DNA of 64,000 bases from contig QOZQ01000011.1 of assembly GCA_003576695.1 (NCBI GenBank), positions 62,001 to 126,000 of the forward strand, in the 5' to 3' direction. Positions 1 to 64,000 of the stretch are shown here, in pieces. A program made the translations under genes and the position numbers. The notes under the pieces are model-generated. The model was given only the letters and a program-made list of their open reading frames with translations. It was not told the DNA's origin and made no database searches. This stretch comes from Taklimakanibacter lacteus (GTDB taxonomy: Bacteria; Pseudomonadota; Alphaproteobacteria; Rhizobiales; Aestuariivirgaceae). Numbering within the stretch: the first letter of the stretch is position 1; every line of letters starts with the position of its first letter.

Positions 1-2
1 AG

Positions 3-866
3 GCCACCGAAATCCGGCGCCGTATCCTGCTCGCTTTCGAGAAGGCCGAGGCGAGCCAGGACGAAAGCGAGCGGCAGCGATTGCTGACTTTCGTCGTGGT
101 CGGCGGCGGCCCGACCGGCGTCGAGATGGCGGGCGCCATTGCCGAGCTCGCGCATCGCACCATCATTGCCGATTTCCGCCATATCAATCCGGCCGAAACC
201 AAGATCATCCTCGTCGAAGCGGGCTCCCGGATCCTCACCTCGTTTCCCGAGCATCTGTCGGCCTCGGCGGCGCGCCAGCTGGCAAAGCTCGGGGTCACCC
301 TCAAGATGGAAACGGCGGTCACTTCATGCGATGTGCAAGGCATCGCCCTCAAGGATGGCAGCCGCATCGAGACGGCGACGATCATCTGGGCGGCCGGCGT
401 CATGGCATCGCCCGCCGGCAAATGGCTCGACGCGCCATCCGACCGCGCCGGCCGCGTGATGGTCGATGCGATGCTGCATCCGCCGGGCGCGGACAATATC
501 TTCGTCGTCGGCGATACGGCGGCGGTGACCGATGCCAATGGGATCGTCGTACCGGGCGTGGCGCCGGCGGCCAAGCAAATGGGCCACTACGCGGCACGCT
601 CGATCCTGGCTCTGCTCAAGGACGAGAAACCGCGGCCGTTCAGCTATCGCAACTACGGAAATCTCGCGACCATCGGCCGCAAATCGGCGGTGGCGGATTT
701 CGGCCGCTTCACCCTCTCGGGCTTCCTCGCCTGGCTGACCTGGGGGTTCGCCCATATCTGGTTCCTGATCGGCTTCCGCAACCGCCTTATCGTCTTTCTT
801 GATTGGATCATGGCCTATGTCACCTTCGAGCGCGGCGCCCGCCTCATCACCGGCGGCGAGAACTGA
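3..866 (+). CDS. ndh: Type II NADH dehydrogenase (NDH-2), C-terminal part; 5' end outside window
   Basis: The reading frame is open from the first bases, so the N-terminus lies upstream of the window. The visible part has the second nucleotide-binding fold (VVVGGGPTGVEMAGAIAEL), which binds NADH in this flavoprotein family, then the FAD-binding NIFVVGDTAAV motif. The C-terminal amphipathic/hydrophobic segment (FLAWLTWGFAHIWFLIGFRNR) is the part that anchors NDH-2 to the inner membrane face. NDH-2 passes electrons from NADH to quinone without pumping protons. The end overlaps the start of the adenylate cyclase gene. An internal TTG at 81 is not a credible start because the fold would be cut. 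Confidence 0.9.
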   Translation, partial: ATEIRRRILLAFEKAEASQDESERQRLLTFVVVGGGPTGVEMAGAIAELAHRTIIADFRHINPAETKIILVEAGSRILTSFPEHLSASAARQLAKLGVTLKMETAVTSCDVQGIALKDGSRIETATIIWAAGVMASPAGKWLDAPSDRAGRVMVDAMLHPPGADNIFVVGDTAAVTDANGIVVPGVAPAAKQMGHYAARSILALLKDEKPRPFSYRNYGNLATIGRKSAVADFGRFTLSGFLAWLTWGFAHIWFLIGFRNRLIVFLDWIMAYVTFERGARLITGGEN

Positions 867-2748
867 CGACCGGCCGCGCCTCAGGGTGCGGATCGGCCTG
901 GCGCTGACCGGCCTGGTGCTGGTCGCGGTCCTGGCGAGCGCGCTCATCGTCCATGTGTCATGGATGCGCACGTCGAGCCGCAATATCGAAATGGTGGTCG
1001 GCTCGATCAATGTCGAGACGGCGGCGGCGGTGAAGAAGGAGCTGGAAGGCACATTCCGCGCCTCGGAAGGGGCGGTCGAGATCATCCGCTCCATCCTGTT
1101 CCAGGGCGCCATCAAGACAGAAGACGAGGCCAAGCGGGAATTCGTCTTCCTGTCAGTCCTGCGCTCGCTGCCGGCCGTCTCCTGGATCGGCTTCGGCTTT
1201 CCGGATGGGCGGTTCTTCGGGTCTCACATACTGGACGAGAACGATATCGAAATGGTCGAGATCGGGACGCCGCTCGCCAATGGCATGCGCGAGCTGCGCC
1301 GCGACCGTTACCGGCCGATACCCGGCGATATATTCTTCGAGGAGCGCAGCAAGGGCTCAACGGCCTATGTGGCGCTGGGCAGCAAATGGTATCGCCAGGC
1401 CAAGGAAGCGCCGGGACTGGTCTGGACCATGGTCGATATACTGCCGAGCGGCTTCGAGCCCGCCGCGGTGGCCGCCACGCGCTTCGACCTTCACAACCGC
1501 TTCCAGGGCGTGATCATGGTCTCGCTCAACCTGCGGCGCCTGGCGGATTTCCTGGCCGGGCTCGATGTGGCGCGCAAGGGGGCGGCCGTCATCGTCAATG
1601 AGCAGGGGACGATTATTGCCACTTCGCTGGCCGACATGAGATCGGCATCCCTGTCGGAGGCCTCCGGCAACCGCGAGATCATCGGGGCCCTCAAACAGGC
1701 GGCGCAGGGAAGCGTGGTGGAGGGAACGGTCACCAGTGGCGACGGCACGATCTTCCATGTCACGCGGACGCCGCTCGACTTCAATGGCTGGCTGCTGGTG
1801 ACCGCGGTGCCGCGCTCGGTCTTCACCGAGGAGATCGACCGCAGCACCCGCCGGCTGCTCGTCACGCTCGTCCTCTTCGCACTCCTGACCGCGGGCCTTG
1901 CCGCCCTGTTCGCGCATTATTCCTTCGTCCGGCCCATCCAGGCGGTTGCCGGAGAGCTGCGCCACATCGAATCCTTTGCGCTCGGCGACATAAAGCGTGT
2001 CTCCACCCGCCTGTTCGAGCTTGACCGGCTGTCCGACGCCCTGCGGCGGATGGCCGGGAGCCTCAAGGCTTTCGGGCTCTATGTGCCGGGCGATATCGTG
2101 CGCAGCCTTATCGAGCAGGGGATAGACCCCAAGCCCGGCGGCGAATTGCGCGAGATCACCGTGATGTTCGCCGACCTGCCCGGATTTACCCAGCTCACCG
2201 AGGATTATGGGGCCGATGTCGCTCCCTTCTTGACCGAGTTCCTTACCGTTGCGACAAAGGCGATACATGCGGAGGGTGGAATCGTCGACAAGTTCATCGG
2301 GGACTGCATCATGGGGATCTGGAACGCGCCGGCGGCGAATGATGAGCATGCGTTGCGGGCCTGCCGCGCCGCTCAGGCCATTCGCGGCGCCATGCAGGAT
2401 GTCGCCCGGCCCGACAAGCGGGCAAATGGCCAGCGCGTCCGCATCGGCATCAACAGCGGCATCGCGCTGGTCGGCAATGTCGGCTCCATCGAGCGCCTGA
2501 GCTATACGGCAATCGGCGATGTGGTGAATGTGGCGAGCCGGCTCGAGGGGCTCGGCAAGGAGCTGGACGCCGAGATCCTCATCAGCGAGCAGACGCGCAA
2601 GCTGGCGGGGCAGGACCTCCTTACCAAGGCGCATGGCGCCGTCCTGCTCAAGGGGCGTAGCAGCAAGGTCCGGGTATTCGAGCTCATGGATTTCGTGGAG
2701 AAGACGCCGGAAGTCGCCAGGGAGGTGCAAAATGCGGCCCCCGGGTGA
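817..2748 (+). CDS. Membrane-bound class III adenylate cyclase with extracytoplasmic sensor and HAMP
   Basis: About 643 residues. There is one membrane segment near residues 25-45 and an extracytoplasmic, Cache-like region to about residue 340. A second membrane segment (LLVTLVLFALLTAGLAALFA) leads into a HAMP linker and a class III cyclase domain in roughly the last 200 residues. The two metal-binding aspartates are in VMFADLPGFT and FIGDCIM; the purine-selecting lysine (VDKFIGD) and the YTAIGD..N..SRLEG region are present, which suggests an active cAMP-forming enzyme. The start is uncertain: ATG 817 overlaps ndh by 50 bases, and GTG 886 just before the first membrane segment is possible. 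Its 3' end overlaps the following hydrolase by 17 bases, so the two are probably translated together. Confidence 0.88.
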   Translation: MSPSSAAPASSPAARTDDRPRLRVRIGLALTGLVLVAVLASALIVHVSWMRTSSRNIEMVVGSINVETAAAVKKELEGTFRASEGAVEIIRSILFQGAIKTEDEAKREFVFLSVLRSLPAVSWIGFGFPDGRFFGSHILDENDIEMVEIGTPLANGMRELRRDRYRPIPGDIFFEERSKGSTAYVALGSKWYRQAKEAPGLVWTMVDILPSGFEPAAVAATRFDLHNRFQGVIMVSLNLRRLADFLAGLDVARKGAAVIVNEQGTIIATSLADMRSASLSEASGNREIIGALKQAAQGSVVEGTVTSGDGTIFHVTRTPLDFNGWLLVTAVPRSVFTEEIDRSTRRLLVTLVLFALLTAGLAALFAHYSFVRPIQAVAGELRHIESFALGDIKRVSTRLFELDRLSDALRRMAGSLKAFGLYVPGDIVRSLIEQGIDPKPGGELREITVMFADLPGFTQLTEDYGADVAPFLTEFLTVATKAIHAEGGIVDKFIGDCIMGIWNAPAANDEHALRACRAAQAIRGAMQDVARPDKRANGQRVRIGINSGIALVGNVGSIERLSYTAIGDVVNVASRLEGLGKELDAEILISEQTRKLAGQDLLTKAHGAVLLKGRSSKVRVFELMDFVEKTPEVAREVQNAAPG

Positions 2749-3592
2749 CAAAGGGCTCTCCGTCAGATTCTGGGGCGTTCGCGGCAGCATTCCGACAGCC
2801 GGACCGGACTGCGCCGAGACGGGCGGCAACACGGCCTGCGTCGAGATCCGCTGCGGCCAACATGTTCTCCTTTTCGATGCCGGCACCGGCATACGCGAAG
2901 CCGGCATCGCTTTGACGCGGGAGGGGATCGGGCGCTTCGACATCCTTTTGTCCCACAGCCATTATGATCATGTGATCGGACTGCCTTTCTTCCAGCCCCT
3001 GTTCGACCCGCGGGCACGCTGCACGATCTGGTCAGGCCATATGGCCGGAGGCACAACGCGCGCCATGGTCGCGGACTTGCTGAAGCCGCCTTTCTTCCCG
3101 GCAGGGCCCGCCATGTTCCGGGCCGGCCTTTCTTATGAGGATTTCAGGGCGGGCGACGTGATCCGGCCAGCCGCCGGGATCGCCATCTCGACGGCGCAGC
3201 TCGATCATCCGGGCGGCGTCATCGGCTATCGCGTGGAGTTTGGCGGCCGCGTCATCACCTATCTGACCGATACGGGCACGGGATCGGAAGCGGCGAACAG
3301 GGCGGCTCTTCGCCTGGCGGATCAGGCCGACATGGTCATCTATGACTGCATGTATACCGAGGAGGAGGCGAATGAGCGCAGGGAATTCGGGCATTCGACC
3401 TGGATGCTGGGCGCCGGTCTCTGCCACATGGCGAAAGCCCGGCAGCTCGCCATGTTCCATCACGCGCCCGGCCGAAGTGATGCGGAAGTGAGCGCGTTCG
3501 AAGCCGCGGCGCGCAGCGTGTTCGCCGGTGCCTTTGCGGCGCGCGAAGGGATGAAGGTCAGTTTTCCGGCGCTGGAAGTAGCAGCGCTCTAG
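2732..3592 (+). CDS. Metallo-beta-lactamase-fold hydrolase, possible cyclic-nucleotide phosphodiesterase
   Basis: 286 residues. The metal-binding motif HSHYDH (His75, His77, Asp79, His80) is intact, and the later ligands appear as LDHPGG, TDTG, DCMY and HHAP. This layout fits the MBL-fold phosphodiesterase / RNase Z-like branch rather than true beta-lactamases. No signal peptide is seen, so it is probably cytoplasmic. The chosen ATG has GGAGGTG immediately upstream, inside the cyclase gene, and overlaps that gene by 17 bases. The tight coupling suggests it degrades or processes something linked to cyclase output, perhaps cAMP itself; that substrate is inference. It faces the Nudix-like gene with a 19-base gap. 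Confidence 0.82.
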   Translation: MRPPGDKGLSVRFWGVRGSIPTAGPDCAETGGNTACVEIRCGQHVLLFDAGTGIREAGIALTREGIGRFDILLSHSHYDHVIGLPFFQPLFDPRARCTIWSGHMAGGTTRAMVADLLKPPFFPAGPAMFRAGLSYEDFRAGDVIRPAAGIAISTAQLDHPGGVIGYRVEFGGRVITYLTDTGTGSEAANRAALRLADQADMVIYDCMYTEEEANERREFGHSTWMLGAGLCHMAKARQLAMFHHAPGRSDAEVSAFEAAARSVFAGAFAAREGMKVSFPALEVAAL

Positions 3593-3611
3593 TCGCGCCT
3601 CTGCGACAGAG

Positions 3612-4277
3612 CTATACGGTCCGGTCAAACTCCACTATGTGTCCACGCCCCAAGCGGTAGAGCTGTGCGGGCCGCGCCGTGGCTTTGCTGACATTTCCGG
3701 CCAGCGGCTCGATCACCCGCAGCTCGTCAATCTTCCGTCTGAACGCACTGTCGTTCAATGCGCGGCCGAGCACTGCCTCATAGGCGTGGCGCAGGGCCGA
3801 CTGAGTAAACGCAATCGGCAGCAGGAAGGCCGGCAAAGACGAGTAGGCGGCGCGCCGCCGGCATCGTTCCAGCGCTTTGCTCACGATGGTGTCGTGGTCG
3901 AACGGAAGGCCCGTCGCCCGGTCGAGCGGAAGCATCTTAAGGTTCCTGCGCACCTGCTGCGCGACGTCTTGATAAGGCAGCAGTCCGTAATAGGCGACCG
4001 ACGCCGACCAGCCGCGCGGATCGCGCTCCGTACCTGAAAAGGTCATCAATTGCTCGAGCAGGCGCGCGGTCAAGCCGGCCTTGTCACGCAACACGCGTGC
4101 CGCCGCCGCTGCTGTCGATACATCCTCCTCGGGACGCACATAGCCGCCAATGAGCGCGAAGTGGCCGGCATGCGGCGGCTTGTCCCGCTTCTGCACCACG
4201 ACATGCACCCGCTGCTCGTGGAGGGTCAGAACGACGATATCGACGGTGAGAATCGGGCGGATGAGTTCCTGGTTCAT
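3612..4277 (-). CDS. Nudix-domain transcriptional regulator, NrtR-like
   Basis: 221 residues. The first ~140 form a Nudix domain, starting VDIVVLTLHEQRVHVVVQKR. The Nudix box is degenerate: GGYVRPEEDVSTAAAAARVL keeps the glycine and loop, but the catalytic REx2EE glutamates are replaced by RVLRDKAG. The C-terminal part (from about residue 145) is a winged-helix DNA-binding region. This is the layout of NrtR-family regulators, in which a non-catalytic Nudix domain senses a nucleotide-sugar ligand. It is divergent from a radical SAM gene with a 66-base gap that carries a TGCAA-N8-TTGCA dyad, its likely operator. The ligand cannot be read from sequence; ADP-ribose is the known NrtR effector. Confidence 0.82.
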   Translation of the reverse strand: MNQELIRPILTVDIVVLTLHEQRVHVVVQKRDKPPHAGHFALIGGYVRPEEDVSTAAAAARVLRDKAGLTARLLEQLMTFSGTERDPRGWSASVAYYGLLPYQDVAQQVRRNLKMLPLDRATGLPFDHDTIVSKALERCRRRAAYSSLPAFLLPIAFTQSALRHAYEAVLGRALNDSAFRRKIDELRVIEPLAGNVSKATARPAQLYRLGRGHIVEFDRTV

Positions 4278-4295
4278 AAAGCGATCTTAACCACT

Positions 4296-4336
4296 TACTA
4301 GCAAATTGCAAATAACAAGTTGCATATTGATGAGTA
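4296..4336. promoter_or_regulatory. Inverted-repeat candidate operator between Nudix regulator and radical SAM gene
   Basis: The core is TGCAA (4307-4311), eight bases, TTGCA (4320-4324), flanked by outer TACT (4296-4299) and AGTA (4333-4336) that are nearly symmetric about the same centre. The AT-rich dyad sits between two divergent starts and is the obvious binding site for the adjacent regulator. It was found by reading only; no binding evidence exists. Confidence 0.5.
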
Positions 4337-4343
4337 GGAAGGG

Positions 4344-5480
4344 ATGATCAAATACGGTCCCAATCGAGCAGCGAGATGGGTCGCCACTCTCAGGGAGGGC
4401 AATATGATTGTCGTCTGGCGTGTCGTGGATAGTTGCAACCTTGCCTGCCCGTTCTGTGCTTTCGACAAGCGGCTGGCTTTTCCGCGCAGGGAGGCACAAC
4501 CCGACGAAATCCTGCGCTTTGCCAAGCTGCTCAGCGCCTATCAGGCAGCAAGCGGAGATGCGGTGCTTCTGAGCTGGCTAGGGGGAGAGCCCTTGCGATG
4601 GAAGCCATTGGAGACGCTGACACATGCCGTCCGCGCTCTTGGCCTCGAGGTCAGCGCGACAACGAACGGGTCCACTCTTGGAAGTCCCAGCGTCCGGCGC
4701 CATTTGTGCGAGACCTATAAGGAACTGACAATCAGCGTCGACGGTTTCGCAAACTTTCACGATGCGATGCGCGGTTGGACCGGCGCCTTCGAAAAGCTGT
4801 GCGCCTCGATCACGGTACTGGCGAAAGAAGCGCGGGCGCTCGGCTCGGGTTTGAAGTTGCGGGCAAATATCGTGCTCATGCACCAGAATGTGGGTGACTT
4901 CGAGCCACTCTGCCTCGAGCTGGCCAAATGGGGGATTTCTGAAATCACCTTCAATCAGCTTGGAGGGCGTGACCGGCCGGAATTCTACCCGGCTCACCGG
5001 CTCACCTGCACCGACATAGATGCCCTGGAGGCCCGGCTGCCGGACATTCGCAACAGGCTTCTCGACCAGGGTGTTGTCCTGGTGGGCGACGAGGACTATC
5101 TCAACCGCTTTCGCGCCAGCGCTGCGAATGAGCGCATTGCGGTGGAGGATTGCGGGCCGGGAGAGCGCTTCCTCTTCATCAATGAAGGCGGTCAGATCTC
5201 TCCCTGCAGCTTCACGACATCGGATTATGGGGTGGATATCCGCACGGTGGCGACAGTGGCTGATCTCATGGCTCTGCCTGATCGCTTCCGCGCGTTGCGC
5301 CAGGACAAGCGATCGACGCAATGCGACGACTGTCTCAGCACGCAGGTCTGCGGAAAATTCAAGAATGCCCCGAACGACGCAGATTGCGCGAAGAGCAGGA
5401 AAATTCTGGACCTCCTTTGGTCCCAGCCCGTCGCAGCGCGAGTCTCCGGATGCGCGGCGGCGACTATAGCAGGCGCCTGA
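4344..5480 (+). CDS. Radical SAM enzyme with C-terminal cysteine (SPASM-like) region
   Basis: 378 residues. The radical SAM cluster motif is CNLACPFC (C-x3-C-x2-C). A GGEPL motif follows for S-adenosylmethionine binding (WLGGEPLRW). The C-terminus has further cysteines (GQISPCSF, CDDCLSTQVCGKF, DADC), which suggest an auxiliary iron-sulfur cluster of the SPASM/Twitch kind. Such enzymes often modify peptides or small metabolites; no substrate gene is visible nearby. ATG 4344 has AGGAAGG just upstream; ATG 4404, preceded by GGGAGGGC, is an equally good alternative start close to the cluster motif. It is divergent from the Nudix-type regulator, which probably controls it. It abuts the convergent GST gene with no gap. 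Confidence 0.85.
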   Translation: MIKYGPNRAARWVATLREGNMIVVWRVVDSCNLACPFCAFDKRLAFPRREAQPDEILRFAKLLSAYQAASGDAVLLSWLGGEPLRWKPLETLTHAVRALGLEVSATTNGSTLGSPSVRRHLCETYKELTISVDGFANFHDAMRGWTGAFEKLCASITVLAKEARALGSGLKLRANIVLMHQNVGDFEPLCLELAKWGISEITFNQLGGRDRPEFYPAHRLTCTDIDALEARLPDIRNRLLDQGVVLVGDEDYLNRFRASAANERIAVEDCGPGERFLFINEGGQISPCSFTTSDYGVDIRTVATVADLMALPDRFRALRQDKRSTQCDDCLSTQVCGKFKNAPNDADCAKSRKILDLLWSQPVAARVSGCAAATIAGA

Positions 5481-6182
5481 TCAGGAGGCGGTCTTCGCAG
5501 CCGGCGCGCCGAAGAGGATCCTTCTCTCCTCATCCGACATCCGGCGCTGCGATATATAGGAATCCTCGATGCCGTCATAGGCCTTGATCACCGCCGGACG
5601 GGCGGCGATGGTCTCGAACCAGCGCTTGAGATGCGGGTGATCGTCGAGCGACTGGCCGTGGCCCCCATGCGGCACGATCCAGGGATAGCACGCCATGTCG
5701 GCGATCGAATAATCGCCGGCGATGAAATCGCGGCCGGCAAGCTGCGTGTTCAGCACCTCGTAGAGGCGATGCGTCTCGCGCGCATAGCGCTCGATCGCAT
5801 AGGGCACTTTCTCCGGCGCGTAGACATTGAAATGGCCGATCTGGCCGGCCATGGGCCCGAGCCCGCCGACCTGCCAGAACAGCCATTTGATCACTTCATT
5901 GCGGCCCCTGAGATCGCGCGGCAGGAACTGGCCGGTCTTGTCGGCGAGATAGAGCAGCATGGCGCCCGATTCGAAGAGCGCGAGGGGCTCACCGCCATCG
6001 ACCGGATCATGGTCGATCATGGCCGGGATCTTGTTGTTGGGCGAGATCTTCAGGAAGTCCGGCTTGAACTGATCGCCCTTGCCGAGCCTGACCGGGATGA
6101 CGCGATGCGGGAGGCCGGTCTCCGCGAAGAATACCGCCATTTTCAGGCCATTGGGGGTGCCGCAATAATAGAGGTCGATCAT
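5481..6182 (-). CDS. Glutathione S-transferase family protein, YfcG/YghU-like
   Basis: 233 residues. The N-terminal thioredoxin-like domain begins MIDLYYCGTPNGLK and has the cis-proline region NNKIPAMID and the ESGAMLLYLADK glutathione-binding segment. The alpha-helical C-terminal domain contains the family's DFIAGDYSIADMACYPW motif. The TPNG opening matches the Ure2p/YfcG (Nu-class) group, which reduces disulfides with glutathione. The start at 6182 was preferred over an upstream in-frame start because it places the beta strand at the very N-terminus as in the family. It is cytosolic. It ends exactly where the radical SAM gene ends. Confidence 0.88.
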   Translation of the reverse strand: MIDLYYCGTPNGLKMAVFFAETGLPHRVIPVRLGKGDQFKPDFLKISPNNKIPAMIDHDPVDGGEPLALFESGAMLLYLADKTGQFLPRDLRGRNEVIKWLFWQVGGLGPMAGQIGHFNVYAPEKVPYAIERYARETHRLYEVLNTQLAGRDFIAGDYSIADMACYPWIVPHGGHGQSLDDHPHLKRWFETIAARPAVIKAYDGIEDSYISQRRMSDEERRILFGAPAAKTAS

Positions 6183-6363
6183 TCCGTCACAATGCAGGGC
6201 TGTGCGCCGCCGCGACAGCACCAATATCGACAAATCGCAGTGGACCAATGGGGGTCGGAAGGAATGCCTGTTATGCGTCGAGCCTTGATGTCAATCGCGC
6301 CCCAGCCGATAAGATCACCGACATAATCAGTTGCAGCGCCATCATTCCGGCCGGGAGGAAACC

Positions 6364-7848
6364 ATGACAGGCGATGATCTTTCCTATGCTTCAGCAGGCA
6401 GCATCGCGGAGGCCATCAAGGCGAAGAAGCTCTCGCCCGTCGAAGTTGTCGATCATTTCATCAAGCGCATCGGCGAGCGCAATCCGAGCCTGAATGCGGT
6501 CGTGCATCTGGCGCCCGAGGAAGCGCGCCAAGGCGCCAAGGCAGCCGAGAAGGCCGTCATGGCGGGCGAGGAGCTCGGCCCCCTGCATGGCGTGCCGGTC
6601 GCCATCAAGGACCTGTTCGATTTCAAGCCGGGCTGGCCGGCGACGCTCGGCGGAATCCGGGCGCTCAAGGATTTCAAGCCGGATTTCCTGTGCCCGTTCG
6701 CCGAGCGCATCGAGCAGCGGGGCGGAGCGATCATCATCGGCAAGACCAACAGCCCGATCATGGGTTTTCGCGGCGTCACCGACAACTATCTGTTCGGGCC
6801 GACCGGCAATCCCTTCGACACGAGCAAAAACCCCGGCGGCTCGTCGGGCGGCAGTGCCGCCGCGGTCGCCGATGGCCTGCTGCCGCTGGCGGAAGGCACC
6901 GATGGCGGCGGCTCCATCCGCATCCCCGCCTCCTGGTGCGGCGTCTATGGCTATAAGGCGGCCTTCGGGCGCTTGCCGCATTGGGGCAGGCCGAACGGCT
7001 TTTCCAGCACCATGCCCTTCATCTTCGAGGGGCCGCTCACCCGCAATGTCCGCGACACCGCTTTGGCATTGACGGCGCTTGCCGGCTATGACCGGCGCGA
7101 TCCTTTCGCGCTCGACGAGAAGGTCGATTTCCTTGCCGCGCTCGACCGCCCGATCAAGGGCATGCGCATCGCCTACAGCCCGGATTTCGATGTGTTCCCG
7201 GTCGAGCCCGAAGTCGCCGAGACCGTGCGCAAGGCGGTCGATGCCTTCCGCGAGGCGGGCGCCACCGTCACCGATGTGAAGCTCGGCATCAAGCGCTCAG
7301 CCATGGAACTCGCCGATCTCTGGTGCAGGATCATCATGCCGCTCAATGTCGGCGGCGTCATGGGCATGAAGGCGAAGGGCTTAGATCTCATGGGCAAGCA
7401 CCGCCAGGATCTGCCGCCCGAATATCTCTACTGGTATGACCGCTGCAAGGATATGACGGCGGCCGACATCCATGAGGCGCAGTCGGTGCGCACCGAGATC
7501 TATGACGCCGTGCAGAATGTCTTCGCCGACCACGATATACTGATCTCACCGACGCTCGCCTGCCTGCCGGTCAGCAACGCAAGCGATGGCAACACGCTGG
7601 GACCCGACATGGTGGCGGGCGTGAAGGTCAACCGGCTCATCGGCTGGTGCCTTACTTTCCCGATCAATTTCAGCGGCAATCCGGCGGCCTCCATTCCGGC
7701 CGGCCTCGCCAAGGGCATGCCGGTCGGCATGCAGATCATCGGCAAGCGCTATGCCGACACGGATGTGCTGGCGGTCTCCGCCGCCTTCGAGCGGCTCAGG
7801 CCCTGGCAGCAGACCTATGATATTTGTCGCAAGCGCAAACTGTCATAG
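6364..7848 (+). CDS. Amidase-signature hydrolase
   Basis: 494 residues, normal for the amidase signature family. The Ser-cisSer-Lys triad is visible: the lysine in GVPVAIKDLFD, the cis-serine in GGSSGGSAAAVA and the nucleophilic serine in DGGGSIRIPAS. It hydrolyses a carboxamide to acid plus ammonia; specificity cannot be read. The ATG at 6364 has GGGAGGAA five bases upstream, better than the upstream in-frame start at 6331. It stands alone, 70 bases ahead of the pirin gene. There is no signal peptide, so it is cytosolic. Confidence 0.92.
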   Translation: MTGDDLSYASAGSIAEAIKAKKLSPVEVVDHFIKRIGERNPSLNAVVHLAPEEARQGAKAAEKAVMAGEELGPLHGVPVAIKDLFDFKPGWPATLGGIRALKDFKPDFLCPFAERIEQRGGAIIIGKTNSPIMGFRGVTDNYLFGPTGNPFDTSKNPGGSSGGSAAAVADGLLPLAEGTDGGGSIRIPASWCGVYGYKAAFGRLPHWGRPNGFSSTMPFIFEGPLTRNVRDTALALTALAGYDRRDPFALDEKVDFLAALDRPIKGMRIAYSPDFDVFPVEPEVAETVRKAVDAFREAGATVTDVKLGIKRSAMELADLWCRIIMPLNVGGVMGMKAKGLDLMGKHRQDLPPEYLYWYDRCKDMTAADIHEAQSVRTEIYDAVQNVFADHDILISPTLACLPVSNASDGNTLGPDMVAGVKVNRLIGWCLTFPINFSGNPAASIPAGLAKGMPVGMQIIGKRYADTDVLAVSAAFERLRPWQQTYDICRKRKLS

Positions 7849-7918
7849 TCTCGCTCCATCATAGATCTGAGCACGTCTGCCGTGAGGGCAGGTGTGCCGA
7901 TTTGCAGTGGAGTGCGTG

Positions 7919-8839
7919 ATGAGCTGGCTTCCCGATAAAGATCCGGTCCTTGGCGATGTGAAATCCTGCAATGCGCTCGATCTCGTGATCGTGCCTAGAG
8001 TGCGCGACCTGGGCGATGGCTTCTCGGTGCGCCGGGCGCTGCCGCATGGACGGCGCCAGATGGTGGGGCCCTTCATCTTCTTCGATCATTTCGGGCCGGT
8101 TCAGTTCATTGCGGGGCATGGCATGGATGTCAGGCCGCATCCCCATATCGGGCTCGCCACCGTCACCTATCTGTTCGACGGCTCGATCCTGCATCGCGAC
8201 AGCGAGGGCAATATCCAGGAGATCATGCCGGGGGCGATGAATCTCATGACTGCCGGGCGCGGCATCGCCCATTCCGAGCGCACGCCCGACACGCCGCGCC
8301 GGACCGGCAGCCATATGCTGGGCCTGCAAAGCTGGATCGCGCTCCCCGCCGACAAGGAGGAGATCGCGCCGTCCTTCCAGCATTTCGATGGCGCGGTGCT
8401 GCCGACGGTCGCCGATACGGGGCTGAAGGCGCGCGTCATTGCCGGCGAAGCCTTCGGCGTCAAGGCGCCGGTCAGCATGGTGTCGGACTGGTTCTATGTC
8501 GAGGTCGCGGCCGAGGCCGGCACTGCCGTGCCGTTCGATCCCACTTATGAAGAACGCGCCGTCTATCTGGTCGAAGGCGAGGTCGATATCGCCGGCGATA
8601 AATTCGCCGCCGCGCAAATGCTGATCTTCCGGCCGGGCGACAGGATCACCGTCAAGGCGGTGACGAAGACGCGCATGATGTTCTTAGGCGGAACCGCGCT
8701 GGAAGGCCCGCGGCATATCTGGTGGAATTTCGTCTCCTCGCGCAAGGAGCGCATCGAAGTGGCCAAGGAAGACTGGAAGACCGGCCGCTTCAGCCCGGTG
8801 CCGGATGAGACGGAGTTCATCCCGCTGCCGGAGAGGTGA
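7919..8839 (+). CDS. Pirin-family cupin protein
   Basis: 306 residues with two cupin halves. The N-terminal half carries the metal-binding pirin signature (FFDHFGP, then HPHIGLATVTYLFDG and the HSERTP segment). The C-terminal half (from about residue 170) is the second, usually metal-free barrel. Bacterial pirins include quercetin dioxygenases and proteins that bind metabolic enzymes; this one cannot be assigned further. ATG 7919 is preceded by GGAG, and an in-frame start at 7892 lacks support. It may share a transcript with the amidase. Confidence 0.92.
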   Translation: MSWLPDKDPVLGDVKSCNALDLVIVPRVRDLGDGFSVRRALPHGRRQMVGPFIFFDHFGPVQFIAGHGMDVRPHPHIGLATVTYLFDGSILHRDSEGNIQEIMPGAMNLMTAGRGIAHSERTPDTPRRTGSHMLGLQSWIALPADKEEIAPSFQHFDGAVLPTVADTGLKARVIAGEAFGVKAPVSMVSDWFYVEVAAEAGTAVPFDPTYEERAVYLVEGEVDIAGDKFAAAQMLIFRPGDRITVKAVTKTRMMFLGGTALEGPRHIWWNFVSSRKERIEVAKEDWKTGRFSPVPDETEFIPLPER

Positions 8840-8898
8840 GTGGGAGGTTTCGATGCGGCCTCGCGATACGGCAGCTCTTTTTTCCGGATCACAGGCGT

Positions 8899-9303
8899 TC
8901 AATGCGAGATGAGCGCTTCGGCGCGCTGCCTGACGTCATCGGCCAGCGGTACCGATGTGCGCGCAGCCTTGTCGAACCGCACGCTTGTCACCGTCGCGCG
9001 GGCCCTGGCCAGCTCATCGATGGTGCCCGACAGAAGGTGGACATAGGTCAGCGAGGATCCGCCTATGCGGGTTGCGTGCGAGCTGATCGTCAAAAGCGTG
9101 CCGGCTGCCGTCTCGTGAAGAAAATCCACTTCGATCCGGACATCGGCCCAGCCGAGGAAATCGGGTCCGGACGGCGCGATCCGGCCGAGGAGCTGGAAAC
9201 TCGCATCATCGAACATCGCCGCATAGTGCCGGGTATTCAGGTGGCCCATAGCGTCGCACATCCAGGGATGGGCGATGCCGGCAAATGTCACGATGGCAGC
9301 CAT
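8899..9303 (-). CDS. Hotdog-fold acyl-CoA thioesterase (4HBT type)
   Basis: 134 residues, typical for a single 4HBT domain. The motif HPWMCDAMGHLNTRHYAAMF carries the catalytic Asp (CDAMGHLN) of 4-hydroxybenzoyl-CoA thioesterase-type enzymes. The start lies two bases downstream of the stop of the BKACE gene, so both are one transcript. A thioesterase next to a BKACE fits release of the acyl-CoA product of beta-keto acid cleavage. The same pair (BKACE plus betainyl-CoA thioesterase) is known from carnitine breakdown, but no carnitine dehydrogenase is seen here. Confidence 0.85.
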   Translation of the reverse strand: MAAIVTFAGIAHPWMCDAMGHLNTRHYAAMFDDASFQLLGRIAPSGPDFLGWADVRIEVDFLHETAAGTLLTISSHATRIGGSSLTYVHLLSGTIDELARARATVTSVRFDKAARTSVPLADDVRQRAEALISH

Positions 9304-9305
9304 GT

Positions 9306-10241
9306 TCAGAAGCCCACCTCGTTGCCGCCCTTGAGCTTCAGGAGCGTGCGAGCCTCGTCAGGGGTCGCCACTTCGAGCGACAGCTCGGCAAGAATGCGGC
9401 GGATCTTGGCGACCTGCTCGGCATTGCTCTTCGCCAGCTGACCCTTGCCCAGATAAAGGCTGTCCTCGAGGCCGACGCGGACATTGCCGCCCAGTATCGC
9501 ACCCATTGTGCACAGGGACATCTGATGCCTGCCGGCGGCAAGGATGGACCACAGATAATCCCTGCCGAACAGACGATCGGCAGTGCGCCGCATGTGCAGG
9601 ACGTCCTCGCCGTCAGGTCCTATTCCGCCCAGAATGCCGAAGATGGATTGCACGAAGAGCGGCGGGGTGAGCAGCTTGCGGTCCAGGAAGTGGGCCAGCG
9701 TATAGAGATGCCCGACATCGTAGCATTCGAACTCGAATTTGGTGCCATAGGCATTGCCGACTTCATCGATGATGCGCTCGATCTGGGTGAAGGTATTGGA
9801 GACGATGCCGCCGCGCGTGCTTTCGAGATAGTCGCGCTCCCAGTCGTGCCTCCAGGTGGTGTATTTTCCCACCACCGGATGGAGGCCGAAATTCATCGAG
9901 CCCATATTGAGCGAGCATAATTCCGGCTTGCTGACATGCGCCGCCTCCAGCCTTTCGTCGAGACTCATCTTGAGCCCGCCGCCGGTGGAAATATTGATCA
10001 CCGCATCCGACTGCTGCTTTATGCGCGGCAGGAACTCCATGAATATGCGCGGATCGGGTGTCGGCTTTCCGGTTTTCGGATCGCGGGCATGGAGATGTAT
10101 GACGGATGCGCCGGCATCTGCGGCCTCGACCGCCGCCTGGGTGATCTCGCTGGGCGTGATGGGAAGATAAGGGCTCATGGTGGGCGTGTGAACAGAGCCC
10201 GTCACGGCGCAGGTGATGATGACCTTCGAAGACACTTGCAT
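9306..10241 (-). CDS. Beta-keto acid cleavage enzyme (BKACE, DUF849 family)
   Basis: 311 residues, the usual BKACE length. The opening KVIITCAVTGSVHTPTMSP and the metal-binding HLHARDP motif (second and third histidine ligands in HLH) are the family hallmarks, followed by the INISTGGG loop. BKACEs join a beta-keto acid with acetyl-CoA and cleave it to acetoacetate plus a new CoA ester. The gene is third in a minus-strand set: aminotransferase, GntR, BKACE, thioesterase. A beta-amino acid transaminase would supply exactly the beta-keto acid this enzyme needs. It is cytosolic. The specific substrate is not determined. Confidence 0.92.
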   Translation of the reverse strand: MQVSSKVIITCAVTGSVHTPTMSPYLPITPSEITQAAVEAADAGASVIHLHARDPKTGKPTPDPRIFMEFLPRIKQQSDAVINISTGGGLKMSLDERLEAAHVSKPELCSLNMGSMNFGLHPVVGKYTTWRHDWERDYLESTRGGIVSNTFTQIERIIDEVGNAYGTKFEFECYDVGHLYTLAHFLDRKLLTPPLFVQSIFGILGGIGPDGEDVLHMRRTADRLFGRDYLWSILAAGRHQMSLCTMGAILGGNVRVGLEDSLYLGKGQLAKSNAEQVAKIRRILAELSLEVATPDEARTLLKLKGGNEVGF

Positions 10242-10298
10242 CCATTTCTCCCGATTCAGATGGTGTTGCGAAGAGACGAGCTCGGCCGACCGGGGCTC

Positions 10299-11027
10299 TT
10301 ACCGCCTCTTGCGGTCCTGTGGCGGCGGCTTGCCGTTCAAATCCATCGAGCCTCTGCTCGCGGCCCTGAGCATGATATCCGCGGCATCCGAGATATCCGC
10401 CACAATGGCGCGGCGGGCTTTCTGTCCATCGCCCTTGTGCAGCGCGTCGAGGATCTCGGCATGATGATCGAGACCCAGTCCCAAGGTCGCGCCCAGCCGC
10501 ATGATGTTGAGCCATGGACCGGCCCGCAGCCACAGTCTTTCGATGATGGGAAGCAGGACAGGCGAGCGCGAGGCCCTGTAGATCAGGAAATGGAACTGCC
10601 GGTTCAAGGCGAGATAGTCCTGACGCTCGTCGGGATGCGAAACGATGGCCTGCATCCGCGCATTGATCGCCTCAGCCTCCGCGATCTCGTCCGTGGTGAT
10701 GGTCGTTGCGGCCCATTCGGCGGCCGAGCCCTCGATCGAGCAGCGGACCCGAACCAGGTCGGAAATCACTTCCACCGTCGCCTCGGGAATGAGGACTCCC
10801 CGATTGGGGTGGTCGATCAGCGCCTCCTCGCTCACCAGCCGGCGCAGCGCCTCGCGGACGGGCATCGGACTGGTGTTGAAGCGCTCGGCGAGATCGCGCA
10901 CGACGAGACGTTGTGCAGGCAAAAAATCGCCGTTCATCAAGGCACTGCGGAGCCTTCCATAGATATGGCTATGGGTGGTTCCGTGCGGAGGTTTCTTCGG
11001 CTTTCTTGCTGGGCTCGGCATTTTCAT
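10299..11027 (-). CDS. GntR-family regulator with FCD ligand domain
   Basis: 242 residues. The N-terminal winged helix covers about residues 20-85 (SHIYGRLRSALMNGDF, then SPMPVREALRRL as recognition helix). The C-terminal FCD helical domain has its histidine/aspartate metal and ligand residues (NRQFHFLIYRAS, DHHAEILDAL). ATG 11027 overlaps the aminotransferase stop by ATGA, so I prefer it to an in-frame start 27 bases upstream. The regulator most likely controls both divergent operons through the dyads at 12354-12365 and 12439-12450. The ligand would be a small carboxylate from the pathway. Confidence 0.9.
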   Translation of the reverse strand: MKMPSPARKPKKPPHGTTHSHIYGRLRSALMNGDFLPAQRLVVRDLAERFNTSPMPVREALRRLVSEEALIDHPNRGVLIPEATVEVISDLVRVRCSIEGSAAEWAATTITTDEIAEAEAINARMQAIVSHPDERQDYLALNRQFHFLIYRASRSPVLLPIIERLWLRAGPWLNIMRLGATLGLGLDHHAEILDALHKGDGQKARRAIVADISDAADIMLRAASRGSMDLNGKPPPQDRKRR

Positions 11028-12355
11028 TTCCGGCGCGGAAGGAGATCCGCGCAATTGGTGAGGAAATCATCAAATGCATCGGAAAAACCGTCAAGCTCCT
11101 TCTGTCCGAAAGGCAAGGACAAAGCGAGCATGCCGCGTGGAGTCACGTGATAGCCGCGCAGCAGCATTTCCATCTGCCAGAGAGCCAGGAGGCGCGAATC
11201 GGCGGAGTCGAGCTGTTCGGGGCGTTCAACAGGCCCCGGCACGAAATGCAGGTTCATCAGCGATCCGATGCCGATCACCGTTCCAGCAATGGCGTGCCGG
11301 TCGAGCGCGGCGTTGAGCATCGCACGCAGGCTGTCGCCCTGCGTGTTGACGCGCCGGCTCGCCGCTTCGCTCAGAACCTGCGTGAAACCGGCCAGGCCGC
11401 CGGCCATGCTCAGGACGTTGTTGTTGAACGTGCCCCCATGCGAGAAAGCATTCGCCGAAGCGGGATCGAAGCGGTCCATCAGTGCCGCTCTGCCGCCAAA
11501 GGCGCCGAAGCTTGCTCCGCCGCCCAGATATTTCCCGAGAGTCACAAAATCGGGATTGATGCCAAGCTTGCCGTGGAGCGCGCGATAGTCGAGGCGCGAG
11601 GTCATCACTTCGTCGAAAATCAGCAGGGCGCCGACGTCGCGGGACACCTGCCGTAGCATTTCGAGAAAGGCCCGACTGGCCGGAACGCAGCCGCCACCGC
11701 CCATCATCGGCTCGACGATGATGGCAGCAAGGGTTGCGGCGTGCGCGCGAATGCTCCTCTCGGTTTCCGCGAGGTCGTTGTAACCGGAGAATATGAAGGG
11801 GAAGGGCAGGTTGAGCGGGGAGCCGCCATGGGCAAAGGTGAGGACGCCGCCATGATAGCCTTCACGGAATGCCATGACATGCGTTCGCCCGGTGATGGCA
11901 CGAGCGGCCGAGATGGCCATGACGTTGGCTTCGGTGCCTGAATTGCAGAAGCGGACCCGCTCGATGGCGGGAAAGCGTTCGACAATGGCGGCCGCATAGC
12001 GCGCTTCATAACGATTGGGCGATCCGAGCAGCAGGCCGCCATCAATGGCCTCGATGAGGGCGGCGGCGATCACCGGATCGCTGTGGCCATAGAGTCCCGC
12101 CGAATATTCGGAAATCAGATCGACATAGCGATGACCGTCGAGATCCTCGACATGACAACCTTCGCCCCTCACCACGGTCAGCGGGAACGGGCGGTAGAAC
12201 ATGACCGCCCGGGTATTGCCGCCGGGCAATGCTGTGGCGGCATCGCGGTGACGGGCTTCGCTGCGCGGATTGGCAGCGGCGAATTTCAGGCGCGCTTCGG
12301 CCAGCACCGAATCCAGATCGGCGTTGCGGTTCGATTGATTGAGCTTCGCCTTCAT
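11024..12355 (-). CDS. Class III PLP aminotransferase, beta-amino acid aminotransferase-like
   Basis: 443 residues. It belongs to the glutamate-1-semialdehyde aminomutase-like branch. The PLP lysine is in FVTLGKYLGGG, the PLP-binding aspartate in IFDEVMTSRL, and the cofactor phosphate loop in NSGTEAN. It closely resembles the beta-phenylalanine aminotransferases of Variovorax and Mesorhizobium as I remember them: the GNTRAVMFYRPFPLTVVRGE stretch keeps the arginine that holds the substrate carboxylate, and SHGGTFNNNV, SFGAFGGRA and GSLMNLHFV are shared. It would turn a beta-amino acid into a beta-keto acid, the substrate class of the BKACE two genes downstream. True HemL activity is unlikely in this setting. 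Confidence 0.85.
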   Translation of the reverse strand: MKAKLNQSNRNADLDSVLAEARLKFAAANPRSEARHRDAATALPGGNTRAVMFYRPFPLTVVRGEGCHVEDLDGHRYVDLISEYSAGLYGHSDPVIAAALIEAIDGGLLLGSPNRYEARYAAAIVERFPAIERVRFCNSGTEANVMAISAARAITGRTHVMAFREGYHGGVLTFAHGGSPLNLPFPFIFSGYNDLAETERSIRAHAATLAAIIVEPMMGGGGCVPASRAFLEMLRQVSRDVGALLIFDEVMTSRLDYRALHGKLGINPDFVTLGKYLGGGASFGAFGGRAALMDRFDPASANAFSHGGTFNNNVLSMAGGLAGFTQVLSEAASRRVNTQGDSLRAMLNAALDRHAIAGTVIGIGSLMNLHFVPGPVERPEQLDSADSRLLALWQMEMLLRGYHVTPRGMLALSLPFGQKELDGFSDAFDDFLTNCADLLPRRK

Positions 12356-12450
12356 TAGATCAAATTCCGCAAGATTTTTCTCCGACTTGTCGAATGTGAA
12401 CTAAACGCTCTTGCATTGCTTGATTTGTTTGTTATAGGATTTGATCAAAT
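12354..12450. promoter_or_regulatory. Divergent regulatory region with two GATCAAAT dyads and a sigma70-like promoter
   Basis: A perfect 12-base palindrome ATTTGATCAAAT lies at 12439-12450, and a copy with one change (ATTAGATCAAAT) at 12354-12365, which overlaps the aminotransferase start codon. For the plus-strand operon, TTGCAT (12411-12416) and TATAGG (12433-12438) are spaced 16 bases apart, and the palindrome begins right after the -10 box. That position suits repression by the GntR protein encoded next door. Binding is inferred. Confidence 0.55.
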
Positions 12451-12480
12451 ATAAAGTCAACGACAAAGGAGGAGAGTGTG

Positions 12481-13533
12481 ATGAATATCAAGCTTGGATA
12501 TGTGGCTGCGGTGCTGGGCGCGTCGGTGATGACGTCCGCTGCCGCGCTGGCGGCCGACCCGATCACAGTCGTGGGGTGGGGCGGAAACTGGGACAAGGCC
12601 TATAAGGAGGGCGTCTGGTCCGTCTATACGGCCAAGACCGGCATTCCCATCGCTCTCGAGGAATGGGGCGGAGAGCTCGCCAAGGTGCGCGCCCAGGTGC
12701 AGGCCAACAACATCACCTATGATGTCGTATCGGTCGAATCGCCCAATCTCGAAGTCGGATGCGCCGAAGGACTGTTCGTGAAGCTGTCGCCCGAGATCAC
12801 CGGCGATCCGTCGAAATACTTTCCAGGCACACTGCATGAATGCGGGGTGGCGTCCGACACATGGGCGACGATCCTCACTTACAATGGCGACTATCTGAAA
12901 GGCGAGGCCCCCAAAAGCTGGGCTGACTATTGGAATGTCGAGAAGATCCCGGGCAAGCGCGGCATGCTGGCGCAGGCGCAATATACGTTGGAAAATGCGA
13001 TGCTGGCCGACGGCGTGGCGGCTGCTGACGTGTACACCGAATTGCGCAAGCCCGGCGGCGTCGACCGCGCCTTCGCCATGCTGGACAAGATCAAGCCGCA
13101 TGTCGTGTGGTGGACCAGCTCATCGCAGGCTTTGCAGAACCTTGCAAGCGGCGAGGTCGTGATGACCGACCAGTACAATGCCCGCATCACCAATGACATC
13201 GTCAATGAGAAGAAGAACTATCACATCGTCTGGGAGGCCGGCTTCTTCTACGGCACCGATATGTGGGCCGTGGTCAAAGGCTCGGCGGGGGAGCAGGCCG
13301 GGCTCGATCTGCTGAAGTGGTTTTCCATCCCCGAGAACCAGGCCGGCTTCTCCAAGCTCTATGCCTATGGCACCGGGCGCATCGAGGCGGCCGAACTGGT
13401 TCCGGCCGAGTGGCGCAAGCATCTGCCGACGGCGCCCGATCACGTGAAATACGGCGCGACCTATGACGACGCGTTCTGGGTCGAAAACAAGGAAGCGCTG
13501 GAGGCCCGCTTCAAGGCCTGGCTGGCAAAATAG
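12481..13533 (+). CDS. Periplasmic substrate-binding protein, spermidine/putrescine (PotD) type
   Basis: 350 residues with a signal peptide of about 22 residues ending in AAALAA. The mature part begins DPITVVGWGGNWDKAYKEGV, the usual lobe-1 start of the polyamine/opine-type binding proteins. ATG 12481 follows AAGGAGGAGAG; a GTG just before it is less likely. It is the first gene of a seven-gene chain including two permeases and the ATPase. Family membership says it binds a small, often amine-bearing solute; the pathway context suggests an (N-acyl) beta-amino acid or related compound. Confidence 0.9.
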   Translation: MNIKLGYVAAVLGASVMTSAAALAADPITVVGWGGNWDKAYKEGVWSVYTAKTGIPIALEEWGGELAKVRAQVQANNITYDVVSVESPNLEVGCAEGLFVKLSPEITGDPSKYFPGTLHECGVASDTWATILTYNGDYLKGEAPKSWADYWNVEKIPGKRGMLAQAQYTLENAMLADGVAAADVYTELRKPGGVDRAFAMLDKIKPHVVWWTSSSQALQNLASGEVVMTDQYNARITNDIVNEKKNYHIVWEAGFFYGTDMWAVVKGSAGEQAGLDLLKWFSIPENQAGFSKLYAYGTGRIEAAELVPAEWRKHLPTAPDHVKYGATYDDAFWVENKEALEARFKAWLAK

Positions 13534-13542
13534 CAGCCGGAC

Positions 13543-14772
13543 GTGGTCAATCTGTTCCGGCGGAAACGCTCGCATGGCAGGGCATGGCGACAGGGCTTCC
13601 TCATGGTCCTGCTTGCCGTGCCCATGGTCATCTTCATCACGCTGATCTTCATCTGGCCGGTGGCCCGTTTCCTCATGCTGTCGGTGGATAATTCCGACCT
13701 CTCGAACGGCCTCGCGCGCACGACAATGGCGCTTGACGGATGGCAGGCGGGCGACGGCGTCCCGGGCGAGCCCGCGTTCCAGGCGCTGGTGGCAGATCTC
13801 GCGCAAGCGCAGCGCGATGGCAGGGACGGGGTGCTGGCGCAGCTCATCAATCAGCGCCTGGTCGGGAGCCGCTATCTTGTTATCAAGACCGCGAATGACG
13901 CGGCGCTCGGCAAGATTGCCGGCCCGTCCGTCAAGGATGCGTTGCTGGCAAAATACCCGGGCTGGTCGAATCCCGCTCTATGGGCCGTCATTGCCGCGAA
14001 CGCGGCGCCTTATACGGACTATTATCTCCTCGCCAGCCTCGACCTGGAGCGTGACGGCAATGGCGCCATCGTGCGGATCGGCGAAGATCGCGCCATCTTC
14101 CTGCAGGCCCTCGCCCGTACGGTGTGGATCAGCTTCGTCGTCACCTTGATCTGCGCCGTCATCGCCATCCCGCTCGCCCAGGCGATCGCCAGCGCTCCCC
14201 CCGTCCTCTCGAAAGTGCTTTTTGCCATGGTCCTCTTCCCACTGTGGACGTCGCTGCTCATCCGCACGGTGATCTGGATCATCGTGCTGCAGCGGAACGG
14301 GCCGGTGAATGCGGCGCTCACGACATTCGGCATCGTCAGCGAGCCGCTCGATCTCGTCTATACGCGGTTTTCGCTCTATATCGCGATGGTGCAGGTTCTC
14401 CTGCCGATGATGGTGCTGTCGGTCGCCTCGGTCATGCGGCGAGTGCCCGATATCTATATGCGGGCGGCGCGCTCGCTCGGCGCGCCGTGGATCACCGCCT
14501 GGCGGCGGGTGCAGCTGCCGCTCATCATGCCGGGCATCCTGTCGGGAGCGGCAATCGTCTTCGTATTCGCCCTCGGCTACTACATCACGCCTGCCCTGGT
14601 CGGCGGTCCGACCGATCAGATGATCTCATCGAACATCGCCTTCTTCACCAACCAGTCCCTCAACTGGGGGATGGCCGCGGCACTCTCGGTCCAGCTCCTG
14701 CTCATCCTGCTTGTCGGCGGCCTCCTCCTCTTCACCGCCCGGGCGCTGCTCGGCCGCAGGAGCGATGCATGA
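13543..14772 (+). CDS. ABC transporter permease, PotB type, with enlarged periplasmic loop
   Basis: 409 residues, about 120 longer than classical PotB. The first membrane helix (residues ~20-45) is followed by an extended hydrophilic, probably periplasmic, segment of about 130 residues before the remaining five helices. The EAA motif that docks to the ATPase is RAARSLGAPWITAWRRVQLP. The start is GTG 13543, nine bases after the binding-protein stop. The gene's end overlaps the next permease by ATGA. Enlarged first loops are common in this subgroup and may help receive the binding protein. Confidence 0.9.
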   Translation: MVNLFRRKRSHGRAWRQGFLMVLLAVPMVIFITLIFIWPVARFLMLSVDNSDLSNGLARTTMALDGWQAGDGVPGEPAFQALVADLAQAQRDGRDGVLAQLINQRLVGSRYLVIKTANDAALGKIAGPSVKDALLAKYPGWSNPALWAVIAANAAPYTDYYLLASLDLERDGNGAIVRIGEDRAIFLQALARTVWISFVVTLICAVIAIPLAQAIASAPPVLSKVLFAMVLFPLWTSLLIRTVIWIIVLQRNGPVNAALTTFGIVSEPLDLVYTRFSLYIAMVQVLLPMMVLSVASVMRRVPDIYMRAARSLGAPWITAWRRVQLPLIMPGILSGAAIVFVFALGYYITPALVGGPTDQMISSNIAFFTNQSLNWGMAAALSVQLLLILLVGGLLLFTARALLGRRSDA

Positions 14773-15578
14773 ACGCGGCGCGCCTCAGGCTCGTTCTCAT
14801 GTACGGCTATTCCGCCTTGCTGCTGGCCTTCATGCTGGCGCCGCTGCTCGTCATCGTTCCCATGTCGCTGACCAGCGGCAATACGCTGTCATTCCCCACG
14901 CCGGGCTGGTCGTCACGCTGGTATGCCGAGCTTCTCGACGATCCGCGCTGGCTGTCCTCCTTCTGGAATTCGCTCGTCATCGCATCCGTGGTCACGCTGA
15001 TCTCCTGCGTGCTCGGCATACCCGCCGCGATCGGCCTCGCCTGGGGCAAATTCCCCGGCAAGCGGCTGATCTATGCGCTGGTCGCCGCGCCATTGGTGAT
15101 GCCGGTGGTCATCGTGGGCGTGGCATCGTTCTCGTTCTTCGCGTCGCTCGGACTGGTCGGCAACCGGCTGTCGATCATCCTGATCCATAGCGCGATGGCG
15201 GTTCCGGTGATGCTGACGACCGTAATGGCCAGCCTTGCCGGCTTCGAGCGCAGCCTGGTGCGGGCTTCGGCCTCCCTCGGCGCCGGTCCGGTCAGGACGC
15301 TGTTCAAGGTGATCCTGCCGCTGATCATGCCAGGCGTGGCGGCGGGGTCCATTATCGCCTTCATCATCTCATTCGATGAAATCGTGGTGGCGAGCTTCCT
15401 GTCGACGGCCGATCAGCGAACGCTGCCCCGCATGATCTTTTCCGGAGTACGTGAATCGATAAGCCCGGCGATCGCGGCCGTGGCCGTCCTGCTGATCTTC
15501 CTGTCGGGCATCCTGCTCGCGCTGGCGGGCTGGCTGCAGCTGCGGAGCGAGCGTCTCAGAAGAAAGGTGCGGACATGA
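14769..15578 (+). CDS. ABC transporter permease, PotC type
   Basis: 269 residues, six predicted membrane helices, normal PotC length. The EAA loop is RASASLGAGPVRTLFKVILP, followed by the conserved GxxxGSIIAFIISFDE segment. The ATG overlaps the stop of the previous permease (ATGA) and its own end overlaps the M20 hydrolase in the same way, so translation of the chain is coupled. With its partner it forms the membrane channel of the importer. Confidence 0.92.
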   Translation: MNAARLRLVLMYGYSALLLAFMLAPLLVIVPMSLTSGNTLSFPTPGWSSRWYAELLDDPRWLSSFWNSLVIASVVTLISCVLGIPAAIGLAWGKFPGKRLIYALVAAPLVMPVVIVGVASFSFFASLGLVGNRLSIILIHSAMAVPVMLTTVMASLAGFERSLVRASASLGAGPVRTLFKVILPLIMPGVAAGSIIAFIISFDEIVVASFLSTADQRTLPRMIFSGVRESISPAIAAVAVLLIFLSGILLALAGWLQLRSERLRRKVRT

Positions 15579-16738
15579 ATATCGACCCGGCGATCACGGA
15601 ACTTGAGCCGGAAATGAAACGGTGGCGCCACCATCTCCATGCCCATCCCGAGCTCGGCTTCGAGGTGCATGCCACCGCCCGGTTCGTCGCCGACCTGCTG
15701 CGAAGCTGGGGCATCGAAACCCATGAGGGCGTTGGCCGGACCGGTGTGGTGGGCGTTCTGCGGGGCGGATCGGCCGGGCCATCCATCGGAATCCGAGCCG
15801 ACATGGACGCATTGCCGATGACCGAGGCGCGGGCGCTGCCGCATGCATCGCGCCAGCCGGGACGGATGCATGCCTGCGGGCATGACGGCCACACTGTCAT
15901 GCTGCTTGGCGCCGCCCATGCACTTGCCCGTGACGGCGGGTTCTCGGGAACCGTGAATCTGATCTTCCAGCCGGCGGAGGAAGGGCAGGGCGGCGCGATG
16001 GCCATGCTGGCGGACGGGCTCTTTCCGCGATTTCCCTGCGATGCGGTTTATGCACTGCATAATTCGGAGCGGCCCCTGGGCGAGGTCGCAGTGCATGACG
16101 GCACGGTGGCTGCGGCGGCGGACCGGTTCGATATCGTCATCCACGGCCGCGGCGGGCATGCGGCGACGCCCCATCTCACCATCGACCCGCTGCCGATCGC
16201 GGCGCGGCTGCTCCTCGACATCGAGGCATTGCCGGGTCGCCTGACCAATGTGATCTCGCCGGCAGTCGTCACGGTGGGTTCGTTCCATGCGGGAGAAGCG
16301 TTCAATACCATTCCGGATACCGCCAGGCTGGGCGGCACGGTGCGCTGCTTCGATCAGACGGTACGCCGGCAATTGGAGCGCGAGATCATCGGCCGGGCAA
16401 AGGCCATCGCCACCATGCATGGCGCCACGGCGGCGGTGAACTATGAGTCGCCTTTCGCACCGACGGTCAATTCCCCGCAGCATGCAGCGATCGTGGCGAA
16501 GGTCGCGGAAAAGGTCGTAGGCGCACATCGCCTGGTGCGGAATCCGGACATGGAGATGGGTTCGGAAGATTTCTCTTTCATGCTCGAGCAAAAGTCCGGC
16601 TGCTATTTCCTGCTGGGACAGGCGGACGAAGCGCATGCCGCGGCCGCACATGATCCCGATTATGATTTCAACGACGCGCTCCTCCCAATCGGCGCGAGCA
16701 TCTGGGTGGCGCTGGCGCGTCATTGCCTGCCGTCATGA
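15575..16738 (+). CDS. M20-family amidohydrolase (hippurate hydrolase / N-acyl amino acid deacylase-like)
   Basis: 387 residues. Metal and catalytic motifs of the M20D group are present: RHHLHAHPELGFE, GIRADMDALP, HACGHDGHTVML, QPAEEGQGGA and the late MGSEDFSFML. These enzymes remove an acyl group from N-acyl amino acids (hippurate, indoleacetyl amino acids and the like). Start ATG 15575 overlaps the permease stop. Being embedded between permeases and the oxidoreductase, it probably acts first on the imported compound, releasing the free amino acid. There is no signal peptide, so it works in the cytoplasm. Confidence 0.9.
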   Translation: MNIDPAITELEPEMKRWRHHLHAHPELGFEVHATARFVADLLRSWGIETHEGVGRTGVVGVLRGGSAGPSIGIRADMDALPMTEARALPHASRQPGRMHACGHDGHTVMLLGAAHALARDGGFSGTVNLIFQPAEEGQGGAMAMLADGLFPRFPCDAVYALHNSERPLGEVAVHDGTVAAAADRFDIVIHGRGGHAATPHLTIDPLPIAARLLLDIEALPGRLTNVISPAVVTVGSFHAGEAFNTIPDTARLGGTVRCFDQTVRRQLEREIIGRAKAIATMHGATAAVNYESPFAPTVNSPQHAAIVAKVAEKVVGAHRLVRNPDMEMGSEDFSFMLEQKSGCYFLLGQADEAHAAAAHDPDYDFNDALLPIGASIWVALARHCLPS

Positions 16739-18177
16739 GCAAAATTGAAGAACAGGATATCGGGTGGCGAAGCCATTGGCTGCGGCAGGCGCTTGCCGAA
16801 TCCGCCGATCTGACGCCGCCGCTGCAAGGCAATGACCATGCCGACCTGTGCATCGCCGGTGGGGGCTATCTTGGCTTGTGGACCGCGCTCAAACTCAAGG
16901 CGGTGGCGCCCGAGCTCGATATCGTCATCCTGGAAAAGGACATTTGCGGCGGCGGCGCGAGCGGCCGAAATTCCGGCATGCTGCTGGGAGCCTGGGCAAA
17001 GTTCAGTGCGCTCTCGGCGCTGCGCGGCGAGGAAGAGGCGCTGCGCATCATACGCGCTTCGCAAGCCGCGATCGACGACATTGCCGCCTTCTGCGGGCGG
17101 AACGCCATCGATTGCTGGTTCGATCGCGTGGGCTGGATCTGGGGCGCGACCTGCGAGGCCCAGCGTGGCGCATGGGACGATGCTCTGACGAACCTCGCGC
17201 GCCACGGTGTGGTTTCGGCGCGCGAGGTGACGCGGCACCAAATTGCGGAGTTGACGGGATCGGAACGGCATGTCGCGGGCGTCCTCGATCCATCGGCCGC
17301 GACCATTCATCCGGGATTTCTGGCGCGGGGCCTGCGGCAAGCCGCCATTCGCGCGGGCGTCCGTATCTTCGAGAAGTCTCCGATGCTGCGCTTCGGGAGA
17401 AAGAGCCCCATCACCATTGTCACGCCGGGCGGGCAGGTGATCGCGCGCAAGCTGGTGCTTGCGCTCAATGCCTGGTCGGGCGGCATTCGCGAATTGGCGC
17501 CTGCAATCTTCAACATCTCCAGCGACGATGCCGTCTCGAAGCCGATGCCGGAGATGCTGCGGCAGGCGGGTTATGCGCGTGGGCCCCTGATGATCGATTC
17601 GCGCGTCTTCGTCTCGGGCTATCGGGTAACGCGCGACGGGCGGCTCAATGTCGGGGTCACGGGTGGGCATATCGGTCTGGGCGGCATCGTCGACCGGCGT
17701 TTCGATGCGCCATCGCGGCGGGTATCCGACATGCGCCAGGCGTTGCGCGAGGGCCATCCCGCACTGGCGGATTTCGCGCTTGATTCCGCCTGGAGCGGAG
17801 CCATTGATCGTACCGCCAGCGGCTTGCCGCTGTTCGGCAGCTTCCCGGCGAATCCCGACATCCTCTATGGATATGGTTTCTCGGGCAACGGCATCGGCAT
17901 GACGTTTCTGGGAGGCAGCATTCTGGCTTCGCTGGTGATGGAGCGCGCGGATCAGTGGTCCGACTGTGCTCTCGTGCGGCCGGTGAGCCGCGGATTTCCA
18001 CCCGAGCCTTTCAGGTTCATCGGCGCGCATCTGGTGCGGGGCGCGGTGCGGCGGCGCGATCATGTCGAGCATCTGGGCCGGAAGGCGGGGCCGATCATCA
18101 CCGCTCTTGCTCGCCTCGCCCCCTCCGGCGTCACGCCGTCCAAGGTCAATATTGCCAGAAAGGAGGCTCGACGATGA
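16735..18177 (+). CDS. FAD-dependent amine/amino acid oxidoreductase (DAO family, PuuB-like)
   Basis: 480 residues. The N-terminal preface (residues 1-38, ...WRSHWLRQAL) precedes the Rossmann fold DLCIAGGGYLGLWTALKL, with ILEKDICGGGASGRNSG as the second FAD loop. The C-terminal GYGFSGNGIGMTFLGG is the usual flavin-binding end. The arrangement matches gamma-glutamylputrescine oxidase-like proteins, which oxidise a C-N bond. The substrate here is unknown; with an aminotransferase also present it may act on an N-alkyl group or a side-chain amine. The start overlaps the M20 stop by ATGA. Confidence 0.88.
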   Translation: MSKIEEQDIGWRSHWLRQALAESADLTPPLQGNDHADLCIAGGGYLGLWTALKLKAVAPELDIVILEKDICGGGASGRNSGMLLGAWAKFSALSALRGEEEALRIIRASQAAIDDIAAFCGRNAIDCWFDRVGWIWGATCEAQRGAWDDALTNLARHGVVSAREVTRHQIAELTGSERHVAGVLDPSAATIHPGFLARGLRQAAIRAGVRIFEKSPMLRFGRKSPITIVTPGGQVIARKLVLALNAWSGGIRELAPAIFNISSDDAVSKPMPEMLRQAGYARGPLMIDSRVFVSGYRVTRDGRLNVGVTGGHIGLGGIVDRRFDAPSRRVSDMRQALREGHPALADFALDSAWSGAIDRTASGLPLFGSFPANPDILYGYGFSGNGIGMTFLGGSILASLVMERADQWSDCALVRPVSRGFPPEPFRFIGAHLVRGAVRRRDHVEHLGRKAGPIITALARLAPSGVTPSKVNIARKEARR

Positions 18178-18539
18178 CGGAAGCGCGCGTCTTCAAACGC
18201 GAGGAGATGACCTTCAGGCCCGCCGTGACGGCGACCGGCACGACGTCCATCGCACGCGTCGTCAATGGCGCTGTCAGCCGGCATATGGGTGGCGGCATCG
18301 AGTATCTGGAGAATGTGACGATCGACTGGACCGTCACCTATGACGAGATTCTTTTCGTTTTCGAGGGATCGCTTACCGTCGTGCTGGACGATCAGGAGGT
18401 CCGGGACTGCCATGCCGGCGATATTGTCTGGCTGCCGGAAGGCACGCATCTGAAATATATCGCGCATGGCCGGGCCGGTTATTTCTATGCGCTCCACCCG
18501 GTGGATTGGGCGGCAAGGCAAGGTGTCAGAGAGCCATGA
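18174..18539 (+). CDS. EutQ-like single-domain cupin
   Basis: 121 residues forming one cupin barrel: the first motif is in DEILFVFEGSLTVVLDD and the second in HAGDIVWLPEGTHLKYIAHG. It resembles the C-terminal domain of EutQ from ethanolamine utilisation, and such stand-alone copies occur in amine catabolic operons. The metal ligands are incomplete (no full HxH in motif 1), so catalysis is doubtful and a binding or sensing role is possible. The start overlaps the oxidoreductase stop (ATGA), and its stop overlaps the ATPase start. Confidence 0.8.
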   Translation: MTEARVFKREEMTFRPAVTATGTTSIARVVNGAVSRHMGGGIEYLENVTIDWTVTYDEILFVFEGSLTVVLDDQEVRDCHAGDIVWLPEGTHLKYIAHGRAGYFYALHPVDWAARQGVREP

Positions 18540-19663
18540 ACTCCGCCCTGCAGGAAAGTGCCACCAGGAACACCCCGGCACGGAATACCGCCGTCAGCTT
18601 CGTGAATGTGCAGAAGACCTATGACGATGAAACACTGGTCGTCAGGAATCTCAATCTGGATATTCCGGAAGGTGAGTTCCTCACCATGCTGGGTCCCTCG
18701 GGCTCGGGAAAAACCACGACTCTCATGATGCTTGCCGGTTTCGAACCCGCCAGCCATGGCGAGATCTATCTGAAGAGCCGGCCGATCAACCGCGTGCCGC
18801 CGCATCGGCGCGGCATCGGCATGGTGTTCCAGAACTACGCCCTGTTCCCGCATATGACGGTGAACGAAAATCTCGCCTTTCCGCTTCAGGTTCGTGGCAT
18901 CAGCAAGTCGGAGATCGAGGATCGGGTCAAGAAGATGCTCGCGATGGTCGAGCTTCCGGACATGGGCGGCCGCAGGCCTGGCCAGCTCTCAGGCGGCCAG
19001 CAGCAACGCATCGCCGTGGCCCGCGCCCTGGTGTTTCAGCCCGACCTTGTATTGATGGATGAACCGCTGGGCGCGCTCGACAAACAGCTGCGCGAGCAGA
19101 TGCAATATGAGATCAAGCGCATCCATGAACGCCTCGGAGTCACCGTCGTCTATGTCACGCATGATCAGTCCGAAGCCCTGACGATGTCGAACCGCATCGC
19201 CGTGTTCAATGACGGCGTCGTGCAACAGCTTGCGACGCCTGATGATCTCTATGAGCGCCCGATCAATTCCTTTGTCGCCCAATTCATCGGTGAAAACAAC
19301 AAGCTGATGGGCACCGTCGTAGCGATCACCGCCGACAAGATCGCCACCGTGCGACTCGAGTCGGGTGATATGGTGAATGCGCTGGCGGTCAATGTCGGTG
19401 CGAAGGGACAACCGACATTGCTATCGGTCAGGCCGGAGCGCATCGAAATCAATCCTGCCGCCGGGGATGTCGACACCATGTTGGATGGCCACATCGTCGA
19501 AGTGGTCTATCTGGGCGATCATATTCGACTCCGTCTCCAGGTGGCGGGCCGCGACGATTTCATCGTGAAGCTGCCCAACAAGGCCAATGGTGCCATGACG
19601 GCACAGGGTCTCGACGTGCGGTTGGGATGGAAAGCCGCGGATTGCCGTGCGCTCGACAGATAG
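18536..19663 (+). CDS. ABC transporter ATPase, PotA type
   Basis: 375 residues. Walker A is GPSGSGKTTT, the Q-loop is in VFQNYALFPHMT, the signature is LSGGQQQRIAVARAL, Walker B is LVLMDEPLGALD and the switch histidine is in YVTHDQ. A C-terminal TOBE regulatory domain occupies about residues 285-365. It powers the binding protein and permeases encoded 3-6 kb upstream. The ATGA overlap with the cupin shows it is the last gene of the same chain. Its separation from the permeases by three enzyme genes is uncommon for Pot-type transporters. Confidence 0.93.
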   Translation: MNSALQESATRNTPARNTAVSFVNVQKTYDDETLVVRNLNLDIPEGEFLTMLGPSGSGKTTTLMMLAGFEPASHGEIYLKSRPINRVPPHRRGIGMVFQNYALFPHMTVNENLAFPLQVRGISKSEIEDRVKKMLAMVELPDMGGRRPGQLSGGQQQRIAVARALVFQPDLVLMDEPLGALDKQLREQMQYEIKRIHERLGVTVVYVTHDQSEALTMSNRIAVFNDGVVQQLATPDDLYERPINSFVAQFIGENNKLMGTVVAITADKIATVRLESGDMVNALAVNVGAKGQPTLLSVRPERIEINPAAGDVDTMLDGHIVEVVYLGDHIRLRLQVAGRDDFIVKLPNKANGAMTAQGLDVRLGWKAADCRALDR

Positions 19664-19734
19664 CAGGTAGCTTCCACGCGCTGGGCAAGGCGTCATTTCA
19701 GGCTTGCGCGATCACCTGAATCGGGACTAGAAGA

Positions 19735-19838
19735 CTCGCATTCCACAGGGGTGCTCCGTAATGCCGGGGCTGAGATGCGGGCGACATGCCCTCGGACCCT
19801 TAAGCTGATCTGGATAATACCAGCGGAGCGAGGTTGCG
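19735..19838 (+). promoter_or_regulatory. TPP (THI-box) riboswitch controlling ykoFEDC
   Basis: The TPP aptamer hallmarks are present in order: GGGGTGC, GGGGCTGAGATG (the CUGAGA core), a GCGGGCGACATGCCC hairpin arm, GGACCC, and CTGATCTGGATAATACCAGC. Helix P1 can form between CTCGC (19735-19739) and GCGAG (19828-19832). The latter is part of the ribosome-binding site (GAGCGAGG), seven bases before the ykoF ATG at 19839. Ligand binding would therefore hide the ribosome site, giving translational repression by thiamine pyrophosphate. No separate terminator hairpin with a T-run is seen. Confidence 0.93.
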
Positions 19839-20453
19839 ATGTTTTCCGGCGCGCAGATTTCCCTTTATCCGATGTCCGATGATTTCGTCGGCATCATCCT
19901 CAAGGCCATCAAGGCGCTCGATCCCTATCGGCCGCATTTCCGCATCGAGACCGATGACGTCTCGACCTTGATCGCAGGCCCGCCGGAACAGCTTTTTCCG
20001 GCGATGCGCGATCTCTTCGTCGCGGCGGCGCAATCGGGCGTCCACTGCACGCTTTCGGCCGCCGTGTCGCGCGGCTGCCCGGGTGAGCCCGACAGCCCGC
20101 TCTGCACGCCGCAAACGGATATGCCCGACCTGCCGTTGCTCCAGCGCATCGGCGCCGCGCGCGAGGCGGTGACGCTGGCGCCCCGGACCGGCCAGGTGAT
20201 CGCCGCCCAGTTCTCGCTCTATCCCCTGGGCGTCGGCCACCATATGGACGAGATCTATGGCTGCATCGATTTCCTCAAGAGCTCAGGCGTGTTCGACCGG
20301 GCGAAGAATTTCTGCACGAGGCTCGCCGGCGATGCCGGGCCGGTCTTCGCCACGCTGAGCGAGGCGTTCCTGCGCTTCGGCGCGCCTGAGGGCCATGTGG
20401 CGCTCGACCTCACGGTCTCGGCCAACAGCCCCAGCCCCAACGCCCCGAGGTGA
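19839..20453 (+). CDS. ykoF: YkoF: thiamine/HMP-binding protein
   Basis: 204 residues made of two related ~90-residue ferredoxin-like halves, each starting with a similar strand (GAQISLYPMSDDFV and AAQFSLYPLGVGHHMDE). YkoF binds thiamine or its hydroxymethylpyrimidine (HMP) part and accompanies the YkoEDC transporter. There is no signal peptide, so it acts in the cytoplasm. It is the first gene behind the TPP riboswitch. Its stop overlaps an in-frame GTG of ykoE; the ATG at 20459 is the better ykoE start. Confidence 0.9.
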   Translation: MFSGAQISLYPMSDDFVGIILKAIKALDPYRPHFRIETDDVSTLIAGPPEQLFPAMRDLFVAAAQSGVHCTLSAAVSRGCPGEPDSPLCTPQTDMPDLPLLQRIGAAREAVTLAPRTGQVIAAQFSLYPLGVGHHMDEIYGCIDFLKSSGVFDRAKNFCTRLAGDAGPVFATLSEAFLRFGAPEGHVALDLTVSANSPSPNAPR

Positions 20454-20458
20454 TCCAA

Positions 20459-21043
20459 ATGAATATTTCCTATCGCTGGAGCTTGCGTGAAATCCTGATC
20501 CTCGCCGTGCTGGGGGCCGTGTTCGGCGTCCTCTATCTGGGCTGGGTGCAGATCTGGCTCATCGCTCAGGCGATCCTTGGCGCCGTCACCATGGATGTGG
20601 TGATGGGCTTCTGGTTCATCGTCTCGATCATCGCCGCCGCCATCATCCGCAAGCCCGGTGCGGCGCTCGCATCCGAGATGCTGGCGGCCCTCACCGAGAT
20701 TCTGCTCGGAAGTCCGGCCGGGCTGCTTCTGCTGCTCGCGGCCTTCGTGCAAGGGGCAGGGGCCGAGATCGTCTTCGCGGCGAGGGGCTGGCGCGACTAT
20801 CGCCTGCCCATGCTGATGGCGGCGGGCATCGGCTCGGCGGTGTTCTCCTTCGCCTATACCTGGATCATGTTCAATTACGGCGCGCTGGCGCCAGGTCTCC
20901 TGGTCGCGATGTTCGTGCTGCGCTGCCTCAGCGGTGCGCTGCTCGGCGGGCTTCTCGGTCACCTTATCGTCGAGGCGCTCTATCGGACCGGCGTGCTGTC
21001 GGGCCTTGCCATCGACCACGACAAGAGGCTGGCGCGTGCCTGA
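20459..21043 (+). CDS. ykoE: YkoE: substrate-binding membrane (S) component of ECF-type HMP/thiamine transporter
   Basis: 194 residues, very hydrophobic, with five or six membrane helices (EILILAVLGAVFGVLYLGWV at the N-terminus, further helices near residues 40-65, 75-95, 115-150). It lies between ykoF and ykoD, as in other ykoFEDC operons, where it recognises the vitamin precursor. ATG 20459 is preceded by GAGGTGAT. The 3' end overlaps ykoD by eight bases. Confidence 0.9.
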   Translation: MNISYRWSLREILILAVLGAVFGVLYLGWVQIWLIAQAILGAVTMDVVMGFWFIVSIIAAAIIRKPGAALASEMLAALTEILLGSPAGLLLLLAAFVQGAGAEIVFAARGWRDYRLPMLMAAGIGSAVFSFAYTWIMFNYGALAPGLLVAMFVLRCLSGALLGGLLGHLIVEALYRTGVLSGLAIDHDKRLARA

Positions 21044-22664
21044 CCTGCCGGCGGCGGCCTGGCATGATGTCTCGGTACGCTATCCTTATGAAAAACGCGA
21101 TGCGGTGGGGCCGGTCAGCTTCGCCCTGAAGCGAGGCGAGAGACTTCTGCTTCTCGGGCCCTCGGGCTCGGGCAAGTCGACCTTGCTCAACACGATGACG
21201 GGGCTCATCCCCCATACCGTGCCGGCCGATCGCACGGGCGATGTGCGGCTCGGCGGCGAGCCGGTCGGCGCGCGACCGCCCGCCGGCTGGGCCGTGGATG
21301 TGGCGCGTTTCTTCCAGAATGCCGAAGAGACCTTATGCGGCATGCGGGTCGAGGACGAGATCGCCTTCGCGCTCGAGAATCGCGCTTTGCCGGAGCTGGA
21401 GATCCGCAACAGGGTGACGGCGGCGCTGCGCCTCGTCGACCTGCCGGAAGACTGGCGCCAGCGGCGCAGCTCGACCTTGTCGGGCGGCGAGAAGCAACTG
21501 GTGGCGCTCGCCGCCTGCCTGGCGCAAGCAGCGTCCATCTTCGTCGCCGATGAGCCGACGGCGCATCTGGCCCCCGCCGTCGCAGCACGCCTGCACAGGC
21601 TCCTGATGGAGGGCGACAGGGATCGCAGCGTGTTCCTGGTCGATCACCGGCTCGACGGGCTCGTCGCCTCGGTCGATCGTGTGGTGGTGCTGGGGCCTGA
21701 AGGGACGATCATCGCCGAGGGTCGGCCGGCCTCCGTTTTCCGCGCGCATGGCCGGAAGCTCGAGGAACTCGGCATCTGGCTGCCGCTTGCCGCGCGGCTC
21801 GATGGCGATCTCATGAAAGCGGGCTTCGCCGCCGCGCAACCACCGCTCACGCTCACGGAAGCGCTTGGCGGCCTCGACCCTCTCGCCGGTGAAGACGAGG
21901 AGAAAGCCAAGGCGGTCGTGCGGGATTTTGCCGAGCGGCATATGCGAGGGCCGACGAAGCGCAGTGACCAGGTCGTGGCGCGATTGATCAACGCCGATTG
22001 CGCACCGCTGTTCGGCCCGACCGTGCTCCGCAATATCTCGCTTGCCGTCCATGAAGGCGAGATTCTCGGCATTCTGGGCGCCAATGGCGCCGGGAAATCG
22101 ACGCTGGGCGCCAGCCTTGCCGGGCTCCTGAAGCTGAAGGCCGGCCGGCGCGAAGGCAAAGCGGGTGGCATCGCCTTCCAGAATCCGGAAAACCAGTTCA
22201 TTGCCGGCTCGGTCAACGAAGAGATCGCACTGGCGCTGCCGGCCGGGATCCGGAACAGCGAGGAGATTCTGCGGTCCTTCGGCCTTTGGGAGCTGCGCGA
22301 CCGGCATCCATTCGAATTGTCGCAAGGCCAGAAGCGGCGCCTGGCGTTTGCGGCGCTCACCGCACATGGAGAATGGCCGCTTCTCGTCCTTGACGAGCCG
22401 ACCGCCGGGCTCGATGCGCGAGGTGCAGGCATGGTCACGCGCCATGTCGAGGCGCTGGCGCAGCGGGGACATGCGATCGCCGTCATCACGCATGACATGG
22501 ACCTTGCGTTGCGGCTTTGTGCGCGCTCCGTCATCGTTGCCGGCGGCCGCATCCTTGCCGATGGGCCGACCATCGATCTTCTGGGCGACGCCGATCTTCT
22601 GGAGCGCGCGGGCCTGGCGGAACCGGCGATCAGCCCGGTCTTGCGCTGGCTCGCTTCATGCTGA
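21036..22664 (+). CDS. ykoD: YkoD: double ABC ATPase of ECF transporter
   Basis: 542 residues with two complete nucleotide-binding domains. The first has Walker A GPSGSGKST, signature STLSGGEKQ and Walker B IFVADEPTA. The second (from about residue 320) has GANGAGKST, signature ELSQGQKRR and LLVLDEPTAGLD. This fused pair supplies energy to the ECF module. The start is GTG 21036, overlapping ykoE; no ATG fits before the first domain. The 3' end overlaps ykoC by seven bases. Confidence 0.92.
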   Translation: MPDLPAAAWHDVSVRYPYEKRDAVGPVSFALKRGERLLLLGPSGSGKSTLLNTMTGLIPHTVPADRTGDVRLGGEPVGARPPAGWAVDVARFFQNAEETLCGMRVEDEIAFALENRALPELEIRNRVTAALRLVDLPEDWRQRRSSTLSGGEKQLVALAACLAQAASIFVADEPTAHLAPAVAARLHRLLMEGDRDRSVFLVDHRLDGLVASVDRVVVLGPEGTIIAEGRPASVFRAHGRKLEELGIWLPLAARLDGDLMKAGFAAAQPPLTLTEALGGLDPLAGEDEEKAKAVVRDFAERHMRGPTKRSDQVVARLINADCAPLFGPTVLRNISLAVHEGEILGILGANGAGKSTLGASLAGLLKLKAGRREGKAGGIAFQNPENQFIAGSVNEEIALALPAGIRNSEEILRSFGLWELRDRHPFELSQGQKRRLAFAALTAHGEWPLLVLDEPTAGLDARGAGMVTRHVEALAQRGHAIAVITHDMDLALRLCARSVIVAGGRILADGPTIDLLGDADLLERAGLAEPAISPVLRWLASC

Positions 22665-23386
22665 GCCATCTCCATCCGCTGCCCAAGCTCGTCATCTGTC
22701 TTGTCTGGATGGTAACGGCCATCCTTGTCTTCGACGCGCACTTCCAGCTCATCGTCATCCTGCTCGCCGTCACCATTCTCATAGTCCTCGAGCGCAAGCC
22801 GCCGCTGCTCATCCTTGGCCTGATGATCCCTTTCGCGCTGTTCGGCTTCGGCTTCCTCACGACCAGTGTGCTCTTCCGTGCCGACAGCGACTTCGCGCTG
22901 CATGTGGCGCGGCAATCGCCCTTCGCATCGCAAGCCTTCTCTGCCGGCATCGTGCTCTTCCTGAGGGCCATCGCCACGGGCCTGGTCTCGGCGGTCTTCG
23001 TGCTGACCACCGATCCAGGCCTCTTCATCAAGGCGCTGATGGCCGACTGGAAATTGTCGCCGCGCATCGGTTATTCGCTGTTCTCCGCCCTGCAGCTGAC
23101 CCCCGATCTCGCCGCCGAGCTCAGGCAGATCCGCATCGCCAGGGCGATGAAGCGGGGCAGGCCGCCATCGGCCTTCCTTCATCCGGCGGAGCTCATGACA
23201 TTGTTCATCCCGCTTCTTGCTTTCGCCATTCGCCGCGCCGGACGGGCGGCCATCGCCATGGAGGCGCGGGGTCTCGGCATGGGGATGCGGCGCACCATTG
23301 TCGGTGCGCCGAGGCTCGCCCGCCGCGATGCCGTCTTCGGCGGGGCGGCTCTTTCACTGCTGATTGCCAGCCTTGCTTTGCTCTGA
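22658..23386 (+). CDS. ykoC: YkoC: transmembrane coupling (T) component of ECF transporter
   Basis: 242 residues. Several membrane helices surround the cytoplasmic coupling region, which carries the Ala-Arg motifs expected of EcfT proteins (RIARAMKRG and MEARGLG). It couples the double ATPase YkoD to YkoE. ATG 22658 overlaps ykoD. It is the last gene of the riboswitch-controlled unit; the ChaC gene follows after a 30-base gap and may be read through. Confidence 0.9.
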   Translation: MLSHLHPLPKLVICLVWMVTAILVFDAHFQLIVILLAVTILIVLERKPPLLILGLMIPFALFGFGFLTTSVLFRADSDFALHVARQSPFASQAFSAGIVLFLRAIATGLVSAVFVLTTDPGLFIKALMADWKLSPRIGYSLFSALQLTPDLAAELRQIRIARAMKRGRPPSAFLHPAELMTLFIPLLAFAIRRAGRAAIAMEARGLGMGMRRTIVGAPRLARRDAVFGGAALSLLIASLALL

Positions 23387-23416
23387 CAGTGTGTCAACGG
23401 GGCCTGCGGGGTGTTC

Positions 23417-24118
23417 ATGAAACAAATGACGATGGCGTTGACGCCGGAGCTCGTGGCGCTGTGCGAGCGTCAGGTGGCGGATCCGGGCATCGATCCGCGC
23501 TGGCTCACCGAAGCCGAGCTCAGGATATTCTCCGACAGTCTGGTGGCGCAGCGGCCCTCTGGTCCGTTCTGGATCTTCGCTTATGGATCGCTGATCTGGA
23601 AGCCGACCTTCGAGAGTGTGTCGCGCCGGCGCGGGACGGCGAAAGGCTGGCATCGCTCCTTCTGTCTCGAGCTCGAAAGCTGGCGGGCGACGCCGGAGCA
23701 GCGCGGCTTGATGATGGCGCTGGATCATGGCGGCAGCTGCGATGGCGTATTGCTGGAAGTTCCGGAAACGAACTTGTTCGAAACGGTATATGGCGTCGTC
23801 TGGCGCGAGATCAGCTTCGAGCATGAATTCAGGACCGCCCGCTGGCTGACGGTCACGACCAAGGATGGTCCGGTGAAGGCGCTGACCTTCTGGGCCGGTC
23901 CCAAGGGCGAAGGCATATTGCGCAAGCTGCCGCCCGAGAAAGTGGCGCAGGTCATTGCGCGCGCCTGCGGCCATCTCGGCTCCAATGCCGCCTATCTCTA
24001 CAACACCGTCGTGCATCTGGCGGAAGCGGGCATCCGCGATCGCAATCTGTGGCACCTGCAAAAGCTCGTGGCGCAGGAGATCAGGGCAATTCACGGCAGA
24101 AGCGCCCCGGCTCCGTGA
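23417..24118 (+). CDS. ChaC-like gamma-glutamylcyclotransferase
   Basis: 233 residues. The GGCT-fold substrate loop is FAYGSLIW, followed by RRGTAKGWHRSFCLE and the YGVVWREI segment in which the catalytic glutamate normally lies. ChaC proteins cleave glutathione to 5-oxoproline and Cys-Gly. The first ~45 residues are an extra N-terminal extension. ATG 23417 was chosen; a GTG two codons earlier and an ATG at 23426 are possible. It lies just downstream of ykoC and converges with the sugar-binding protein gene. Confidence 0.88.
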   Translation: MKQMTMALTPELVALCERQVADPGIDPRWLTEAELRIFSDSLVAQRPSGPFWIFAYGSLIWKPTFESVSRRRGTAKGWHRSFCLELESWRATPEQRGLMMALDHGGSCDGVLLEVPETNLFETVYGVVWREISFEHEFRTARWLTVTTKDGPVKALTFWAGPKGEGILRKLPPEKVAQVIARACGHLGSNAAYLYNTVVHLAEAGIRDRNLWHLQKLVAQEIRAIHGRSAPAP

Positions 24119-24128
24119 CGAGCCGGGG
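24105..24128. terminator. Hairpin between convergent ChaC and sugar-binding-protein genes
   Basis: A nine-base perfect stem (CCCCGGCTC / GAGCCGGGG) with a six-base loop covers the last codons of the ChaC gene. The T-run is weak on both strands, so it may act as a transcript end-protector or weak bidirectional terminator. Confidence 0.45.
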
Positions 24129-24146
24129 AGCGTTTGGTGAGCGGGC

Positions 24147-25160
24147 TCAGTTTCCGACCTTGCCGCAGGTCGTCAGGGCGTTCTCCGGCGTGCAGACTTC
24201 CGTGCCCGTCTTGATGAAGGGCTCCACCGGCTGGCCCTTGGTCAGCTTGTCGAGCGACTTGATCGTCTCATAGCCCATGTCATAGGGACGCTGGCCGATA
24301 TTGTAGTGGCTGAGGCCCTCGGCGAGGAGCGGCAGTTGCGGGCCGAAATTGTCGCCGAAGACGACGACAAGATCCTTGCTGTCGAGGCGCGCTTTCAGCG
24401 GCTCCATCGCCTGCTTGTAGGCTTGCGGCGCATATTGCGCCCAGCCGCCCACCGCGACAAAGGTGGTGAGCTCCGGATTGTTGGTCATCACGTCGCGGAC
24501 CTGCTGGGCGGCGAGTGTGATGTCGTCATTATTGTAGACCGGGCAGCCCGCGGGCTCGGTCCAGCCATTCTGGCCGGTCAAAGACTCGACCGGCTTGTCG
24601 CGCGTCGAGCCGGCGAGCGTGTCGCGGATACCCTGGACGCGCGCCTTGAGATTCTCGGAAGCGGGCGCCCCCGACTGGATGCATACGGTGCCGCCGCTCT
24701 TCTTGTGCTCCAGCACCTTCTGCGCGAGATTCACGCCGAACTCGTAATTGTCGGTGCCGATATAGGTCGAGCGGAGACCCGCATCCTCGGGCAGGACGTC
24801 GGTATCGAAGGTGACGACGGGGATGCCCTTGTCCTTGGCCATCTTCATGATGCGGGCCATCGCCTTGGGATTGCCGGCAGAGACGCCGAGACCGGCGACG
24901 CCGCGGGTCACCATGTCCTGGGCGAGCTGCACCTGCTTGGCTTCGTCATATTCGGTCGGCCCGATATAGGTGCATTTGACATCGCCGAGCTCCTTGGCCG
25001 CCGCCTGGCAGCCCTGCTCGATCGGCGGGCTGAAGGCGTTGTTGAGAACCTTGAAGACGAGGGCGAATTCGCGCTCCTCGGCATTGGCCTGTATCACCGT
25101 CATGCCCAAAGCCAGGCAGGCCAGTGAAATTGTGGTTTTCAGTCCGGTTGGTAGCGACAT
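24147..25160 (-). CDS. Periplasmic sugar-binding protein (Peripla_BP_4 type)
   Basis: 337 residues with a signal peptide cleaved near residues 25-28 (AEEREFALVF begins the mature protein). The fold of ribose/fructose-type binding proteins is clear: ALVFKVLNNAFSPPIEQGC at the first strand, VTRGVAGLGVSAGN, and GIPVVTFDTDV at the hinge. Extra cysteines may form disulfides. It is the first-copied component of a three-gene importer with the permease and ATPase, though here it is the distal gene on the minus strand. The transported sugar is not identifiable. Confidence 0.9.
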   Translation of the reverse strand: MSLPTGLKTTISLACLALGMTVIQANAEEREFALVFKVLNNAFSPPIEQGCQAAAKELGDVKCTYIGPTEYDEAKQVQLAQDMVTRGVAGLGVSAGNPKAMARIMKMAKDKGIPVVTFDTDVLPEDAGLRSTYIGTDNYEFGVNLAQKVLEHKKSGGTVCIQSGAPASENLKARVQGIRDTLAGSTRDKPVESLTGQNGWTEPAGCPVYNNDDITLAAQQVRDVMTNNPELTTFVAVGGWAQYAPQAYKQAMEPLKARLDSKDLVVVFGDNFGPQLPLLAEGLSHYNIGQRPYDMGYETIKSLDKLTKGQPVEPFIKTGTEVCTPENALTTCGKVGN

Positions 25161-25197
25161 CTGGGGTTCCTCCGTTTGTTGCCGTTCCTGTCCGTTC

Positions 25198-26202
25198 TCA
25201 GCGACGCAGAGAGCGGATTCGTTCGAGCAGGACCGCCGCGAGGATGAAGCTCCCCACGAATGTGCCCTGCCAGAAGGGATTGACGCCCGCGATCAGGAGG
25301 GCGTTGCGAATGACCTCGACGAGAAGTGCCCCGATCGCGCCGCCCAGCGCCGAGCCGGTGCCGCCGGTCAGCGAGGCGCCGCCGATGACGGTCGAGGCGA
25401 TGACCTGCAGCTCATAGCCGGTGCCGATGGCATTGGTGACGGCGCCGAGCCAGCCGACCAGGAAGACGGCGGTCACCGCCACCATGAAGCCGCTGAAGGC
25501 ATAGGCCGAGATCTTGATCAGATCGACCGGGATGCCGGCGAGGCGGGCGGCGGGTTCATTGCCGCCGATGGCGAAGAGATAGCGGCCCCAGCGCGTCATG
25601 GTCAGCAGGAAATGCAGGACGATGAGGCCGACGATCAGGGCGTAGACGACATTGGGCAGGCCGAATGTATAGCCGCCGCCGATGGCGATGATCGACTGGG
25701 TGGACTGGCCGAACTCGTAGAACACCTGGTTGTTGGTGATGATGAGGGCGAGGCTGCGCCCGATCGACAAGGTGGCCAAGGTCACGATGAAGGGCGGCAG
25801 GCGGAAATAGGCGATGATCGCGCCGTTCACGGTGCCGCACAATATGCCCATCAGCAGGGCGCCGAGGATGCCGATGACGATCGGCACATCGGCGTTGAGC
25901 AGCACGCCCAGCGTGACCGCGCACATGCCGAGGATCGAGCCGACGGAGATGTCGATGCCGCCGATGATGATCACCGGCGTCATGCCGAGCGCCATGATGG
26001 CGATGAAGCAGGCATTCTGGAAGACATTGAGGAGATTGCCGGAGGTCGCGAATTTGGGCGAGATCATCGACACGATCAGGCCCAGTATGAGGATGGCGAG
26101 CGCGACCCAGGCCTCCTGCGACATGAGGAGACGGTTCCACCAGGGCCGCGAAGATCCCTTGAGCAGGTCGATGTCCATGCTGGGCGGGTTGGGTGAGTTC
26201 AT
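25198..26202 (-). CDS. Sugar ABC transporter permease (RbsC/FrcC type)
   Basis: 334 residues with about ten membrane helices. It has the BPD_transp_2 family signatures GMTPVIIIGGIDISVGSILG and the later AIGGNEPAARLAGIPV cytoplasmic loop that contacts the ATPase, then GGASLTGGTGSALGGAIGALL. It lies 33 bases downstream of the ATPase gene and 37 bases upstream of the binding-protein gene, in one minus-strand operon. Confidence 0.92.
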   Translation of the reverse strand: MNSPNPPSMDIDLLKGSSRPWWNRLLMSQEAWVALAILILGLIVSMISPKFATSGNLLNVFQNACFIAIMALGMTPVIIIGGIDISVGSILGMCAVTLGVLLNADVPIVIGILGALLMGILCGTVNGAIIAYFRLPPFIVTLATLSIGRSLALIITNNQVFYEFGQSTQSIIAIGGGYTFGLPNVVYALIVGLIVLHFLLTMTRWGRYLFAIGGNEPAARLAGIPVDLIKISAYAFSGFMVAVTAVFLVGWLGAVTNAIGTGYELQVIASTVIGGASLTGGTGSALGGAIGALLVEVIRNALLIAGVNPFWQGTFVGSFILAAVLLERIRSLRR

Positions 26203-26235
26203 CGCGTGCCTCCGGTGGATTTGCGGGCAGGGCGC

Positions 26236-26979
26236 TCAGGCCGACTGGATGGCGCCAGTGATGAGGCCGGTGACTTCTTCGGGACTGGACTGGCTGATCA
26301 TCTTGTCCGCCACCTTGCGTCCGCGCCGCATCACGACGACGCGGTCGCAGACCTCGAACACATCCGGCATGCGGTGGCTGATCAGGATGACCGACAGGCC
26401 CTGGTCCTTCATGCGGCGGATGAGGGCCAGAACCTCGGCCACCTGACGAACACTGATCGCGGCGGTCGGCTCGTCCATCAGCACGATCCTGGACCGTGAG
26501 AGGCGGGTGCGGGCAATGGCGACCGCCTGGCGCTGGCCGCCCGACATGCGGTTGACCAGATCGGCCGGCCGTGTTTCGGATTTGAGCTCGCGGAAAAGCT
26601 CGGCCGCCCGCGAGTTCATGCCGCCATGGTCGAGAACCCTGAGGGGACCAAGGCGGCGCATCATCTCGCGGCCGAGGAAAACATTGGCGGCCGCCGTCAG
26701 GTTGTCGCAGATCGCAAGATCCTGATAGACGACCTCGATGCCTTCGCGGCGCGCATCGGCGGGACCTGAGAAGCTCATCGGCCGGCCCTGGAAGAGGAAG
26801 CTGCCGGAGGTCGGCTGGAAGTTGCCGGCGATCGTCTTGACCAGCGTCGACTTGCCAGCGCCGTTGTCGCCCATCAGGCCCAGGACCTCGCCCTCATTGA
26901 TGTCGAGCGAAACATTGTCCAGGGCCCGGACAGCGCCGAAATCCTTCACGATATGCTCGAGGCGGGCCAGAAGGGCCAT
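26236..26979 (-). CDS. Sugar ABC transporter ATPase, single-domain (FrcA type)
   Basis: 247 residues, one nucleotide-binding domain rather than the double RbsA form. Walker A is GDNGAGKST, signature RMSGGQRQAVAIART, Walker B IVLMDEPTAA, with the switch histidine in ISHRM. Single-domain ATPases are typical of the FrcBCA fructose-type importers of rhizobia, with two copies per transporter. The start is supported by GGGAGG six bases upstream. A strong dyad (26995-27017) lies right ahead of it. Confidence 0.92.
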   Translation of the reverse strand: MALLARLEHIVKDFGAVRALDNVSLDINEGEVLGLMGDNGAGKSTLVKTIAGNFQPTSGSFLFQGRPMSFSGPADARREGIEVVYQDLAICDNLTAAANVFLGREMMRRLGPLRVLDHGGMNSRAAELFRELKSETRPADLVNRMSGGQRQAVAIARTRLSRSRIVLMDEPTAAISVRQVAEVLALIRRMKDQGLSVILISHRMPDVFEVCDRVVVMRRGRKVADKMISQSSPEEVTGLITGAIQSA

Positions 26980-26994
26980 GTCGTCCTCCCATCA

Positions 26995-27017
26995 ATTTGC
27001 TTTTTCAAAAAACAAAT
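26995..27017. promoter_or_regulatory. Dyad operator candidate for ROK repressor
   Basis: ATTTGCTTTTT and AAAAAACAAAT form 11-base arms around a single central C, with one mismatch. ROK/NagC-family repressors bind AT-rich sites of this type. The dyad is 16 bases upstream of the ATPase start, so binding would block the ABC operon. A weaker related element (ATTTTTG...CAAAT, 27117-27133) precedes the ROK gene itself and could serve autoregulation. Confidence 0.55.
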
Positions 27018-27145
27018 CATCCTTTGGCACATGGGTCAATAGTCAAGATTCCGCATTATTTTCGCTGCAATGCACAATCGAATTGCTCTTTGACGCCAAA
27101 AGATGAGTGATTTAGTATTTTTGTCTTACAAATCTGGAGAGGATT

Positions 27146-28354
27146 TTGCCCGAATCGTCCGAATTGCGACCCAACGAAACGCGAGCGCTCGCGGCCTTGT
27201 TCCGCGCCGGCGCCTCGAGCCGGGCGGCACTGGCCCGCGATCTCGGCCTGACCCGGTCGACCACCGGCATATTGGTGCAGTCGCTGGCGGAAGCAGGTCT
27301 TGCGCGCGAACGCTCCGACACCGCCATTGCGGAGCAGGATGGCGAAGGCCGGGTCGGCAGGCCGGGAATTCTTGTCGAGATCGACGGAGACGGCGCCTTC
27401 TTCCTCGGCGCCTATATCGGCGTGAACTGGATCATCGTGGTGGCGATCGATCTTGCCGGAAAGGTGCGCGGCCGGGCGTCGCGGCCCTTTGCCGGGGCGG
27501 GCAGCGCGCCTGAGGATGCCGTTACCATCGTTGCGGCGCTGGTTGACGAGGTGATCGCCCAACTCCCGCGCGATGCCCGGCTCTCCGGCCTCAATGTGGC
27601 CGTTCCGGGCTTTCTCGACGCAGATGGAACGACCTATCACGCCGTCATACTCGGATGGCATCGCATCAATCTCGCAACCCTGTTCGCGCGCGTGCTGGGT
27701 CCGGACATGCCGGTCCTTCTGGAAAATGATGCGAATGCGGTGGCGCTCGCCGAAACCTACCGACGGCGCCCGGACGACCAGGCGTCGGGCGACAGCCTCG
27801 TCGTCCTGATCGAGAATGGCGTCGGCGGCGGCTTCATCAGCGGCGGGCGGCTGCATCGCGGCCATCTGCGCGGCGCCGGCGAGATCGGTCACATGCCGCT
27901 TGGCGATGAAGGTTTCATCCATGACGCGCAGCGCCCGGGGCGGTTCGAAACCTATGTCGGCAAGGATGCGCTATTGGCGCGCCATGCCTATATCGGCAGG
28001 CGGGCGGTGACCTTCGACATGTTCCTCGCGGCACTCGCGGCCGGTGAATCCGCCGCGGTGAAGGCGGCCGGCGATTGGGGACGCTGGCTGGCGCGCGGGC
28101 TGGCGGCGCTCATCTGCACCTTGCAGCCGGAGCGCGTCATCCTCGCGGGGTCCGGCAATGAAGTCTATCCGTTCGTCGCCACACAGGTGAAGGCGTTCCT
28201 GTCGACCTATCTGGTCGAGGGCTATCCCGTGCCCTCTATCGAACTGTCGCAAAGCGGTCCCGATGGACCCGCCATCGGCGCCGCGTTCCTTCTTCATCAG
28301 GCCGCATTGTCGGCCGATCCGCCGTTCCAGCTGCGCAATGCCGCCGCGCGTTGA
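27146..28354 (+). CDS. ROK-family transcriptional repressor
   Basis: 402 residues. The N-terminal ~75 residues are a winged helix (SRAALARDLGLTRSTTGILVQ as recognition region). The rest is a ROK sugar-kinase-like domain with GAYIGVNWIIVVAIDLAGKV and a GVGGGFISGGRLHRG motif. The usual ROK zinc cysteines are missing. The TTG at 27146 is the start: GGAGAGGA lies just upstream and it places the helix-turn-helix normally. It is divergent from the ABC operon and leads the catabolic genes, so it likely senses the imported sugar and represses both. Confidence 0.9.
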   Translation: MPESSELRPNETRALAALFRAGASSRAALARDLGLTRSTTGILVQSLAEAGLARERSDTAIAEQDGEGRVGRPGILVEIDGDGAFFLGAYIGVNWIIVVAIDLAGKVRGRASRPFAGAGSAPEDAVTIVAALVDEVIAQLPRDARLSGLNVAVPGFLDADGTTYHAVILGWHRINLATLFARVLGPDMPVLLENDANAVALAETYRRRPDDQASGDSLVVLIENGVGGGFISGGRLHRGHLRGAGEIGHMPLGDEGFIHDAQRPGRFETYVGKDALLARHAYIGRRAVTFDMFLAALAAGESAAVKAAGDWGRWLARGLAALICTLQPERVILAGSGNEVYPFVATQVKAFLSTYLVEGYPVPSIELSQSGPDGPAIGAAFLLHQAALSADPPFQLRNAAAR

Positions 28355-28369
28355 CTCACAGGAGACTTC

Positions 28370-29452
28370 ATGATGCCGCAAAAAGACCAGACCCGGCTGC
28401 GCATCGGCGTCCTGGGCTGCGGTCCGATCGCCCAGGCGGCCCATTTCGAATCCTGCGTGAAGGCGCGCAATGCCGATCTCCATGCGATCTGCGACGTCGC
28501 CGACGACCTGCGCCAGCGAATGGCGGCGACTTATGCGCCGGAGAAGAGCTATGCCGATTACGGCGAGATGCTTGCCGATCCGAAGGTCGATGCGGTGATC
28601 GTCGCGACGTCGGACAGCTTCCATGTCAGCGCCTGCGAGATGGCGCTTGCCGCCGGCAAGCATGTGCTGTGCGAGAAGCCGCTCGGCGTCAGCATCGAGG
28701 AGGTCGAGCGGTTGCGCGCCTCGGTGGTGCAAAGCGGCAAGATCCTGCAGGTCGGGCACATGAAACGCTTCGATGCCGGCATCCAGGCGGCCAAGGCCTT
28801 CATCGACACTGAAATGGGCCAGCATCTCGCCTTCAAGGGCTGGTACTGCGACAGCACGCATCGCTATGCGATGACCGATGCCGTCCAGCCTACGATCATC
28901 ACCAGCGCAAAGGCGCGCAAGCCGGCGGGCGATCCCAAGGCGAACCGCCGCCAATATTACATGCTGGCGCATGGCAGCCATCTGCTCGATACGGCGCGTT
29001 TCCTGTTCGGCCCGATCGAGACGGTCGAGGCGCGCCTCACCGAAAGATTCGGCGCCTATTGCTGGTTCATCACCGTCGTCTTCGCCGACGGCACTGTCGG
29101 CCATCTCGATCTGACGGTCGCCGTGCGGATGGACTGGCATGAAGGCTTCCAGATCTATGGCGAGAAGGGCAGCATTCTCGGGAAGACCTATAATCCCTGG
29201 TACTACAAGAGCAGCGATGTCGATATCTTCCGCGAGGCGGATGGCAGCTCGCAGCGCGTGCTCGGGGCCGATGGGCATTTCTATCGCCGTCAAATCGAGG
29301 CGCTGGCCGATGTCGTGCTCAAGGGCGCGCCCATGACCGGTGCCGATGTCGAAGACGGCATCGCCTCGGTGCGCGGCATGATCGCCATCGCGCGCTCGGT
29401 CGAAAGCGGCGGCCGTGCCGTGCGGCTTGCCGATGTCGACGGGGCGGTGTGA
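28370..29452 (+). CDS. Gfo/Idh/MocA-family NAD(P)-dependent oxidoreductase
   Basis: 360 residues. The Rossmann motif is IGVLGCGPIAQAAHF, and the conserved EKP of the family appears in HVLCEKPLGVS. The substrate-side residues include the HGSHLLDTARFLFG segment. Enzymes of this family oxidise sugars, inositols or lactone-forming aldoses at a hydroxyl group. GGAG precedes the ATG. The stop overlaps the start of the TIM-barrel gene, so the two act in one operon. The exact sugar is not readable. Confidence 0.9.
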   Translation: MMPQKDQTRLRIGVLGCGPIAQAAHFESCVKARNADLHAICDVADDLRQRMAATYAPEKSYADYGEMLADPKVDAVIVATSDSFHVSACEMALAAGKHVLCEKPLGVSIEEVERLRASVVQSGKILQVGHMKRFDAGIQAAKAFIDTEMGQHLAFKGWYCDSTHRYAMTDAVQPTIITSAKARKPAGDPKANRRQYYMLAHGSHLLDTARFLFGPIETVEARLTERFGAYCWFITVVFADGTVGHLDLTVAVRMDWHEGFQIYGEKGSILGKTYNPWYYKSSDVDIFREADGSSQRVLGADGHFYRRQIEALADVVLKGAPMTGADVEDGIASVRGMIAIARSVESGGRAVRLADVDGAV

Positions 29453-30288
29453 TGGAGATCGGGATATTCGCCAAGACCTTCGAGACGATCGGGGCGAAGC
29501 CGACCCTCGCGGCGGCAGCGCAAGCCGGCTATTCGACCGTGCAGTTCAACATGGCCTGCCTTGGCCTGCCCTCCATGCCGGATGGGATCGAGCCCGGCAT
29601 GGCCGCAGAGGTCGCAACAGCTTCCAGCGCCACCCGTGTCGGCATCGCGGCGGTGTCGGGCACCTATAATATGATCCATCCGGACAGGGCGGTCCGCGCG
29701 CGCGGACTGGCGCGGCTCGACGTCCTGGCCGCCGCCTGCGCCGATCTCGGCACGCGGCTCATCACCCTGTGCACCGGGACGCGCGATCCGGACGATCAAT
29801 GGCGCGGACATCCCGGCAATGCCGAGCCTGAGGCCTGGCGGGATCTCGTTGCCGAGATGAAAGCCGCCATTGCGATCGCCGAGCGCCACGACATCGCGCT
29901 CGGCATCGAGCCGGAAATGGCGAATGTCGTTTCAAGCGCCCGGCAGGCACGCCGTCTGCTCGATGAGATGGCGAGCCCGTGCCTGAAGATCGTGCTCGAC
30001 CCGGCCAATCTCTTCGAGACCGCGGAGGAAGGCGAGCGTCGTGACCTGATCGAAGAGGCCGTCAGCCTCCTTGCCCCGGATATCGCGATGGCGCATGCCA
30101 AGGACAGGGCCGCCAATGGCGACTTCGCCACTGCCGGAAGCGGCGTCATCGATTTCGCGCATTTCATCCGATGCCTGCGAAGAGCGGGCTTCGACGGCCC
30201 CCTGATCACCCATGGTCTTGCGGCGGGGGAAGCTCGAAGCGTGGCGATGTTTCTGTCAGGCCTTCTGGCGGGAGCGCACAATTCGTGA
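29452..30288 (+). CDS. Xylose isomerase-like TIM-barrel sugar isomerase/epimerase
   Basis: 278 residues (AP_endonuc_2 / sugar phosphate isomerase-epimerase family). Metal-ligand strands are seen as LGIEPEM, LKIVLDPANLF, MAHAKD and the GxGVIDF segment. The family includes tagatose/allulose epimerases and inosose dehydratases. Its neighbour dehydrogenase suggests it acts on the oxidised sugar. ATG 29452 overlaps the previous stop; the in-frame GTG immediately before is an alternative. Confidence 0.88.
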   Translation: MEIGIFAKTFETIGAKPTLAAAAQAGYSTVQFNMACLGLPSMPDGIEPGMAAEVATASSATRVGIAAVSGTYNMIHPDRAVRARGLARLDVLAAACADLGTRLITLCTGTRDPDDQWRGHPGNAEPEAWRDLVAEMKAAIAIAERHDIALGIEPEMANVVSSARQARRLLDEMASPCLKIVLDPANLFETAEEGERRDLIEEAVSLLAPDIAMAHAKDRAANGDFATAGSGVIDFAHFIRCLRRAGFDGPLITHGLAAGEARSVAMFLSGLLAGAHNS

Positions 30289-31088
30289 TCTCGTTCTTCG
30301 CCCATGATGGTGTCGAGCTTTGCTATCGCGATGGCGGTGCCGGCGACCCCGTCCTTTTCCAGCATGGCCTTGGCGGCGATGAGAAGCAGGTTGCCGATAT
30401 TTTTCCCGACATGCCGGGATATCGGCGGATCACGCTCGAATGCCGCGGGCAGGGGCGCTCCGGCTTCGGCCCGCCGGAACGTCTTTCGATAGCAACCTTC
30501 GCGGATGATCTCGCTGCCCTGGCCGGCAAGCTCGCCCTCGATGCTGTGATCATCGGCGGCATTTCCATGGGGGCTGCGATTGTGCTACGGCTCGCGGTGC
30601 GCGGGAATTTTAAGGTCCGCGCCCTGGTGCTGGCGCGCCCGGCCTGGGTGACGCGGCCGGCGCCCCTCAATATGAAGCCCTATGCGCTGGTGGGTGAGCT
30701 GATGATGCGCCATCCCGCCGATGAAGCCTCCCGTCTCTTCGCCGAGAGCGCTGTCGCCCGAGAGCTTGCGCAGCATGCGCCTGACAATCTGGCGAGCCTG
30801 CACGGCTTTTTCGCCAGGCCCCAGGCCAAACAGTTTGGCGCGCTGCTGAAGACCATCGCGGCCGATGGGCCGGGGGTCACGGAAAGCGAGCTGCGGGCGA
30901 TCGATGTGCCGACGCTCGTCATCGGCCATGGCCGGGATCTGGCACACCCCCTTGCCTATGCCGAAGAACTGGCCGACCTGATCCCCCATGCGCAATTGCG
31001 CAAGATCACGCCCAAGGCTGAAAGCGCCGACGCCTACCGGTGGGATTTCAAAGCAAGCCTTGAGGAATTTCTGGAGTCGATCCGATGA
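30285..31088 (+). CDS. Alpha/beta-fold hydrolase
   Basis: 267 residues. The nucleophile elbow is GGISMGAAI (serine), the oxyanion region is FQHGLGGDE, and acid and histidine candidates lie near GHGRDLAHPL and the C-terminus. In this operon it might open a sugar lactone made by the dehydrogenase, but the family is too broad to say. The GTG start at 30285 overlaps the previous stop by four bases (GTGA), and its own stop overlaps the ROK kinase start (ATGA). Confidence 0.82.
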   Translation: MISFFAHDGVELCYRDGGAGDPVLFQHGLGGDEKQVADIFPDMPGYRRITLECRGQGRSGFGPPERLSIATFADDLAALAGKLALDAVIIGGISMGAAIVLRLAVRGNFKVRALVLARPAWVTRPAPLNMKPYALVGELMMRHPADEASRLFAESAVARELAQHAPDNLASLHGFFARPQAKQFGALLKTIAADGPGVTESELRAIDVPTLVIGHGRDLAHPLAYAEELADLIPHAQLRKITPKAESADAYRWDFKASLEEFLESIR

Positions 31089-31987
31089 GGCGGGCAGCCG
31101 ACGAGACCATAGCCGTTGCCGAGATCGGCGGAACGTCGGTCAAGATCGGCTTCGTGCATCTGGGCCACCCTTCCGGCTTCACGCGGACCTGGCCGACAAC
31201 CGGCTTGCGGCAGGGGGCGACGGTCGCGCATCTCGCGGCTTTGCTGCGCTCGACTGCCGATGAAGCGGGGCTCAAGCCCGACCGGGTGGTGGCCACGGTG
31301 CCGGGCTTCATCGGGCGTGACTTCGACACGGTCCTGCATGCCGCCAATGTGCCTGAGCTCGAAGGCATCAAGCTTGCTTCCGAGCTCACTGCCGAACTCG
31401 GCCTGCCGGTGCGGCTCGAGCGCGATGTCGTGCTGCAGCTGCTCGGCGAAAGTGTTGCTGGCGCGGTCAAGGGCGAAAGCGAAGTCCTGGCGGTCTATCT
31501 GGGCACCGGGATCGGCGCGGCCTATCTCGGCAAGGCCGGCATCTTCCGCGGCGGCGGCTGGGCGCTGGAGATCGGGCATATGCCCGTCTATCGCTCGCGA
31601 CTGACGGATGCGCCGCAGCGCATCGAGGCCTATGCGTCCGGCGCCACTCTTGCCGACCTTGCGGCGCGCCATGGGATCGCCGTGGCCGACCTGTTCCAGG
31701 CTTCGGCTGGTGTGATGCAGCTCGCCGAGGCGCTTGACGATATCCTCTGGCACCAGGCCGTGACGATCGCATCGGCTGCGACATTGTTCTCGCCGCGGAT
31801 CATCCTGCTCGGCGGCGGGGTGATCGAGATGAGCGGCTATCCGCGCGCGCTGCTCAAGCAACGCATCGCCCGATGCCTGCCATGCTCCGAGCGGATGCCG
31901 GCGCTCGACATCCGCTGGGCGAGCCTCGGCTGGCAGGCGGCGATCCACGGCGCCGTCCTTGCGGGCCATGACGAGGATCCGCACTAG
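31085..31987 (+). CDS. ROK-family sugar kinase
   Basis: 300 residues, no helix-turn-helix, so a kinase rather than regulator. The phosphate-binding loop is AEIGGTSVKIGFV. The catalytic aspartate is expected in VRLERDVVLQLLGE, where canonical ROK enzymes have END(A/V), so ERD is a slight variant. GTGIGAAYLG is the second phosphate loop and EIGHMPV keeps the family histidine. The zinc-binding cysteine cluster is absent. It is the last gene in the ROK repressor operon and probably phosphorylates the sugar or its product. Confidence 0.85.
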   Translation: MRRAADETIAVAEIGGTSVKIGFVHLGHPSGFTRTWPTTGLRQGATVAHLAALLRSTADEAGLKPDRVVATVPGFIGRDFDTVLHAANVPELEGIKLASELTAELGLPVRLERDVVLQLLGESVAGAVKGESEVLAVYLGTGIGAAYLGKAGIFRGGGWALEIGHMPVYRSRLTDAPQRIEAYASGATLADLAARHGIAVADLFQASAGVMQLAEALDDILWHQAVTIASAATLFSPRIILLGGGVIEMSGYPRALLKQRIARCLPCSERMPALDIRWASLGWQAAIHGAVLAGHDEDPH

Positions 31988-31997
31988 CGGTGTTCTC

Positions 31998-32282
31998 TCA
32001 GGCCAGCGACCGGACCAGCTCTTCCCATTCCTCGGCAAGGCTCAAGGTTGAAGGTGTGGCGCGGCAGCGGCGATACCAGTATTCGGCATTCGACTGGTCA
32101 CCTTCCTTGCGATGGAGATAGGCATGCACGCGCATGCCGTCCTGGTCGTCGCGGGCCTGCGCGCATTCATGCGCCTTGTCCCAGTTGCCCTTGCCGTCCC
32201 ACCACAAGGCCTGCAAAGCGAAGCTCAGGCTTTGCGGCGGCTCGGGCTTCGTCAGCGATTCCTTGAAGGACGGGACATCCAT
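31998..32282 (-). CDS. Conserved small protein of unknown function
   Basis: 94 residues, acidic and tryptophan-rich (SFALQALWWDGKGNWDKAHE, then NAEYWYRRCR). No signal peptide or membrane helix is seen. The helical pattern resembles a TPR-like or peptide-binding hairpin, but I do not recognise a function. The start at 32282 lies one base after the stop of the epimerase gene, so they form one transcript. It converges with the ROK kinase. Confidence 0.7.
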   Translation of the reverse strand: MDVPSFKESLTKPEPPQSLSFALQALWWDGKGNWDKAHECAQARDDQDGMRVHAYLHRKEGDQSNAEYWYRRCRATPSTLSLAEEWEELVRSLA

Positions 32283-32283
32283 C

Positions 32284-33153
32284 TCATTTCGCCTTGCGCC
32301 AGTCATATTCCGGCTTGTAGCCCAGCACGCGCCTGGCCTTCTCGATCGAGATCAGCGATTCATGCGGCTGCAACGGACGCTTGCGTTTAGTGCCGGGAAA
32401 CACCTCGTCGAGCAGCTCATCATTCGACTGCGTCATGACGGAATCGTTGTTGGCAATGCCGAAGACATGGGCGCCGGTCAGCTTTGATTCAAGCGACAGG
32501 CGGATGGCCTGGGCGGCGTCGCGGGCGTCGATATAGGTCCACAAGTTGAAATGACGCGAGCGCGCATCCTTCTGGTAGGCCGGGAATTTCGCATAGTCCT
32601 GCGGCTCCTGGACGTTGGAGAAACGCAGTCCGATGATCTTGGTCCCGTCATCCCAGCGGGCGAACTGCTCGGCCATCTTCTCGCCGAGGAGCTTGGAGAG
32701 CGAATAGGACCATTGCGGCAATTCGATCTCCTCATCGACCGGGACATATTGCGGCCCACCGGGATAGGGGATGCCATAGACGGTCTCGCTCGAGGCCCAG
32801 ACGACATTGCGGATCTTGAGGCGGCGCGCCGCTTCGAAGACATTGTAGGTCGAGATCATGTTCACATCGAAGATGACATGATCGGGCGCCTCTCCGGGCG
32901 AAGCGATGGCGCCCAGATGAACAATGCCCGTCACCTGTTCCTCGACACGCGTATTGATGCCGGAGAAGGCGGCCATGACCGCGCCGAAATCGGTGATGTC
33001 GGCGCGGGTGAAATTGACATCGGTCGGCTTTGGCGGATTCGAAAGCCCCGCCGGCCGCGCCATATCGATGGAGGCGACCTTGTAGCCATGCTCCATGAGG
33101 TCCTTGACGCAGGCGCGCCCGACCTTGCCGCTTCCGCCGGTGACGATGATCAT
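32284..33153 (-). CDS. NAD(P)-dependent epimerase/dehydratase (extended SDR)
   Basis: 289 residues. The cofactor motif is TGGSGKVG; the catalytic serine is in WASSETVYG and the YxxxK pair is YSLSK. The C-terminal LQPHESLISIEKARRVLGY is typical of sugar-nucleotide or free-sugar epimerases and dehydrogenases. It sits beside the sugar catabolic operon and may share its substrate, or belong to an independent unit with the downstream small protein. Confidence 0.88.
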   Translation of the reverse strand: MIIVTGGSGKVGRACVKDLMEHGYKVASIDMARPAGLSNPPKPTDVNFTRADITDFGAVMAAFSGINTRVEEQVTGIVHLGAIASPGEAPDHVIFDVNMISTYNVFEAARRLKIRNVVWASSETVYGIPYPGGPQYVPVDEEIELPQWSYSLSKLLGEKMAEQFARWDDGTKIIGLRFSNVQEPQDYAKFPAYQKDARSRHFNLWTYIDARDAAQAIRLSLESKLTGAHVFGIANNDSVMTQSNDELLDEVFPGTKRKRPLQPHESLISIEKARRVLGYKPEYDWRKAK

Positions 33154-33357
33154 GCGACTTCCCCGATATGAGATGAAGAAGGGGATTGTTTAGCGGTTCG
33201 TGGCGAGGGGAATCAATATGTATGATGAATCAATTGGTTGGGATCATTCCCCAGGATGATCGAGCGGGGAATGAATCCGCGTTCATTCAAGGTTCATCAT
33301 TGCTTACGTATGGGTAGTGGTCTATTGGGCAGGTGTTGCAACCGTGGGAGATCGTGC

Positions 33358-36300
33358 ATGCGATACCTGGGCTTGCTTCTTGTCCTCTTGGCGGCATTCG
33401 CAACATCTGCGGCCGACGCCCAGGACAATGCCATCCTCACGCGCGGCGAAGCGGTGGTCACCGGTTTCTCGGGGACGAAACCTGCCGATCCGCCGCCCGC
33501 CGCCGGCAATGCGCTGGATGAAACCTTCATCGATCCCGATGGCGCGTCGGCGCAGATCCTGAAGCTCGAGCCGGGCGCGCCGCCCCAGGGCCAGCTCGTC
33601 ACGGCGCCTCCCGTTCTCAGCGTGAAAGCGCGCGATGTCGGCCAGCTATTCGCCGTCGCGCTCGATGACAGCTTCCTTCCCGGAGTGTCGCCCAACATTT
33701 ATCTCGGCGCGACCTCGGCGTTCGGGCTGCAGATCGTGGCGCCCGATTCCGATGGCGACGGACGGCCCGAGCGGGTGAAGAAGGGCCAGCCCGACGCGCA
33801 ATGGATGGCGGGGCAATTCGGTCTCGACAAGGGCGGTGGACCTGGCTCGATCTACAAAATCGACGGGATGACCGGTGCGGTCTCGCTCTTCGCGACGATT
33901 CCCGGCAATAGCGGCCCTGGTCTGGGCGACATTGTCTTCGACCGGGCAACACGGCAGTTCTTCGTCTCCGATCTCGACACGGGATTGATCCATCGCCTGG
34001 ACGCGGCGGGGACATTGATCGACACGTTCGATCATGGCCTGATGGGGCGGCCGGCCGCCGGCCTTCCCGCCGTCGCCGATGACGGCGTCGCCATGGATAT
34101 CAAGGCGCCGGCTTTCGACAGCGAAGATTCTTCCACCTGGGGCTTCACCGCACCAGAACGGCGCGTCTGGGGCCTCGGCCTCAGGGCAGGGCGCCTCTAT
34201 TATGCGCCCTTTGCCGGTCCTGAAATCTGGTCCGTGTCGATCAATCTCGACGGCACTTTCGGCGCCGATCCGCGCCGCGAGATCGAGGTCTCGGGAACGC
34301 CCGGCAATCATCCGATTTCCGACATCGCCTTCGACACTCAGGATCACCTGTATGTCGCCCAGCGCGGCGGCATCAAAGGCAGCTACGACTATTCCGTGTT
34401 CGCCGATACAAAGCAGTCGGTGGTGTTCCGCTTCGCGCGGGAAATACCGGACGACGAAGTGACGCCCGGAATCTGGGTGCCTATACCTGACGAGTATGCT
34501 GTCGGCTTCCCGCCCGATCATCGCAACACGTCAGGCGGCGTGGCGCTGGGCTATGGCTACGACCAGGCTGGAGCGATCCGGCCCGGCGCTTGCGACATGA
34601 CGGTCTGGATGTCGGGTGACTCCTTGCTCGACAATCCCGTCACCCATGGCCTGCAGGGCAGTGACCGCGCGCTGACGCGGCCAGACAATGAACCGCCGGC
34701 GAAATCCTATTTCGTCGGTTATGACGGCCGCAGTGGCGATCCGCGCCAGCAGGGCCATGTCGGTGATGTCGAAATCTGGCAGCCCTGCGAAGAGCGGGCG
34801 GGCATCGACACCTATTCACCCGTGGCCGACCTGCCGCCCGATTTTGTGCCGCCGTTATATGTTCCGCCGGGCGAAATTCCGCCGGATGGCTGGCAGCCGG
34901 AGGATACGCCGCCGGTCGGCACGCCGGACTGGACCTACAATCTGCGCCTCGACAAGAAGACGGTGCCTGACGCGTGCGTCGCGGGCGGGCTCGGCTTCCT
35001 GTGCGATTATGTGATCCGGGTAACGAATGAGGGGCCCGATGCCTATTTCGGTCCGATCGTCGTCAACGACAAGCTGCCGGCGGCGCCGGCGGGCGCGGTG
35101 ATGACAGTCACCAACGCGCCGCCCTGGTTCTGCATCCCGCTCTCGCCTTCCGAGCAGCAATGCACCTATGCTCCGGCAGGGCTTTTCCCCGGCGAAAGCA
35201 TCGATCTCCATGTCACCGTCGATCTCGCCGTGGCGGCGCCCGTCTGCCATCTGGACAACCTTGCCGGCCTCGTCTGGCCGCCGGGCCTCGGCGACATCGA
35301 TCCTGCGGATGATTTCGATCTGGCAACGGCGACGATCCCGGCCCCGCACTGCCCGCCGCCCGCCGGCGAGACGACCAATCTGAAGATCTGGAAAAATCCG
35401 GTTGCCGATCTCTGCACCGACAAGGGTCCCTTCTTCGAGTGCAAGTATGTCGTCGTGGTGCGCAATATCGGCGCCGGCATCTACAATGGGCCGGTCAAGG
35501 TCGAGGACACCATCCCGGCGGGCGCGACCGCAAGCTTCTCGCCGGCCGCGTGGAACTGCGCCGGTCCTGCGCCGACCTATAGCTGCGAGCGCGGTCCGCT
35601 CGTGCTCCTGCCCAATCAGGCGGTGAATCTGAACGCCATTGTGAAGGTTCCCAAGAACCTTGCCGGGCCGTTGAGCTGCAAGGCCGAGAACAAGGCGAAG
35701 ATCGTCGAGGCTGCGGGCGGCAGCAACCAGAATACCGACGCCACCGACGATGAGGCCGATGCCACGATGATCCTGCCGGGTGAGCTCGCGCAATGCCCGA
35801 ATCTGGATGCCATGAGCAATCTCAAGATCACGAAGAAGAAGCCGGACGGCGAGTGCCCCGTGATCTTCGGCAACTGGATGTGCCCGTACAAGATCACGGT
35901 GCAGAACTTCGGCCAGGCTTACACGAGCCCGATCCAGTTCTTCGATGCCTTGCCGTTCGGCACACCCGCCGGCGCCACCATCGCGTTCCAGGCGCCGGCC
36001 GGCTGGAACTGCGGCGGCCCGGTCCTCTTCCCGACTCTCTATCAGTGCAGCAGCAACAACCCCAACCTGGCGCATAAGGGCAAGGCCGAATTCACGGCGA
36101 CGGTGAAGATTCCCGTCGCCCCCGTGGCGAAATGCGAGGTCACGAACAATGTCGTGATCTCGAAGGCTCCGGGCGGCACATTGCTCAACTCCTTCGCCGG
36201 GGATGATACGAGCTCGGCCAAAGCGCAACTCGGCGCAGCGCTTGCGCAGGGCATCTGCCTTTCCAATCTCAAGCTCAAGAAAACCGGCCCGGCCGAGCCG

Positions 36301-38079
36301 TGCCCGGTCTCCGGCGGCAATTGGGAGTGCAAGTTCAAGGTCGCGGTGCAGAATTTCGGCGCGGACTACAAGGCCCCGATCCAGTTCGTCGACGCCTTGC
36401 CCTTCGGCTCGCCCGCCGGCGCGACGGTAACGTTCCAGCCGCCCGCCGGCTGGAATTGCGGGGGACCGTTCCTCAACCTTTACCAGTGCAGCAGCAACAA
36501 TCCCAACCTTGCGCATCTGGGCAAGGTCGAAATTCCGGTCACCGTCAAGGTTCCCGTGGCGCCACTGGCGAAGTGCGAGATCACCAACAACGCGAAGATC
36601 ATCAAGGCGCCAGGTGGAACGCCCGACAACTTCTTCGCGGCAGACGATACGAGCTCGGCCAAAGCGCAGCTTTCGCCGGTATTCCCGCTGGACGGGAGCC
36701 CGCTCATCTGCGTCGCCGCGGCCATGGGTGGGCCCGAGCAACCGCCGCTCACGGCGCCCGAAGGTCAGGAGAGCAATCTCTCGATCAGCAAGGCGGCCGG
36801 TGCCAGCCAGGCTACCGCGAGCGGACAGAACACGAAATTCACCATCACGGTCACCAATGAGGGACCAGGCGTCTACAAGGCGCCGATCGAGCTGCGCGAT
36901 ACGCTGTTCGATGGCGCCATCGTCGAGCCGTCGAATGGCAGCTGGTCGGATCCGTGGGTCTGCGAAGGCCAGTCCGCGCTCGGTCATCCGGAGCAGGGAA
37001 TCTGCAAGCACCCGGAAGTCGAGCTTGATCCGGGCGAGAACGTCGTGCTCGAGCTTGAGATCGAGGCGCCGAACAGTTTCGTCGCGCCCTCCGGCTCGCA
37101 GGTGAAATGCGGCTACAAGAACAAGGCCGAGATCACCAGGCCCGCCGGTGGCAGCCCGAAGAATACGAATGCAGGCGACGACACTGCCTTCGCCGAAGCC
37201 AAGTTCGCGCCGTTCGAATTGCATGGCACGACCTTCTGCGGGCTTGGGCTGACGACGCCGCCGGCATCGCAAAGCTGCCCGCAAGGCTGGTCGCGCACGC
37301 CGATCGCCGGCAAATGCTGCCCGCCCAATTCGCGCTGGAATGGCGAACGCTGCAGCCGCGTCAAGGTGAAGACGCCGGAAGTATGTCCGGAGAACACAGT
37401 AGGCAAGTATCCCGATTGCCGCGAGATCGATGTGCCCGAGCGCTGCAGGGGCGGCATGGAGCGCGTCGATGGCGAGTGCCAGTGCCCGAAGGGGACGCGG
37501 TTCATCGATGGCAAGTGCCGGATCCCGACATCGGAACCGAAGAGCTGCCCGGCGGGCACCAGGGGCAAGTATCCCGATTGCCGCAAGATCGACTGCCCGG
37601 CGAACCAGCGGTGGATCGACGGCGCGTGCCGCTGCGCCTATCCGCTCAAGTGGAACGGCAAGCGCTGCGTGGCCGAAGAGCCGAAGACATGCCCGGCGGA
37701 CTCGGTCGGCAAGTACCCGAACTGCCGCTGCAAGCGCGGCACGGTCGGTGAGCCCGGCAATTGCAAGCGCATCGTCGAGCCCAGGAAATGTCCGGCGGAC
37801 TCGGTCGGCAAATATCCAAACTGCCGCTGCAAGCGCGGCACAGCCGGCGAGCCTGGCAATTGCAAGCGCATCATCATCGAGCCGCGCAAATGCCCGGAGG
37901 GCTTCCGGGGCACGCCGCCCAACTGCAAGCGCGTGATCCCGCCGCGGAAGCTGTGCCCCGAGGGCTTCAGAGGCGTGCCGCCTAATTGCCAGCGCGTGAT
38001 TCCGCCCCGCCGGCTGTGCCCTGAGGGCTTCAGGGGCGTGCCACCCAATTGCAAGCGGGCCGGCACCAATCCGGGTTAG
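33358..38079 (+). CDS. Large secreted DUF11-repeat protein with cysteine-rich repeat tail
   Basis: 1573 residues. The signal peptide is MRYLGLLLVLLAAFATSAADA. Residues ~150-480 look like a beta-propeller-type domain. From ~520 follow five Ig-like DUF11 (TIGR01451-type) repeats beginning near 520, 672, 819, 968 and 1139. Each has a 'TNLKI.K...C....' opening and a 'WNCGGP' strand. The last ~270 residues are cysteine-rich units such as CPADSVGKYPNCRC (twice) and CPEGFRG(T/V)PPNC (three times). ATG 33358 with GTGGGAG upstream is preferred to earlier in-frame starts because the signal peptide then begins the protein. It lacks a visible sorting or outer-membrane anchor. A surface or matrix role is plausible. 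Confidence 0.85.
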   Translation: MRYLGLLLVLLAAFATSAADAQDNAILTRGEAVVTGFSGTKPADPPPAAGNALDETFIDPDGASAQILKLEPGAPPQGQLVTAPPVLSVKARDVGQLFAVALDDSFLPGVSPNIYLGATSAFGLQIVAPDSDGDGRPERVKKGQPDAQWMAGQFGLDKGGGPGSIYKIDGMTGAVSLFATIPGNSGPGLGDIVFDRATRQFFVSDLDTGLIHRLDAAGTLIDTFDHGLMGRPAAGLPAVADDGVAMDIKAPAFDSEDSSTWGFTAPERRVWGLGLRAGRLYYAPFAGPEIWSVSINLDGTFGADPRREIEVSGTPGNHPISDIAFDTQDHLYVAQRGGIKGSYDYSVFADTKQSVVFRFAREIPDDEVTPGIWVPIPDEYAVGFPPDHRNTSGGVALGYGYDQAGAIRPGACDMTVWMSGDSLLDNPVTHGLQGSDRALTRPDNEPPAKSYFVGYDGRSGDPRQQGHVGDVEIWQPCEERAGIDTYSPVADLPPDFVPPLYVPPGEIPPDGWQPEDTPPVGTPDWTYNLRLDKKTVPDACVAGGLGFLCDYVIRVTNEGPDAYFGPIVVNDKLPAAPAGAVMTVTNAPPWFCIPLSPSEQQCTYAPAGLFPGESIDLHVTVDLAVAAPVCHLDNLAGLVWPPGLGDIDPADDFDLATATIPAPHCPPPAGETTNLKIWKNPVADLCTDKGPFFECKYVVVVRNIGAGIYNGPVKVEDTIPAGATASFSPAAWNCAGPAPTYSCERGPLVLLPNQAVNLNAIVKVPKNLAGPLSCKAENKAKIVEAAGGSNQNTDATDDEADATMILPGELAQCPNLDAMSNLKITKKKPDGECPVIFGNWMCPYKITVQNFGQAYTSPIQFFDALPFGTPAGATIAFQAPAGWNCGGPVLFPTLYQCSSNNPNLAHKGKAEFTATVKIPVAPVAKCEVTNNVVISKAPGGTLLNSFAGDDTSSAKAQLGAALAQGICLSNLKLKKTGPAEPCPVSGGNWECKFKVAVQNFGADYKAPIQFVDALPFGSPAGATVTFQPPAGWNCGGPFLNLYQCSSNNPNLAHLGKVEIPVTVKVPVAPLAKCEITNNAKIIKAPGGTPDNFFAADDTSSAKAQLSPVFPLDGSPLICVAAAMGGPEQPPLTAPEGQESNLSISKAAGASQATASGQNTKFTITVTNEGPGVYKAPIELRDTLFDGAIVEPSNGSWSDPWVCEGQSALGHPEQGICKHPEVELDPGENVVLELEIEAPNSFVAPSGSQVKCGYKNKAEITRPAGGSPKNTNAGDDTAFAEAKFAPFELHGTTFCGLGLTTPPASQSCPQGWSRTPIAGKCCPPNSRWNGERCSRVKVKTPEVCPENTVGKYPDCREIDVPERCRGGMERVDGECQCPKGTRFIDGKCRIPTSEPKSCPAGTRGKYPDCRKIDCPANQRWIDGACRCAYPLKWNGKRCVAEEPKTCPADSVGKYPNCRCKRGTVGEPGNCKRIVEPRKCPADSVGKYPNCRCKRGTAGEPGNCKRIIIEPRKCPEGFRGTPPNCKRVIPPRKLCPEGFRGVPPNCQRVIPPRRLCPEGFRGVPPNCKRAGTNPG
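35815..36690 (+). repeat. Recent in-gene duplication of DUF11 repeats 3 and 4
   Basis: Two consecutive ~440-base units (about 35815-36240 and 36262-36690) encode nearly the same protein, sharing DALPFG(T/S)PAGAT, PAGWNCGGP, YQCSSNNPNLAH and DDTSSAKAQL. The other repeats of the gene are much more diverged, so this pair arose by a later tandem duplication. Confidence 0.8.
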
Positions 38080-38088
38080 TCAACAACG

Positions 38089-38110
38089 CGCCGTGGCAAA
38101 TGTCACGGCG
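38089..38110. terminator. Hairpin between the large secreted protein gene and tRNA-Val
   Basis: CGCCGTG / CACGGCG stem with an eight-base loop, ten bases after the stop codon of the plus-strand gene. No strong T-run follows on the plus strand; on the minus strand (downstream of the tRNA) the sequence continues CGCGTTGTTGA. A weak terminator for either direction. Confidence 0.4.
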
Positions 38111-38146
38111 ACTGCCTCTGTCAACTATTTGGGATCCGGGAGAAAA

Positions 38147-38221
38147 TGGTGGGCGGTACATGGATCGAACATGTGACCCCCACGATGTCAACGTGGTGCT
38201 CTACCGCTGAGCTAACCGCCC
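38147..38221 (-). tRNA. tRNA-Val, anticodon GAC
   Basis: On the minus strand the 7-base acceptor stem GGGCGGT pairs with ACCGCCC, followed by A and an encoded CCA. The D-arm is GCTCAGCGGTAGAGC, the anticodon loop TTGACAT gives GAC (valine), and the T-arm is ACATG-TTCGATC-CATGT. All stems close, so the gene appears intact, 75 bases with CCA. Confidence 0.96.
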
Positions 38222-38323
38222 ACACCATTTGCCTGAAGCGGGGCCGGTATATCGGGAAGACGATTTGATTGCAAGCTTTCGGTGGGCTCAATGATTGCCT
38301 GCGGTTGGCGTAAGCTTTTAATC

Positions 38324-39130
38324 CTATAACGCCTGCTCCGGCTGCCTTTCCCGCACCGTCTCCTTCACTGCCCGGATGATGTCGAGAAAGCCCGAGACCT
38401 GCCAGGCAGCGCGGCCGATGAACAGGCCGTCGATCTCGGGCTCAGCAATGAGCGCCCGGCAGTTGTCGAGATTGACGCTGCCGCCATAGAGCACCGGCAC
38501 GTCCAGCCCGCAAATGTCGCGCGCTACCTGTTTGATATGCGCGTGCTGTTGGTTGGCGAACCGGGGCTCCGCCGGCGTGCCGCCTTCGCCGATCGACCAG
38601 ACCGGCTCATAGGCAATCACTATATTCGCGCTGGCGGAGGCCGGTACCTGGCTGAACAAAGCACGCGTCTGGCGCTCGAGTGCGTCCGCCGTCCCGCCTG
38701 CCGCAAACTCCTCCTTCGTGTCGCCAATGCAGACCAGCGCCAGGAGCCCGTGCCGGATCGCGGCGGCGACCTTGAGGGCGACGGCTTCGTCGGTCTCGTT
38801 GAAATGCATGCGCCTCTCGCTGTGGCCGATCTCGACCAGCGCCGCGCCGCAATCCCTCAGCATCGGGCCTGATATTTCCCCGGTCCAGGCGCCCGCATCG
38901 TTCCAATGCATATTCTGCCCGCCGACCGAAACGGAAGTCCCGGCCAGTATCCGGGCGACGTCGCGGATATAGGGGAAGGGCGGAAGGACGAAGACCTTCG
39001 CCTCCTCGAATGTGTCGGCCGGCGCCGCGGCCAGGCTCGCCGCATAGCCGGCCGCCTCGGCGCCGAGCTTGTTCATCTTCCAGCCCGTGCCGATCCAGGG
39101 AATCTTCTTCTTGTGCATTGCTGATGACAT
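38324..39130 (-). CDS. lerI: L-erythrulose-1-phosphate isomerase (triosephosphate isomerase family)
   Basis: 268 residues. TIM-barrel catalytic residues are kept: lysine in GTGWKMNK, histidine in EIGHSERR, glutamate in AYEPVWSIG and the phosphate loop in LYGGSVN. The N-terminal motif is GTGWKMNK instead of the housekeeping GNWKMN, which is how the EryH/LerI/TpiB branch differs from TpiA. It is divergent from the ApnO-like gene across a shared operator, and an RLP and DUF1537 kinase lie in the same locus. In the decarboxylating D-apionate route this isomerase converts L-erythrulose 1-phosphate to D-erythrulose 4-phosphate. The TATAAT box lies so close that ATG 39118 is an alternative start. 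A plain TPI role cannot be fully excluded. Confidence 0.82.
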   Translation of the reverse strand: MSSAMHKKKIPWIGTGWKMNKLGAEAAGYAASLAAAPADTFEEAKVFVLPPFPYIRDVARILAGTSVSVGGQNMHWNDAGAWTGEISGPMLRDCGAALVEIGHSERRMHFNETDEAVALKVAAAIRHGLLALVCIGDTKEEFAAGGTADALERQTRALFSQVPASASANIVIAYEPVWSIGEGGTPAEPRFANQQHAHIKQVARDICGLDVPVLYGGSVNLDNCRALIAEPEIDGLFIGRAAWQVSGFLDIIRAVKETVRERQPEQAL

Positions 39131-39135
39131 ACTTA

Positions 39136-39164
39136 TTGACTCATTATACCAGTAGCTGATATGC
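39136..39164. promoter_or_regulatory. Divergent promoter with GntR operator copy 1 (apionate locus)
   Basis: The 13-base operator TCATTATACCAGT is at 39141-39153. On the minus strand it contains a perfect TATAAT (39143-39148), a -10 for the lerI-like gene. On the plus strand TTGACT (39136-39141) and ATATGC (39159-39164), spaced 17 bases, can serve the apnO-like gene. The operator thus overlaps promoters in both directions. Its complement ACTGGTATAATGA fits the TNGT-N3-A core of FadR/FCD-type GntR sites. Confidence 0.65.
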
Positions 39165-39189
39165 CCATCCCCGACAAGAGGTGGATGAG

Positions 39190-40017
39190 ATGTCGACGAT
39201 CGCTCTTTTTGGCGCGGGCGGAAAAATGGGGCAGCGCCTGTCGCAGAACCTGGCGAAGTCCAGCTACAAGGTGCGCCATGTCGAGGTGAGCGAGGCCGGC
39301 AAGGCGCGGCTCAAGGAACGCTTCGGCGTCGACTGCTGGACGCCGGACGAGGCGATCAAGGGCGCCGATATCGTGGTGCTCGCCGTGCCGGACACCGTCA
39401 TCGGCAAGGTCGCCAGGGGCATCGTCGACAGGCTGGGCCCGGGCACGCTCGTCGTCATCCTCGATGCGGCCGCACCCTTCGCCGGCCATCTGCCCGAACG
39501 CTCCGACATCAGCTATTTCGTCACCCATCCCTGCCATCCGCCGATCTTCAATGACGAGACCGAGCCCGCGGCCAAGCGCGATTTCTTCGGCGGCATCGCC
39601 GCGAAGCAGCATATCGTCTCGGCCCTCATGCAGGGGCCGGAGAGCGACTATGCCCGCGGCGAAGCAGTGGCGAAGACCATTTGGGCGCCGGTCATGCGCT
39701 CGCACCGCGTGACGGTCGAGCAGATGGCGATCCTCGAGCCGGGCCTATCGGAGACTCTGTGCGCCTCGCTTCTCGATGTGATGCGCGAGGCGCTCGACGA
39801 AGTTGCCCGCCGCGGCGTGCCGCGCGAGGCGGCGCGCGACTTTCTCCTGGGCCACATGAATGTGCTGGGCGCCGTCATCTTCGAGGAAACGCAAGGGGTG
39901 TTCTCGGATGCCTGCAACAAGGCGATCGAGTTCGGCAAGCCGGTGCTGATGCGCGACGACTGGAAACGCATCTTCGAGATGGACGAGATCGCCGCCAGCA
40001 TAGAGCGGATAACCTGA
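39190..40017 (+). CDS. apnO: D-apionate oxidoisomerase-like dehydrogenase
   Basis: 275 residues. The Rossmann fold begins IALFGAGGKMGQRLSQNL, and the all-helical C-terminus belongs to the phosphogluconate dehydrogenase C-terminal-like family (VTVEQMAILEPGLSET, then FLLGHMNVLGAVIFEE). Proteins of this type oxidise and isomerise D-apionate to 3-oxo-isoapionate (ApnO). ATG 39190 has AGAGG nine bases upstream; a GTG at 39181 is less suitable. It is the first gene of the plus-strand unit that continues into the sugar importer. Assignment rests on family memory plus the company of RLP, DUF1537 kinase and LerI-like genes. Confidence 0.78.
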   Translation: MSTIALFGAGGKMGQRLSQNLAKSSYKVRHVEVSEAGKARLKERFGVDCWTPDEAIKGADIVVLAVPDTVIGKVARGIVDRLGPGTLVVILDAAAPFAGHLPERSDISYFVTHPCHPPIFNDETEPAAKRDFFGGIAAKQHIVSALMQGPESDYARGEAVAKTIWAPVMRSHRVTVEQMAILEPGLSETLCASLLDVMREALDEVARRGVPREAARDFLLGHMNVLGAVIFEETQGVFSDACNKAIEFGKPVLMRDDWKRIFEMDEIAASIERIT

Positions 40018-40989
<972 letters not shown>

Positions 40990-41006
40990 TACTCCCTGAG
41001 ACTTGG

Positions 41007-41037
41007 CGGGATGGACCGGCTACTCCGGTCCATCCCG
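41007..41037 (+). terminator. Attenuating hairpin after sugar-binding protein gene
   Basis: A 13-base perfect stem (CGGGATGGACCGG / CCGGTCCATCCCG) with a five-base loop, followed by a broken T-rich stretch (TTGCTTTGTTT). It lies between the binding-protein gene and the lipoprotein gene. It probably acts as a partial terminator or 3' stabiliser, so that more binding protein is made than permease or ATPase. Confidence 0.75.
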
Positions 41038-41059
41038 TTGCTTTGTTTCTCGAGATCCC

Positions 41060-41689
41060 ATGAAGCGCACCAGACTCATCATCCTCGCATGTACCGTGCT
41101 GCTGGCGGGCTGCAAATTCGTGGTAACCGAGAAAAAAGGCGGTGACGCCGGCGGATCGGGCGCCACTGCGCCCGAGCAGCAGGTTGCCGAGATGTGGGAT
41201 GCCAAGGTGCTGCCCTATCTCGAAGCCAAGGCGGGCGATTTCAAGACGGTGAGCGAAGCGGTGCGCACCAATGCCGAAGCGGCGGGGGCCACCTATGGCA
41301 ACAAGGAAAAGCAGGCCTCCTCGCCCTGGACGGTGATCGTCCGGCTGGAAGGCAAGATCGTCGCCGCCAATACGGAATCGCGCGCCGGCTCCATCGATGT
41401 CGATGCCGACGGCAATGGCAGCGCCGATGCCCGGGTGCAGATCGGTCCGGTGATGCGCGGCACTTCCTTGCGCGACAGCCTCGACTTCGTGTCCTTCAAC
41501 CAGTTCACCAACCAGATCGACTTCGCGCAGTTCGGCAAGGCGTTCAACCTGCATGTCGACAAGACCCTGACCTCGAAGCTGCCGCGCGACCAGCTGGTGG
41601 GCAAGACTGTCTCGGTGCTGGGCGCCTTTCCGGTCGAAAACGGCAAGGACCTGCCGCTCGTCACGCCGGCGAAGATCGAGCTGAAATGA
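41060..41689 (+). CDS. DUF2291-family lipoprotein of sugar transporter operon
   Basis: 209 residues. The signal peptide ends in a clear lipobox (LLAGC, lipidated cysteine near residue 18). The mature part is a single compact domain with VIVRLEGKIVAANTESRAGS and VQIGPVMRGTSLRDSLDFV. DUF2291 proteins are almost always encoded with RbsABC-like importers and may help the importer at the membrane surface, but no role is proven. ATG 41060 places the signal peptide correctly. The stop overlaps the ATPase start by ATGA. Confidence 0.85.
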   Translation: MKRTRLIILACTVLLAGCKFVVTEKKGGDAGGSGATAPEQQVAEMWDAKVLPYLEAKAGDFKTVSEAVRTNAEAAGATYGNKEKQASSPWTVIVRLEGKIVAANTESRAGSIDVDADGNGSADARVQIGPVMRGTSLRDSLDFVSFNQFTNQIDFAQFGKAFNLHVDKTLTSKLPRDQLVGKTVSVLGAFPVENGKDLPLVTPAKIELK

Positions 41690-43242
41690 CGGTCGCGGGT
41701 GACAGCGCCAGGGACGATGTCATCCTGAGGCTGGAAGACATCACCAAGGTCTATTCCGGCACGGTTGCCGTCAAGCAGGCCTCGCTCGACATCAGGCGCG
41801 GCGCCGTCAATGTGCTGGTCGGCGAGAATGGCGCCGGCAAGTCGACGCTCATGAAGATCATTGCCGGGGTCGAGCAACCGACCCTCGGCCGCATCCTTCT
41901 CGAGGGCCAGCCCGTCACCATCCCTTCGGTGGAAGCCGCCAATGCGCTCGGCATCTCGATGGTGTTCCAGGAGCTGAACCTGCTCGGCAATCTTTCCGTG
42001 GCCGAGAACATCTTCATCACGCGCGAGGTCACCTCCTGGCCCAGGGGCATCGACCATGCAGCGCAGATCAGGCGCGCCACAGCCTATCTCGACAGGCTGC
42101 AGGCGGGCATCAAGGCGGATTCGCTCGTCGAGGACCTGATGATCGGCCAGCAGCAGCTGGTGGAAATCGCCAAGGCGGTGTCGCTCGATTCCAAGATCAT
42201 CATCTTCGATGAACCGACATCGGCGCTCAGCGCCGCCGAAGTCGAGATCCTGTTCCGCGTCATTGCCGATCTCAAGGCGCGCGGCGTCGCGATCGTCTAT
42301 ATCTCGCACCGTCTCGAGGAGCTGATCCGCATCGGGGACTACATCACCGTCCTGCGCGATGGCCGCATCACCGGCCATGAGGTGATGAAGAATGTCGACA
42401 CCAAGTGGATCGTCCGCCAGATGATCGGTTCGGACGCCAAGGATTTCGCCAAATCGGCCGAGCATGTGATCGGGGATGAGGTGTTCCGCTGCGAGGAGAT
42501 CAGCTTGCCGCGGCTCACCGGCGGGCTGGCCGTCGACCATGTTTCGCTTGCCGTCAGGAGCGGCGAGATTCTCGGCATCTATGGGCTGATGGGGGCGGGG
42601 CGCAGCGAGCTTCTCGACTGCATCATCGGCCGCCACGCCCATGCGACCGGCAGGATATTCATCGGCGGCAAGGAAGCGCAGGGGAAGGACACTGCCGGGC
42701 GCATCGCCGGCGGCATTGCGCTCATCCCCGAGGACCGCCAGCGCGACGGGCTGGTGTCGATCCTCTCCATCGCCGCCAACCTGACCTTGTCGAGCCTCAG
42801 GCGCATCGCGAGCCCGTTCTTCATCGACGGCAAGGTGGAAGACAAGGAAGTGCGGTCGGCCATTGCGAGCCTTTCCATCAAGGTCGCGGATCCGGCCTTC
42901 GAGGTGAGCTCGCTGTCGGGCGGCAATCAGCAGAAGGTGGTGATCGGCAAGGCGCTGATGACGCATCCGCGGCTGCTTTTGATGGATGAGCCGAGCCGCG
43001 GCATAGATATCGGCGCCAAGGCGGATGTGTTCCGCACCATGCGCCGGCTCGCCGCGGAAGGCATCGGAATCATCTTCGTCACCTCCGATCTCGACGAGGT
43101 GATGGCGCTGTCCGACCGCATCGCGGTGATGAGCAACGGAAAGCTGATCGCGGTGCGCGATCGCAGCGAACTCACGGAAACCGACATCGTGTCCGCCGCG
43201 GCGCGGGGCCACGGACCGCACAAAGCGGCAATGGGAGCTTGA
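41686..43242 (+). CDS. Sugar ABC transporter ATPase, double-domain (RbsA type)
   Basis: 518 residues with two nucleotide-binding domains. The first has Walker A GENGAGKST and the atypical signature LMIGQQQLVEIAKA. The second has the degenerate Walker A GLMGAGRSE and signature SSLSGGNQQKVVIGKAL, as usual for RbsA/XylG-like ATPases. It powers import with the downstream permease. ATG 41686 is the only start before the first domain and overlaps the lipoprotein stop. Confidence 0.93.
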   Translation: MTVAGDSARDDVILRLEDITKVYSGTVAVKQASLDIRRGAVNVLVGENGAGKSTLMKIIAGVEQPTLGRILLEGQPVTIPSVEAANALGISMVFQELNLLGNLSVAENIFITREVTSWPRGIDHAAQIRRATAYLDRLQAGIKADSLVEDLMIGQQQLVEIAKAVSLDSKIIIFDEPTSALSAAEVEILFRVIADLKARGVAIVYISHRLEELIRIGDYITVLRDGRITGHEVMKNVDTKWIVRQMIGSDAKDFAKSAEHVIGDEVFRCEEISLPRLTGGLAVDHVSLAVRSGEILGIYGLMGAGRSELLDCIIGRHAHATGRIFIGGKEAQGKDTAGRIAGGIALIPEDRQRDGLVSILSIAANLTLSSLRRIASPFFIDGKVEDKEVRSAIASLSIKVADPAFEVSSLSGGNQQKVVIGKALMTHPRLLLMDEPSRGIDIGAKADVFRTMRRLAAEGIGIIFVTSDLDEVMALSDRIAVMSNGKLIAVRDRSELTETDIVSAAARGHGPHKAAMGA

Positions 43243-43245
43243 AAC

Positions 43246-44283
43246 ATGGCTAGTCTGGATCGCGGCGCGGTCGTCCTCAATCTCATGAAGCTCAGGACCT
43301 TCATCGCGCTCTTCGCCGTGCTGATGTTCTTCTCCGTCGCCGCGCCCAATTTCCTGTCGACGGCGAATTTCATCCTGATGTCGAAGCATGTGGCATTGAA
43401 CGCCTTCCTCGCCATGGGCATGACCTTCGTCATCGTCACCGGGGGCATCGACCTCTCGGTCGGTTCGATCGTCGGGCTCTGCGGCATGACGGCGGGCGGC
43501 CTTCTGCTCCATGGCATAGAGCTGCCGATCGGCTACACCGTCTATTTCAACGTCTTCGAGGTTGTCCTCATCACCCTGGGGGTCGGGGTGTTCATCGGCG
43601 CCATCAATGGACTGCTGATCACAAGGCTCAATGTGGCGCCCTTCATCGCGACCCTCGGCACGCTCTATGTCGCCCGCGGCGTCGCGCTGCTCGTCTCTGA
43701 TGGCGGCACTTTCCCCAATCTCGTCGGCAAGGCGGAACTGGGCACGACCGGCTTCGGCTGGCTGGGGGCAGGGCGCATACTGGGCCTGCCGGTCTCGATC
43801 TGGCTCCTGCTGGTCGTCGCTCTCGCGGCCGCCTATCTGGCGCGCTACACGCCGCTCGGCCGCCATATCTTCGCCGTCGGCGGCAATGAGCGGGCGGCGC
43901 GGATGTCGGGGGTGCGGATCAACCGCGTCAAGATGTTCGTCTATATGTTCTCAGGCTTCTGCGCGGCAATCGTCGGGCTGATCATCTCCTCCGAGCTCAT
44001 GGCGTCGCATCCGGCGACCGGCGAAAGCTTCGAGCTCAATGCCATTGCCGCCGCCGTGCTGGGCGGCACGTCGATGTCGGGCGGGCGCGGCACGATCGTC
44101 GGTACGATCGTCGGCGCCTTCGTGATCGGTGTCCTGTCCGACGGTCTCGTGATGATGGGGGTGAGCTCCTTCTGGCAAATGGTCATCAAGGGCATGGTCA
44201 TCATCTTCGCGGTGGTCGTCGACCAGGCGCAGCGCCGCCTGCAGCAGCGGGTGACGCTCATGCAGATGGCGAAAGCGGGCTGA
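43246..44283 (+). CDS. Sugar ABC transporter permease (RbsC type)
   Basis: 345 residues with about ten membrane helices. Family motifs are GMTFVIVTGGIDLSVGSIVG, VGGNERAARMSGVRINRVK (ATPase contact loop) and LGGTSMSGGRGTIVGTIVG. It follows the ATPase gene by three bases and precedes the Gfo/Idh gene by one base, showing one operon for uptake and first oxidation. Confidence 0.93.
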   Translation: MASLDRGAVVLNLMKLRTFIALFAVLMFFSVAAPNFLSTANFILMSKHVALNAFLAMGMTFVIVTGGIDLSVGSIVGLCGMTAGGLLLHGIELPIGYTVYFNVFEVVLITLGVGVFIGAINGLLITRLNVAPFIATLGTLYVARGVALLVSDGGTFPNLVGKAELGTTGFGWLGAGRILGLPVSIWLLLVVALAAAYLARYTPLGRHIFAVGGNERAARMSGVRINRVKMFVYMFSGFCAAIVGLIISSELMASHPATGESFELNAIAAAVLGGTSMSGGRGTIVGTIVGAFVIGVLSDGLVMMGVSSFWQMVIKGMVIIFAVVVDQAQRRLQQRVTLMQMAKAG

Positions 44284-44284
44284 G

Positions 44285-45319
44285 ATGAAGGAGCTGCGCG
44301 GCGCCCTCATCGGCTGCGGCTTCTTTGCCGTGAACCAGCTGCATGGCTGGAAGGATGTGCCGGGCGTCGCCATCGTTTCCCTGTGCGACCGCAATCCGGA
44401 GCGGCTGAAGCTTGTCGGTGAGCAGTTCGGCATCACGGCGCGCTATAATGATGCGCGCGAGATGCTGGCGGCCGAAAGGCCGGATTTCGTCGATATCGCC
44501 ACGACGGTCGAAAGCCATCGGGCCCTGGTCGAATTGGCGGCGAGCTTGCGCATTCCGGTCATCTGCCAGAAGCCCTTTGCGCGGACGCTCGGTGATGCCA
44601 AGGCCATGGTCGAAGCCTGCGGACAAGCGCAAGTGCCGCTCATGGTGCATGAGAATTTCCGCTGGCAGTCGCCGATCCTGAAGGTGAAGCGGGCGATCGA
44701 TGAAGGCCTGATCGGCAAGCCCTTCTGGGGGCGCGTTTCCTTCCGCTCGGCCTATGACGTGTTTTCCGGCCAGCCCTATCTGGCGGAAGGCGAGCGGTTC
44801 ATTGTCGAGGATCTCGGCATCCATGCGCTCGATGTGGCGCGATTCCTGCTCGGCGATGCGCAGGATGTTTCGGCACGGATCGCGCGGGTGAATCCTAAGA
44901 TCAAGGGCGAGGATGTGGCGACGGCGCTCCTGAACCACGGTAATGATGTGGCTTCGGTCGTCGATTGCTCCTATGCCACTCTCCTGGAGACCGAACCCTT
45001 TCCGGAAACGCTGATCGAGATCGATGGCAGCGAGGGGACCATAAGGCTCAATCGCGGCTATGAGCTGGTGGTGACAAGCCGCAAAGGCACCAGGCGCGAA
45101 GATGTCTCGCCGGCGCTTCTGCCCTGGGCGTCGCGGCCCTGGCATAATATCCAGGAAAGCGTGCTGCTCATCCAGCGGCATTGGGCGGACTGCCTGCGGG
45201 CGGGCAGGGAACCCGACACGTCCGGCCGGGACAATCTCCAGACATTGGCGCTGGTCGAAGCCGTCTATGCGAGCGCCAGAACGGGCGGGACGGTGTCCGT
45301 GCCTGGCCTGTTGCGGTGA
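44285..45319 (+). CDS. apsD: Gfo/Idh/MocA dehydrogenase, D-apiose dehydrogenase candidate
   Basis: 344 residues. The NAD-binding motif is GALIGCGFFAVNQLHGW; the family EKP motif is changed to QKP (VICQKPFA), a feature I also associate with ApsD-like proteins. The catalytic histidine is probably in VEDLGIHALDVARFLLG. In the known pathway ApsD oxidises D-apiose to D-apionolactone. Its position directly after the importer genes and next to the RLP/kinase genes supports that role, but the gene symbol is inferred from context. It converges with the GntR regulator. Confidence 0.72.
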   Translation: MKELRGALIGCGFFAVNQLHGWKDVPGVAIVSLCDRNPERLKLVGEQFGITARYNDAREMLAAERPDFVDIATTVESHRALVELAASLRIPVICQKPFARTLGDAKAMVEACGQAQVPLMVHENFRWQSPILKVKRAIDEGLIGKPFWGRVSFRSAYDVFSGQPYLAEGERFIVEDLGIHALDVARFLLGDAQDVSARIARVNPKIKGEDVATALLNHGNDVASVVDCSYATLLETEPFPETLIEIDGSEGTIRLNRGYELVVTSRKGTRREDVSPALLPWASRPWHNIQESVLLIQRHWADCLRAGREPDTSGRDNLQTLALVEAVYASARTGGTVSVPGLLR

Positions 45320-45324
45320 TGAGC

Positions 45325-46029
45325 TCAATTCGACAGGGAATAAAGATTTCGCGAGCGTTCGAGATGCTTCACCATGGCTTTCTCGGCACCATCGGCGTCG
45401 CGTGCTGCAAGGTGCTCGATGATGTCCTCATGCTCGGCAAGGGTGTATTTCTCCTTGCCGGACCAGATCAGAAGCTCGGTATGATAGACCTTGAGCCACC
45501 CCAGCAGCGCCTCGCTGACACCGACAAAGATCGGGTTGCCGGAAATGGCCGCGATCTGGGTGTGGAAACGCATGTCGGCGGCGATGAAGAGATCCGCCTT
45601 GCCGAGCAGGCCCTTCTGCTCGGCGAGCGTCTGGCGCAATTCGGCAATCTGCTTCTTCGTCGCCTTCTTCGCCGCCTCGCGCACCATGCCGCGCTCGAAG
45701 AACAACCGGGCGTTCTTCAGATTCTCGAGCGAATCGGGCGAGCGCGACAGCATGATGTGAGCGCTCTGGTCCACCTGGCGGATGATCGACAGGGGCGTCA
45801 ATTCGAGAACGCGGGCGCGCTCGCCATGGCTGATGGCGACAAGGCCCATATTGCCCAGAAGCTGCATGGCCTCGCGAATGGCGGGGCGCCCGACGCCAAA
45901 GCGCTCCATCAATTCGCGCTCGGAGGGCATCTCATCGCCCGGCTTCATGCCGCCTTCGATGATCAGGCGCTTGAGACGCTCAAGCACTTCGTCGGAAAGC
46001 TTGCGTTTGACAATGCGGTCGGTCTGCAT
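45325..46029 (-). CDS. GntR-family regulator (FCD domain) of the apionate locus
   Basis: 234 residues. The winged helix (residues ~8-75) shows GDEMPSERELMERFGVGRP and AIREAMQLL. The FCD domain supplies a metal/ligand pocket with DMRFHTQIAAISGN and EHEDIIEHLAARDA. It resembles NanR-type regulators of sugar-acid loci. It is divergent from the RLP gene. Identical 13-base sites lie in its own promoter region and 7 kb away between the lerI- and apnO-like genes, so it most likely represses all three transcripts until a pathway sugar acid binds. Confidence 0.9.
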   Translation of the reverse strand: MQTDRIVKRKLSDEVLERLKRLIIEGGMKPGDEMPSERELMERFGVGRPAIREAMQLLGNMGLVAISHGERARVLELTPLSIIRQVDQSAHIMLSRSPDSLENLKNARLFFERGMVREAAKKATKKQIAELRQTLAEQKGLLGKADLFIAADMRFHTQIAAISGNPIFVGVSEALLGWLKVYHTELLIWSGKEKYTLAEHEDIIEHLAARDADGAEKAMVKHLERSRNLYSLSN

Positions 46030-46066
46030 GGGCTCGCCAATCGGCTTGTGGACTCAACTCATTGTG

Positions 46067-46079
46067 TCATTATACCAGT
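46067..46079. promoter_or_regulatory. GntR operator copy 2, between gntR and RLP gene
   Basis: TCATTATACCAGT, identical to the 13-mer at 39141-39153. On the minus strand it includes TATAAT (46069-46074), a -10 about 40 bases ahead of the gntR start. Binding here would give autoregulation and also block the RLP/kinase promoter on the other strand. Confidence 0.68.
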
Positions 46080-46088
46080 TGGCCTCTC

Positions 46089-47360
46089 ATGCACCAGAGC
46101 TCTAAAGATGTAATTCGATTAACTTATCGCATCGAGACGGCCGGCAGCATCGAGAAGCTGGCGGCCAAGATCGCTAGCGACCAGTCGACGGGCACCTTCA
46201 TCGACCTGCCGGGCGAGACCGAGGAACTGAAGAACCGCGTGGCGGCACGGGTGGCCGATATCCGCCCCCTCGAGCCGTTTCCCGCTCCCTCCATCCCCGC
46301 CGGTGAAAGCGGGCCCTTCAAACGCGCCGATGTCGACATCGATTTCCCGTTCGATGCCATCGGCACCGATCTTGCCGCCCTGACGACCATCGCGATCGGC
46401 GGCGTCTATGCGATCAGGGGGTTCAGCGGCATCCGCGTGGTCGACATGCATTTGCCGGAGGCCTTTCGCGGCGCCTATCCGGGGCCGCAATTCGGTGTCG
46501 CCGGCAGCCGCCGGCTCACCGGCGTGTCCGGCCGGCCCATCATCGGCACGATCGTCAAGCCGGCTCTGGGCTTGCGTCCGCATGAGACGGCGGAGCTGGT
46601 GCGCGATGTGGTCGATGCCGGCGTCGATTTCGTCAAGGACGACGAGAAGCTGATGTCGCCCGCCTATTCGCCGCTGGCCGAGCGGGTGAAGGCGATCATG
46701 CCGATCATTCTCGAGCGCGAGCAGAAGACGGGCCGGAAATGCATGTATGCCTGGGGCATTTCGGCCGCCGATCCCGACGAGATGATGCGCAATCACGATC
46801 TGGTCGTCAAAGCGGGCGGCAATTGCGCCGTCATCAACATCAATTCCATCGGCATGGGCGCCATGCTGTTCCTGCGCAAACGAAGCGGCCTGGTGCTGCA
46901 TGCGCATCGCAATGGCTGGGACATCCTCACGCGCCATCCTGGTCTCGGCATGGACTTCAAGGTCTATCAGCAGTTCTGGCGGCTTCTCGGCATCGATCAG
47001 TTCCAGATCAACGGCATCGGCGCCAAATACTGGGAGCCCGATGAGAGCTTTGTCGCTTCCTTCAAGGCGGTGACGTCGCCCTTGTTCGCGGAAGATGACT
47101 GCCCGCTGCCGGTCGTGTGCTCCGGCCAATGGGGCGGCCAGGCGCCGGAGACCTATCGGCGCACCGGGCGCAGCCAGGATCTCCTGTATCTGTGTGGTGG
47201 CGGCATCGTTTCCCATCCCGGCGGGCCTGCGGCAGGCGTGCGCGCCGTGACGCAGGCCTGGGAAGCGGCGGTCGCCGGCATTCCGCTTGAAATTTATGCG
47301 AAGGATCATCCGGATCTCGCCCAGTCGCTGGCCAAATTCGCCGACGGCAAGGGCGCATGA
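46089..47360 (+). CDS. oiaC: RuBisCO-like protein, 3-oxo-isoapionate-4-phosphate decarboxylase candidate
   Basis: 423 residues. Active-site features of the RuBisCO superfamily are kept: lysine 157 in IVKPALGLRP, the carbamylated lysine 183 plus metal ligands Asp185/Glu186 in FVKDDEKLMS, histidine in LVLHAHRNGWD, and a loop-6-like lysine in GIGAKYWEP. It is not a carbon-fixing enzyme: there is no small subunit or phosphoribulokinase. RLPs in apionate loci either decarboxylate (OiaC) or hydrolyse (OiaX) 3-oxo-isoapionate 4-phosphate. The LerI-like gene at 38324 fits the decarboxylase, whose product is L-erythrulose 1-phosphate. The start at ATG 46089 has no clear ribosome site. Confidence 0.78.
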   Translation: MHQSSKDVIRLTYRIETAGSIEKLAAKIASDQSTGTFIDLPGETEELKNRVAARVADIRPLEPFPAPSIPAGESGPFKRADVDIDFPFDAIGTDLAALTTIAIGGVYAIRGFSGIRVVDMHLPEAFRGAYPGPQFGVAGSRRLTGVSGRPIIGTIVKPALGLRPHETAELVRDVVDAGVDFVKDDEKLMSPAYSPLAERVKAIMPIILEREQKTGRKCMYAWGISAADPDEMMRNHDLVVKAGGNCAVININSIGMGAMLFLRKRSGLVLHAHRNGWDILTRHPGLGMDFKVYQQFWRLLGIDQFQINGIGAKYWEPDESFVASFKAVTSPLFAEDDCPLPVVCSGQWGGQAPETYRRTGRSQDLLYLCGGGIVSHPGGPAAGVRAVTQAWEAAVAGIPLEIYAKDHPDLAQSLAKFADGKGA

Positions 47361-48637
47361 GCCTGCTGCTCTCCTATTACGGCGATGATTTCACCGGCTC
47401 GACCGATGTGATGGAGGCGCTCGCCTCCAATGGGATCAACACGGTCCTGTTCACACGCCTTCCGACACAAGAGCAGTTCGCGCCTTTTGCGGACTACCCG
47501 GCCATCGGTCTTGCCGGCACCAGCCGCAGCCAGCCGCCGCAATGGATGAATGAACATCTGCCGCAGGTCTTCGAATGGCTGCGGTCGCTCGGCGCGAGAT
47601 TGTGCCATTACAAAGTGTGCTCGACTTTCGATTCGAGTCCCAGGGTCGGCAGCATCGGACGCGCGATCGAGATCGCCCAAAGCGTGTTCGGCCAGCCGGC
47701 GGTGCCGCTCGTCGTGGGAGCGCCGCAGCTGGGGCGCTACACTTTCGCCGGCCATCTCTTTGCCAGATATGGCGGCGACGTCTGGCGGATCGACCGGCAC
47801 CCGGTGATGAGCCGGCACCCGGTCACGCCGATGGATGAAGCCGATCTGCGCCTTCACCTGGCCAAGCAGACCGCGCAACCGGTTCACCTGGCTTCAGGGG
47901 ATTTGCGTGAGCCGGGCATTCACCTGATCGATGTCTTCGATGCGGCGACGCAGATGGAGGCCGGTGAGCGCCTTCTAGCGCTTCCCGGCGAGGCAAAACC
48001 ATTCATCGTCGGCTCTTCAGGGGTCGAATATGCGCTCGTTCAGGTTCTGGCGCGGAACGGCGAGATTGCCGGCACGGCGGATTTTGCGCCGCTCGATCCG
48101 GTCGAGCGTTGTCTTGCGGTATCAGGCAGCGTATCCCCGACGACGGAACGGCAGATCCGCCTGGCTTGCGCCAATGGCTTCACCGGGATCACCGCAGATC
48201 CGTTGAAATTGGCGAGACAGGAAGTGGAGGAGAGTGCGCAGCTTACCAACAGAGCCTCACATGCGCTCGCGGGCGGCGAGAGCGTTCTGATCCATACCGC
48301 AATGGGCAGCGCATCGGATAAGGGACATGAGCTGGATAGGATACCGGATGGACGCCGTCGCCTCGGCCGGGCTCTGGGAAAAATTGCCGGTGAGCTCGTG
48401 CGCCGGCACAGGCTCACGCGCCTCATCCTGGCGGGCGGCGATTCATCGAGCCACGCGCTGGGAGAGCTCGACATCCATGCGCTGACGCCGCGTTTGCCGT
48501 TGCCTGAATCGCCCGGCTCGCCGGTTTGCCTCGCGCATAGCGCTGATCCGGCCTATGCCGGACTGGAGATCGCCATGAAGGGCGGACAGATCGGCCGAGA
48601 CGACTACTTCATTCGCCTGAAACAGGGCGGCCCTTAA
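47357..48637 (+). CDS. oiaK: DUF1537 four-carbon acid sugar kinase family, 3-oxo-isoapionate kinase candidate
   Basis: 426 residues. The N-terminal substrate domain begins YYGDDFTGSTDVMEAL, where the DD pair is the family hallmark. The C-terminal ATP-binding domain has LAVSGSVSPTTERQI and the glycine-rich LILAGGDSSSHALGEL. DUF1537 kinases phosphorylate threonate, erythronate, denstate-like acids or, in apionate loci, 3-oxo-isoapionate. The ATG overlaps the RLP stop (ATGA); such coupling supports consecutive steps: kinase product feeds the RLP. Confidence 0.8.
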   Translation: MSLLLSYYGDDFTGSTDVMEALASNGINTVLFTRLPTQEQFAPFADYPAIGLAGTSRSQPPQWMNEHLPQVFEWLRSLGARLCHYKVCSTFDSSPRVGSIGRAIEIAQSVFGQPAVPLVVGAPQLGRYTFAGHLFARYGGDVWRIDRHPVMSRHPVTPMDEADLRLHLAKQTAQPVHLASGDLREPGIHLIDVFDAATQMEAGERLLALPGEAKPFIVGSSGVEYALVQVLARNGEIAGTADFAPLDPVERCLAVSGSVSPTTERQIRLACANGFTGITADPLKLARQEVEESAQLTNRASHALAGGESVLIHTAMGSASDKGHELDRIPDGRRRLGRALGKIAGELVRRHRLTRLILAGGDSSSHALGELDIHALTPRLPLPESPGSPVCLAHSADPAYAGLEIAMKGGQIGRDDYFIRLKQGGP

Positions 48638-48647
48638 CCAGCGGCTC

Positions 48648-49007
48648 TCACGCCGCCATCATCCGGTCGACCTCGGCGACGAGCTCGCGCAGATGGAAGG
48701 GCTTGGAGAGCACCTTGGCGTCCTTGGGGGCGCGTGAATCGGGATGCAGCGCCACTGCGGCAAAGCCGGTGATGAACATGATCTTGAGCGTGGGATCGAG
48801 CTCGGCCGCGCGGCGCGCCAGCTCGATACCGTCCATCTCGGGCATGACGATGTCGGTCAGAAGCAGGTCATAAGAGCTCTGCTTGATCTCCTCGAAGGCG
48901 CTGGCGCCCTCGCCGAAGGAGACGACGGTATGGCCGGCGCGCTCCAGTGCCCGCACCAGAAACCGGCGCATATCCTCGTCATCCTCAGCCAGAATGATCT
49001 TGGCCAT
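48648..49007 (-). CDS. cpdR: CpdR, single-domain response regulator
   Basis: 119 residues, a receiver domain with no output domain. Acidic residues are in LAEDDED, the phosphorylated aspartate is Asp52 (LLLTDIVMPEMDG) and the conserved lysine is in LSKPFHLREL. The sequence is very close to the CpdR proteins of Caulobacter and Sinorhizobium as I know them. When unphosphorylated, CpdR delivers substrates to the ClpXP protease at a cell pole; the CckA-ChpT relay phosphorylates it. The start at 49007 was chosen by family length; the ATG three bases earlier is possible. Confidence 0.93.
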   Translation of the reverse strand: MAKIILAEDDEDMRRFLVRALERAGHTVVSFGEGASAFEEIKQSSYDLLLTDIVMPEMDGIELARRAAELDPTLKIMFITGFAAVALHPDSRAPKDAKVLSKPFHLRELVAEVDRMMAA

Positions 49008-49194
49008 CATAACCCTGGTCTTCTCTCTTTTTTCATTCATAGGCCATGCCAAAGCAGCCCGCCAGCCCAGGCCCGCCACCCGGCATCAGCCTATGCATTA
49101 GAGGTAAATGTCCTATAAAGCGCGTCTATCCTGTGGACAACGGCGCGTTTGACCGTAATATTCGGAAATATGCAGTCTCCAGGAGCCATGCGCA

Positions 49195-50085
49195 TTGGGT
49201 AAGCCCGTTGAGATGGACCCCTTCGCCATTCTCGCCCCACGGCAGTGGACACGGCCGGCGATCTTCAACTCACCCCACAGCGGCCGTGCCTATCCTGAGG
49301 ATTTTCTTGCCGCCGCGCGCCTCAGCCCGCATGCGTTGCGCAAGTCGGAAGATTGCTATATCGACGAATTGTTCAGCTTCGTCGCCGATCTCGGCACGCC
49401 GCTGCTCCATGCCCATTTCCCGCGCGCCTATCTCGATGTGAATCGCGAACCCTATGAGCTCGATCCGCGCATGTTCCGCGAGGACCTGCCGGGTTTCGCC
49501 AATGTCTCCTCCATGCGCGTGGCAGGCGGCCTCGGCACCATCCCGCGCATCGTGAGCGAGGGCGATGAGATCTATCGGGGACCCGTCAAGCTCGCCGATG
49601 CGCTGGCCCGCATCGAGACGATCTACCGACCCTATCACCGCACCTTGGCCGACCTCATCAACCGGGCGCGCCAGGCCTTCGGCTATGCGCTGCTGGTCGA
49701 TTGCCATTCGATGCCTTCCACCGCCTGCTCGCATGTGACGCCCCATCCCATGGGCCGGGTGGATGTGGTGCTGGGCGACCGACATGGGGTCGCTTGCAGT
49801 GATGAGATCGTCTCGACGCTGGAAGCGCTCATGCGCAGCCAGGGCCTCAGGGTCCTGCGCAACAAGCCTTATTCAGGGGGCTTTATCACCCAGAACTATG
49901 GCTCGCCGGCGCATCACCGGCATGCGCTGCAGATCGAGATCAACCGGGCGCTCTATCTCGATGAGCGGACGCTCGAGAGGAGCCGGGGCTTCGCCGCGAC
50001 GAAACTGACGCTTTATCGGGTTTTCGCGGGGTTGCTCGCCTCGCTCCCCGACATCATGCAACCCCGCCGCCAGGCGGCCGAATAG
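49195..50085 (+). CDS. N-formylglutamate amidohydrolase family protein (copy 1)
   Basis: 296 residues. Family motifs are FNSPHSGRAYPEDFL, the YLDVNREPYELDPRMF stretch, DCHSMPS and a late EINRALYLDE. The family contains HutG-type deformylases that release glutamate from N-formylglutamate. AGGAG (49181-49185) nine bases ahead favours the TTG at 49195; ATG 49213 is the alternative. It is divergent from cpdR, as in other Rhizobiales. A more distant second copy lies at 59320. Confidence 0.88.
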   Translation: MGKPVEMDPFAILAPRQWTRPAIFNSPHSGRAYPEDFLAAARLSPHALRKSEDCYIDELFSFVADLGTPLLHAHFPRAYLDVNREPYELDPRMFREDLPGFANVSSMRVAGGLGTIPRIVSEGDEIYRGPVKLADALARIETIYRPYHRTLADLINRARQAFGYALLVDCHSMPSTACSHVTPHPMGRVDVVLGDRHGVACSDEIVSTLEALMRSQGLRVLRNKPYSGGFITQNYGSPAHHRHALQIEINRALYLDERTLERSRGFAATKLTLYRVFAGLLASLPDIMQPRRQAAE

Positions 50086-50095
50086 AAGGCCGGCC

Positions 50096-50186
50096 AAAAG
50101 AAAAGGGGCCGGGACTGCTTGCGCAGACCGGCCCAAGTCTAGGGAGGAAACGCCCAGGAAGGGCATGCGAGACGTCTCCGTCTCAC
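50096..50186 (-). ncRNA. Small RNA, suhB/mmgR-like, with own promoter and terminator
   Basis: On the minus strand a stem GAGACG-GAGA-CGTCTC is followed by a GCCC/GGGC hairpin. An unpaired GTTTCCTCCCTAGACTT stretch, anti-Shine-Dalgarno-like, comes next. The end is a textbook rho-independent terminator: GGGCCGG-CTGC-GCAA-GCAG-CCGGCCC and then CTTTTCTTTT (50105-50096). Length from the inferred start is about 90 bases. It matches my memory of the Rfam suhB (mmgR) family of rhizobia, named for its position near suhB-type genes; the SuhB/HisN gene is indeed next door on the other strand. Confidence 0.72.
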
Positions 50187-50192
50187 GAGGTG

Positions 50193-50221
50193 TATTTGGC
50201 AGTGCAGCAGTGGAATTTCAA
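50193..50221 (-). promoter_or_regulatory. Sigma70-like promoter of the small RNA
   Basis: Read on the minus strand, TTGAAA (50221-50216), 17 bases, CAAATA (50198-50193). Spacing is optimal. Predicted transcription start is near 50186, which gives a transcript of about 90 bases up to the terminator. Confidence 0.6.
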
Positions 50222-50576
50222 GGGAAAGGTTCAATCGAAGTGAATAATTCTGTGCAACTTTATGAAAATGCAGATCGGAGAATTCTGAGTTAACTAATTG
50301 TTTTTCCTAATTAATTAAGGCATATCCAAAGTTGATCCCTACATCTTTCGATAAAAGACATGCGCATGACGCATGGCTTTGTGCTGGATAACTCTTTTGC
50401 GCTGCAGCAAAAACGGAGGGCTTGAGCCTTCCTTCCTGTTCCCCTAGATCACGCTTCTGCATCGGTTTTTCAAGAGAAAGCCCATAAAACTGATCGAATT
50501 CATAAATCCAGCGCATCATCCGGCAGCGAAAGGCGATTCGTCCGCCCGCCGGAACGCTCAATCCTGAAGGCACATC
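50222..50576. other. Intergenic stretch ahead of hisN
   Basis: About 355 bases, more AT-rich than the surroundings, with an AT run CCTAATTAATTAAGG near 50308-50322. I see no credible coding frame or RNA gene; the long antisense frame through here is a shadow of hisN. It should hold the hisN promoter. AAGG lies six bases before its ATG. Confidence 0.5.
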
Positions 50577-51380
50577 ATGTCCGCGCCCAACTGGACCGAA
50601 CTCACCCAATTCGCCCTCGATCTCGCAGAAGCCTCGGCCCGTGAGATCCTGCCCCATTTCCGGCAGAACATCCCGGTCGATGTCAAAGCAAGCGTCGTCT
50701 GGGACCCGGTCACCGAGGGCGACCGCGCCGGGGAACGGATCATGCGCAAGATGATCGAGGCGCGCTATCCCGATCACGGCATCCATGGCGAAGAATATGG
50801 TCAAAAGCCCAGCCGTTCGGGCTTCACCTGGGTGCTCGACCCGGTCGACGGCACCCGCGCCTTCATATCCGGCATGCCCACCTGGGCCACGCTGATCGGC
50901 CTCAATTTCGAGGGCAAGCCCACGGTCGGCGTCATGAACCAGCCCTTTGTCGGAGAAACCTTCTATGGCAACCCCGAGGGCGCATGGTCGCGGCATCGGG
51001 GAAGCGAGCGCAAGCTTTCGACCCGTCCGGCCCGGCCCCTGGCCCAGGCCACTTTCACCACCACGGCTCCCGAGCTCTATCGCAACGATGCCGAGAAAGG
51101 CATCCTGAGGCGGCTGAGTCAGGCGACACGCCTCACCCGCTATGGCGGGGACGCCTATTTCTTCTGCGTGCTGGCGGCCGGGCAGATCGACCTGGCGCTC
51201 GATGCGCATATGGAGCCCTATGACATCGCCCCGCTCATTCCCATCATCGAAGCCGCCGGCGGCGTCGTCACGACATGGGAGCGCGGCGATGCGGCAGGGG
51301 GCGGCGATGTGATCGCGGCAAGCTCGCCCGCCCTTTATGAAGAAGCGCTCGCCGTCATGCACGGGTCTCGGGATGCTTAA
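50577..51380 (+). CDS. hisN: Histidinol-phosphatase, inositol monophosphatase family
   Basis: 267 residues. Metal-binding motifs of the family are present: TEGDRAGER, HGEEYG, VLDPVDGTRAFISG and HMEPYDIAPLIPIIEAAGG. The variant GGDAYFFCVLAAGQIDL matches HisN-type enzymes rather than SuhB, so the likely reaction is histidinol phosphate to histidinol, the penultimate step of histidine synthesis. Its stop codon shares bases with the convergent hydrolase stop (TTAA). Confidence 0.82.
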   Translation: MSAPNWTELTQFALDLAEASAREILPHFRQNIPVDVKASVVWDPVTEGDRAGERIMRKMIEARYPDHGIHGEEYGQKPSRSGFTWVLDPVDGTRAFISGMPTWATLIGLNFEGKPTVGVMNQPFVGETFYGNPEGAWSRHRGSERKLSTRPARPLAQATFTTTAPELYRNDAEKGILRRLSQATRLTRYGGDAYFFCVLAAGQIDLALDAHMEPYDIAPLIPIIEAAGGVVTTWERGDAAGGGDVIAASSPALYEEALAVMHGSRDA

Positions 51381-52333
51381 GCGCCGGTGAAGGCCTCGAA
51401 GGCGGCGAAGAACTGCTCGCGTATGCTGTCGCGCTCGAACAGGATCTCATGGCGCGCTTCCGGGATGACGGCCAGCGACACGCCCGAGGCGGCGTTGCAG
51501 AAACGCCTGGTCGCCTCATTGTCGACGACGCGGTCGCGGCCTCCCACGACGACGAGGATGGGGGCGCGGAAGGTGACCGAGGCGGCATGCGACTGCATGT
51601 GCCGCAGCGAGCGAAGTGCCGCGTTGAGCCAGGAAAAGGTCGGTCCGCCGACTCCGAGATCAGGCTGTTCCGCCAGCGTGTTCGTCGCCTGAAGGAAACG
51701 GCGCCGGTCGCTGGTGAGGTTGTTGCCGGCAAAGTTCGACGGCGCGAGAGGGCGCTTGCTCTGGCCCGGCAGAAACAGGCGGCCAAGCCCGATCTTCGGA
51801 AACAGCGCGCACATGAAGCGCACCAGCGGCATGGGCCAGATGCCGACATCGACGCCGATCAAGGGAGCCGAAAGCACTGCACGCTCGAACCAGGTGCGGC
51901 GCTCGAGCGCCCGCAACAGAACGAGACCACCGGTCGAATGTCCCACGGCATAGAAAGGCGGCGGACAATCCGGCAGCACGATCTGCGTCATGAAGGAGGT
52001 GAAATCGTCGTCATACTCCGAGAAGTGTCTGACGCCGTCGCGATAGCGATCCTCATAGGCGCGCTGCGAGCCGCCCTGGCCGCGGAAGTCGAAGGTGGCG
52101 ACGGCAAAGCCGCGGCGAATGAAATCGCCGATCGTCTCGAACCAGCGCTCGATGAAATCGCCTCGCCCGCAGACGAGAACGACGGTACCGCGCGGCGAGC
52201 CGGGAATGGCGTAGGCGGCACGCAGTTTGCGGCCGTCCCGGGTGGTGACGGTCGCGCCCTTCAGCCCCTCCGGCAAGCCGTTGCCCGGAAGGGGGGTAAG
52301 CGGAGTCAGGAGATGTGCGAGGGCCTGGTCCAC
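51377..52333 (-). CDS. Alpha/beta hydrolase, lysophospholipase (PldB)-like
   Basis: 318 residues from GTG 52333. The nucleophile elbow is AVGHSTGGLVLL, the acid is in VVVGGRDRVVDN and the histidine in IPEARHEILFERD. The large lid segment and the FDFRGQGGSQR motif fit the serine aminopeptidase S33 / monoacylglycerol-lysophospholipase group. An upstream in-frame GTG at 52378 would add 15 residues with no family support. No signal peptide is present. It is convergent with hisN. Confidence 0.82.
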   Translation of the reverse strand: MDQALAHLLTPLTPLPGNGLPEGLKGATVTTRDGRKLRAAYAIPGSPRGTVVLVCGRGDFIERWFETIGDFIRRGFAVATFDFRGQGGSQRAYEDRYRDGVRHFSEYDDDFTSFMTQIVLPDCPPPFYAVGHSTGGLVLLRALERRTWFERAVLSAPLIGVDVGIWPMPLVRFMCALFPKIGLGRLFLPGQSKRPLAPSNFAGNNLTSDRRRFLQATNTLAEQPDLGVGGPTFSWLNAALRSLRHMQSHAASVTFRAPILVVVGGRDRVVDNEATRRFCNAASGVSLAVIPEARHEILFERDSIREQFFAAFEAFTGA

Positions 52334-52424
52334 GTGCTGATGCCCGGTTTCATGAACTCGTTGCCGGCACAAAGACACCGGCAGGAACAGGATCCGACGA
52401 TCCTGCCCCTGTCATGCAGCACTA

Positions 52425-52958
52425 TCAGCGTTTCTTGACTTCGGTCAATTCGCCGGAGGCCGAATTGAGCTTGACGGAGAACGGCTTGCCGTCACGGGTC
52501 GCATTGAAGGCATAGACCTGGCCTTTGCAGGTCACCGATTCGACGCTCTTGAAGCCATAGCCCGAAACGATCTCGCCTGCCTTGGCGCATGTGATCGTGG
52601 TCGGCTTCTTCTTGGCCTGCCGTTTCGTCTTCGACTGGACCGACGGCTTGGGCTGGCCTTGTGGCTTCGCATAGGTCTTGCGCTTGCGCGGCGGGATATA
52701 TTCGGGCTCGTAGTAATCCGGCTCGTAAGCGTAATCGTTGTAGTCTTCGTCATCATCGTAATAGTAGGCCGGACGGTCGCGCCGCATGTAACGATAGTGG
52801 CGCGGTCCCGGAAGGTATTCAGGACCATAGTAATAGTCATAGTCCGGATCATAGGTGTAATAGCGGAACTTCATGCGCGAGCCGGCATCCGCATAGCTTG
52901 CGAAAGCCACCGTCCCACACAGCACCGCCACCGCGATAAGTCCAAGCCTGGTCAGCAT
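52425..52958 (-). CDS. Secreted two-cysteine (C-x19-C) domain protein, paralogue 1, with Tyr/Asp-rich linker
   Basis: 177 residues. A signal peptide ends near ASYADA. Next is a tyrosine/aspartate/proline-rich stretch (YYTYDPDYDYYYGPEYLPG) and a basic linker. The C-terminal ~55-residue domain has C-x19-C between ITC and VTC, then VYAFNATRDGKPFSVKLN and SGELTEV. That domain is shared with the three neighbours at 53015, 53543 and 54055. The strand pattern resembles small PepSY-like folds. The function is unknown; it is periplasmic or surface-exposed. AGGGAA precedes the ATG. Confidence 0.8.
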   Translation of the reverse strand: MLTRLGLIAVAVLCGTVAFASYADAGSRMKFRYYTYDPDYDYYYGPEYLPGPRHYRYMRRDRPAYYYDDDEDYNDYAYEPDYYEPEYIPPRKRKTYAKPQGQPKPSVQSKTKRQAKKKPTTITCAKAGEIVSGYGFKSVESVTCKGQVYAFNATRDGKPFSVKLNSASGELTEVKKR

Positions 52959-53014
52959 GACGTCATTTCCCTGCAAGTCGTGCGGAGCGCGCCAACATCG
53001 CGCGCCTGCCGCTC

Positions 53015-53389
53015 TCAATAATCATCGTCATAGTCATCGTAACCGCCGTCCCAGCCGCCGCGGCGCCGGATATCGGTGATGCGGCCATTTCGCGAGCGGA
53101 CACGAATCTCGAAAATGCTGTTCCGCCGAAAGCCGCGATACGAATACTCGCTACCATTGCATTCAATTGGCCGCACACGGCGGAACCCTGCCGAGCGCAC
53201 GATGTGCGCGCCCTGGCGGCAGCTGATACGCCCGCCGCCGTGATAAGCATAGTGCAGGTCCGGCGAGCTATAACCGCCACCAATGCCGACACCGACGTCG
53301 ATATCGGTATCAGCCTGCGCCGGTCCGATGGCGCCGGTCACCAGCATGCCAAGGGACAAAGTCCCGGCGGCCATCCAGTTCCTCAACAT
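53015..53389 (-). CDS. Secreted C-x19-C domain protein, paralogue 2
   Basis: 124 residues. The signal peptide ends in AQA, and the mature part opens DTDIDVGVGIGGGY. The shared domain is CRQGAHIVRSAGF...IEC with exactly 19 residues between cysteines, then YSYRGFRRN and RSRNGRITDI. The tail is Asp/Tyr-rich (DGGYDDYDDDY). GGAGGAG is upstream of the ATG. It probably has one intramolecular disulfide. No function is known to me. Confidence 0.8.
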   Translation of the reverse strand: MLRNWMAAGTLSLGMLVTGAIGPAQADTDIDVGVGIGGGYSSPDLHYAYHGGGRISCRQGAHIVRSAGFRRVRPIECNGSEYSYRGFRRNSIFEIRVRSRNGRITDIRRRGGWDGGYDDYDDDY

Positions 53390-53542
53390 GACCCCTAACT
53401 CCTCCGCCGCGCTATTTGCGCAGCCCCGGTACGTTGCGAGAGGATCGTGAAGAAAATGCGGCGGACGTCAAGTCTTTCCGGAGCCAATTGTAACAGCGGG
53501 AAACAGGGTTTTGGCCAGTTCCGTCGAGCGTTTCAGGGATAT

Positions 53543-53914
53543 TCAGAGCTGGCGGCGCCTCAGAATGTCCCCGGTGCGCGGGTCGATTTCGATCACGAAT
53601 CGGCCGTCCCTGCCACCCACCCGGAAGCGGTAGGTCGACCCCGAGCAGGCGAGTTCCTCGATATCCCCATAGCCGCGCATCTTGAGGAGGCCGGTGGCTT
53701 CCTTGCAGGTGAGGGTCAGGTTGACGCCCTTGTAGCCGGGCTTGGCATAGACGGGACCGCCATCGCGGGTGCCAAAGGGCACGAAGAAGTCATAGTGGGA
53801 AGGCCAGGTGTAGCCGGAGCCGGTCTCAGGTGGTTCCGCCCGGGCTTCGGCGGCAAGGCCGAGCGGCAGGACGGCCGACAGCAAGGAAAACAGAAAACGC
53901 AACTTGATCGTCAT
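53543..53914 (-). CDS. Secreted C-x19-C domain protein, paralogue 3
   Basis: 123 residues from ATG 53914, preceded by AGGAG; the upstream in-frame start would spoil the signal peptide. The signal peptide ends in AEARA. The middle part (GYTWPSHYDFFVPFGTRDGG) is unlike the paralogues. The C-terminal domain repeats the pattern CKEATGLLKMRGYGDIEELAC (19 residues between cysteines), then YRFRVGGRDGRFVIEIDP. It is secreted; role unknown. Confidence 0.8.
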   Translation of the reverse strand: MTIKLRFLFSLLSAVLPLGLAAEARAEPPETGSGYTWPSHYDFFVPFGTRDGGPVYAKPGYKGVNLTLTCKEATGLLKMRGYGDIEELACSGSTYRFRVGGRDGRFVIEIDPRTGDILRRRQL

Positions 53915-54010
53915 ATTGGCTCCTAATGCCCAAGCCCGCGACAAACATGTCAGAATGCGCCTGAACGCGACCGGAGTGGCAAGTTCATCTGACGTTCAGT
54001 CGAGCAAATG

Positions 54011-54036
54011 AAAAGGGCGCCCAGAAGGCGCCCTTT
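54011..54036. terminator. Rho-independent terminator downstream of paralogue 4
   Basis: AAAGGGCGCC / GGCGCCCTTT, ten-base stem with loop CAGAA. On the minus strand it lies 19 bases after the stop at 54055 and is followed by TTTTCATTT. It can work in both directions. Confidence 0.8.
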
Positions 54037-54054
54037 CCGCATTATGCATTTCTC

Positions 54055-54402
54055 TTAGAGGGGATCGACGTCGACGATATTACCCCAGCGGTTGACCTTG
54101 ATCCTGTACCAGTCGCCCGACTGCTTGCCCTTGAAGCGCATGATCTTGCCGCCGCAATCGGTGGCATAGACTTTGTAGAAGCCGTGGTTCTTCACGATCT
54201 TCTTCGCCTTGTGGCAGCTGATGCCGTTATAGCCGCCGCCATAGACCGGGTAATAGCCGCCGCCATAGCCGCCACCATAGCCGCCGCCAAAACCGAGGCC
54301 GAGACCGACGCCAATATCGATGTTGGTTTTGGCCTGGGCAGGCGCCGTAACAGCAACCGCAGCGGTCAGAGCAGCAGCGGCAACCAGAAGCTTCGTAAAC
54401 AT
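54055..54402 (-). CDS. Secreted C-x19-C domain protein, paralogue 4, glycine-rich
   Basis: 115 residues. The signal peptide ends APAQA. A glycine/tyrosine-rich repeat follows (GFGGGYGGGYGGGYYPVYGG). The shared domain is CHKAKKIVKNHGFYKVYATDC, again 19 residues between cysteines, then IMRFKGKQSGDWYRIKVN. GGAGACACC precedes the ATG. The same KTNIDIGVGLG opening is seen in paralogue 2, so these two are the closest relatives. It ends at the terminator at 54011-54036. Confidence 0.82.
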   Translation of the reverse strand: MFTKLLVAAAALTAAVAVTAPAQAKTNIDIGVGLGLGFGGGYGGGYGGGYYPVYGGGYNGISCHKAKKIVKNHGFYKVYATDCGGKIMRFKGKQSGDWYRIKVNRWGNIVDVDPL

Positions 54403-54585
54403 GGGTGTCTCCTTGACTGTTCAATTCGTTTGGGGATGACCACTCGGCCATCGATGGGCGCAAGATTACGGTTTTGTAACTGAATGGATTTCGAAGCCTT
54501 CATTCATTCCCCATTCATTTGGAGCTGCTGAAGAATCTTTTTAAGATATTGATATTACTGGTGAAAGTTCGATTTTGGGCAGGGC

Positions 54586-54717
54586 CTTGAAAATTGTCCG
54601 GGAAAAATTATTTGAAGACTTGCAGGCGCTGCTGCGGCGGGTCTGCAAACTGAACGGTCCGGTCAATCGCGGCGGACCTCACCCAACTGCACCTTGCTCA
54701 AGGAGGATGTGCATATG
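54586..54717 (+). promoter_or_regulatory. ROSE RNA thermometer and possible heat-shock promoter ahead of hsp20
   Basis: The 3' end (CACCTTGCTCAAGGAGGATG, 54690-54709) pairs TTGCTC/CCTT with the ribosome site AAGGAGG. This is the U(U/C)GCU-against-Shine-Dalgarno arrangement that defines ROSE elements of rhizobial small heat-shock genes. The region from about 54620 on can fold into further hairpins. Upstream, CTTGAA (54586-54591), 16 bases, TTATTT (54608-54613) is a possible heat-shock-sigma promoter. Heat would melt the hairpin and allow translation. Confidence 0.72.
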
Positions 54718-55167
54718 TTTGATCTTTCCCCCCTCTATCGTTCGACTGTCGGCTTCGACCGTTTGGCCCAGCTTCTCGACAGTGCCGGAAGCTTCGAGGT
54801 CCCGGCCTATCCGCCCTACAATATCGAGCGTGTCAGCGATGACGAGTATCGCGTCACCATGGCGGTCGCCGGTTTCGGCCGCGACGACATTTCAATCGAA
54901 GTGAAGCAGAACACGCTCACGATCTCCGGCAAGAAGGCCGACAAGGCCGAAGCGAAAGGCGAGTTCCTGCATCAGGGTATCGCCCAGCGCGCCTTCGAGC
55001 GGCGTTTCCAGCTTGCCGACTATGTGCAGGTCGAAGGTGCCGAGCTCGACAACGGCCTGCTCCATATCGCGCTCAAGCGCGAGATCCCGGAAGCGATGAA
55101 GCCGCGCACGATCGCCATCAAGGGTGCCCATGAGCCCAAGGTGATCGAGAGCAAGAAGGCGGCGTAG
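54715..55167 (+). CDS. Small heat-shock protein, Hsp20/IbpA type
   Basis: 150 residues. The N-terminal arm contains SPLYRSTVGFDRL. The alpha-crystallin domain runs over residues ~33-130 (PYNIERVSDDEYRVTMAVAG, with the GELDNGLL-type end as AELDNGLLHIALKREIPE). The C-terminal tail has the IxI-like anchor (TIAIKG). AGGAGG lies six bases before ATG 54715, so the in-frame TTG at 54694 was rejected. It is an ATP-independent holdase chaperone under the ROSE element. Confidence 0.93.
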   Translation: MFDLSPLYRSTVGFDRLAQLLDSAGSFEVPAYPPYNIERVSDDEYRVTMAVAGFGRDDISIEVKQNTLTISGKKADKAEAKGEFLHQGIAQRAFERRFQLADYVQVEGAELDNGLLHIALKREIPEAMKPRTIAIKGAHEPKVIESKKAA

Positions 55168-55196
55168 CCGACCTGTTTCGATTTGAATGTGAAAAG

Positions 55197-55223
55197 AGGC
55201 GCCTGTGCCCGGCACGGGCGCCT
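55197..55223. terminator. Terminator between hsp20 and the small membrane protein gene
   Basis: AGGCGCC / GGCGCCT outer stem with an inner GTGCC/GGCAC stem, followed by TTTCC on the plus strand; on the minus strand by CTTTTCAC. It lies between two convergent genes and serves both. Confidence 0.75.
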
Positions 55224-55234
55224 TTCCGTTCGGG

Positions 55235-55447
55235 TCAGTGGCGGCCGGTGTGGATTCCGATCAGATTCACCAGATGGATCAAAGCAAGCAGGGCTACGAA
55301 GCCACTGGCGATGAGGACAGGGGTCGTCGGAATGAGCCTTGGGTTGAGGTCGGTGCGCGGGCGCTTCTCGATGATGACCATGCGGGCGACCACCAGCAGG
55401 GCAGCCAGGAAGACAAAGGCGGTCAGGTAGAATTGCGGCGTGAGCAT
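55235..55447 (-). CDS. Small membrane protein of unknown function
   Basis: 70 residues with two hydrophobic helices ([21 protein letters not shown] and [21 protein letters not shown]) separated by a basic, proline-containing loop. The layout looks like a real inner-membrane hairpin protein, and the gene ends right at the bidirectional terminator. I do not recognise a family with certainty, though similar proteins are common in Rhizobiales near rpmJ. Confidence 0.6.
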
Positions 55448-55565
55448 CCGTTTCTCCGAGCCATCACCGGGTGGAATTGACAGGCAGGGCCCATATCACT
55501 ATGGTCCCGCCTCCGAAAGAGGCACCTGGGCGGCCGGTCCGGGTGCGATTTGTTTGGTGACCGCT

Positions 55566-55691
55566 ATGAAGATTCGTAACTCGTTGAAATCGCTTCTGAA
55601 ACGTCATCGGGACAACCGTCTCGTGCGGCGCAAGGGACGCATTTACATCATCAACAAGACCAATCCGCGCTTCAAGGCCCGTCAGGGCTGA
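55566..55691 (+). CDS. rpmJ: 50S ribosomal protein L36
   Basis: 41 residues, beginning [18 protein letters not shown] and ending [11 protein letters not shown]. It is the zinc-free (C-minus) type: none of the four cysteines/histidine of the zinc form is present, which is normal in alphaproteobacteria. A strong terminator (55715-55747) follows, so it is a single-gene unit. Confidence 0.95.
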
Positions 55692-55714
55692 ACCGGTTAC
55701 GTCTACGGTTTTGT

Positions 55715-55747
55715 GATCACCGCTGCGATCCTGTCGCGGCGGTGATC
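55715..55747 (+). terminator. Rho-independent terminator of rpmJ
   Basis: GATCACCGC / GCGGTGATC, nine-base perfect stem, followed by ATTTTATT on the plus strand. It lies 24 bases after the L36 stop. Confidence 0.85.
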
Positions 55748-55785
55748 ATTTTATTGCCGCAGTAGCTCAGTGTATAATGGCGCCC

Positions 55786-56391
55786 ATGAAGCGCCTTTGC
55801 GGCCTTGTCGCCTGTCTTGCCGTCTTGAGCCTTGTTCCTGCGAGCGAGGCGCAGACGCGTGATCCGAGTGGGGAGGCGATACCGGCGATGGCGCGGCTCA
55901 AGCCCGGCGAAATGCGCGCCGAGCAGCTCGACAAGCTGTTTGCCCGCCTCATCAAGACCGACAACGACACCGAAGCGCGGCGCGCCGAGCAGACGATCTG
56001 GTCGCTGTGGATGACATCGGACAGCCCCACCGCGGATGCGCTGCTGGGGCAGGCGATGAAGGCCTCCGCCGCCAATGAAACCGGAGCCGCGCTCTCCATC
56101 CTCGACAAGGTCATCGAGGTGCACCCCAACTATGCCGAAGCCTGGAACAAGCGGGCGACGGTATATTTTCTGATCGGCCGCTACAACGATTCGCTCGGCG
56201 ACATCGAGAGAGTGCTTGAGCTCGAGCCCCGGCATTTCGGCGCGCTCTCGGGGCTCGGCATGATCAAGCGCCAGCAGGGCGATCTTGCCGGCGCGCGGGC
56301 CGCCTTCAAAGAAGCGCTGAGCTTCAATCCGCATATGGAAGGCGTCAAGCGGGCGCTCGAGGAAATCGAAAGCCGGGAGCGGCCGATCTAG
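55786..56391 (+). CDS. Secreted TPR-repeat protein
   Basis: 201 residues. The signal peptide is MKRLCGLVACLAVLSLVPASEAQ. At least three tetratricopeptide repeats follow in the C-terminal half (AALSILDKVIEVHPNYAEAW, RYNDSLGDIERVLELEPRHF, DLAGARAAFKEALSFNPHME). It is predicted to be periplasmic and to hold a protein partner. ATG 55777 is an alternative start but would put three residues ahead of the signal peptide. Its stop shares bases with the convergent methyltransferase stop. Confidence 0.85.
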   Translation: MKRLCGLVACLAVLSLVPASEAQTRDPSGEAIPAMARLKPGEMRAEQLDKLFARLIKTDNDTEARRAEQTIWSLWMTSDSPTADALLGQAMKASAANETGAALSILDKVIEVHPNYAEAWNKRATVYFLIGRYNDSLGDIERVLELEPRHFGALSGLGMIKRQQGDLAGARAAFKEALSFNPHMEGVKRALEEIESRERPI

Positions 56392-57215
56392 CCCTTGATC
56401 GCGATCATCTCGACCGGCGCAATGATGCCACGCTCGAGGGTCACGGCCACATTGCCCATCCGTTCCTTGGCGGCTTCGCCCATCAGAACGTGAAGGCCGA
56501 GCTTGGGCAGGCCATGCTCGGCGATCTTTCGCCGCATCTCCTGGAAGAGCGCCAAAGCCAGATCGCGCCGGCTCACTTCTCCTTCGAGCCTGAAGCCGGC
56601 TTTCGCCAGCAGCCGTCGATAGTCGGCGGGCGTTCCCACGAAACTCGTGAGCGGCGTCGCGGCCCACGGCATGGGATAGGGAATCTCGCCATTGCCCGTT
56701 CGCATGACGTCATAGACGGCAAAACGCGCATGCGGCCTCAGCACGCGGTGCACTTCGGAAAAGAGCTTCGCCTTGTCCGCGATATTCATGCCGACATGGA
56801 TCATTGTCGCGGCATCGAAGGTGCTCTCCGCGAAGGGCAGAGCGAGCGCGCTCGCCTGCTGGAACGTGGCCAGATCGGACAGGCGGCAGCGCCTGGTCAG
56901 CGCATTGGCGACAGCGACGAATTCCTGCGTGAGATCGATGCCGGTAACGCGGGCGCCATTGGCTTCGGCGAAGTAGCGGGCCGGACCGCCGATGCCGGAG
57001 CCGACATCGAGGACATGCGTGGCGCGCGACAAATGGAGATCCTTGGCGATTTCCATGGTGGCCGCCCGCCAGCCGAGATGGAACTCATCGACGCCGGCGA
57101 GATCGCCCGGGCTGAGATTGTCGATGTCGCTCCCGGCGTCTCTCAGCGCTTCGAGAATGACGCTTTCGAGCGCGCCATGCGTGTAGTGCTTCGCGACCTG
57201 CTGCTCGGTATCCAT
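56388..57215 (-). CDS. Class I SAM-dependent methyltransferase
   Basis: 275 residues. SAM motif I is VLDVGSGIGGPARYFA, with the acidic ribose-binding residue in VTGIDLTQEFV and motif II near FDAATMIHVGMNI. It resembles the UbiE / sterol or tocopherol methyltransferase branch (GGPARYFA is typical). The substrate is unknown. No membrane part is seen. It starts 71 bases after the stop of pyk on the same strand, so they might share a transcript. Confidence 0.87.
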   Translation of the reverse strand: MDTEQQVAKHYTHGALESVILEALRDAGSDIDNLSPGDLAGVDEFHLGWRAATMEIAKDLHLSRATHVLDVGSGIGGPARYFAEANGARVTGIDLTQEFVAVANALTRRCRLSDLATFQQASALALPFAESTFDAATMIHVGMNIADKAKLFSEVHRVLRPHARFAVYDVMRTGNGEIPYPMPWAATPLTSFVGTPADYRRLLAKAGFRLEGEVSRRDLALALFQEMRRKIAEHGLPKLGLHVLMGEAAKERMGNVAVTLERGIIAPVEMIAIKG

Positions 57216-57286
57216 GGGACGCTCCGATCACCGATCCGGCACCCGGCAGCCTACTCTTTAATTCCCCTGCAAGGAAGCGTGCGGCG

Positions 57287-58708
57287 TCAATCGCGGCCGA
57301 GATAGGCGATGCGCAGCATGTTGGTGGCGCCGGGAGTTCCGAGCGGGACGCCGGCGGTAATGATGATGCGCTGGCCGGGATCGGCGAAGCCTTCGGCCTG
57401 CGCGATGTTGCAGGCGCGCGAGACCATGTCGTCGAGATCATGGGCATCGTCGGTAAGCACGCAGTGCAGGCCCCAGACGAGAGCGAGGCGGCGGCTCGTC
57501 TGGGTGATCGGCGACAGAGCGATGATCGGCACGTCGGGGCGCTCGCGCGACACGCGAATGCCGGTCGAGCCCGATGCCGTGTAGCAGACGATGGCCGCGA
57601 GGTTGAGGGTCTCGGCGACCTGGCGGGCGGCGGCCGATATCGCGTCGGCGCTGGTGGGCTCGGGATCGCTGCGCTGGGCCGTGATGATGCCGCGGTAGAA
57701 GGCGTCATTCTCGACCGAGCGTGCGATCGCGTCCATGGTGGCGACCGCCTTGTCGGGCCATTTGCCGGTGGCGCTTTCGGCCGACAGCATGATGGCGTCG
57801 GCACCCTCATAGACGGCGGTGGCGACGTCGGAGACCTCGGCGCGCGTCGGCACCGGCTCGACGATCATCGATTCCAGCATCTGGGTGGCGACCACGACCG
57901 GACGTCCGGCGCGCCGGGCGGCGCGGGTGATCTGCTTCTGGCGGGCGGGAACGGTTTCGAGCGGCAATTCGACGCCGAGGTCGCCGCGCGCCACCATGAT
58001 GCCGTCGGAGATCTCGAGGATCTCCTGGAGCACGTTGAGCGCCGAGGGCTTCTCGATCTTGGCCATGACGCCGGCACGCCCGGCAATGAGCTTGCGCGCC
58101 TCGGCGACGTCGTCGGGCCGCTGCACGAAGGAGAGCGCGATCCAGTCGACGCCGATATTGGCGGCGAAATCGAGATCGGCGCGGTCCTTCTCGGTCAAGG
58201 CCGGGATCGGCAATATCGTGTCGGGCAGATTGAGGCCCTTCTTGTCCGACAGCATGCCGCCGAACACCACGCGGGTGATCAGCCGGTCAGGCTTCACATC
58301 GGTGATCTCGACCCGGATGCGGCCGTCATTGACCAGCAGGTTGTCGCCCTTGCGGACGGCCGAGAAGATCTCCGGGTGGCGGAGATAGACGCGCGTCGCA
58401 TCGCCGGGCTGCGAGTCGGTGTCGAAGGTAAAGGTCTGCCCGGCATCGATTCGCGCCTCGCCGTTCCTGAAGGTGCCGAGCCGCAATTTCGGTCCCTGCA
58501 GGTCGGCCAGGATGCCGATCGGCCGGCTGAGCTTCGCTTCGACCTGACGGATAGCGCCATGCAGCTCTTCAAGCTGCTTGTGCGCGGTATGGCTCATATT
58601 GATGCGGAATACATCCGCCCCGGCGAGGAACAGTTTTTCGATCATCTCCGGGCTGGAGGAGGCAGGCCCGAGGGTGGCGATGACCTTGACGCTGCGATTG
58701 CGTCTCAC
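57287..58708 (-). CDS. pyk: Pyruvate kinase
   Basis: 473 residues. Signature segments are KVIATLGPASSSPEMIEKL, RINMSHTAHKQ, ADLQGPKLRLGTF, the active-site lysine region MAKIEKPSALNVLQEIL and MVARGDLGVELPLE, then ATQMLESMI. It converts phosphoenolpyruvate and ADP to pyruvate and ATP. The start is GTG 58708, overlapping the stop of the DUF1036 gene by GTGA, an arrangement that couples the two genes. Confidence 0.96.
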   Translation of the reverse strand: MRRNRSVKVIATLGPASSSPEMIEKLFLAGADVFRINMSHTAHKQLEELHGAIRQVEAKLSRPIGILADLQGPKLRLGTFRNGEARIDAGQTFTFDTDSQPGDATRVYLRHPEIFSAVRKGDNLLVNDGRIRVEITDVKPDRLITRVVFGGMLSDKKGLNLPDTILPIPALTEKDRADLDFAANIGVDWIALSFVQRPDDVAEARKLIAGRAGVMAKIEKPSALNVLQEILEISDGIMVARGDLGVELPLETVPARQKQITRAARRAGRPVVVATQMLESMIVEPVPTRAEVSDVATAVYEGADAIMLSAESATGKWPDKAVATMDAIARSVENDAFYRGIITAQRSDPEPTSADAISAAARQVAETLNLAAIVCYTASGSTGIRVSRERPDVPIIALSPITQTSRRLALVWGLHCVLTDDAHDLDDMVSRACNIAQAEGFADPGQRIIITAGVPLGTPGATNMLRIAYLGRD

Positions 58709-59184
58709 TGGGATTTAGTGCCGTTGGTGTTCGTCTTTTCGCCGGAGAGCGAAATGGTCCAATCGACTTCCTCTTTGGTATCGACCTCGAAGAAGCCGGT
58801 TTTCTGATAACCACGATCGGTGCAGTTGCCGATGCCGCGGATGGTGAATATCTTGTCCCTGGTGCACATCATCGACTTGCCGCCCCACGAGCCGCCTTTG
58901 TCGTAGTCGACCGCGAAGATGTAGTAGTAGCGGGCGATGAGGGGGCCCTTGAGCAGGGTCTCGCAGCCATTGGCGCCGATATTCCACCAGCCCTCCGACG
59001 CCCAGCCGTCCTTGTCCTTGTAGCCCAAGGCTACGCCGACCCGGCTTTCCGTCTTGTTGCAGAGCTTGAGATCAGCCTTGGCGCCCTCGGCCATGAAGGC
59101 CATAGCCAGAAACGCGGCCGCGATTGTTGCCGACCATTGTGCCATCCGTCCAGTGGCCTCCAGAGATACCATCGAATCGATCAT
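58705..59184 (-). CDS. DUF1036-family secreted protein
   Basis: 159 residues. A signal peptide or N-terminal anchor lies at about residues 15-38 (SATIAAAFLAMAFMAEGAKA). The mature domain LKLCNKTESRVGVALGYKDK is the DUF1036 start, with ASEGWWNIGANGCETLL and four to five cysteines, probably disulfide-bonded. The function is unknown, but the family regularly precedes pyk in Rhizobiales. ATG 59184 is followed by further in-frame ATGs (59169, 59145), so the start is uncertain. Confidence 0.85.
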   Translation of the reverse strand: MIDSMVSLEATGRMAQWSATIAAAFLAMAFMAEGAKADLKLCNKTESRVGVALGYKDKDGWASEGWWNIGANGCETLLKGPLIARYYYIFAVDYDKGGSWGGKSMMCTRDKIFTIRGIGNCTDRGYQKTGFFEVDTKEEVDWTISLSGEKTNTNGTKSQ

Positions 59185-59319
59185 AAGATTCCCTGTCAAT
59201 AAACAGGCGTCAACCGCCGGCAGGGCCGCACGGGCATGCCGCGTTGTGCCACAACCAGTCCTGCCGTCAAGTTTGGCAAGATGATGACTGACCAATTGGG
59301 ACCTCCTATAAGACCCGCA

Positions 59320-60072
59320 ATGTTTGAAACAAGCATTAATGAGAGTTTTGTCAGGATTCCGGGGGATTTGCGGCAAGGCCTGATTCTCATCGCCGACCAT
59401 GCCCGCAACGCCCTGCCGAAGGAATACGGGTCTCTTGGGCTGGCGCCGCAGCAGTTCGAGCGGCATATCGCCTATGATATCGGGATCGAGCCGGTGACCC
59501 GCGGGCTTGCCGGGGCGCTCGGCTGCCCGGCCCTTCTGGGCGCCTTTTCCCGGCTTCTCATCGATCCCAATCGCGGCGCCGATGATCCGACGCTGATCAT
59601 GCGGGTCTCGGATGGCGCCATCATTCCCGGCAATGCCATGATCGACGATGGCGAGCGCGAAAAGCGGATCGCGCGGTTCCACCGGCCCTATCATGCCGCC
59701 ATCACGGCCGAGATCGACGCGGCGCTGGTCATGGGAATCGACCCCGTCCTCGTTTCCCTGCACAGCTTCACCCCCCACTGGAAGGGCATCGCGCGGCCCT
59801 GGCATGCCGGCATCCTGTGGGACGAGGACCATCGCTTCGCCGGCTACCTGCTCAGGGCGCTCAGGGCCGATGCCAGGCTCTGCATCGGGGACAATGAGCC
59901 TTATTCCGGCGCTCTTGAAGGGGACACCCTATATACCCATGGAACCAGGCGCGGCCTCAGGCACGGGCTGATCGAAATCCGTCAGGATCTCATCGCCCGG
60001 CAATCAGGTGTGGATGAGTGGATATCCCGGCTGGCGCCCATCCTCGAAGGGTTTATGAAAGGTGGCTCATGA
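59320..60072 (+). CDS. N-formylglutamate amidohydrolase family protein (copy 2)
   Basis: 250 residues from ATG 59320. Family motifs are LILIADHARNALPKEYG, the AYDIG segment, VSLHSFTPHWKG and a later IGDNEPYSG. It is quite different from copy 1 at 49195 and belongs to a second subgroup of the family found next to DUF1244 genes. A TATAAG box just ahead (59308-59313) suggests a leaderless start at 59320; ATGs at 59281 and 59284 are alternatives. The stop overlaps the DUF1244 start (ATGA). Confidence 0.88.
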   Translation: MFETSINESFVRIPGDLRQGLILIADHARNALPKEYGSLGLAPQQFERHIAYDIGIEPVTRGLAGALGCPALLGAFSRLLIDPNRGADDPTLIMRVSDGAIIPGNAMIDDGEREKRIARFHRPYHAAITAEIDAALVMGIDPVLVSLHSFTPHWKGIARPWHAGILWDEDHRFAGYLLRALRADARLCIGDNEPYSGALEGDTLYTHGTRRGLRHGLIEIRQDLIARQSGVDEWISRLAPILEGFMKGGS

Positions 60073-60368
60073 CGACCGACCAGAAGACCGAAACCGAGCT
60101 CGAAGCGGCGGTATTCCGCCGTCTCGTGGAGCATTTGCGCGGGCGTAGCGACGTCCAGAACATCGATCTGATGAACCTGGCGGGCTTCTGCCGCAACTGC
60201 CTGTCGAACTGGTATGAGGAAGCGGCCAAGGCCAAGGGCGTGGCGGTGTCGCGCGAGGATGCGCGCGAGCGCGTCTATGGCATGCCCTATGCCGACTGGA
60301 AGGCCAAGTATCAGCGCGAAGCCAGCCCCGCCCAGGAAGCGGCCTTCAAATCCACCCACAAGCATTAG
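60069..60368 (+). CDS. DUF1244-family protein
   Basis: 99 residues. The conserved segment is NIDLMNLAGFCRNCLSNWY followed by YGMPYADWKAKYQ. The C-x2-C pair in GFCRNCLSNW could bind metal. It is a small cytosolic protein widespread in alphaproteobacteria, with no established biochemical role. ATGA overlap with the amidohydrolase gene and the gapR gene 15 bases downstream suggest one operon. Confidence 0.9.
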   Translation: MTTDQKTETELEAAVFRRLVEHLRGRSDVQNIDLMNLAGFCRNCLSNWYEEAAKAKGVAVSREDARERVYGMPYADWKAKYQREASPAQEAAFKSTHKH

Positions 60369-60383
60369 TTCAGGATACCCGTG

Positions 60384-60647
60384 ATGGACGCCAAGACCAG
60401 TTTCGCCCAAGGCCAGCTCAAAAGCCTCGTCGAGCGCATCGAAAGGCTCGAAGAGGACAAGAAGGCGATCGCCGGCGACATCAAGGAGGTCTATGCCGAG
60501 GCCAAGGCCAATGGCTTCGACACCAAAATCCTGCGCAAGGTCATCTCGCTGCGCAAGAAGGACCGGCATGAGCGGGAAGAGGAGGAAGCCATCCTCGATC
60601 TCTACATGAACGCTCTCGGCATGTTGCCGGCCGAGGAAGCGGCCTGA
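60384..60647 (+). CDS. gapR: GapR-type nucleoid-associated protein (DUF2312/UPF0335)
   Basis: 87 residues, almost entirely coiled coil ([20 protein letters not shown], then [20 protein letters not shown]-like middle and [11 protein letters not shown]). This is the UPF0335 family, identified in Caulobacter as GapR, which binds AT-rich, overtwisted DNA and aids replication and growth. The GTG at 60381 just ahead of the ATG is an alternative start. Confidence 0.9.
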
Positions 60648-60866
60648 TCCCGCTGCCGGTTTATCCACCGAAAAAACTTGTGCATGGCAGGAAATCCCCG
60701 GAACCACTTCCGAGGTCGCGCATTGTTGGCGGAAGGCACAAGGCCCCGGGACCCTGACATCCTGGCGATAAGATTGTGCCGCATCCTAACTGGGACGATC
60801 ACGCCCTTGTAAATTTTGACGTCCGGTCAGAGTTGGCGTGATCGATGGACAGCAGAGGGCCTGACC

Positions 60867-61004
60867 ATGATTCAGCATCCAGCCAGCCGACCCGCTCTTG
60901 AGAAATCCGAATTCCTCCAGATGATCCTGCGCATCGCGGGTGGTGGCCTCACCGTCGGCCTCCTGATCGTCCTGCCGGCGCTCAAGATCCTGGGGCTGGC
61001 CTGA
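60867..61004 (+). CDS. Possible small single-helix membrane protein
   Basis: 45 residues from ATG 60867. The hydrophobic C-terminal half (MILRIAGGGLTVGLLIVLPALKILGL) would be one membrane helix. The preceding 219 bases hold no other gene. No good ribosome-binding site is seen, so this is a tentative call. Confidence 0.4.
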   Translation: MIQHPASRPALEKSEFLQMILRIAGGGLTVGLLIVLPALKILGLA

Positions 61005-61027
61005 TTCAGGCCGCACAGCACGGCAAG

Positions 61028-61219
61028 ATGGACAACCGGACACATCTGATCCTGACCCGGGCACGGGAGCTGTTTGGCCGTGCCCATCCCGGTGAGCCAT
61101 GGCCCGAGCCGGCGGGCCGGTCGGAAACGAAACTTCTCGAACGGCAGGCGAAATATCTGGCCCGCGCCGAGGATCAGCTCCTCAAGGAAGGTGCGATCGA
61201 GAGCGTCGATCAGAGCTGA
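61028..61219 (+). CDS. Possible small soluble protein
   Basis: 63 residues, charged and helical (THLILTRARELFGRAHPGEP, then KLLERQAKYLARAEDQLLKE). It lies 23 bases after the small membrane protein frame and could be its partner. I do not recognise a family. Codon use looks like the surrounding genes, but the support is limited. Confidence 0.45.
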   Translation: MDNRTHLILTRARELFGRAHPGEPWPEPAGRSETKLLERQAKYLARAEDQLLKEGAIESVDQS

Positions 61220-61355
61220 ACGGCAAACATAACCGAAAATTGATCAGTGCACGGAGTAGTCGCGGCCGCCCGGCCGCGAATGACAGACGTCATTGTACGC
61301 AAAGGTCGAGTTTGGCGGGAGCGCTTCGGGCCGGCCCGGCCTGAAGCGAATAGCG

Positions 61356-62843
61356 TCAGTTGTTGTCGGTGATGCCTTCGATGAACTGGCCAAGCGTCTG
61401 GCGCCGCTTCTGCGCGACGACGGGCTCGTTCATCAGCATGCTGCCCTTGGCCGAACGGTTTACCTCGAGCATGTCGCTCTTGCCGCCCGACACGGTCTGG
61501 AACGCAGGCATCGGCGGCGCGGCATTGGCCTGGGCGACCATCAATGTCGAGGACGATGACAATTGCGGCACGGCCATTTCGGCGATGGTCTCGCTATCGT
61601 CCGGCACGACCTGCTGGGGCGCGCCGTCACGGCGGATCGCCTGGTCGGGGCTGAAGGTCAGTTGCTTCGGCCACCAGAACAGATCGTCATTGCCGGCGGA
61701 AGCGGTCAACGGGCGGATCATCGGGACATTCTCGGCGGTGCCGTCACGCAGCGAGTCGGCGAAGCTGCCCTTGGCGGAGATATTGGCCGTCTGGGTGACA
61801 TCGGGCTCTTCCACCATCGATTCGGCGCCGGCAACGGCGCCCAGGCTATCCGTGTCGTCGATGATATGAGACTTGAAGTTGGTCTGGACGCCCTTCGGCG
61901 GGGCCGAGGCAGGCTCGATCTGCATATTGGCGGCCGCCATCATGAGAACTTCGATGGGCTTCGGACGCGGCAGGGGAACGGGATAGGCTTCGACAACCTC
62001 GACCGGCTTGACCGCAGGCTTCGCCCGCGGGGTCGGCATCTTCACGCCGGCATCGGCTTCCGAGTTCCCGGCCTCGAGGCCTTCATCCTCATCGTCGCCC
62101 ACGGCCATGCTGGCGATCTTGGCCTGCATCGCACTCTGATCAGGCTGCTCGGCCGAAGCGACCAGAATCTGATCGTTGCGGTTGAGGCGGGCGCCGACGG
62201 TCTTGCGGTAGTCGCGGAAAATCCTGGCGAGCTGGGTCGGCGACACGCGCGGCCACATGCGCACCTTGCCCGAGTCGATATGGACGAAGCCGCTGGGGCC
62301 GGATGAGCGATAATAGCCGACACCGCCGACCTGGCGGACGAGCGCGCTGTTGCGCAATTTCTCGGTCGAGACGTCCGGGAAATAGAGATCGATGGCCTTG
62401 CCGACCATATGCTGGCTCTTCTTGGCCACATTGCGCCCGATGCGCTTGAGGAAGGAATTGGTCTTGGGCGAGCGATAGCCGCAGATGATGTGGACCGGGC
62501 GCGTGGAGCCCAGATCGGCATGCAACTCCCACATCAAATCGATGGTCTTGGGGTCCATGCGGATCACTTCCTTACGGCGCCAGTCGCGCATCAGGTAGTT
62601 GATCTTCTCGAGGGCGGAAGGAATGTAGCGGCCATCCACCTTATAGGTGATGGTCAGACTTTCCTTGGTATGGACGTGATAGAGGGAAATGGTGCGGGTC
62701 TCACCGCCGGCCGTCGCGTCATTGCCGAATCCGAACCACAGACCGGCGGTCAAGGCCCCGGCCAAAGCTGTCGAGAGTGCGATCCGTTTCGCGCGCGAGG
62801 TCAAAGATCCACGGTGTCCGTTTTCAGCGGCCTGGAAACCCAT
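61356..62843 (-). CDS. DUF882 / M15-type peptidoglycan hydrolase-like protein (YcbK/MepK related)
   Basis: 495 residues. There is an N-terminal membrane/signal segment at about residues 20-45. The DUF882 domain (residues ~50-210) carries the zinc-site motifs SQHMVGKAIDLYFPD and GFVHID, plus CGYRSPKTNSFL. This matches murein endopeptidases of the MepK type. The remaining ~280 residues are a low-complexity, proline-rich tail with no recognised fold, much longer than in MepK. ATG 62843 was chosen; GTG 62849 is possible. It is upstream (in its own direction) of nothing visible. Confidence 0.87.
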   Translation of the reverse strand: MGFQAAENGHRGSLTSRAKRIALSTALAGALTAGLWFGFGNDATAGGETRTISLYHVHTKESLTITYKVDGRYIPSALEKINYLMRDWRRKEVIRMDPKTIDLMWELHADLGSTRPVHIICGYRSPKTNSFLKRIGRNVAKKSQHMVGKAIDLYFPDVSTEKLRNSALVRQVGGVGYYRSSGPSGFVHIDSGKVRMWPRVSPTQLARIFRDYRKTVGARLNRNDQILVASAEQPDQSAMQAKIASMAVGDDEDEGLEAGNSEADAGVKMPTPRAKPAVKPVEVVEAYPVPLPRPKPIEVLMMAAANMQIEPASAPPKGVQTNFKSHIIDDTDSLGAVAGAESMVEEPDVTQTANISAKGSFADSLRDGTAENVPMIRPLTASAGNDDLFWWPKQLTFSPDQAIRRDGAPQQVVPDDSETIAEMAVPQLSSSSTLMVAQANAAPPMPAFQTVSGGKSDMLEVNRSAKGSMLMNEPVVAQKRRQTLGQFIEGITDNN

Positions 62844-63053
62844 ACTCACATTCAGACCGGCTGAACCCCGGTTCCCCTTACTATTATCCCGAAACGATGG
62901 TCATCCGTCCCAAACGGATTACACCAGTTCAATCCTTGCGACAAGAATACGGCTACTCTTAGGCAGCCTCCTGTCGAAAACTACCCTAAATCACCATCAT
63001 TAACAGGGGCTTAAGTACAAATATGGCGGGGTGCCTTCACGGTATCCCACAGG

Positions 63054-64000
63054 TCACCTTGTAGCCACAGCCATGGCGGAAAGGGCCGATTCCATGCGCT
63101 GGTCGCGGCCATAGACATCGTCATAATACATGATCTTGCCGGTTTGATCGGGCCAGGCGGTGAAATAGGTCAGATGGACCTTGATGTCCTGCTTGACCTT
63201 GGCGCTCTGGCTGCGGCCGCTGTCGATCCGCTTGGCCACTTCCGCAGCACTCAGGCCGAGCAGCGTTTCAGCGAACAGGCGCGGATTCTCGACCCGCACA
63301 CAGCCATGGCTGAAAGCCCGCGACGGGCGGGAAAAAAGCGAGCGGGCCGGCGTGTCGTGGAAATAGATGCTGTGCGAGTTCGGGAAGAGGAATTTGACCT
63401 CGCCCAGCGCATTGTCGTCGCTGGGCGGCTGCTGGATGGAGTAGGGCACACCCTTGTTGTAGGCCGACCAGTTCACCGAGCTCGATCGCACGATCTGACC
63501 GTTCCGGGACACGACCCGATAGCCCAGCCGGTCGAGATAGGACGGATCGCGCCGCAATATCGGCAGCATCTCATTGCGGATGATGGAGGGAGGAACGCCC
63601 CAGGAGGGATTGAAGACCACCGTCTCCATCTTGTCGTGGAAGGCCACGGTCTGGGTCTCGGGCTTGCCGATGATCACCTTGGTCCGCCAGGCTTCACGGT
63701 CGCCATCCATGACCTGGAGCTGATAGGCGGCCTGGTTCACGAATACGTATCTGTTGCCGAGATTGCGCGGCAGCCAGCGCAGGCGCTCGATATTATAGAC
63801 AAGCCTGGCGACATTGCGTTCCTCGGTGCGTCCATTCAGGGCGTTGACGGTCGCCTGATCCAGGCCGCCGGTGGCCTTGAGCTGGGCCTCGGTCTGGAAC
63901 GCCTTGAGCGCTTCCGAAAGGGTCGGATCGAGAACCTGTTTCGCGGCCTCGGTCTCGGCACGTATGGCGGCCGGGGCGCCGTCCGGCAGCTTGCCCAAAG
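63054..64000 (-). CDS. L,D-transpeptidase (YkuD, YcbB-like), 5' end outside window
   Basis: The frame is open to the window edge, so only the last ~315 residues are seen. A peptidoglycan-binding-like region (residues 1-60 of the visible part) precedes the catalytic domain. The nucleophile motif is SHGCVRVENP (His and Cys of HGCxR). The N-terminal boundary of the domain is ERLRWLPRNLGNRYVFVN, as in YcbB (LdtD) proteins. These enzymes make 3-3 peptide cross-links in the periplasm. A TTG at 63998 is not a believable start. Confidence 0.9.
   Translation of the reverse strand, partial: LGKLPDGAPAAIRAETEAAKQVLDPTLSEALKAFQTEAQLKATGGLDQATVNALNGRTEERNVARLVYNIERLRWLPRNLGNRYVFVNQAAYQLQVMDGDREAWRTKVIIGKPETQTVAFHDKMETVVFNPSWGVPPSIIRNEMLPILRRDPSYLDRLGYRVVSRNGQIVRSSSVNWSAYNKGVPYSIQQPPSDDNALGEVKFLFPNSHSIYFHDTPARSLFSRPSRAFSHGCVRVENPRLFAETLLGLSAAEVAKRIDSGRSQSAKVKQDIKVHLTYFTAWPDQTGKIMYYDDVYGRDQRMESALSAMAVATR

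Follow-up and report, generated by a model that had tools for sequence, protein, structure and literature searches.

What compound is taken up and broken down by the products of a divergent gene cluster of Taklimakanibacter lacteus, and in which order would its enzymes act? The cluster lies in a window of 64,000 nucleotides, the whole stretch of DNA analysed, and open-reading-frame reading finds two divergent operons there, with eleven intact genes between 8899 and 19663, an arrangement that a sequence-only reading had described and that was confirmed here, every gene being open. The best explanation of the locus, judged from sequence, is a single regulon for the uptake and breakdown of an amide-bearing beta-amino acid.

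Gene content and predicted enzymes

Family searches covered ten of the eleven genes, the ATPase being named from its translation and its counterparts in other loci, and six neighbouring gene pairs overlap by 4 bases. The features are as follows.

8899 to 9303, minus strand: predicted hotdog (4HBT_2) acyl-CoA thioesterase, by family match, with counterparts in five of eight other module loci
9306 to 10241, minus strand: BKACE (DUF849) of the NF053538 subfamily, by family match, with His49, His51 and Tyr174 kept
10299 to 11027, minus strand: GntR/FCD regulator, by family match
11024 to 12355, minus strand: class III aminotransferase of the beta-phenylalanine aminotransferase group, with R49, V51, E83, Y84, K275 and R407
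12354 to 12365, no strand: possible second operator ATTAGATCAAAT, one mismatch, at the aminotransferase gene start
12439 to 12450, no strand: putative operator palindrome ATTTGATCAAAT, sole exact copy in the T. lacteus genome
12478 to 13533, plus strand: periplasmic binding protein (SBP_bac_8)
13543 to 14772, plus strand: ABC permease, PotB/PotH-like (BPD_transp_1)
14769 to 15578, plus strand: ABC permease, PotC/PotI-like (BPD_transp_1)
15575 to 16738, plus strand: M20 amidohydrolase, predicted deacylase (TIGR01891)
16735 to 18177, plus strand: DAO-family FAD amine oxidoreductase (PF01266), a TIGR03329 relative below the cut-off
18174 to 18539, plus strand: EutQ-like small cupin (PF06249), cupin motif 1 without HxH
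18536 to 19663, plus strand: ABC transporter ATPase, from its translation and 62% counterparts in genomes G390 and G446

The regulator gene encodes both GntR and FCD domains by family search, the M20 protein scores 335 bits against TIGR01891 (cut-off 154), and a structure-database comparison gave the binding protein solved relatives named for GABA, polyamines and opines. Among the eleven genes there is no aldehyde dehydrogenase, aminomutase or acetyltransferase, no phnW or phnX phosphonate gene and, beside the BKACE and thioesterase, no carnitine dehydrogenase of the 3-hydroxyacyl-CoA dehydrogenase family.

The BKACE is by its sequence a canonical family member, scoring 345 bits against PF05853 (cut-off 24.8) and 521 bits against NF053538 (cut-off 430), and is predicted to cleave a beta-keto acid with acetyl-CoA. 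Its HxH histidines H49 and H51, which we take to bind zinc, are kept in 20 of 20 aligned sequences, and its Tyr174 aligns with PdKce Tyr173, for which a catalytic role is described in the consulted part of PMC12871164. Paracoccus BKACE15 (8RIO/8RIP), a relative at 387 bits, resembles it in that the window's enzyme also lies above both model cut-offs and keeps the two histidines and the catalytic tyrosine. According to the consulted part of PMC11961710, BKACE15 accepts neutral chains, among them 3,5-dioxohexanoate and 5-hydroxy-beta-ketohexanoate, so an acylated side chain would fit the window's enzyme; the same part gives the role of BKACE15 itself as not known, whereas the window's BKACE is seemingly fed by an aminotransferase.

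That aminotransferase belongs to Aminotran_3, and its nearest solved structures are the beta-transaminases 2yku, 6iz9 and 4ao9, at about 421 bits each. Its likeness to VpAT and MesAT (4ao9, 2yku) extends over nearly the whole length and includes the four residues named for VpAT in the consulted part of PMC9850050 (R41, V43, E75 and Y76), which R49, V51, E83 and Y84 match. The enzyme carries residues reported for beta-amino-acid transaminases and is predicted to act on beta-amino acids; the four positions discriminate weakly, since they are kept in nearly all of 80 relatives, including those without a BKACE (80 have R, 67 V, 76 E and 64 Y). Phe304 and Gly307 occur in the BKACE-linked aminotransferase group, other relatives having mostly Leu or Trp, and Ala, in a comparison that placed the BKACE-bearing loci L018, L091, L126, L226 and L015 among the 68 others.

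The pairing of a beta-type aminotransferase with a canonical BKACE, already pointed out from the sequence, proved to be conserved: a BKACE gene lies near the aminotransferase at 7 of 8 places in the window's clade, the corresponding figure for relatives being 3 of 58 (Fisher p = 1.2e-6 over 66 places, the rows not being independent). No BKACE partner is mentioned for VpAT and MesAT in the consulted parts of the sources, whereas the window's aminotransferase adjoins one. A scan of genome contigs gave at least 80 aminotransferase loci, among which L031 and L018 hold aminotransferase, BKACE and importer genes together, and L015 has a 32% BKACE about 9 kb from the aminotransferase. CoA-transferase genes neighbour the pair, at about 2.5 kb or less, in both L091 and L018, and L091 also has an acetyl-CoA C-acetyltransferase gene; this favours acetoacetate as the product.

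The HxH signature of cupin motif 1 is absent from all eight aligned cupins, where the position reads WTVTYDE, WTTLYDE or WTVLYDE, and a role as metal-dependent dioxygenase was dropped for that reason; the protein matches EutQ PF06249 nonetheless. The DAO protein scores 465 bits over its full length against TIGR03329, below the cut-off of 633, and this model appears to stand for the PbfD group. Structures predicted from two-row alignments had a mean pLDDT of 60.7 for the cupin and 40.3 for the DAO protein.

Conservation of the gene set and a shared palindrome

Whether these genes co-occur elsewhere was checked across genomes, and at least eight others, from five families and two or more orders, keep the set completely or partially, the counts being lower bounds as the best 4 or 5 candidates per genome were scored in the large searches. 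All 11 genes are present in G390 (59-81% identity) and G446 (56-82%), and reduced sets in G612, G785, G709, G518, G025 and G158, a distribution that, by the sequence-only reading's own criterion of conserved co-occurrence, supports the earlier view of one locus-wide system. The DAO and cupin genes, which had no role in the sequence-only reading, adjoin each other near BKACE in each of the seven module loci where they occur. Neither these two nor the thioesterase occur in the examined stretches of G785 and G709, so those steps would be optional, and the examined stretch of G025 contains no M20 gene. In G158, DAO, cupin, BKACE and thioesterase genes lie together; no aminotransferase of the group is found within 369000-420000 of the contig, and a match at E<=1e-125 (among the best 4 of 17 candidates scored) lies about 950 kb away and belongs to another clade. 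Plasmid searches with the DAO, binding protein and cupin gave no match at 60% identity or above; the thioesterase matched 24 records, and the group aminotransferase is absent from all five regions examined among them.

The claim that an amide hydrolase belongs to the system gained weight, since unrelated kinds of such enzymes take each other's place among loci: M20, C45, penicillin acylase, DMFase-like and HyuAB. With these amidases exchanged and the likely operator found in most cluster genomes, hydrolysis of the amide, transamination and the BKACE reaction seem to form a single module. The HyuAB of G446 matches caprolactamase alpha at 574 bits (below the cut-off of 1000) and acetophenone carboxylase gamma at 309 bits, and is less likely a ketone carboxylase than a lactam hydrolase.

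The palindrome ATTTGATCAAAT lies between the two operons and is likely, from its distribution, to be an operator: of seven cluster genomes, six carry a single exact copy, inside the cluster. It also marks loci having another BKACE type and another transporter, and is absent from two further cluster genomes, G025 and G518, which carry a different palindrome. The argument rests on exact copies, because allowing as many as 2 mismatches gives four operator-like sites in the window, a count reached by 8 of 100 shuffles, and one-mismatch copies recur elsewhere in all seven genomes compared. A search for a consensus promoter at the window's operator found none; a TTGACA-17-TAACAT match in G709 reaches into the operator there. 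The GntR/FCD protein is the probable repressor of both operons.

Substrate and order of the reactions

The reactions, their order and the substrate are what we infer from this arrangement, and the earlier substrate and pathway reading is partly supported overall. A core of Pot-type import, transamination, BKACE cleavage, amide hydrolysis and GntR repression at ATTTGATCAAAT is probable. An amide-bearing beta-amino acid would enter through the importer, the aminotransferase would replace its beta-amine by a keto group, BKACE with acetyl-CoA would convert the resulting beta-keto acid to acetoacetate and a shorter acyl-CoA, and an amide hydrolase (M20 in the window) would cut the amide bond, the GntR protein holding both operons off until a pathway compound relieved repression.

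For the whole scheme we tentatively prefer deacylation last (aminotransferase, BKACE, thioesterase, M20, DAO), on the pattern of the acetyl-beta-lysine route discussed below, to which we would give somewhat short of an even chance. After the thioesterase, M20 would strip the acyl group and leave an omega-amino acid, whose amine the DAO protein would oxidise to an aldehyde, the cupin also taking part. An N-omega-acylated beta,omega-diamino acid would serve as the model substrate, for example N-epsilon-acetyl-beta-lysine, a solute in many methanogens (PMC1224877, consulted in part), and the route would run through 4-acetamidobutyryl-CoA, 4-acetamidobutyrate and GABA to succinic semialdehyde. This order is favoured because aminotransferase, BKACE and thioesterase share one operon in the window, G390 and G446, while in the other operon M20 immediately precedes DAO and cupin; because BKACE, thioesterase, DAO and cupin are contiguous in G025 and G518; and because the module's thioesterase is accompanied by DAO in 6 of 6 loci, and none of the three C45-bearing genomes shows a thioesterase.

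The sequence-only reading had M20 act first, followed by aminotransferase, BKACE and thioesterase, and we regard this order as possible, the DAO protein then forming a parallel arm, in the style of a PhnW complement, that would start from a beta-amino acid of opposite handedness or with an N-alkyl group and reach the same beta-keto acid. Unrelated amidases fit acyl groups that vary while the amine stays constant, and the partial sets in which DAO lacks a nearby group aminotransferase (G158), or the aminotransferase a nearby DAO (G785, G709), suit such an arm. In the consulted part of PMC10590968, FAD enzymes take N-methyl-AEP straight to the carbonyl and some replace a missing transaminase; there, too, the studied FAD relatives PbfC/PbfD oxidise terminal amines, not an in-chain beta-amine, which speaks against it and for the terminal-amine oxidation of the preferred order. 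It also leaves the thioesterase-DAO pairing within the module unexplained and gives no reason for M20 adjoining DAO instead of the aminotransferase. Three observations weaken the preferred order and raise this one and, slightly, the reading of genes with no common substrate. The Rhizobium sp. CB3060 locus L091 combines the aminotransferase with an other-type BKACE and a 56% thioesterase but has no DAO; the link of thioesterase to DAO therefore fails outside the nine module loci. Beta-alanine, taurine and sarcosine gave no reaction with the PbfC/PbfD enzymes in the consulted part of PMC10590968, which makes these a weak precedent for a carboxylic omega-amino acid. Finally, the other module genes are absent at 4 of 8 BKACE places (G081, G285, G321 and G390:C53, 68-71% identity), so this kind of BKACE serves elsewhere too.

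Such lone BKACEs, together with reduced sets and shuffled gene order, are what one would expect if importer, M20 and DAO served one compound and the aminotransferase-BKACE-thioesterase operon another, yet one operator and one regulator clade unite the genes and parts are kept together in at least eight other genomes, which leaves this very improbable. It is distinctly unlikely that the substrate is an amide of a beta-amino (or beta-keto) acid with a second amine, split by M20 into halves of which one would go to aminotransferase, BKACE and thioesterase and the other be oxidised by DAO and cupin; the adjacency of these two in seven of seven loci, their joint absence from G785 and G709 and the opine and polyamine receptors among the binding protein's relatives agree with it, but why the thioesterase is missing where DAO is missing stays unexplained. 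Least probable of all is a carnitine-like route, in which BKACE and thioesterase would act on a 3-dehydrocarnitine-type compound derived from an aminocarnitine-like beta-amino acid and DAO would demethylate the betaine end. A Rhizobium gallicum locus (L283), which we read as carnitine-type, does combine a 44% thioesterase relative with a 3-hydroxyacyl-CoA-dehydrogenase-family gene, a CoA transferase, a thiolase and a BKACE; the window's cluster, however, has no carnitine-kind dehydrogenase, and the closest relatives of its BKACE have, in the sources as consulted, neutral chains as their tested substrates, for which reason an aminocarnitine or quaternary-amine substrate was set low.

Relation to described systems

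In carnitine degradation by dehydrocarnitine cleavage, BKACE and a thioesterase likewise yield acetoacetate and an acid from a beta-keto acid, but entry is through a beta-hydroxy-acid dehydrogenase, where the window has an aminotransferase, plus an amide hydrolase and an oxidase. Barker and co-workers reportedly described a Pseudomonas acetyl-beta-lysine route in which a transaminase acts on the N-acetyl beta-amino acid, followed by CoA-linked cleavage of 3-keto-6-acetamidohexanoate, a deacetylase-thiolesterase and GABA oxidation. Its enzymes were described decades ago and, to our knowledge, no genes are known for them; candidate enzymes for these steps are present in the window's cluster, but no aminomutase or acetyltransferase is. 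A suggestive lead to beta-lysine genes is locus L092 of Rhizobium bangladeshense, with an aminomutase-like gene, two GNATs, an ArgE/DapE deacylase, a CoA transferase, a thiolase and an aminotransferase; its GNATs match no beta-lysine acetyltransferase model, nearby ATP-grasp ligases could equally indicate peptide synthesis, and when five of its proteins were searched in the other loci, relatives turned up for the thiolase and CoA-transferase alone.

Deoxyribonate oxidation also proceeds to a beta-keto acid and then through BKACE with acetyl-CoA, but it starts from an alcohol, not an amine, and the consulted part of PMC6365646 does not mention an amide hydrolase. PhnW with PbfC/PbfD offers an aminotransferase and an FAD oxidoreductase in one catabolic cluster, whereas its substrate is a phosphonate (PMC10590968, consulted in part) and the window's DAO falls under the TIGR03329 cut-off. 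Our literature search found no published pathway combining these enzymes in this way and no reported activities or substrate for these cluster enzymes; the enzymes are of known kinds, and their combination, the operator and the amidase exchange appear new.

A bolder and fairly unlikely proposal is that the set serves aerobic breakdown of N-epsilon-acyl-beta-lysine-type solutes, with C45 performing both thioester and amide cleavage in the three genomes where the thioesterase is absent, and with ATTTGATCAAAT marking a family of related regulons whose amidases and transporters change from locus to locus, letting varied acyl or peptide beta-amino acids feed one aminotransferase-BKACE core. The conserved set with its likely operator names enzymes to assay, predicts an inducer and lets related loci be found and, if the preferred order is true, may give genes to the acetyl-beta-lysine route.

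Divergent operons and their distribution

A gene-by-gene reading of the cluster at 8899-19663 found the divergent operon pair that the sequence-only reading had described, and family searches agree with the names it had given for 10 of the 11 proteins. The BKACE, an enzyme of beta-keto acid cleavage with acetyl-CoA, scores above the cut-off of NCBIfam NF053538 (521 bits vs 430), while the proteins nearest to the aminotransferase are the beta-transaminases 2yku and 6iz9 and the beta-phenylalanine aminotransferase 4ao9. Over its full length the DAO, an FAD amine oxidoreductase, aligns with TIGR03329 and scores 465 bits, short of that model's cut-off of 633.

Features in and around the cluster
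6331-7848: amidase, outside the cluster on one flank
7892-8839: pirin, outside the cluster on the same flank
12354-12365: one-mismatch copy of the probable operator ATTTGATCAAAT
12439-12450: exact probable operator ATTTGATCAAAT, between the operons
Other flank, outside the cluster: YkoF/ECF-type transporter

Elsewhere in the window, by eye, 46062-48637 holds a RuBisCO-like protein and then an acid sugar kinase of DUF1537 type, and genes of a sugar ABC transporter lie upstream.

Aminotransferase searches gave matches in 17 of 397 genomes of the order (E<=1e-125) and 45 of 347 of the class, the window's genome included in both, and 66 places together. In the same samples, the DAO was matched in 4/397 genomes at 1e-125 (order) and 4/347 at 1e-135 (class), and at 1e-140 in two of four genomes in the genus of G390 and one of three in that of G158; BKACE matches in the order came from 7/397 genomes at 1e-145, in eight places. 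Because the best few candidates per genome were scored, these genome counts are lower bounds. At a strict 1e-160, the aminotransferase was found in none of 68 other genomes searched in the window's family, the family to which G025 also belongs.

Reading the neighbourhoods established that the set co-occurs in other genomes, with all eleven genes present in G390 and G446 and reduced sets elsewhere.

Reduced gene sets by genome
G612: binding protein, permeases, aminotransferase, GntR, BKACE, DAO, cupin
G785 and G709 (genus of G612): binding protein, permeases, aminotransferase, GntR, BKACE
G518 (8.3 kb contig): GntR, aminotransferase, binding protein, BKACE, thioesterase, DAO, cupin
G025: the eleven-gene set minus M20 and minus a near ATPase
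G158: GntR, BKACE, thioesterase, DAO, cupin, without aminotransferase, Pot importer and M20

Cupin and BKACE lie near the DAO at seven of eight DAO places and the aminotransferase at six; all three are missing at the place in G528 (L233). The eight BKACE places of the order search divide into four within the module (the window's genome G000, G158, G390:C23, G025) and four outside it (G081, G285, G321, G390:C53). In G709:C3 (L278:1549-9147), a 38% DAO relative adjoins, by eye, likely fructosamine deglycase, kinase and transporter genes.

Aminotransferase clade and BKACE types

The window's enzyme falls in a clade of ten (SH-aLRT 99) in the tree built from 80 aminotransferases. Among 66 places, the fetched stretches include a BKACE gene for 7/8 clade members vs 3/58 others (L126, L208, L226; Fisher one-sided p = 1.2e-6, the rows not being independent, with three of one genus, and several stretches ending at contig ends). 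Phe304 and Gly307 are common to the ten module or clade enzymes with BKACE; among 68 others, Phe304 occurs in nine and Gly307 in one. Mapped onto PMC9850050, which assigns a loop to the side-chain pocket of the aminotransferase, both residues would lie within or beside that loop. The residues that hold carboxylate and ring in beta-phenylalanine aminotransferase are kept in the window's enzyme, but in nearly all relatives too.

Another aminotransferase of this group (47%; L127, G000:C23:122919-124178) is encoded in the window's genome, with no BKACE in the fetched stretch. A 66% aminotransferase relative on a plasmid of Sinorhizobium meliloti USDA1021 (L089:768-2102) has insertion-sequence genes downstream and no BKACE in the stretch, and a 41% thioesterase relative lies elsewhere on the plasmid.

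In a second BKACE type, Phe replaces the catalytic Tyr and a loop carries an insert of ~17-19 residues, in both of which it resembles the divergent acetylating enzyme BsfD (9zsc; PMC12871164); the nearest solved relatives of the L112 protein are 3c6c and 9zsc. PMC12871164 states the catalytic Tyr for all BKACEs, a rule that may fail, judging by these proteins. The genes lie near the group's aminotransferases, but in L266 near a GntR relative.

Second-type BKACE genes
L112:8560-9447
L266:2119-3003
L188:3638-4522
L091:10176-11081
L126:1747-2664
L226, from 15631

Probable operator and GntR regulator

Exact ATTTGATCAAAT has a single copy, always in the cluster, in G000, G158, G390, G612, G785 and G709; G446 has three copies, one in the cluster and two together at another locus. 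Reading the pattern backwards gives zero copies in these seven genomes, and one-mismatch copies outside the cluster occur in all seven. By chance, 8e-6 exact copies would be expected per 300 bases (from a rate of three unrelated sites over ~110 Mb), and in an alignment of six regions the 12 operator bases are invariant and the flanks diverged. Three of 20 further genomes carry exact copies. G072 has it in its cluster of aminotransferase and BKACE, while G054 has two sites and G055 one, all at loci lacking these genes. These off-cluster sites are L273:9502, L275:9863 and L274:9450, two of them at corresponding places beside a gene that by eye resembles an aldolase.

ATTTGATCAAAT is missing from G025 and G518 despite the module there, and their clusters have CTTGTGATCACAAG in its position. 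In the GntR tree, nine proteins from exact-site loci fall on one side of a branch with weak support (73), and the G025 and G518 proteins form another group (support 95); since this split matches the ATTTGATCAAAT and CTTGTGATCACAAG loci, regulator and operator may have changed jointly. L091 (Rhizobium sp. CB3060) has two ATTTGATCAAAG sites. In G446:C46 (L260:8192-18001 and L266), two exact operators lie upstream of HyuB/HyuA, a sugar-type transporter, a GntR gene (64%) and a BKACE, possibly a second regulon member in that genome.

Amide hydrolases and possible orders of steps

Amide hydrolases and their settings
M20: window, G390, G446; 46% relative in Microvirga locus L018
C45/AAT-family hydrolase: G785, G709, G612, directly 3' of the second permease, 57-69% mutual identity
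DMFase-like enzyme: G158, beyond a second GntR gene, not adjoining the operator
Penicillin acylase inside the operon, plus GGT following a one-mismatch site: G072
GGT: G569, beside aminotransferase and BKACE, with no exact operator in that genome
HyuB/HyuA, closest to caprolactamase: G446 second locus, with another transporter and another BKACE

That enzymes unrelated to each other but alike in reaction type occupy the same setting is good evidence that amide cleavage would be part of the system's task, and each exchanged hydrolase would, we infer, act on a pathway compound. The stretches of G025 and G518 showed no amide hydrolase, and no aminotransferase was found within the stretch read at the second locus of G446.

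The M20 enzyme could act after the thioesterase. Such an order fits the layout, in which aminotransferase, BKACE and thioesterase share one operon and M20, then DAO and cupin, lie in the other, as well as the finding of the thioesterase within the module only together with the DAO (6/6 loci) and its not being seen in the three C45 genomes (3 vs 6, p = 0.012, the three belonging to one genus and some of the contigs being short). However, L091 combines aminotransferase, BKACE and a thioesterase (56%) with no DAO, and the aminotransferase is missing near the DAO in G158, as fits parallel arms; moreover, those FAD relatives that have been studied oxidise phosphonates at the terminal amine and are inactive on beta-alanine, taurine and sarcosine (PMC10590968). 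The order first proposed, with M20 acting before transamination, is also possible.

Among known BKACE pathways are those of carnitine and of lysine fermentation. We know of no genes of the acetyl-beta-lysine route, and a search of open-licence PubMed Central papers found nothing related to its intermediates. In Rhizobium bangladeshense p3 (L092:7500-21122), CoA transferase, ArgE/DapE deacylase, thiolase, GNAT, aminotransferase and an aminomutase-like gene (TIGR03822, 553 bits) stand together, possibly as a beta-lysine locus. A BKACE pathway has been proposed for deoxyribonate (PMC6365646), and beta-phenylalanine is known to be degraded by transamination, after which the keto acid loses CO2 to give acetophenone (PMC6150868). 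No published combination of these enzymes was found among open-licence PubMed Central papers; all the enzymes belong to known families and, as far as seen, combination and regulon are undescribed in the literature searched. At the gene level, a core scheme is well supported in which import, transamination, BKACE cleavage and amide cleavage would proceed under GntR control.
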